From positions 1 to 17,285 of the forward strand of contig JASHVH010000472.1 in NCBI GenBank assembly GCA_030039575.1: DNA of 17,285 nucleotides. The letters run 5' to 3'. The notes under the pieces were generated by a model that worked only from the letters and a program-made list of their open reading frames with translations, made no database searches and was not told the origin of the DNA. The stretch is from Acidimicrobiales bacterium. Lineage in GTDB: Bacteria; Actinomycetota; Acidimicrobiia; Acidimicrobiales; Palsa-688. The translations under genes and the position numbers were made by a program. How positions within the stretch are numbered: position 1 is the first letter of the stretch; each line of letters begins with the position of its first letter. Below, one piece after another: positions 1-17,285 of this stretch.

Positions 1-650
1 ACAACGAGACCCACTTGGCGCTCCTGGCCGAACGCTGGCTCGGCGCCATACAAGGGGCCGACAATGCCCTCTACATCCAGGTAGGCATCGGCGTGGGGGC
101 GGGCATACTCATTGGTGGGCAGTTGTACCGGGGGGCGACCGGCGCCGCGGGCGAGATCGGCTACCTGCCGATGGCAGCACAGCGTCCTGAGTGCCCAGAT
201 GGCGTGGGGCAGTTCGAGGATTCGGCGGGAGGGAGAGCCTTCGCCAGACTTGGCCAGTGGGCGGCGGCGACGCCGGGCGGGGACCTGTTGCGCGAACTGG
301 CAGGTGGCGACCCGGAATTGGTCGACGCCGAGGTCGTCTTCGCCGCAGCCCTCCAGGGAGATACTGCCGCGCAGCGCGTCGTCGACGAGGTGGTCGGCCG
401 GCTGGCACGCGGCGTAGCGGCCGCCACAGTCCTGCTCAACCCGGCCGTGATCGTTATCGGGGGCGGGCTGTCGCGAGCCGGTCAGGCGTTACTAGGGGCC
501 CTTGAGCCGGCTGTCTGCGATCTGGTACCCGTGGCGCCACGCTTCGTGCTCTCGGCCCTGGGCGACGAGGCGGTGGCGCTCGGCGCAGTCAGGGCCGCGC
601 TCGACGCTGCCGAGGAGGAACTTTTCTCGTTCTCTCGAGAGCCGGCCTAA
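1..650 (+). CDS. ROK-family sugar kinase/regulator, 5'-truncated by the window edge
   Basis: The reading frame is open from base 3 to the TAA at 648-650 (about 215 residues). The first in-frame residues (NETHLALLAE) match the ROK active-site stretch around the conserved Asn (normally ND-N/A--A--E), so the true start lies upstream. The glycine-rich segment GIGVGAGILIGGQLYRG followed by ATGAAGEIGY is the classic ROK phosphate/sugar-binding core, and VIVIGGGLS near the C-terminus is the second ROK glycine motif. ROK proteins are cytosolic sugar kinases (glucose, fructose, N-acetylhexosamines) or sugar-responsive repressors. Here the zinc site is degenerate: the usual GEIGH is GEIGY, and the CxCGxxGC segment is reduced to a single Cys (PECPDGVGQFEDSAGG). 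The next gene, a sugar-phosphate isomerase-like protein, starts directly after the stop, which suggests an amino-sugar or hexose catabolic operon. Kinase versus regulator cannot be settled because the N-terminus is missing. Confidence 0.85.
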   Translation, partial: NETHLALLAERWLGAIQGADNALYIQVGIGVGAGILIGGQLYRGATGAAGEIGYLPMAAQRPECPDGVGQFEDSAGGRAFARLGQWAAATPGGDLLRELAGGDPELVDAEVVFAAALQGDTAAQRVVDEVVGRLARGVAAATVLLNPAVIVIGGGLSRAGQALLGALEPAVCDLVPVAPRFVLSALGDEAVALGAVRAALDAAEEELFSFSREPA

Positions 651-692
651 GTGCACGACACGCCGCCTGCCCCTCTAAAGGAGGACCAAAGT

Positions 693-1649
693 ATGTCATC
701 ACACACGGTTGCCAAGCCCGAACCGGATCTGTCGGCCTTTCACTATGACCTAGCCAGTTTCATCCCCTTCCGCGACCTTGAAGCCTGCCGGCGGGCCCGC
801 GGGATCCCGCGATCAGAGATAACACGTCACCCGAACCCCGATTTCAAGGTCCGGGTCATCGAGGACCGCCTCGCGTTCTACCAAAGCTTCGCCGACGACC
901 TGGTGGGGCGCATCCGCTCCGCGCGCGACGAAGGTTGCCCCTTTGTGGCAATTCTCCCTGTTGGCCCGATGCCCCAGTACGAGTTGGCCGCGCAGGCGAT
1001 CAATTCCGAGCGGCTGTCTCTTGCCCATGTGCACACGTTCAACATGGACGAGTACGCCAATGAGGACGGGGTGACTGCACCGGTGTCGTGGCCCGGCTCC
1101 TTCGAGGGCACGATGCGCGAACAGTTCTTCGGGCTGATCGACGAGGAGTTGCGGCCCCATGAGGACAACATTCATTTCCCCACCACAGCCGCTATCGGCG
1201 ACTACGGGACGATGATCGAAGACCTGGGGGGCGCCGACGTGTGCTACGGCGGCATCGGCTGGTGCGGCCACATTGCCTTTTGGGAAGCTCACCTGGGTTT
1301 CGAGTTCGCCGGAGACCTCGAGGCCTTCAAGCGTGCGGGCCCGCGCCTCGTCGAACTGCACCCGATGACGATCATGCAAAACGCCCTCCACTCGTTCAGC
1401 GGCGATTGGTCGCTGGTGCCGCCCAAGGCCAACAGCATCGGTCCGCAGGAGATCCTCGGTGCGCGCCACCGCAGCTTCTGGTTAGACGGCGACCTCGGAG
1501 GCGGTGTTTCGTGGCAACGCTTCATTGCCCGGCTGGTCGCGTACGGGCCGGTGTCGGAGTTCGTGCCCGGTTCCATCTTGCAGACAGCGCGAACTGATTA
1601 CACGGTCCTCGGGGGTGTCGCCGACGACGTCGTGGTCCACATGGCCTGA
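693..1649 (+). CDS. NagB-like glucosamine-6-phosphate deaminase/isomerase family protein
   Basis: The product has 318 residues from ATG 693, chosen because AAAGGAGG (677-684) lies 8 nt upstream; a GTG at 651 would extend it by 14 unconvincing residues. The protein has the glucosamine-6-phosphate isomerase/6-phosphogluconolactonase fold signature: HTFNMDEY (residues 114-121, containing the Asp that aligns with the NagB general base Asp72) and GGIGWCGHIAFWEAH (186-200). In E. coli NagB the latter is GGVGNDGHIAFNEP. His193 and Glu198 (NagB His143/Glu148) are kept, but the NagB Asp141 position is Cys191 and the phosphate loop GGTP reads GPMP. NagB converts glucosamine-6-phosphate to fructose-6-phosphate and ammonia. 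With these substitutions the protein may act on a related sugar phosphate. It follows the ROK gene immediately and is probably co-transcribed with it. Confidence 0.85.
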   Translation: MSSHTVAKPEPDLSAFHYDLASFIPFRDLEACRRARGIPRSEITRHPNPDFKVRVIEDRLAFYQSFADDLVGRIRSARDEGCPFVAILPVGPMPQYELAAQAINSERLSLAHVHTFNMDEYANEDGVTAPVSWPGSFEGTMREQFFGLIDEELRPHEDNIHFPTTAAIGDYGTMIEDLGGADVCYGGIGWCGHIAFWEAHLGFEFAGDLEAFKRAGPRLVELHPMTIMQNALHSFSGDWSLVPPKANSIGPQEILGARHRSFWLDGDLGGGVSWQRFIARLVAYGPVSEFVPGSILQTARTDYTVLGGVADDVVVHMA

Positions 1650-1696
1650 CCTCGTTGTGCCGCCAAGTTACGCCTTCCGAGTGACTGGGAGGCGCC

Positions 1697-1725
1697 CTGC
1701 CAAGAACTGGGCAGAGCGGTAGGCT
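1697..1725 (+). promoter_or_regulatory. Putative promoter for a leaderless mRNA of the secreted-protein gene
   Basis: CTGCCA (1697-1702), a 17-nt spacer and TAGGCT (1720-1725) form a sigma70-like promoter. The -10 box ends 6 nt before the ATG at 1732, so transcription would start at or next to the initiation codon, and no Shine-Dalgarno precedes the ATG. Leaderless mRNAs of this layout are common in actinobacteria. An inverted repeat CTGCC (1697-1701)/GGCAG (1710-1714) overlaps the -35 box and spacer and could be an operator. Confidence 0.5.
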
Positions 1726-1731
1726 GCGTGG

Positions 1732-2472
1732 ATGAAGCTTTCCGTGCTCAGTAGTTCTACGCGTCTGGTCGCGGCCTCGGCAGTCGTACTGGCCACCCTC
1801 GGCCTTCTGTCGGCCACTGCGGAGGCAGCAGGCGCCGGGGCCCCGACAACGAGCTCAGTGCTCACTTCGGCCAAGAGCGCGATCGGAAAGCAGACCAGCG
1901 TCCACCTGGTGCTGACGTCGAAGTCCAGTTCGACCGCGGTCGAAGAGCACATAAAGGCCGACCTGGAGAAGACCAGCGGTATCGAGACCATCTCGGTAGG
2001 CAGCGACACGGCCATCCTCAAGCTCACCCCCAACTACGCCTATTTATCGGGCAACTCGTCCGGGCTGACCAAACTCTTCGGGCTGACCTCGGCTGAGGTG
2101 AACAAAATCCATGGGCACTGGGTGTCGTTCAAAGCGGGCACAAGTCAGTACAAGGACCTAGCCGCTTCACTAACGGTTTCTTCAGTCGCCAGCGTCCTCC
2201 CCGCGGCCAAGGGCACGAAGCTGCACACGGCCACGCCCCCGGCCAAAAAGTGGTACACCCTGAAATGGGAGACGGCTGCGACCAGCTCGGAGCCGGCGTT
2301 GGCCAACACGCTCATCCTCTCGGCTATCGGCGCCACCCTGCCGGTTCAGGAGACGTCGACGGCTCCAGGAGGGGGCAAAGAGACAGTGGCTCTCTCCAAG
2401 TGGGGCGAGCACGTCCTGGTGAGCGCACCGGCCGCCGGGTCGACCATCCCCTTCTCCAACCTCTCTAGCTGA
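1732..2472 (+). CDS. Secreted protein of unknown function
   Basis: The product has 246 residues starting at ATG 1732. Residues 1-33 form a signal peptide: a short charged N-terminus (MKLSVLSSSTR), a hydrophobic core (LVAASAVVLATLGLLSA) and small residues around ATAEAAGAGA where cleavage is expected. There is no lipobox Cys, so it should be exported and released or wall-associated, not a lipoprotein. The mature part is rich in Ser, Thr, Ala and Lys and contains no cysteine. The pattern VHLVLTSKSSSTAVEEHIKAD, then a run of beta-prone segments ending in VALSKWGEHVLVSAP, is loosely reminiscent of the LppX/LprG lipid-carrier fold of actinobacteria, but I cannot confirm that family. It stands alone between a sugar-metabolism pair and a convergent gene. 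I do not recognise a specific function. Confidence 0.75.
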   Translation: MKLSVLSSSTRLVAASAVVLATLGLLSATAEAAGAGAPTTSSVLTSAKSAIGKQTSVHLVLTSKSSSTAVEEHIKADLEKTSGIETISVGSDTAILKLTPNYAYLSGNSSGLTKLFGLTSAEVNKIHGHWVSFKAGTSQYKDLAASLTVSSVASVLPAAKGTKLHTATPPAKKWYTLKWETAATSSEPALANTLILSAIGATLPVQETSTAPGGGKETVALSKWGEHVLVSAPAAGSTIPFSNLSS

Positions 2473-2496
2473 CATCTGCAGTCGCGGTCTGGCCAC

Positions 2497-2511
2497 CAGC
2501 GGCAGTCGCTG
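2497..2511. terminator. Small hairpin between convergent genes, possible weak terminator
   Basis: CAGCG (2497-2501) and CGCTG (2507-2511) form a 5-bp stem with a 5-nt loop in the 52-nt gap between the convergent secreted-protein and monooxygenase genes. There is no T-tract, so support is positional only. Confidence 0.25.
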
Positions 2512-2524
2512 ATCGTGGGCGCGC

Positions 2525-2860
2525 CTACTCGTTGCCGCCGGCTACAGCCATCTCGCCGAGCAGTGACCAGTCGTCCTGAGGAATTGTCACGTTGACGATG
2601 AGCGGTGTCTCGGTCAGATGGGCCGGCGCCGTTCGTTGAGCCTCTCGGAAATGCTCGGAGCCAACATGGGCGCCGGCCGCTTCACCGTCCCTGAACGCCT
2701 CGACCAACACGTACTCGTTGGGGTCATCAACACTGCGCGCCCAATCGAACCAGAGGCATCCCGGCTCTGAACGCGTTGCGCGGGTGAAGTCTCTAACGAT
2801 GTCCGGCCAGCGGTCGGCATCTTCCGGCTTGACGCGGAACTTAGCAGTGATGAAGATCAC
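2525..2860 (-). CDS. Antibiotic-biosynthesis monooxygenase (ABM/YgiN-like) domain protein
   Basis: The product has 111 residues, with a GTG start at 2860 preceded by a strong AGGAGG (complement of 2865-2870, 4-nt spacing). The whole protein is one ABM dimeric alpha/beta-barrel domain: MIFITAKFRVKPEDADRW, then EPGCLWFDWARSVDDPNEYVLVEAFRD and AHVGSEHFREA. This matches the family pattern of EPGC followed by the strand with E-W/F and H-----HF. Relatives include YgiN-like quinol monooxygenases and cofactor-free oxygenases of polyketide pathways; many genomic members have no assigned substrate. A cytosolic location is expected, since there is no signal sequence. It lies 90 nt downstream of the MutS-like operon on the same strand but has its own promoter-like region, so membership of that operon is doubtful. 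Confidence 0.85.
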   Translation of the reverse strand: MIFITAKFRVKPEDADRWPDIVRDFTRATRSEPGCLWFDWARSVDDPNEYVLVEAFRDGEAAGAHVGSEHFREAQRTAPAHLTETPLIVNVTIPQDDWSLLGEMAVAGGNE

Positions 2861-2895
2861 GGCGCCTCCTAAATCGAAGTGAGCTGCTCAGATTG

Positions 2896-2912
2896 AATAT
2901 ACCGAGGCTCGG
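2896..2912 (-). promoter_or_regulatory. Putative -10 box and palindromic operator for the ABM gene
   Basis: On the minus strand TATATT (complement of 2896-2901) is a near-consensus -10 about 35 nt before the GTG start. Directly upstream of it is the perfect 11-bp palindrome CCGAGGCTCGG (2902-2912), in a position where a bound repressor would block the promoter. No convincing -35 was found. Confidence 0.4.
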
Positions 2913-2950
2913 CTCATCCCGTGGTTAGCTTTGGCGGGGAGCACGGCCGC

Positions 2951-4492
2951 TTACGGCCATCCGTCAGGGTGAGGTGGACGGTTGCCCGGCGTTTCGACAA
3001 GAACGCTTTGCTGTCCGAAAACTCGACGGTACGAGTCCTGCCCAAAGCTCGTTGAGAGCGGCTCGCCTTCTCTTAGCTTGAAAGTACGTCTGCCGTCCCC
3101 CAGGCGCTCGGCGCGCAAGAACAAGGAGGTCCGCAGTTGATCGGAGTAAAAGGCGTCTGCGAGTTCGAACATGTGGGTAACGAAGATGACCTTGACGCCC
3201 AACTCTGTCATCGCCTTCACGACTTCCCGTCCAATCTCGGACCCTTCCCGCTCATTCGTCGAGGCGAACGACTCGTTGCACAATAAAAGACAGCCGGGAG
3301 CAACCTTGGCCGCGATCTCGCTCATCCGTCGCAGTTCTTCGTCGAACTTGCCGCTCGTCATCGTGGGGTCCTCCTCGCGCTTGAAGTGGGTGAAGATCCC
3401 AGTGGAAACATTGGCCTTGAAGTTGACCGCTGCTACGAACATCCCAGTCTCCATCATCATCTGTGCGAGCCCGAGACTGCGCAAGAACGTCGATTTGCCG
3501 CCCTGGTTGGCACCGGTGATCATGACGAGAGACTTCCCGTCGCCCGCCAGGTCGTTGCCGACCACCGGGTCATCGCTGCGTAGTGGTAGGCACACGTCAT
3601 AAAGTCCCTCAGCGGCCACAGCTAGCTCGTCGACCGCCCGGGGCTGGGGGAAGCAGATAACTTGGCCTTTATCCGATAGCCGATCACGGAGGTTCACGCA
3701 ACCGACATAAAACGCCAGCTCGCTCCGCACCATGGTGAAAAAACTCCGGATGTGCTCGGCCGACTGAGCCAGGGCGTTTGCGACCATGTTGATGCCGCGG
3801 GCTTGGAGGTCGCCGAGTATGCGCAAGCCGGCATCATCCCGGGTCGAGATCTCGAAGCTATAGCCAGAACGGTTCAGCCCCGAAAGCCGGTCCCTCAACC
3901 GTCTCGGGCGCGGGCGGCGGAGTACCAGCCCTGTAGCAGTATTGCCTTCGCCGAGGTTGGCGCTTATGAGCGTGCCCCCTCTGAAGCGGAGTTGGCTCAG
4001 ATGGTCTTCGATGTCGCGCATGTAGTCCTCGGCGAGTTCGTCGCAGACCATCTGGAAAAACCTGGAGAAACCGCCGGAGGAGAACTCCGTGGCATGCTCC
4101 TCACTGACTTGCCTGAGCCGCCTCAGGTAGCCCAATAGCAGCTCGACGGCGTTCAATGCCCGGCTAAGGATGGATTGGGGCGCACCGCTGTACAGCCCCC
4201 AGATCTTGCGTTCGGCTTCGACTGCTTCTGTTGCCAGATCGTAGATCTGTCTCACTACCGAAGGACGTTCCAGGGAGTCCGCCAGGACCTGTTGGCGGTA
4301 AGCGATCGAACTGAGGTCGGTCAAGCCCAGCAGGACCGCCCGCTTGGACATGTCGAAGATGACCTTGTCGCCCTGGGCCATGGCGGCGCAGAGGATGTCA
4401 AGCCCGAGATCCTTGGTCAAGGCCGCCGTGTTCGTAGGTAGTTCGCTCACGAGGTCTACGTCCCTGTCGGCGTACATAAGGTTGGCCTTCAT
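2951..4492 (-). CDS. MutS-like ABC ATPase (second of two), no mismatch-recognition domain
   Basis: The product has 513 residues from ATG 4492. That ATG forms an ATGA overlap with the stop of the preceding gene, so the longer frame opening at 4693 is rejected. The C-terminal half is a MutS domain V ATPase: Walker A GANQGGKST (residues 327-335), Walker B CLLLCNES (401-408), D-loop-like NESFASTNEREG, and an H-loop VTHMFELAD (TH at 439-440) equivalent to THY-EL in MutS. The N-terminal half is alpha-helical and resembles the lever/core helices of MutS. The N-terminal mismatch-binding domain with its F-x-E motif is absent, and the protein is far shorter than MutS (about 850 residues). The Walker B DE is replaced by NE. 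Last gene of the fluoride-riboswitch-headed operon. Probable role: DNA- or protein-remodelling ATPase, perhaps a heterodimer with the upstream paralogue (inference). Confidence 0.85.
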   Translation of the reverse strand: MKANLMYADRDVDLVSELPTNTAALTKDLGLDILCAAMAQGDKVIFDMSKRAVLLGLTDLSSIAYRQQVLADSLERPSVVRQIYDLATEAVEAERKIWGLYSGAPQSILSRALNAVELLLGYLRRLRQVSEEHATEFSSGGFSRFFQMVCDELAEDYMRDIEDHLSQLRFRGGTLISANLGEGNTATGLVLRRPRPRRLRDRLSGLNRSGYSFEISTRDDAGLRILGDLQARGINMVANALAQSAEHIRSFFTMVRSELAFYVGCVNLRDRLSDKGQVICFPQPRAVDELAVAAEGLYDVCLPLRSDDPVVGNDLAGDGKSLVMITGANQGGKSTFLRSLGLAQMMMETGMFVAAVNFKANVSTGIFTHFKREEDPTMTSGKFDEELRRMSEIAAKVAPGCLLLCNESFASTNEREGSEIGREVVKAMTELGVKVIFVTHMFELADAFYSDQLRTSLFLRAERLGDGRRTFKLREGEPLSTSFGQDSYRRVFGQQSVLVETPGNRPPHPDGWP

Positions 4493-6102
4493 AGGGCGTT
4501 TCTTCTCGTGAGCGATGCGTAAGTCAACCTGTATTTTCGGGCCAAGGCCATCGCGTATGCCCGGCCGTCCGCCGGCCGCCGTGTCAACTTGTAAGTCCGC
4601 ACATCGGGATCCTCGGGGACGACATCTGCCACCATGCTCACCGTCGCCTCGTTGAGGGAGGCCAGCTCGTCGGCGAAGGTGACGTACACGCACAGCGCGC
4701 CCAGGTCGCTCACCCGTCCCAAGATCTGTCCGCCAATGAAAAGCGAGTCAGCCAGCGTGGTGGAACTGAAGCTCTCGTTCATGACGAGGACGCTGCGGCC
4801 GGTGGCCTGTTCGAGCATATCGCGCACCCGCACGAGCTCGTCGTCGAGCTTCCCACGCAGGCTCTCGAGCCGCTCTTCTCGTTCGAAATGGCTGAAGATG
4901 CGGTCGGGCAGGGCGAGGCGAGCCCGCCGCGCCGGCACCGGGAGGCCGAGGCTGGCCAGGAAGTGAAGTTGGCCGAACATGCGGGCGAAGGTCGTCTTGC
5001 CGCCTTGGTTGGGCCCAGTCACAACCAGGACGCGTTCACGTCCTGCGAGTTCGAAGTCGTTGCAAATGATGGGAGAACCCCTGCCGGCAAGAGTGCTTGC
5101 CAGCGCGATGTCGTACGCACTCTCCACGCTGGTCACGCTCGAGTGCCCCGACACCTCGGGATAGCACAGCGGGAGCCCAGCGTCCTTCAATTTTTGTGTG
5201 AACTCGAGGTAGGCAAGGAAGAACTGGACCTCTCGGTCGAAGTTGGAGACGGTAGGGTCGACGAAGTCGTTATGGGCTGAGTAACACGCTTCCAGGCGCG
5301 CGAAGATCTCCGGGTAGAGCCTCGCCACCCGCTCCAGGACCTGCGCCTGCACATGGTTCGCGTCCCTGAGGTCTCGGTACTCGGTCAAAAATTCTTTGAC
5401 CTCCGCCTGCCTGAACTTGGAAAAAGTTTGCTCGATCTCCCAGCTGTAGTCGGGCTCTCCCGCGTAAGGGCCGACAGTCACTCGCGTGCCCCGGATGAGC
5501 ATCGAGTACTGGGTTCCCGCCAGGTCCGTGCGCAGCTGACGGACTTCCCTGCCGAGCGCGACGAAACCCTCGGAACGGGCGTAGTCCTCTAGGTAGAGCT
5601 TCAACCCTTTGAACCCCCTCGACCGGAGCGGCAGTCGTGCCAAGTCGTCGAGCAGACCTGTCACGGCCGCCCAATAATTCTCAGCCGCGTCGAGGAACCA
5701 TCCCTGCTTGAAGAACGGCGTCTCGATCTGGCTCATGCCCCTCAAGAAGGAGCGAGCCCGGCGCATGCGCTCGGCGAAAGCGCGCATGCGGTCCGCCACG
5801 TCGCTGTTATCGAGGTCCTGGCATACCTCCTGGCGATAGCGCACGTGGGCTTCCCCGAGCGGAGAATAGAAAAAGGCTGCTAGGTCATATTCTTCCCTTC
5901 CTGCCAGGATCTTGCTGACCACTTGGTCGAGGTGAAAATCACCGAAAAAGTCAGGCGCCTCCGAGTTCTCCTCACCCCCGGCTTGGGCAGGGCCCTCGAA
6001 AGGCACCCTGAAAGAGGGCAAAGCCTGTGGGGCAAATAGACGGTCTTGTGGTGGGGCAGGTGTCTCCTCAGCGTCGTCTCGGTAGAGGATCGAGGGGTTC
6101 AT
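4489..6102 (-). CDS. MutS-like ABC ATPase (first of two), no mismatch-recognition domain
   Basis: The product has 537 residues. ATG 6102 overlaps the previous stop as ATGA, and its own stop overlaps the next start as ATGA. Domain V of MutS is clear: Walker A GPNQGGKTT (363-371; canonical MutS has GPNMGGKST), Walker B SVLVMNES (437-444) and NESFSST (442-448) in place of the usual DELGRGTS. The H-loop THY-EL is VTFADEL (474-480), so its His is lost here although kept in the downstream paralogue. Residues 50-340 are mainly helical (core/lever-like); domains I and II of true MutS are missing. The first 50 residues are Pro/Glu-rich and probably flexible. The two paralogues share the NESF(S/A)ST signature and layout but are clearly diverged, which suggests an asymmetric heterodimer in which only some ATP sites are standard. 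Mismatch repair proper is unlikely. Confidence 0.87.
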   Translation of the reverse strand: MNPSILYRDDAEETPAPPQDRLFAPQALPSFRVPFEGPAQAGGEENSEAPDFFGDFHLDQVVSKILAGREEYDLAAFFYSPLGEAHVRYRQEVCQDLDNSDVADRMRAFAERMRRARSFLRGMSQIETPFFKQGWFLDAAENYWAAVTGLLDDLARLPLRSRGFKGLKLYLEDYARSEGFVALGREVRQLRTDLAGTQYSMLIRGTRVTVGPYAGEPDYSWEIEQTFSKFRQAEVKEFLTEYRDLRDANHVQAQVLERVARLYPEIFARLEACYSAHNDFVDPTVSNFDREVQFFLAYLEFTQKLKDAGLPLCYPEVSGHSSVTSVESAYDIALASTLAGRGSPIICNDFELAGRERVLVVTGPNQGGKTTFARMFGQLHFLASLGLPVPARRARLALPDRIFSHFEREERLESLRGKLDDELVRVRDMLEQATGRSVLVMNESFSSTTLADSLFIGGQILGRVSDLGALCVYVTFADELASLNEATVSMVADVVPEDPDVRTYKLTRRPADGRAYAMALARKYRLTYASLTRRNAL

Positions 6103-6539
6103 AGCTGGGCAATCGCTTCCTCAACTGCGGCCAGGAGCTGCCTGTGCAGTTGGGGCCAATCGTCGGGGATGTCATATAGTCCCCAGTGCTTGCGCAGCTT
6201 TTCAGGCGACATATCTATGAGGTCGGCCCACAGGATGTGCAGTGCTCCCCGCAGGGCCCGTCGCCCGTCGAGCACTGCCGGCTCGAGCCCAAGGGTGTTG
6301 GCCGCGATGTCGAGCGCTCTTTCGAGGGGCCCGAGGACGTGGTCCAGGTCCGGCACGCCTTCCAACGCGGAGAGCCGCCGGTTCGAGGAAACCTCTTGTT
6401 TCACTGTCGAGAGTTGGGTATCGATGTGGCGCAGCAGGACCACGATCCGTTCGAGTGCCGGCGTCGGCCGTAAAGACGACGGAGGCCCGCCCGGTCCATC
6501 ACTGCGGTTAGCGTCTGGCTCCCCGGTAGCTGCCATCAT
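6099..6539 (-). CDS. Small helical protein of unknown function between GTPase and MutS-like genes
   Basis: The product has 146 residues. ATG 6539 overlaps the GTPase stop (ATGA) and its own stop overlaps the next ATG, so it is translationally coupled on both sides; an in-frame ATG follows immediately at 6536. The first 28 residues are Gly/Pro/Asp-rich and likely disordered (GEPDANRSDGPGGPP). The rest is predicted helical, with heptad-like segments (ALERIVVLLRHIDTQLSTVKQEVSS; LDHVLGPLERALDIAANTL) and a C-terminal motif KHWGLYDIPDDWPQLHRQLLAAVEEA. No signal peptide, membrane segment, Cys or catalytic motif is seen. The position suggests an adaptor linking the GTPase with the MutS-like ATPases, but nothing in the sequence proves this. 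I do not recognise the family. Confidence 0.8.
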   Translation of the reverse strand: MMAATGEPDANRSDGPGGPPSSLRPTPALERIVVLLRHIDTQLSTVKQEVSSNRRLSALEGVPDLDHVLGPLERALDIAANTLGLEPAVLDGRRALRGALHILWADLIDMSPEKLRKHWGLYDIPDDWPQLHRQLLAAVEEAIAQL

Positions 6540-8251
6540 CGTTGGCCCGCCAGCGCCAGCGCTGCTTCCGCCGCCCTGCTGGCCGCTTCGCTGGCCCGCT
6601 GCTGTTCCTGGCGTCCGGCCTCCGCGACTCCGTGCAACTGCTCGGCCCGCGAGGCAGCAGCCAAGATGGTCTCGGCCGAGGCGGCCAGCTCGGCCGCCAT
6701 CGCCGTCTCGAAACGACGCCTGACCGCGTCCAGGCGTTGGGAGATGTCCCAGCGAGCCCGGCCGGCGTGCTTGTCAAACTCTCGAGCCAAATCGCTCTCA
6801 GCCCGGTGGAGAAGGCGCTGCCGCCGCAACGACCGGGGCAACAAGAGGCGCAGGACGCGGTCGATGTTCTCGGTCGAGCTGCCAACATGCAGGAAAAGGT
6901 AGAAATATCGTTCTCGTTCCTCGGCCACCTCCGGTACGGCCAGCCGAGGGAGTTCCACCTGGAAAATGTCCGCCGCCGCGGCCCGGACGGCGTTCACCCG
7001 GTCCTGGGTGCGGTCCCGGAAGCGCTCGGCCAGCTTTTTCCAGGACCCCTCAGCCCGCTCGGCCTCCGCCTGACGGAAGACCTCGAAACTGTCCCGCACA
7101 GATGACTCGACCGCCCGCCGCAACTCTTCTTCGAGACGAGAGACGGGAGTTGACCGTGCGACGTCTACGAGCCGAGCCTCGCATTTAGCAGGAGCGTTCG
7201 CGGCGAAGTCTGCCAACGCCTGGCCGATGGCGCCGCCCAAGGCGTCAACATCTCGCTGCAACAGCGTGCACTCGTCGTTGAACGCTTGACGCTGCTCCGC
7301 TGCCGCCGCTCGTAGTCTTTCCACTCGCTCGCGGAGCGAGACCGCGTCGAGCTGTGCCGTGGCCGCTTCGATCCTGAGCGAATCGTCCAGCTCATGGGCG
7401 AGCCGGGCGAGCTCCGAGCGGGCCGTCGTGACGCGCGCCTCGACCAGGTCGAGCTTTACGAAGCGGTCGAAGGCGCCAGAAAAAGCGGCAAATTCGCCTC
7501 CCTGGCCCTCCTCGGCCATTTGGCCGACCAGGCGCGTCCCGAGAGCGGCCCGCGCACTGACCCGCCACAGCCTCTCCGTCCGCCCGAGCTCGGCGCCCAG
7601 CGCGTTTGACACGAAGCGAGTCACCTCGTCGAGCTCGGCCTGGCTCAGGTGGTCGGCGCGGTTCAGGACAAAAAACGTCGGTGATCGGCGCTCGGACAAA
7701 GCGGCCAACAGCTTCCGCTCCGCCTCCGAAAGCGGGGCGTCGGCCGAGAGCACCACGATGGCTCCATCGGCTTCCAAGAGAGCCCGAGCTGCTGCTTCAT
7801 CGTGGCGGAACACCGAACCGGTACCGGGCGTGTCGACGAGCACTACGCCTGGGCGCAGCAGTTCGGCAGGGGCCCGGGCTTCAACTCGGCTGACCTGGCG
7901 CTCGTTGCCGGGGTTGCCGGCTTCGGTGACATAGTCGGCCAACTGACCGAGGTCGATGTCCTCGGTGGTCCCGTCGGTGTGAACAACTGTGGCGCCCAGC
8001 GGCCCGTACGCCACCTCGGTGGCCACAGCCGTGAGCGGGAGGACGCCCGTTGGCAATAGGTCCAGGCCAAGAAGGGCATTGACCAGCGTGGACTTGCCTC
8101 GCTTGAACTCTCCTAGAACGGTAACGTTGAAACGCCCCCTGGCCACGCGCTCTGCCAGCCCGGTGGCACGGGTGGACAGCTCCTGCCTATCGCCGGCCGC
8201 AGCCGCCAAGTCTCCAGCCGCCTTCGCCAGTTGCTCCAGCTCGGTGTCCAC
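6536..8251 (-). CDS. Dynamin-like GTPase, first gene of fluoride-riboswitch operon
   Basis: The product has 571 residues from GTG 8251, chosen for the strong AGGAGGT (complement of 8257-8263) 5 nt upstream. The longer open frame to 8626 would run through the riboswitch and is rejected. All G motifs are present: G1 GEFKRGKST (47-55), G3 DTPG (140-143), G4 NRAD (197-200), and a G5-like SAR (232-234). A conserved Thr in the LPLTAVATEV segment (residues 71-80) serves as G2. The GEFKRGKSTLVNALLG form is typical of bacterial dynamin-like proteins. After the GTPase domain come long helical stalk segments, a hydrophobic patch YFYLFLHVGSS that could be a membrane-binding paddle, and an Ala/Glu-rich coiled-coil C-terminus. 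Dynamin-like proteins remodel or protect membranes in a GTP-dependent way. Coupling to MutS-like ATPases is unusual; the role in fluoride response is inferred only from the leader. Confidence 0.9.
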   Translation of the reverse strand: MDTELEQLAKAAGDLAAAAGDRQELSTRATGLAERVARGRFNVTVLGEFKRGKSTLVNALLGLDLLPTGVLPLTAVATEVAYGPLGATVVHTDGTTEDIDLGQLADYVTEAGNPGNERQVSRVEARAPAELLRPGVVLVDTPGTGSVFRHDEAAARALLEADGAIVVLSADAPLSEAERKLLAALSERRSPTFFVLNRADHLSQAELDEVTRFVSNALGAELGRTERLWRVSARAALGTRLVGQMAEEGQGGEFAAFSGAFDRFVKLDLVEARVTTARSELARLAHELDDSLRIEAATAQLDAVSLRERVERLRAAAAEQRQAFNDECTLLQRDVDALGGAIGQALADFAANAPAKCEARLVDVARSTPVSRLEEELRRAVESSVRDSFEVFRQAEAERAEGSWKKLAERFRDRTQDRVNAVRAAAADIFQVELPRLAVPEVAEERERYFYLFLHVGSSTENIDRVLRLLLPRSLRRQRLLHRAESDLAREFDKHAGRARWDISQRLDAVRRRFETAMAAELAASAETILAAASRAEQLHGVAEAGRQEQQRASEAASRAAEAALALAGQR

Positions 8252-8284
8252 AACGCACCTCCTACCTCGAAACCGACCAGTCCG

Positions 8285-8361
8285 GTAGGAGCCATCGTCC
8301 CCGTTGAAAACGCCGCTATCTGGGCGCCAGGGCCCGGGGCAGTATGGCGAGCTCCATCGCC
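8285..8361 (-). promoter_or_regulatory. Fluoride riboswitch (crcB motif) upstream of the GTPase operon
   Basis: Read on the minus strand, the 5' half is GGCGATGGAGCTCGCC (8361-8346) and the 3' half GATGGCTCCTAC (8296-8285), both matching the crcB/fluoride aptamer. P1 pairs GGAGCT (8355-8350) with GGCTCC (8293-8288). The pseudoknot pairs GGCG (8361-8358) with CGCC (8349-8346). After ATACTG, P2 is closed by CCCC (8339-8336) and GGGG (8302-8299), with an extended apical part. Expression platform: CCTACC (8289-8284) can pair with GGTAGG (8266-8261), whose end overlaps the Shine-Dalgarno. This predicts translational control, on with fluoride. Confidence 0.9.
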
Positions 8362-8367
8362 ACCCAC

Positions 8368-8373
8368 AGCTTA
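8368..8373 (-). promoter_or_regulatory. Putative -10 box of the GTPase/MutS-like operon
   Basis: TAAGCT (complement of 8368-8373) fits TANNNT and would place the transcription start at about 8361, the 5' edge of the riboswitch. No clear -35 hexamer was found upstream of it. Confidence 0.45.
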
Positions 8374-8412
8374 CCAGCCACGAGGCCCTGGCCGTTTGGG
8401 GGAGCCCGCTGC

Positions 8413-8443
8413 TTGCTCTCTCCAGCCCCGATCGCGATAAGGT
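8413..8443 (+). promoter_or_regulatory. Putative promoter of the hydrogenase-like operon
   Basis: TTGCTC (8413-8418) and TAAGGT (8438-8443), spacer 19 nt, or alternatively GATAAG at 8436 with spacer 17. Either puts the start near 8450, immediately before the fluoride aptamer. It is divergent from the GTPase promoter, with the two -10 boxes about 65 nt apart. Confidence 0.45.
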
Positions 8444-8451
8444 GTTCCTCA

Positions 8452-8554
8452 GCCGGATGAGGTCCCGGCGGTCGCAACCGTTCCCGGGCGTGGCCGAACC
8501 TCCCAAATGGGCGTCCCAGGTGGGGATAATCCCAGATGGGATGATGGCTTCTAC
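8452..8554 (+). promoter_or_regulatory. Fluoride riboswitch (crcB motif) with long insertion, upstream of first hycD
   Basis: The 5' half is GCCGGATGAGGTCCCGGC (8452-8469): pseudoknot strands GCCG (8452-8455) and CGGC (8466-8469) flank GATGAGGTCC. The 3' half is TGATGGCTTCTAC (8542-8554). P1 pairs GAGGTC (8459-8464) with GGCTTC (8546-8551) using two G-U wobbles. The segment between halves is 72 nt, versus 24 nt in the leader before the second hycD. It contains a CGGT/ACCG hairpin and three near-palindromes of form CCCANNTGGG. Downstream, CTACGCG (8551-8557) pairs perfectly with CGCGTAG (8569-8575), ending directly against the AGGAG Shine-Dalgarno (8576-8580). Translational on-control by fluoride is predicted. 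Confidence 0.8.
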
Positions 8555-8590
8555 GCGAAGAGTTCGTGCGCGTAGAGGAGAACAGGTTCC

Positions 8591-9547
8591 GTGGTGCTGC
8601 CATCTGGCGTTGTGCAGGCGCTCCAAGTCGTGGTGGTGCTTGTCTTCGCCCCTTTTGTGAGCGGCGCCATAAGTCAGGTCGAAGCCCGGTTCGAGGGCCG
8701 CCGGGGCCCCAGGGTGCTCCAGCCCTACTACGACCTGGCCAAGTTGTTCCGCAAGGAGACCCTCGTACCAGAAGGTGCCAGCTGGGTCTTCTTGGTGGCG
8801 CCGATAGTGGCGTTCACGTCGTACCTGACCGTGCCTTTGCTGATCCCGGTCCTGACCGACTTCCCGTTACCCCTCGGTTACACGGGCGACATACTCGGCG
8901 GCGGCCTCATCCTCGCTCTGGCCGGGTTCTCAGTGGCGTTGGCGGCGGCAGAGACGGGTGACCCGTACGCCCAGCTTGGTAGCAGCCGGGCAATGACGTT
9001 CGGGGCACTGATCGAGCCCTCGGTCCTGTTCGTCGTCTTCACGGTGGCGCTTATCACAACCACTGACTTGCCTTACGCTATGGCTGCCGTCGACCGCTCC
9101 TCCCTGGCCCAGGTCCTGCGGCCGGCGCACGTGTTCGCCGCCGCCGCCTTCTTCCTCGTCGTGCTGTCCGACACGGGGCGGATCCCGGTCGAAACGCATG
9201 CCAGCACGCTTGAGTTCGGGATGATCGACGAAGCGAGGGCCTTCGAGCATTCGGGGCCTGCGCTTGCCCTATTGAAGTGGGGAACAGCCATAAAGCAGCT
9301 GGTCCTCTACGTCATCCTCGTGGACGTCTTCGCCACCCCGTGGGGTTTGGCCGGATCCCCGCAAATCGGTTCTGTCCTATTGGCTATCCCCATCCTCCTT
9401 GGCAAGGCGCTGGTCGCCGGGACCATTTTCGCCCTGATCGACAACACCTTCTCGAAATTGCGCCTCTATAAGATAACCGAGTTCATGGCGTCTGCCTTCG
9501 CCCTGTCGGCGGTCGCGGTGCTCGTCCTCTACCTGGGTGGCGGCTGA
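8591..9547 (+). CDS. hycD: HycD/NuoH-like membrane subunit of hydrogenase-related complex (copy 1)
   Basis: The product has 318 residues; GTG 8591 is preceded by AGGAG (8576-8580), and GTG 8594 is an alternative. The family signature is clear: RGPRVLQPYYDLAKLFRKE (38-56), GSSRAMTFGALIEPSVL (130-146), TGRIPVETHAST (195-206) and EFGMIDEARAFEHSG (208-222). About eight membrane helices are expected. In complex I and group 4 hydrogenases this subunit connects the peripheral arm to the antiporter-like subunits and carries acidic residues of the proton path. The usual DNPATHLELT after GRIPV is ETHASTLEFG here, a notable divergence. First gene of a plus-strand operon; the next ATG starts 2 nt after its stop. 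It corresponds to mycobacterial hycD (about 316 residues). Confidence 0.92.
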   Translation: MVLPSGVVQALQVVVVLVFAPFVSGAISQVEARFEGRRGPRVLQPYYDLAKLFRKETLVPEGASWVFLVAPIVAFTSYLTVPLLIPVLTDFPLPLGYTGDILGGGLILALAGFSVALAAAETGDPYAQLGSSRAMTFGALIEPSVLFVVFTVALITTTDLPYAMAAVDRSSLAQVLRPAHVFAAAAFFLVVLSDTGRIPVETHASTLEFGMIDEARAFEHSGPALALLKWGTAIKQLVLYVILVDVFATPWGLAGSPQIGSVLLAIPILLGKALVAGTIFALIDNTFSKLRLYKITEFMASAFALSAVAVLVLYLGGG

Positions 9548-9549
9548 CG

Positions 9550-10248
9550 ATGCTCATTCCCATTCTGGCCAACGTCCCCACCCCCCCTTCAACCTTTGAC
9601 GGCATAACGGAAGCGATCGCCGTCTTCGTGCTCTTGTTGGTCTTCGTGATGCTGCGCCAGGCGTTGTTGCACTCACAGGTCCGCCTGTACGCCCTCCAGT
9701 CCTTGGCGGTGTCGGCACTGGCCGGGGTACTGGCGACGAACGAACACGCCGGCGACCTCTTCGTATTGGCCGGGTTGTCGTTCGTGCTCAAGGTGATCAT
9801 CGTCCCAGTTGTCGTCCTCCACCTGCTGCGCGAGGCAGAGGTGGACCTGGCCGGGAGCCAGCGCTTCGGCGTGGCGAGCGCGGTGCTCCTTGGCGTGGCC
9901 GTTTCGGTCTTCGCGTTCCTGGCCGTGGGCTCGGTCCACATCGGCGGTTCTGGAGCGAAGGGCCTCCCTGTGCCGGCACTGGGCGCCGCGGCAGCCACCG
10001 TACTGGTCTCGTTCGTCCTGGTCATGTACCGGGCGGATGTAGTCTCGCAAGCCATTGGTTTTTTTTCCATGGAGAACGGCGTCTCCGTGGCCAGTCTCGT
10101 CATTGCCGCGCGCATGCAGTCCATCCTCGAGGTCGCCTTCCTTTTCGACCTGTTAGTGGCGGGGGTGGCGTTCGCCCTGATCATGCGCGCCCACCATCGC
10201 AGGAGCGCCTCCCTGTCCACCGAGACACTTGACCAGCTCCGCGGCTGA
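9550..10248 (+). CDS. hycP: HyfE/HycP-like (NuoK-related) membrane subunit
   Basis: The product has 232 residues, starting 2 nt after the stop of hycD. Seven or so hydrophobic helices span the protein, with ENGVSVASLVIAARMQ (about 176-191) matching the HyfE-type motif GF--MENG. This is the NuoK-like small antiporter-module subunit of group 4 hydrogenase-like complexes, similar in length to mycobacterial HycP (about 220 residues). It sits between the NuoH-like and NuoN-like genes, as expected for the family. The conserved Glu of MENG lies in a membrane helix and is probably part of the proton path. A run of eight T (10059-10066) encodes the preceding Phe-Phe and is unusual in this GC-rich DNA. 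Confidence 0.9.
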   Translation: MLIPILANVPTPPSTFDGITEAIAVFVLLLVFVMLRQALLHSQVRLYALQSLAVSALAGVLATNEHAGDLFVLAGLSFVLKVIIVPVVVLHLLREAEVDLAGSQRFGVASAVLLGVAVSVFAFLAVGSVHIGGSGAKGLPVPALGAAAATVLVSFVLVMYRADVVSQAIGFFSMENGVSVASLVIAARMQSILEVAFLFDLLVAGVAFALIMRAHHRRSASLSTETLDQLRG

Positions 10249-10281
10249 AGGTAGTCCCAAAATGCCGAAAGTGCGCCCCCT

Positions 10282-11814
10282 ATGAGCCTCGTCCTGATCG
10301 CCATCATGGTGGTACCGCCGGTAGCCGGGGCGACCTCGTGGTGGGCGGGACCGCGCCTTAGGGGCGCGGCGACCGTTACCAGTGGCGCAGCTACGTTTGG
10401 GCTGGCGCTGGCCCTCGTCCCGGCCGTCGCCAGAGGTCGCCCCGTCAGTCGCGCTCGCACTGCCGGGGGTGGTCAGGTCGTCCTCTACGGCCAGCACGCG
10501 GTCACCGCTCTTGGCAACTGGCTGAGGGTCGACTCGCTTTCACTCGTGTTCCTCCTGGCGACGGCGTTCCTGTACGCGTTGACCGCCATTTTTGCGGTGG
10601 GATATGTCTTTGCCGAGCACGGGGCGGATGCCATCTACCGTCGCCGCTTGTTCGCCGGTATGAACATCTTCGCCTGGGCCATGGCGATGGCACCTCTGGT
10701 CAACAACATCGGGCTGTTGTGGGTCGCCATCGAAGTCACGACGGTGGTCAGCGCGCTGCTCGTTGCTATCGAGGGGACAGACAGCGCCGTCGAAGCCGCC
10801 TGGAAATATGTCTTGCTCGGTTCACTCGGCCTTGGTTTGTCGCTGCTGGCCACTGTGGTCATGTACCACGCCGGCAGTTATTCGCTGGGCCAGGCGTACG
10901 ACCTGTCCTTCACCAAGTTGGTGGGTGCTGCAGCCCGGTTCCCCGCCGGTACGGTCAGGCTGGCCTACTTATTGGCCGTCCTCGGCTTCGGCACCAAGGT
11001 CGGCTTTTTCCCCGTCCACACCTGGCTGCCCGACGCCCACTCCGAGGCGCCTACCCCGGTTTCGGCATTGCTGTCGGGTGCTTTGCTGGCCACCTGTTTT
11101 TACGCCATCCTGCGTTATTACCAAATAACCGAGCGGGCCGCGGGTGTCGCTTTTGCACGCGATGTACTGGCCGGCTTCGGGGTCGCCACCCTGTTACTGG
11201 GCGCGCTGTACCTGGCCTCTCAACGTGACCTCAAGCGCATGCTGGCCTACTCGTCCGTCGAGCATATGGGCATCCTTGCCATCGGGATGAGCTTCGCATC
11301 TCCTTTGGCCGTAGCGGGCGTGCTCTTGCACGTGCTCGCTCACGCGGCGGCCAAAGGTACGGCCTTCTTCGGGGCCGGGAGCGTGGTCCGAAAGCTGCGC
11401 ACCAAGGACCTCGAGCGGATCCGAGGAGGCATGGGCTTACTCCCGTGGAGCGGGCCGTTGCTTGTCGCGGCGATGTTGGGCCTGTCAGCTCTTCCCCCGT
11501 TCGGCACTTTCCGCTCCGAGTTTTCGATTGTGGCCGGCGGTCTCTCCGGCGCCTCCACCGGGCTGGGGCAAGTGCTGTCTGCTGTCTTGGTCGTACTGGT
11601 TACCCTCGCCTTTTTAGGCCTCTCTTGGCACATCACCCAGGTCATGGCCTCGCCCGGCCCGAGTGGCGGGACGACTGTGGCCAAGGGCGAGACGAGCAAG
11701 TTAATGGTGTTGGCCATGTCCCTGGCACTGCTGGGCCTGGTCATACTCGGGGTCCACCCTCCCGCCCAGCTCGACAACCTGTTCCACGGCGCCGTTAGCG
11801 AGCTAGGAGCATGA
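10282..11814 (+). CDS. hycQ: HyfF/HycQ-like (NuoN/Mrp antiporter family) proton-translocating subunit
   Basis: The product has 510 residues, ATG 10282. It is a proton_antipo_M family membrane protein with about 14 helices. Key channel residues are present: Glu151 in LLWVAIEVTTVVSALLV (helix 5 Glu), Lys239 in GFGTKVGFFPVHTWLPDAH (helix 7 Lys and the discontinuous helix), and His350/His354/Lys358 in LLHVLAHAAAKG (helix 8 to 12 region). SQRDLKRMLAYSSVEHMG is the family signature. An intact charged axis implies working ion translocation. The 33-nt gap after hycP contains a seven-codon ORF (ATG 10262, product MPKVRPL) whose TGA overlaps this ATG, possibly allowing translational coupling. It corresponds to mycobacterial HycQ (about 488 residues). 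Confidence 0.92.
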   Translation: MSLVLIAIMVVPPVAGATSWWAGPRLRGAATVTSGAATFGLALALVPAVARGRPVSRARTAGGGQVVLYGQHAVTALGNWLRVDSLSLVFLLATAFLYALTAIFAVGYVFAEHGADAIYRRRLFAGMNIFAWAMAMAPLVNNIGLLWVAIEVTTVVSALLVAIEGTDSAVEAAWKYVLLGSLGLGLSLLATVVMYHAGSYSLGQAYDLSFTKLVGAAARFPAGTVRLAYLLAVLGFGTKVGFFPVHTWLPDAHSEAPTPVSALLSGALLATCFYAILRYYQITERAAGVAFARDVLAGFGVATLLLGALYLASQRDLKRMLAYSSVEHMGILAIGMSFASPLAVAGVLLHVLAHAAAKGTAFFGAGSVVRKLRTKDLERIRGGMGLLPWSGPLLVAAMLGLSALPPFGTFRSEFSIVAGGLSGASTGLGQVLSAVLVVLVTLAFLGLSWHITQVMASPGPSGGTTVAKGETSKLMVLAMSLALLGLVILGVHPPAQLDNLFHGAVSELGA

Positions 11815-11818
11815 GAAA

Positions 11819-13405
11819 ATGAGGCCCGGGCAAGCATTGACGAGCGGGGACCAGTCCTGGTCCGAAATCAGCGTCCCCGCTAACCACTTGGCTGAAGTGG
11901 TCGCGTCCTCTGCTCGCACTGAGGGCTCGGGTCAGCCAGACGCAAGTGCGTCACGCCGGACGAAGCGCTTTGCCGGGCTGTTTGGGTCGGCCCTCGAGGA
12001 CGGTTCGGTGCTATTGCGCGTCGCCTTGGCCCGCTACGGAGGGTTCGAGGTCGTGAGCTCAGTCGTGGCGCCGAGGCCCGACGGTCGTCCCGGTAGTTAC
12101 GAAGCCCTAACCCCCGTCGTACCAGGGGCCGCCTGGTACGAGCGCGAGGTGGCCGACCTGTTCGGCCTGGCGCCCGAAGGCCATCCCCGTATCGACCCTC
12201 TCGTGTTACCACGTAAAAAGGGAGAAGATCCGCCAAGACCGGGGTGGAGGATGCCGGGCCAAGATCTGCCAATAGTGCCGGACGAAACACCGCTACCTGC
12301 CCACCTGGCCGGAGAAGGGGTCTTCACCCTCCCGTACGGCCCGGTCCGCTCCGGGGTTTTCGAGTCGGTGCAGTACTTGGTGGAAACGCCGGGGGAAGAC
12401 ATACCACACCTCCGTGCCCGCGTGTACCATAAACATCGCGGCATCGAGGTCCGCTTCCAGGGCCTGTCACCGGCCGATGGCGTCCTACTGGCCGAGCGGG
12501 TAGAGGGAGTGGCTTCGGTCGCGCACGCCACCGCCTTTTCCCAGGCTGTCGAATCTCTGAGCGCCGGAGAGGTACACGTCCCGCCGGCGGCCATGCTGGT
12601 CCGGGTGGTGCACGCCGAACTGGAGAGGGTGGCCAACCATCTGGACTCGACCGCCCGGCATACCGAAGCGGCCGGGCAGGCCGTTGCCTACGCCCGCCTG
12701 ACCTGGCACAAAGAACGCATCATGCGCCTGCGAGCCGACCTCTGCGGTCACCGGTTCGGCCGCGGCGTGGTCGTCCCCGGCGGGGTCGCCGGCCCACCGA
12801 TGTTGGCTCCCGGCCCCACGCTCGGCCAACTGGCGACCATAGAGGCTGATATTCGCGCTGATATTCATTTGCTGATGGCCACGTCATCGTTTATCGACCG
12901 TCTCCGGGGCACGGGCGTGCTCAGCCCTGAGGTGGCCTCGTCCAGGGGAGCGATCGGTCCTGTCGGGCGGGCGTCGGGATCGGACGAGGACCTCAGGGCC
13001 TACCGTCCCTACGGTGCCTACAGGACTATCCAGATGCCTGCCCATCGTTACCGTGACTCGGGCGACGCCCTCGGGCGCCAGCTGGTCCGCAACGAGGAAA
13101 TCTGGGGTGCCTTCGAGGTTTGCCGTCGCGCCCTAGAAGCGCTGGAGGGTGTCCCCGCCGACGGGCCGTGGACGGCACCGGTCGCCCCGGTCGACGGGAC
13201 GGCTTGGGGCTGGGTGGAAGCACCCCAGGGCGAGCTCCTCTACCTGGTCGAGACGGAGGCCGGACGCCTCCGCCGGGTGAAGCCTCGCTCGGCTTCTTTC
13301 CATAACTTGGCCCTTTTCCCCGACGTTTTTACCGGCGACATTTTCACGGACTTTGCTTTCATCGAGGCGAGTTTTGGCTTGTCGATTGCCGGGGTGGCGA
13401 ACTGA
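11819..13405 (+). CDS. hycE: HycE/HyfG-like fused NuoC-NuoD subunit lacking NiFe-ligand cysteines
   Basis: The product has 528 residues; AGGAG (11805-11809) lies 9 nt before ATG 11819. The N-terminal NuoC-like domain is marked by WYEREVADLFGLAPEGHPRIDPLVLP (106-131). The NuoD/hydrogenase large-subunit domain follows from FTLPYGPVRSG (169-179). Compared with hydrogenase-3/4 large subunits, the proximal motif RVCGIC is RVEGVA (227-232) and the C-terminal DPC--C is GLSIAG (520-525). All four NiFe-binding cysteines are therefore gone; the only cysteines are Cys309 and Cys435. The GPxH His is Arg177. The fold markers H-TAFSQAVE, VHAELERVANHLDSTA and RADIHLLM are well kept. It is thus a hydrogenase-related subunit, as in Ehr complexes or complex I, and cannot hold a NiFe site. 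The stop overlaps the next start (TGATG-type). Confidence 0.92.
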   Translation: MRPGQALTSGDQSWSEISVPANHLAEVVASSARTEGSGQPDASASRRTKRFAGLFGSALEDGSVLLRVALARYGGFEVVSSVVAPRPDGRPGSYEALTPVVPGAAWYEREVADLFGLAPEGHPRIDPLVLPRKKGEDPPRPGWRMPGQDLPIVPDETPLPAHLAGEGVFTLPYGPVRSGVFESVQYLVETPGEDIPHLRARVYHKHRGIEVRFQGLSPADGVLLAERVEGVASVAHATAFSQAVESLSAGEVHVPPAAMLVRVVHAELERVANHLDSTARHTEAAGQAVAYARLTWHKERIMRLRADLCGHRFGRGVVVPGGVAGPPMLAPGPTLGQLATIEADIRADIHLLMATSSFIDRLRGTGVLSPEVASSRGAIGPVGRASGSDEDLRAYRPYGAYRTIQMPAHRYRDSGDALGRQLVRNEEIWGAFEVCRRALEALEGVPADGPWTAPVAPVDGTAWGWVEAPQGELLYLVETEAGRLRRVKPRSASFHNLALFPDVFTGDIFTDFAFIEASFGLSIAGVAN

Positions 13406-14193
13406 TGCCCTGGGTGACGCGCGGCCTGCGCAACGGCGTGCTCACCAGCCGTTACCCGGCCCGCCCCGATGGGTACGGCGAGAACTGGCGCGGTGGCGTA
13501 GCCGTAAAGCCAAGCCCTACAAGAGGTCCCGACGCGGACCTGCCCGACATTTGCCCCACGGGCGCCATCGCCGGAGCGCCGCACGGGGGGCCTGCCGTCG
13601 ACCGGGGCAAGTGCATCCTCTGCGGCCGCTGCGTGAAAGAACGGCCCGATCTCTTTGACTTCGACCGGTCCTTCGAGGTGGCCAGCATCGCTCGTCCGGC
13701 GTTGGTCGTGCCTCCTACGGAGGAAACCTCCGCATCTTTGGCCGCTCTTCGTGAAGATCTTGCCCGGCGAGTCAGGGCGCTGCGCCGGTCGGTCCACTTA
13801 CGCCACGTCGACGCCGGCTCCGACGGCTCTGAAGAATGGGAAATAGCTGCCCTCTTAGGCCCCGTCTATGACATCCACCGGCTCGGCATATTTTTTACCG
13901 CCAGCCCTCGCCACGCCGACCTCCTTCTCGTGACCGGTGCCGGCTCGGCCGGGATGGCCGGGCCGCTCCGCTCGACCTATGAAGCCATGCCTGACCCGCG
14001 GATAGTAATGGCGGTCGGCACGGACGCAATTAGCGGCGGGATCGTTAGCCCGAGTTACGCCACGGCGGGCGGTGTGGGCGGCACCGTGCCGGTCGATGTC
14101 TGGGTGCCGGGTTCGCCACCAAGCCCCTTCTCGGTCCTGCACGGGATCCTGATGGCTATCGGTCGCTTACCAATGCAGGCGGCCTCGCCGTGA
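13405..14193 (+). CDS. Ferredoxin-NuoB-like small subunit lacking proximal-cluster cysteines
   Basis: The product has 262 residues; ATG 13405 overlaps the previous TGA. The N-terminal ferredoxin-like domain has ICPTGAI (Cys50) and CILCGRC (Cys70, 73, 76), enough for one [4Fe-4S] cluster, with the second cluster motif lost. The C-terminal domain follows the NuoB/hydrogenase small-subunit pattern: LRHVDAGSDGSEEWEI (132-147), ADLLLVTG (171-178), VMAVGTDAISGG (201-212), VPVDVWVPGSPPSP (228-241). In hydrogenase-3/4 these read DAGSCNGCE, GTCA-SGG and PGCPPRP. The four proximal-cluster ligands are replaced by Asp140, Glu143, Asp207 and Ser237. The protein has only the four ferredoxin cysteines. It probably couples the ferredoxin domain to the large subunit. 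It resembles the product of the gene preceding mycobacterial hycD (an annotated oxidoreductase), but carries the ferredoxin domain at its N-terminus. Confidence 0.9.
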   Translation: MPWVTRGLRNGVLTSRYPARPDGYGENWRGGVAVKPSPTRGPDADLPDICPTGAIAGAPHGGPAVDRGKCILCGRCVKERPDLFDFDRSFEVASIARPALVVPPTEETSASLAALREDLARRVRALRRSVHLRHVDAGSDGSEEWEIAALLGPVYDIHRLGIFFTASPRHADLLLVTGAGSAGMAGPLRSTYEAMPDPRIVMAVGTDAISGGIVSPSYATAGGVGGTVPVDVWVPGSPPSPFSVLHGILMAIGRLPMQAASP

Positions 14194-16265
14194 GGCAACT
14201 GCTTTTATTAATTGCCCTTTTACTCATGGCCGGCGGCGCGGTCGTCAACTTGGTGGCCGGGAGCGGGCCGAAATGGTCCCGCTGGGCTTGCTACGGGATG
14301 GCATCAGTGGCCTCGGCACTGGTAACGGCTACGGGCGCCTTGTGCCTAACGGGGCACGCCGTGAGCGTGGACCTCGGCAACCTGTTGGACTTCGGCCAGA
14401 CCAGGCTCCTCTTCGACCCTTTGGCCGGCTTGTTCCTGACATTGATGGGGGGCCTGGGCCTGGTCATCTCCCTGTCCATGCTCAACTGGCCGCCCCCCTC
14501 CCCGGCGGGGGGGCGAGCGTCCGGGTGGGCTTACATGCTCCTGCTGGCGGCAGTGACCGTGGTGGTAGTGGCAGCCGACGCGTTCACGTTCCTGTTCGCT
14601 TGGGAAGCGCTGACCGTCGCATTTTATGTGCTCGTCCTCGCCACCCGGGCCGACCGTTCCCAACCGGGCGCCGCTTGGGCCACGGCCGGGGTGGGGGCGT
14701 GGGGGGGCGCGTCACTACTCGTCGGGTTCTCGTTACTAGCTGGAGCCGCCCACTCCTTCGACTTCGCAACGTGGGCGCGGCTGTCGGCCAGCGCCGTCCA
14801 CGCCCCGGCTTATGCCCTCGTTGTCTTCGGCTTTGCCACAAAGGTGGGCTTGGCCCCCTTTCAGGGCTGGATGCCACGCGGCTACCCGGCGGCCCCTGGC
14901 CCGGCCCGGGCCGCCATGGCCGGCCTGGCTGTCAACGCCGGCTTCTACGGCCTTTGGCGGTTCCTGGCGGTACTCGGCCGGCCCCCGGGCTGGCTGGCCG
15001 TCACGGTGCTCGTCCTGGGCGGCGTCACTGCCTTATTGGGCATAACGTTCGCCGCCGTCCAATCGGACCTCAACCGCGTCATCGCCTATTCCAGCATCGA
15101 GAACGGCGGGCTCATCATGGTCGGCTTCGGGATGGCCCTGGCCGGCGCTTCGGAGGGGAACGGGGTGCTCACGGCCGTCGGGCTCCTGGCTGCATCGCTC
15201 CAGTTGCTCGCTCATGCTGTAGCTAAGTCGGGCCTCTTCCTCGGGGCGGCCAGGTTCCAGCCTGGTGGCAGCGAGGCTCCGTTGGACGGGCTATCGGGCA
15301 TGCTTCACACGCAGGGTTGGGCCTCCGCGGCATTCGCCGCGTCCGCGCTGACCCTGGCGGGCCTGCCACCGACGATCGGTTTTGTCTCGGAGTGGTTCAC
15401 GTTCGAGGCGTTGATGCAGCAGTTCCGGCTCCACTCGTTGGCCCTACGTCTGGCGACAGCGAGTGCTGGGGCCCTCGTCGCTCTCACCGCCGGCGTAGCC
15501 GCCCTCACCTTCGTGCGCCTGCTGGGCTTCGTCGTCTTGGGGCGAGGGAGCGGGACAAAACCGCGCCAGGCCGACGTCCCCAGCCGGTGGTCACTCGGGG
15601 CGACGGCGGTGTTGTGCTTCGGCCTGTCGGCAGCGGCTCCCTGGACGGTGCGCTACATAGGCCGCGGGCTAAGCCCAATCGTGGCTCGCTCAGTGGTCGA
15701 CGGCGCCCTGAAGTCACCTTGGGTCCTTCAGCCGGTCTTCTCCAATTTCTCCGCCTTGTCGCCGACATGGCTATTTGTGGTGATGCCGATCGGGTTCTTG
15801 GCTGTCACCCTGGCCACGGTGGTCTTGTCGAGTGGACGTTTTCTGTCGGTGCGCCGGGTCCCTCCGTGGCATTCGGCCACCCCCGGGGTGCGTGGCCCTG
15901 ATAGCTACAACGCCTTCGCTTACGCCAACCCCATCCGGCATGTGCTGGCCAACATCCTCGGCACCCAAAAGGAAGTTGCTGCGGTACCCAGCCGGGCGGC
16001 CAGTGACATCGGCGATGGCACGGTCGCGCTCGAGGGTTCCGACGACCTCGAAGCCGAAGCCGGCCCGCACCGCCACACACATGCAGTGTTCAGTGCCAAG
16101 GCTGTCGAACCAGTCGAGTCCTATCTGTACCAGCCACTACTGGCTGCGTACATGGCCGTGGTGCGGGCGGCAAAGAAGCTGCAATCCGGGCGTCTCGACG
16201 CCTACGTGGGGTACATGCTGTTCGCCCTTGTCGCCATCCTCATCGTCGCTGCGGCCATGGGCTGA
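14190..16265 (+). CDS. hyfB: HyfB/HycC-like (NuoL-related) proton-translocating subunit
   Basis: The product has 691 residues; GTG 14190 overlaps the preceding TGA (GTGA). About 14 antiporter helices carry FLFAWEALTVAFY (Glu139) and GFATKVGLAPFQGWMPRGYPAAP (Lys218). QSDLNRVIAYSSIENGG is the family signature, and LAHAVAKSGLFLG supplies the central His/Lys. The C-terminal part has AFAYANPIRHVLANILG, then VEPVESYLYQPLLAAYMAVVRAAKKLQSGRLDAYVGYMLF. This is the HycC/HyfB-type lateral helix and final membrane segment. The motif normally H-WLP-AHPAAPS is QGWMPRGYPAAPG, so a His conserved in relatives is Gln here. Together with HycQ it provides two antiporter-like channels. It is the last gene of the operon and is followed by a new promoter and riboswitch. 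Confidence 0.9.
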   Translation: MRQLLLLIALLLMAGGAVVNLVAGSGPKWSRWACYGMASVASALVTATGALCLTGHAVSVDLGNLLDFGQTRLLFDPLAGLFLTLMGGLGLVISLSMLNWPPPSPAGGRASGWAYMLLLAAVTVVVVAADAFTFLFAWEALTVAFYVLVLATRADRSQPGAAWATAGVGAWGGASLLVGFSLLAGAAHSFDFATWARLSASAVHAPAYALVVFGFATKVGLAPFQGWMPRGYPAAPGPARAAMAGLAVNAGFYGLWRFLAVLGRPPGWLAVTVLVLGGVTALLGITFAAVQSDLNRVIAYSSIENGGLIMVGFGMALAGASEGNGVLTAVGLLAASLQLLAHAVAKSGLFLGAARFQPGGSEAPLDGLSGMLHTQGWASAAFAASALTLAGLPPTIGFVSEWFTFEALMQQFRLHSLALRLATASAGALVALTAGVAALTFVRLLGFVVLGRGSGTKPRQADVPSRWSLGATAVLCFGLSAAAPWTVRYIGRGLSPIVARSVVDGALKSPWVLQPVFSNFSALSPTWLFVVMPIGFLAVTLATVVLSSGRFLSVRRVPPWHSATPGVRGPDSYNAFAYANPIRHVLANILGTQKEVAAVPSRAASDIGDGTVALEGSDDLEAEAGPHRHTHAVFSAKAVEPVESYLYQPLLAAYMAVVRAAKKLQSGRLDAYVGYMLFALVAILIVAAAMG

Positions 16266-16279
16266 CGACCGGCTAGGGC

Positions 16280-16310
16280 TTGACGGCGGTCGGGGGGCGC
16301 CCGCTAATGT
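16280..16310 (+). promoter_or_regulatory. Putative promoter of the second hycD gene
   Basis: TTGACG (16280-16285), a 19-nt spacer and TAATGT (16305-16310) would start transcription near 16317, some 14 nt before the fluoride aptamer. The layout matches the promoter before the first hycD. Confidence 0.5.
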
Positions 16311-16330
16311 GTGACCGGAACCGCAGTTAC

Positions 16331-16383
16331 AGCGATGAGGCCCGCTTGCTGCGAGGCGTTCTTGCCTCGCTGATGGCTTCTAC
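16331..16383 (+). promoter_or_regulatory. Fluoride riboswitch (crcB motif), compact form, upstream of second hycD
   Basis: The 5' half AGCGATGAGGCCCGCT (16331-16346) is almost identical to the well-studied Thermotoga fluoride aptamer core GCGATGAGGCCCGC. The 3' half is TGATGGCTTCTAC (16371-16383). P1 pairs GAGGCC (16337-16342) with GGCTTC (16375-16380). The pseudoknot pairs AGCG (16331-16334) with CGCT (16343-16346). P2 is a perfect 7-bp stem GCGAGGC/GCCTCGC (16351-16357/16364-16370). GGCTTCT (16375-16381) can alternatively pair with AGAAGCC (16414-16420), which overlaps the AGGAGAAG Shine-Dalgarno region and competes directly with P1. Translational on-control by fluoride is predicted. Confidence 0.93.
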
Positions 16384-16427
16384 CCAGCAACTGACAAGTC
16401 TCAGGAGCAGAGGAGAAGCCGATCGAA

Positions 16428-17285
16428 GTGCCTGTGGTGGTCCAGGTCCTCCAGAGCCTCGTCGTGGTTGTCTTCGCCCCGCTGTACGTCGGCGTGCTGG
16501 CCAGGGCGGAGGCGGTCGTGGCCTCCAAGCGAGGCCCGAGCATCTTCCAGCCCTACCGTGACCTGGCCAAGTTGCTGCGCAAGGGCTCGACGGTCAGCGA
16601 CCAGGCCTCGTGGGTCTTCCGCGGGGCGCCGTTTGTGATCTTCGCCTGCTACCTGACGGTCTCAGCCATCGTCCCCATTATCACCAGCGTGCCGCTGCCA
16701 CTGGCCTTCCTCGGCGACCTGATCGGAGGCGCCTTTGTCCTAACGTTGGCCGCCTTTGCCAGCGCTCTGGCGGCGATGGACACGGCCAGCCCTGAGGGAG
16801 ATCTCGGGGCCAGCCGAGCCACGTGGGTCGGTAGCCTCGTGGAACCGGCCTTGATCCTTGTCTTTTTCACGGTGGGAGTGCTGTCGGCCTCGGACAACCC
16901 CTATCTGATGAACCACGCCGTCCGGTCTTCCCCCTACGCGCTGGTGCTCCCGGCCCACGTGCTCGGGACCCTGGCCTTCTTCATGATCGTACTGATCGAG
17001 AACGGCCGCATCCCGGTCGAGAACCCGAGCGGCAGCATCGAGATCTCCATGATCGAAGAAGGACGTGTGACGGAGTATTCGGGTCGGCTCTACGCGCTGA
17101 TGCGCTGGGCCTCGTGGATGAAGTTGTTTCTCCTGTCATCGATCTTCATGAACGTCTTCGTCATCCCGTGGGGTCTGGGTGACGGGAAACGGCTCCTCGG
17201 CGGCGTAATCGCCATACCGGTCCTGGCCGGGAAGCTTCTCTTGTGCGGGATCGTGATCGTCGTCGTGGACTCGTCATTTGCCAAG
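16428..17285 (+). CDS. hycD: HycD/NuoH-like membrane subunit (copy 2), 3'-truncated by the window edge
   Basis: The frame is open from GTG 16428 to the window end (286 codons). AGGAG (16411-16415) lies 12 nt upstream; GTG 16434 is an alternative. The protein begins VPVVVQVLQSLVVVVFAPLY and carries the same landmarks as copy 1: RGPSIFQPYRDLAKLLRKG, LGASRATWVGSLVEPALI, ENGRIPVENPSGSIEIS and MIEEGRVTEYSG. It runs to the expected last quarter of the family length (about 318) before being cut off. It diverges from copy 1 throughout, and its GRIPVENP segment is closer to canonical HycD (GRIPVDNP) than the GRIPVETH of copy 1. An independent promoter and fluoride riboswitch suggest it opens a second operon, possibly for a second hydrogenase-related complex. 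Confidence 0.88.
   Translation, partial: MPVVVQVLQSLVVVVFAPLYVGVLARAEAVVASKRGPSIFQPYRDLAKLLRKGSTVSDQASWVFRGAPFVIFACYLTVSAIVPIITSVPLPLAFLGDLIGGAFVLTLAAFASALAAMDTASPEGDLGASRATWVGSLVEPALILVFFTVGVLSASDNPYLMNHAVRSSPYALVLPAHVLGTLAFFMIVLIENGRIPVENPSGSIEISMIEEGRVTEYSGRLYALMRWASWMKLFLLSSIFMNVFVIPWGLGDGKRLLGGVIAIPVLAGKLLLCGIVIVVVDSSFAK

Follow-up and report, generated by a model that had tools for sequence, protein, structure and literature searches.

Predicted fluoride riboswitches precede a GTPase/MutS-like operon and Ehr complex operons in an Acidimicrobiales genome

The window, a stretch of 17,285 nucleotides that spans positions 1 to 17,285 of contig JASHVH010000472.1 of an Acidimicrobiales bacterium (assembly GCA_030039575.1), contains divergently oriented GTPase and hycD genes and a second hycD gene farther downstream (Table 1). 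The locus raises the question of which signal its leaders sense and what the operons behind them produce. A sequence-only reading had assigned a crcB/fluoride aptamer to each of the three leaders, two of them in a divergent, back-to-back pair. We computed the aptamers, the complementarity within the leaders, the linkage between an Ehr clade and riboswitches, and the missing metal ligands. The account that we favor, with good confidence, is that translational-ON fluoride riboswitches drive a fluoride-stress regulon consisting of the GTPase/MutS-like operon and of energy-converting-hydrogenase-related (Ehr) complexes that are not hydrogenases.

Table 1. Features of the window
Feature	Position	Strand	Remarks
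MutS-family ATPase b, domain V only	2951..4480	-	Start codon not fixed; nearest NCBIfam model KamC, far under its cut-off
MutS-family ATPase a, domain V only	4489..6102	-	Pfam MutS_V 4.2e-16, no further MutS domain
146-aa protein of unknown family	6099..6539	-	Next to GTPase in L010 and, fragmented, in L098
Dynamin-family GTPase	6536..8251	-	Pfam Dynamin_N 6.3e-25
Ribosome-binding site of GTPase gene, GGTAGGAGG	8258..8266	-	Complementary to aptamer strand CTCCTACC at 8291-8284; duplex -15.4 kcal/mol
Aptamer 1, GTPase operon leader	8279..8370	-	P2 GGCG/CGCC; pseudoknot GGAGC/GCTCC; long P3 loop; RF01734 and descriptor
Aptamer 2, hycD1/Ehr-A leader	8449..8559	+	P2 CCGG/CCGG; pseudoknot GAGGT/GCTTC (two G-U); long P3 loop; R1 and descriptor
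Inserted hairpin	8469..8495	+	Between P2 and GAACC linker (P2-P3 linker); common to hycD1-type leaders
Ribosome-binding region of hycD1, GCGCGTAGAGGA	8568..8579	+	Pairs with aptamer strand 8547-8557; duplex -16.3 kcal/mol
HycD1, NuoH/HyfC-like membrane subunit	8591..9547	+	Pfam NADHdh 4.1e-34
HyfE-like membrane subunit	9550..10248	+	Weak Oxidored_q2; constant place in operons
HyfF/NuoM-like antiporter subunit	10282..11814	+	Pfam Proton_antipo_M 4e-49
EhrL, NuoCD/HycE-like large subunit	11819..13405	+	N-terminal NiFe cysteine pair absent
EhrS, ferredoxin domain and NuoB/HycG-like domain	13405..14193	+	Four ferredoxin Cys retained; N2 positions D140, E143, D207, S237
HyfB/NuoL-like antiporter subunit	14190..16265	+	Pfam Proton_antipo_M 2.1e-38
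Aptamer 3, hycD2/Ehr-B leader	16322..16389	+	P2 AGCG/CGCT; pseudoknot GAGGC/GCTTC; RF01734, descriptor and R1
Ribosome-binding region of hycD2, AGGAGAAGCC	16411..16420	+	Pairs with aptamer strand GGCTTCT; duplex -10.5 kcal/mol
HycD2, opening gene of second Ehr operon	16428..17285	+	Truncated by contig end; Pfam NADHdh 1e-28

Fluoride aptamers in the three leaders

A covariance-model scan at threshold, which the sequence-only reading had set beforehand as the refuting test, gave 0 matches to Rfam in the window at the gathering threshold (34 bits), a result that taken literally goes against the finding. This null was not accepted because the E-value mode of the search, a structural descriptor, and a held-out covariance model agree with one another. 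In E-value mode, RF01734 matched the GTPase leader (8370-8279, minus strand; 28.4 bits, E=2.2e-4) and the hycD2 leader (16322-16389, plus strand; 21.8 bits, E=0.031). The middle, hycD1 copy was absent from this listing of the window, and the whole-genome mode yielded merely a 13.3-bit placement at 8500-8560 (E of about 1).

The descriptor is hand-weighted and demands P2, a pseudoknot between the P2 loop and the 3' strand, a P3 helix, and the tail. It scored 18.4 at 8361-8284, 15.8 at 8453-8555, and 18.0 at 16331-16384. At a score of at least 14, it found 58 matches in 1.13 Mb of real loci, picked for containing riboswitches or genes of these kinds, and none in 2.25 Mb obtained by two dinucleotide-Markov randomizations of these loci. 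A version allowing one G-U pair missed the hycD1 copy; the descriptor was loosened after real examples had been seen and was recalibrated on randomized sequence. With hand weights and post hoc loosening, its scores do not constitute an unbiased test. It also misses genuine copies, such as those that Rfam matches in L144 and L174, and a descriptor-only absence is therefore weak. The unbiased test is model R1, built from the hycD leaders of ten relatives with the window copy excluded. R1 matched the held-out hycD1 leader at 8449-8559 with 43.8 bits (E=2e-11) and the hycD2 leader at 16327-16388 with 21.6 bits (E=4e-5).

All three leaders contain a P2 hairpin whose loop starts with the conserved GATG, and the pseudoknot forms five of five pairs in each copy. 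The P2 arms of the divergent pair begin about 90 bp apart. Covariation had been claimed for P1; the covariation holds, whereas the helix was mislabeled and is in fact the pseudoknot. Among 26 aptamers (those of 38 Rfam-chosen loci with both full flanks, six being from the own genome, including the window GTPase copy), 120 of 130 pseudoknot cells pair, compared with 108.8 after shuffling, a value reached in 0 of 5000 shuffles. The exchanges include G-C/A-T and C-G/T-A.

The scores below the Rfam cut-off likely have a structural cause. The GTPase and hycD1 aptamers have very long P3 loops, and hycD1 additionally carries a hairpin after P2. This hairpin was predicted in 12 of 12 hycD1-type inserts, with p below 0.05 relative to shuffles in six of them (0.09 for the window copy). 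The hycD1 leader class is also found in ten relatives. Of 61 genomes, this one and relatives, 19 contain copies above the Rfam cut-off, as do five plasmid stretches. Seven further aptamer candidates lie elsewhere in the same metagenome-assembled genome (MAG), giving about ten in the whole genome. As had been proposed, the three leaders are almost certainly fluoride riboswitches, with fluoride binding itself deduced from what is known of the family.

Pairing with the ribosome-binding site

In all three leaders, the ribosome-binding site is complementary enough to the 3' aptamer strand for the two to pair, which suggests a translational ON switch. Over 58 leaders, of which at least one is probably false (L098 at 6770) and related ones are not independent, the mean duplex energy was -14.5 kcal/mol for own pairs, compared with -11.3 when leaders were mismatched and -10.6 when the downstream sequence was shuffled. 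The own-leader pairing was equalled in 0 of 5000 permutations. The duplexes contain Shine-Dalgarno-like letters in 50 of 58 leaders, and a start codon directly follows in 48. The signal is uneven, as the pairing exceeds 95% of own shuffles in just 27 of 58 leaders and some leaders pair better with foreign downstream sequences, the own rank being as low as 49 of 58. The CTCC of the aptamer strand is anti-Shine-Dalgarno-like on its own. A promoter-like TANNNT motif lies just upstream in 45 of 56 leaders, against a background of 6.4%.

Control very likely acts through the ribosome-binding site, with the ON polarity again taken from family knowledge. When fluoride is absent, the 3' strand (GGCTYCTACC) would pair with the downstream ribosome-binding site. 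When Mg-fluoride is bound, the strand would be held in the pseudoknot, and the ribosome-binding site would be released.

The Ehr operons and their clade

The hycD operon combines complex I-like modules with a NuoCD/HycE-like subunit devoid of NiFe cysteines, the features that define Ehr complexes. The predicted model of EhrL (pLDDT 85.9) resembles subunit 5 of formate hydrogenlyase (FHL; 7z0s_E, TM 0.87), and that of EhrS (pLDDT 74.8) has 7z0s_G as its top match. In EhrL, E and A occupy the places of the N-terminal CxxC nickel ligands, and this cysteine pair is missing in 32 of 32 members of the fluoride clade described below. A motif search, made independently of column-by-column alignment, found no DPCxxC in the C-terminal 120 residues of the large subunit.

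The N2 cluster ligands are also lost. No cysteine is present at the N2 places of the window protein, which are D, E, D, and S, or of its 119 closest listed homologs, and the ferredoxin cluster cysteines are retained in this same set. In the window's own subclade, the N2 cysteines are gone in 14 of 14 rows and are replaced mostly by D, E/D, D, and S. All four are kept in the fluoride-clade members L079, L091, L092, L093, L094, L096, L139, L143, L170, L174, and L175. For L132-L135, two readings disagree at the third N2 position, which leaves it uncertain. Loss of N2 alone is not a mark of fluoride, because the cysteines are wholly or mostly gone in four Ehr rows outside the clade (L080, L140, L142, and L176). 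No formate dehydrogenase was found among the 14 window proteins scanned. The product of the hycD operon is, with near certainty, an Ehr complex and not a hydrogenase.

In a 70-row tree of large subunits, every riboswitch-led EhrL falls into one clade of 32. A riboswitch leads the Ehr operon in 28 of 28 clade members with a visible leader, related members not being independent, versus 0 of 30 rows outside; eight of the 38 outside rows show no hycD start. A more careful 53-row tree supports the clade at 99/97. It leaves out 17 of the 70 rows as long, odd, or near-duplicate, including clade members L172, L082, L078, L133, and L135, and warns of two long outside branches meeting. Two members count as riboswitch-led on weaker grounds. 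The hycD leader of L081 reaches 20.4 bits in Rfam and formed part of the R1 training set. L172, from Bacillota, has an over-threshold switch before EhrL with no hycD seen, and its very long branch makes its placement unsure. The trees omit L084 (a large-subunit piece under 850 bases) and L100 (subunit absent), whose hycD leaders both carry the aptamer.

Outside the clade, RF01734 was run over the full sequence of 29 genomes with outside loci (Ehr, hydrogenase, or complex I type) and found no riboswitch beside an outside locus; L171 and L180, outside loci on plasmids, gave no Rfam match at the cut-off. For L176-L179 and L080, absence was judged by the descriptor and R1. The sampling comprised a phylum search, in which 96 of 396 genomes matched and 39 stretches were taken (most of the top-scoring and some weaker ones), and a plasmid search that gave 70 records, from which 11 stretches were examined. 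The clade comprises Actinomycetota, Pseudomonadota, and perhaps Bacillota, with plasmid islands among its members, and fluoride stress is its likely cue.

The fluoride regulon and its relation to known systems

One part of the regulon would be formed by the dynamin-like GTPase, the 146-residue protein, and two MutS-family ATPases without mismatch-recognition domains; the other would be the Ehr membrane complexes. The GTPase start codon (GTG, 8251-8249) was set from the corresponding ATG in L010. A Pfam scan of the 146-residue protein gave no match. In the four MutS-like proteins of the genome that were scanned, MutS_V alone was matched and the mismatch-recognition domain I was not found. A role in mismatch repair was rejected for these proteins, which lack the recognition domain. 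The GTPase and a close Ehr-A co-occur (4 of 5 genomes versus 4 of 290, p=1.1e-6), with close defined as at least 45% identity, a cut chosen after the list had been seen. The idea of a dedicated fluoride-responsive island gains support, and the island reaches past the window. Named plasmid islands combine Ehr with pyrophosphatase, dynamin, MutS, crcB, CLC, or enolase and contain three to seven over-threshold riboswitches. CrcB was not found in the MAG, which is 68% complete. The genome encodes a CLC protein.

From knowledge of the family, the antiporter-like arm of Ehr may move H+ (or Na+), which would stabilize pH and membrane potential as HF enters and would power fluoride export. Ion or pH homeostasis is accordingly put forward only tentatively as the job of Ehr.

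Other explanations start from the same data. A reading of the leaders as chance matches or as hairpins of another kind would agree with their sub-threshold Rfam scores, yet such scores are absent from the 2.25 Mb of randomized sequence, the pseudoknot covaries, the held-out copy was recovered at E=2e-11, and ten relatives share the leader class; we consider this hardly credible. It is also very improbable that the hycD operons encode a working formate hydrogenlyase or group 4 [NiFe] hydrogenase, through which fluoride would induce fermentation-type hydrogen metabolism. The FHL-like gene order and the predicted folds speak for it, as does the statement in a section of a 2024 review (PMC11139923) that formate hydrogen lyase is among the common fluoride targets. 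Against it stand the NiFe pair lost throughout the clade and the N2 cysteines lost in the window protein and its 119 closest listed homologs; moreover, the hydrogenases that keep both CxxC motifs (L155-158 and L161) have no adjoining riboswitch. The formate hydrogenlyase identity was rejected on the missing N-terminal NiFe pair and N2 cysteines, together with the lack of a formate dehydrogenase among the scanned window proteins.

Given an Ehr complex under fluoride control, its mode of action can be read in several ways. Ehr could still be a redox pump in which electrons passing through the ferredoxin domain reduce quinone or another acceptor and H+ is pumped to power fluoride export. The retained ferredoxin cysteines and the clade members with all four N2 cysteines favor such a pump, but the window subclade has no known cluster beside the former active site, and alignment to Thermus Nqo4 places a glycine at the position of what we take to be the quinone-binding tyrosine; we regard the pump as possible, though doubtful. 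With the proximal Fe-S site turned into what would be a conserved D-(E/D)-D-S pocket, and with glutamate at the nickel site, the complex I-like membrane arm could instead be run or gated without electron transfer to the proximal site. The fluoride-induced clade would then be a dedicated fluoride-stress machine whose window subclade is no longer a redox enzyme, perhaps responds to metal-fluoride or ion binding, and acts as a non-redox extruder of ions or fluoride, which we judge unlikely. Comparably unlikely is a role of the GTPase/MutS-like operon in reactivation, in which its products would clear dead-end complexes of fluoride, metal, and nucleotide from NTPases, or in the remodeling of HF-damaged membranes. 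A P-loop GTPase and MutS-type ATPases under fluoride control would suit it, and the best NCBIfam match of ATPase b is the reactivase ATPase KamC; the KamC likeness, however, is confined to the ATPase core. The favored account, a fluoride-stress regulon that includes non-hydrogenase Ehr complexes, provides in the clade-wide riboswitch tie a concrete physiological cue for Ehr, the first found in the literature searched, in which no publication linking Ehr to fluoride was found. It questions the claim that fluoride riboswitches control formate hydrogenlyase, and the conserved acidic substitutions at the N2 ligand positions prompt the question of how a relative of complex I would function with this cluster missing.

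The window aptamers share with RF01734 the P2 hairpin with its 8-nt loop, the pseudoknot between loop and 3' strand, P3, and the conserved tail. They differ in their long P3 loops and, in the hycD1 type, in the hairpin added between P2 and the GAACC linker, and fall under the Rfam cut-off. Among the targets of the crcB motif, Weinberg et al. 2010 (PMC2864571) list mutS and formate hydrogen lyase. The targets remembered in the sequence-only reading are therefore in print, and the window leaders likewise precede mutS-like and hyc-like genes, but the gene names mislead here. The relevant part of that paper emphasizes overlapping terminators, whereas the leaders here would engage the ribosome-binding site through the aptamer strand. 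The mobile island GI3 of Enterobacter cloacae FRM, as described in the main text of PMC5533749, carries fluoride-induced genes for enolase, phosphoglycerate mutase, pyrophosphatase, UspA, and CrcB that are controlled by a fluoride riboswitch. It resembles the islands here as a mobile set of fluoride-stress genes under such control; one riboswitch is reported for it in place of several, and the words hydrogenase and MutS are absent from that main text. Formate hydrogenlyase/hydrogenase-4 (7z0s) has homologous subunits with matching predicted folds, but the N-terminal NiFe and N2 ligands are gone in the window and no formate dehydrogenase accompanies them among the scanned proteins. Ehr complexes, whose function is given as unknown in the pertinent parts of PMC4378227 and PMC10284858, likewise have a gene set of complex I/FHL type and lack the NiFe cysteines. 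Compared with those described, the Ehr complexes here form a separate clade tied to fluoride riboswitches, and the window subclade has also exchanged all four N2 cysteines.

Aptamers and probable switching in the window

The sequence-only reading placed fluoride aptamers in the leaders of the GTPase gene, hycD1 and hycD2. None of the three exceeds the Rfam gathering threshold; the first and third match the fluoride riboswitch model RF01734 below it, and the middle one is practically unseen by Rfam, which places only a partly overlapping match there at 13.3 bits and E about 1. All three are recovered by a hand-weighted descriptor of P2, pseudoknot, P3 and tail, which at a score of at least 14 yields 58 matches in 1.13 Mb of loci, whereas 2.25 Mb of randomised sequence yields none. 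In ten related loci the hycD1 leaders fall into one class: their P2 is mostly CCGG and their tail resembles GCTRATGGCCTCTACGC. The window hycD1 copy scores 43.8 bits (E=2e-11) in a covariance model built from its relatives without it. In 26 Rfam-chosen aptamers the pseudoknot shows covariation: 120 of 130 cells are paired versus a shuffled mean of 108.8, a count equalled in 0/5000 shuffles.

The hycD1-type leaders carry a variable-sequence insert directly after P2. A hairpin is predicted in 12/12 inserts and surpasses shuffles at p < 0.05 in six (p 0.09 for the window copy). A MutS leader in L098, a locus of the same genus, has a similar insert.

In aptamer 1, CTCCTACC is exactly complementary to GGTAGGAG within the ribosome-binding site. 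The equivalent pairs are CTTCTACGCG with CGCGTAGAGG (one G-U) in aptamer 2 and GGCTTCT with AGAAGCC in aptamer 3. Across 58 leaders, the duplex between the aptamer strand and its own downstream sequence averages -14.5 kcal/mol, versus -11.3 for mismatched and -10.6 for shuffled partners, and 0/5000 permutations reach the own-leader mean. However, just 27 of the 58 do better than 95% of their own shuffles, and ten have no start codon close after the best duplex. Since the same strand is also needed for the pseudoknot, fluoride binding should draw it there and free the ribosome-binding site. The leaders would then be ON switches, by analogy with the known riboswitch class. In 45/56 leaders a TANNNT box precedes the P2 arm by at most 27 nt (6.4% background), so transcription probably begins at the aptamer.

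Features of the window and compared loci (L009, L010 and L011 are contigs C522, C357 and C205 of the same MAG)
Locus	Feature	Position	Strand
Window	Leftward operon: dynamin-family GTPase, 146-aa protein, two MutS-family ATPases	from ~8.4 kb (divergence point)	-
Window	Rightward operon: HycD1, HyfE, HyfF, NuoCD-like large subunit, ferredoxin-NuoB-like small subunit, HyfB	from ~8.4 kb (divergence point)	+
Window	Second hycD, truncated by contig end	start 16428	+
Window	RF01734 match, aptamer 1	8370-8279	-
Window	RF01734 match, aptamer 3	16322-16389	+
Window	GTPase / 146-aa protein / MutSa	4489-8260	
L010	GTPase / 146-aa protein / MutSa	628-4126	
L009	Over-threshold fluoride riboswitch	1741-1804	-
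L009	Fluoride riboswitch preceding FabH-like gene	7037-7095	-
L009	FabH-like 3-oxoacyl synthase III gene	5623-6624	-
L009	Fluoride riboswitch, short MutSa fragment, MFS transporter gene	10898-11290	
L011	Riboswitch-led GTPase copy	5802-6800	
L011	HyfB remnant	4544-5048	
L141	Tandem fluoride riboswitches	3143/4091	
L143	Tandem fluoride riboswitches	2729/3651	

An Ehr clade tied to fluoride riboswitches

One clade of energy-converting-hydrogenase-related (Ehr) complexes is tied to fluoride riboswitches. A tree of 70 large-subunit-type proteins was drawn from the window's class and phylum, GTDB contigs and plasmids, and includes some hydrogenases and complex I relatives. All riboswitch-led operons fall within a single clade of 32, whose support is 99/97 in a careful 53-row tree. 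Twenty-five members are riboswitch-led by descriptor or Rfam. L144 (RF01734, 44.5 bits) is riboswitch-led too. On weaker grounds L081 (20.4 bits) and L172, with an over-threshold riboswitch directly before the large-subunit gene, are also counted, and the remaining four operons are truncated by contig ends. Outside the clade, a riboswitch precedes 0/30 operons with a visible hycD start. Among 29 whole genomes holding outside loci, 12 contain some RF01734 match and none has one near the outside locus; in G599, both matches adjoin its clade member. In L141 and L143, tandem riboswitches lie ~0.9 kb apart upstream of the Ehr operon.

The closest named relatives of the window's large subunit (EhrL) are Acidimicrobiales and other actinobacterial MAGs at five of seven loci, and Hephaestia caeni and a Bathyarchaeote at the other two. 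The predicted models of EhrL (pLDDT 85.9, TM 0.87) and the small subunit EhrS (pLDDT 74.8) both find their formate hydrogenlyase (FHL) counterpart as top match. In an alignment to E. coli FHL, the first nickel CxxC of EhrL reads Glu and Ala in place of Cys, and the four ligand positions of the N2 Fe-S cluster in EhrS are occupied by Asp140, Glu143, Asp207 and Ser237. On these residues the window complex is almost certainly not a hydrogenase; that identity was rejected on the absent first CxxC and the replaced N2 ligands. Among the window EhrS and the 119 best of 5859 homologs (E<=1e-15), no N2 cysteine is left (DEDS 100, DDDS 16, DVDS 2, DEDA 1, DEDN 1), and all 120 retain the four ferredoxin cysteines.

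The N-terminal nickel pair is absent in 32/32 clade members. N2 is intact in some branches (e.g. Hephaestia, Burkholderia), partial in others, and absent in all 14 members of the window's subclade. Since the small subunits of four outside rows (L080, L140, L142, L176) also lack all or most N2 cysteines, the loss is not specific to the fluoride clade and either occurred repeatedly or is older.

Candidate regulon and function

The host MAG (565 contigs, 68% complete; the window is its contig C96) holds about ten fluoride riboswitch candidates: three in the window, five on C522, and one each on C357 and C205. GTPase paralogues follow the latter two; other genes behind candidates encode a histidine phosphatase with enolase, a FabH-like enzyme, an MFS protein, and one of unrecognised kind. 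With a strict filter, 20 of 61 genomes (own and 60 relatives) match RF01734, and the own genome and one other show eight copies each. At the MAG's level of completeness no CrcB was found in it; two CLC-type genes were.

The gene order GTPase, 146-aa protein, MutSa (a MutS-family ATPase) recurs in L010, at identities of 83%, 70% and 44%. In L009, the aptamer strand of the over-threshold riboswitch likewise matches a GGTAGGAG ribosome site, and no long conserved ORF was recognised behind it. The FabH-like synthase is an unexpected fluoride target. The MFS gene of the L084 island is 69% identical to that of L009. The third riboswitch-led GTPase copy, in L011, looks broken, with its match limited to the first ~260 residues, and adjoins a HyfB remnant; this suggests that the island was duplicated and decayed inside a single genome, or that the MAG mixes strains.

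Membrane arms of NuoH-, NuoL- and NuoM-like subunits are built for H+ or Na+ movement. According to a 2024 review (PMC11139923), HF crosses membranes, the cytoplasm becomes acidic on exposure to fluoride, and F- export depends on proton-motive force. The fluoride Ehr might, tentatively, support pH and membrane potential under fluoride stress. Branches that keep N2 may do so by redox. Ordinary redox coupling is disfavoured in the window's branch because the N2 cluster is missing, and a non-redox mechanism there is a rather unlikely conjecture.

Published targets and plasmid islands

The sequence-only reading's statement that crcB-motif targets include mutS-type and formate-hydrogenlyase-type genes was borne out: Weinberg 2010 (PMC2864571) names both, and the 2024 review names formate hydrogen lyase. 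We infer that the formate hydrogen lyase targets correspond to the present Ehr clade. A literature search, with most subscription papers outside its reach, found no publication connecting Ehr or dynamin with fluoride; the one paper retrieved on fluoride riboswitches together with hydrogenase was a PFAS transcriptome study.

Plasmids hold much of the same gene set as the window island.

Plasmid islands and their over-threshold riboswitches
Plasmid	Genes	Riboswitches
Burkholderia multivorans	MutS, dynamin, pyrophosphatase, DUF190, Ehr, MFS	4 in 19 kb
B. cenocepacia, conjugative	dynamin, pyrophosphatase, HAD, DUF190, Ehr, CrcB, CLC-type channel	7
Mycobacterium branderi	UspA, histidine phosphatase, NUDIX, Ehr, enolase, DUF190, MFS	3
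Alicyclobacillus sp. ALC3 (L172), acid-mine sediment	CrcB, two DUF190, divergent EhrL	6 within 19 kb
Caballeronia	unannotated	3

The plasmid Ehr loci L171 and L180 have no riboswitch at the Rfam cut-off. Mobile fluoride islands are already known from E. cloacae GI3, as described in PMC5533749.
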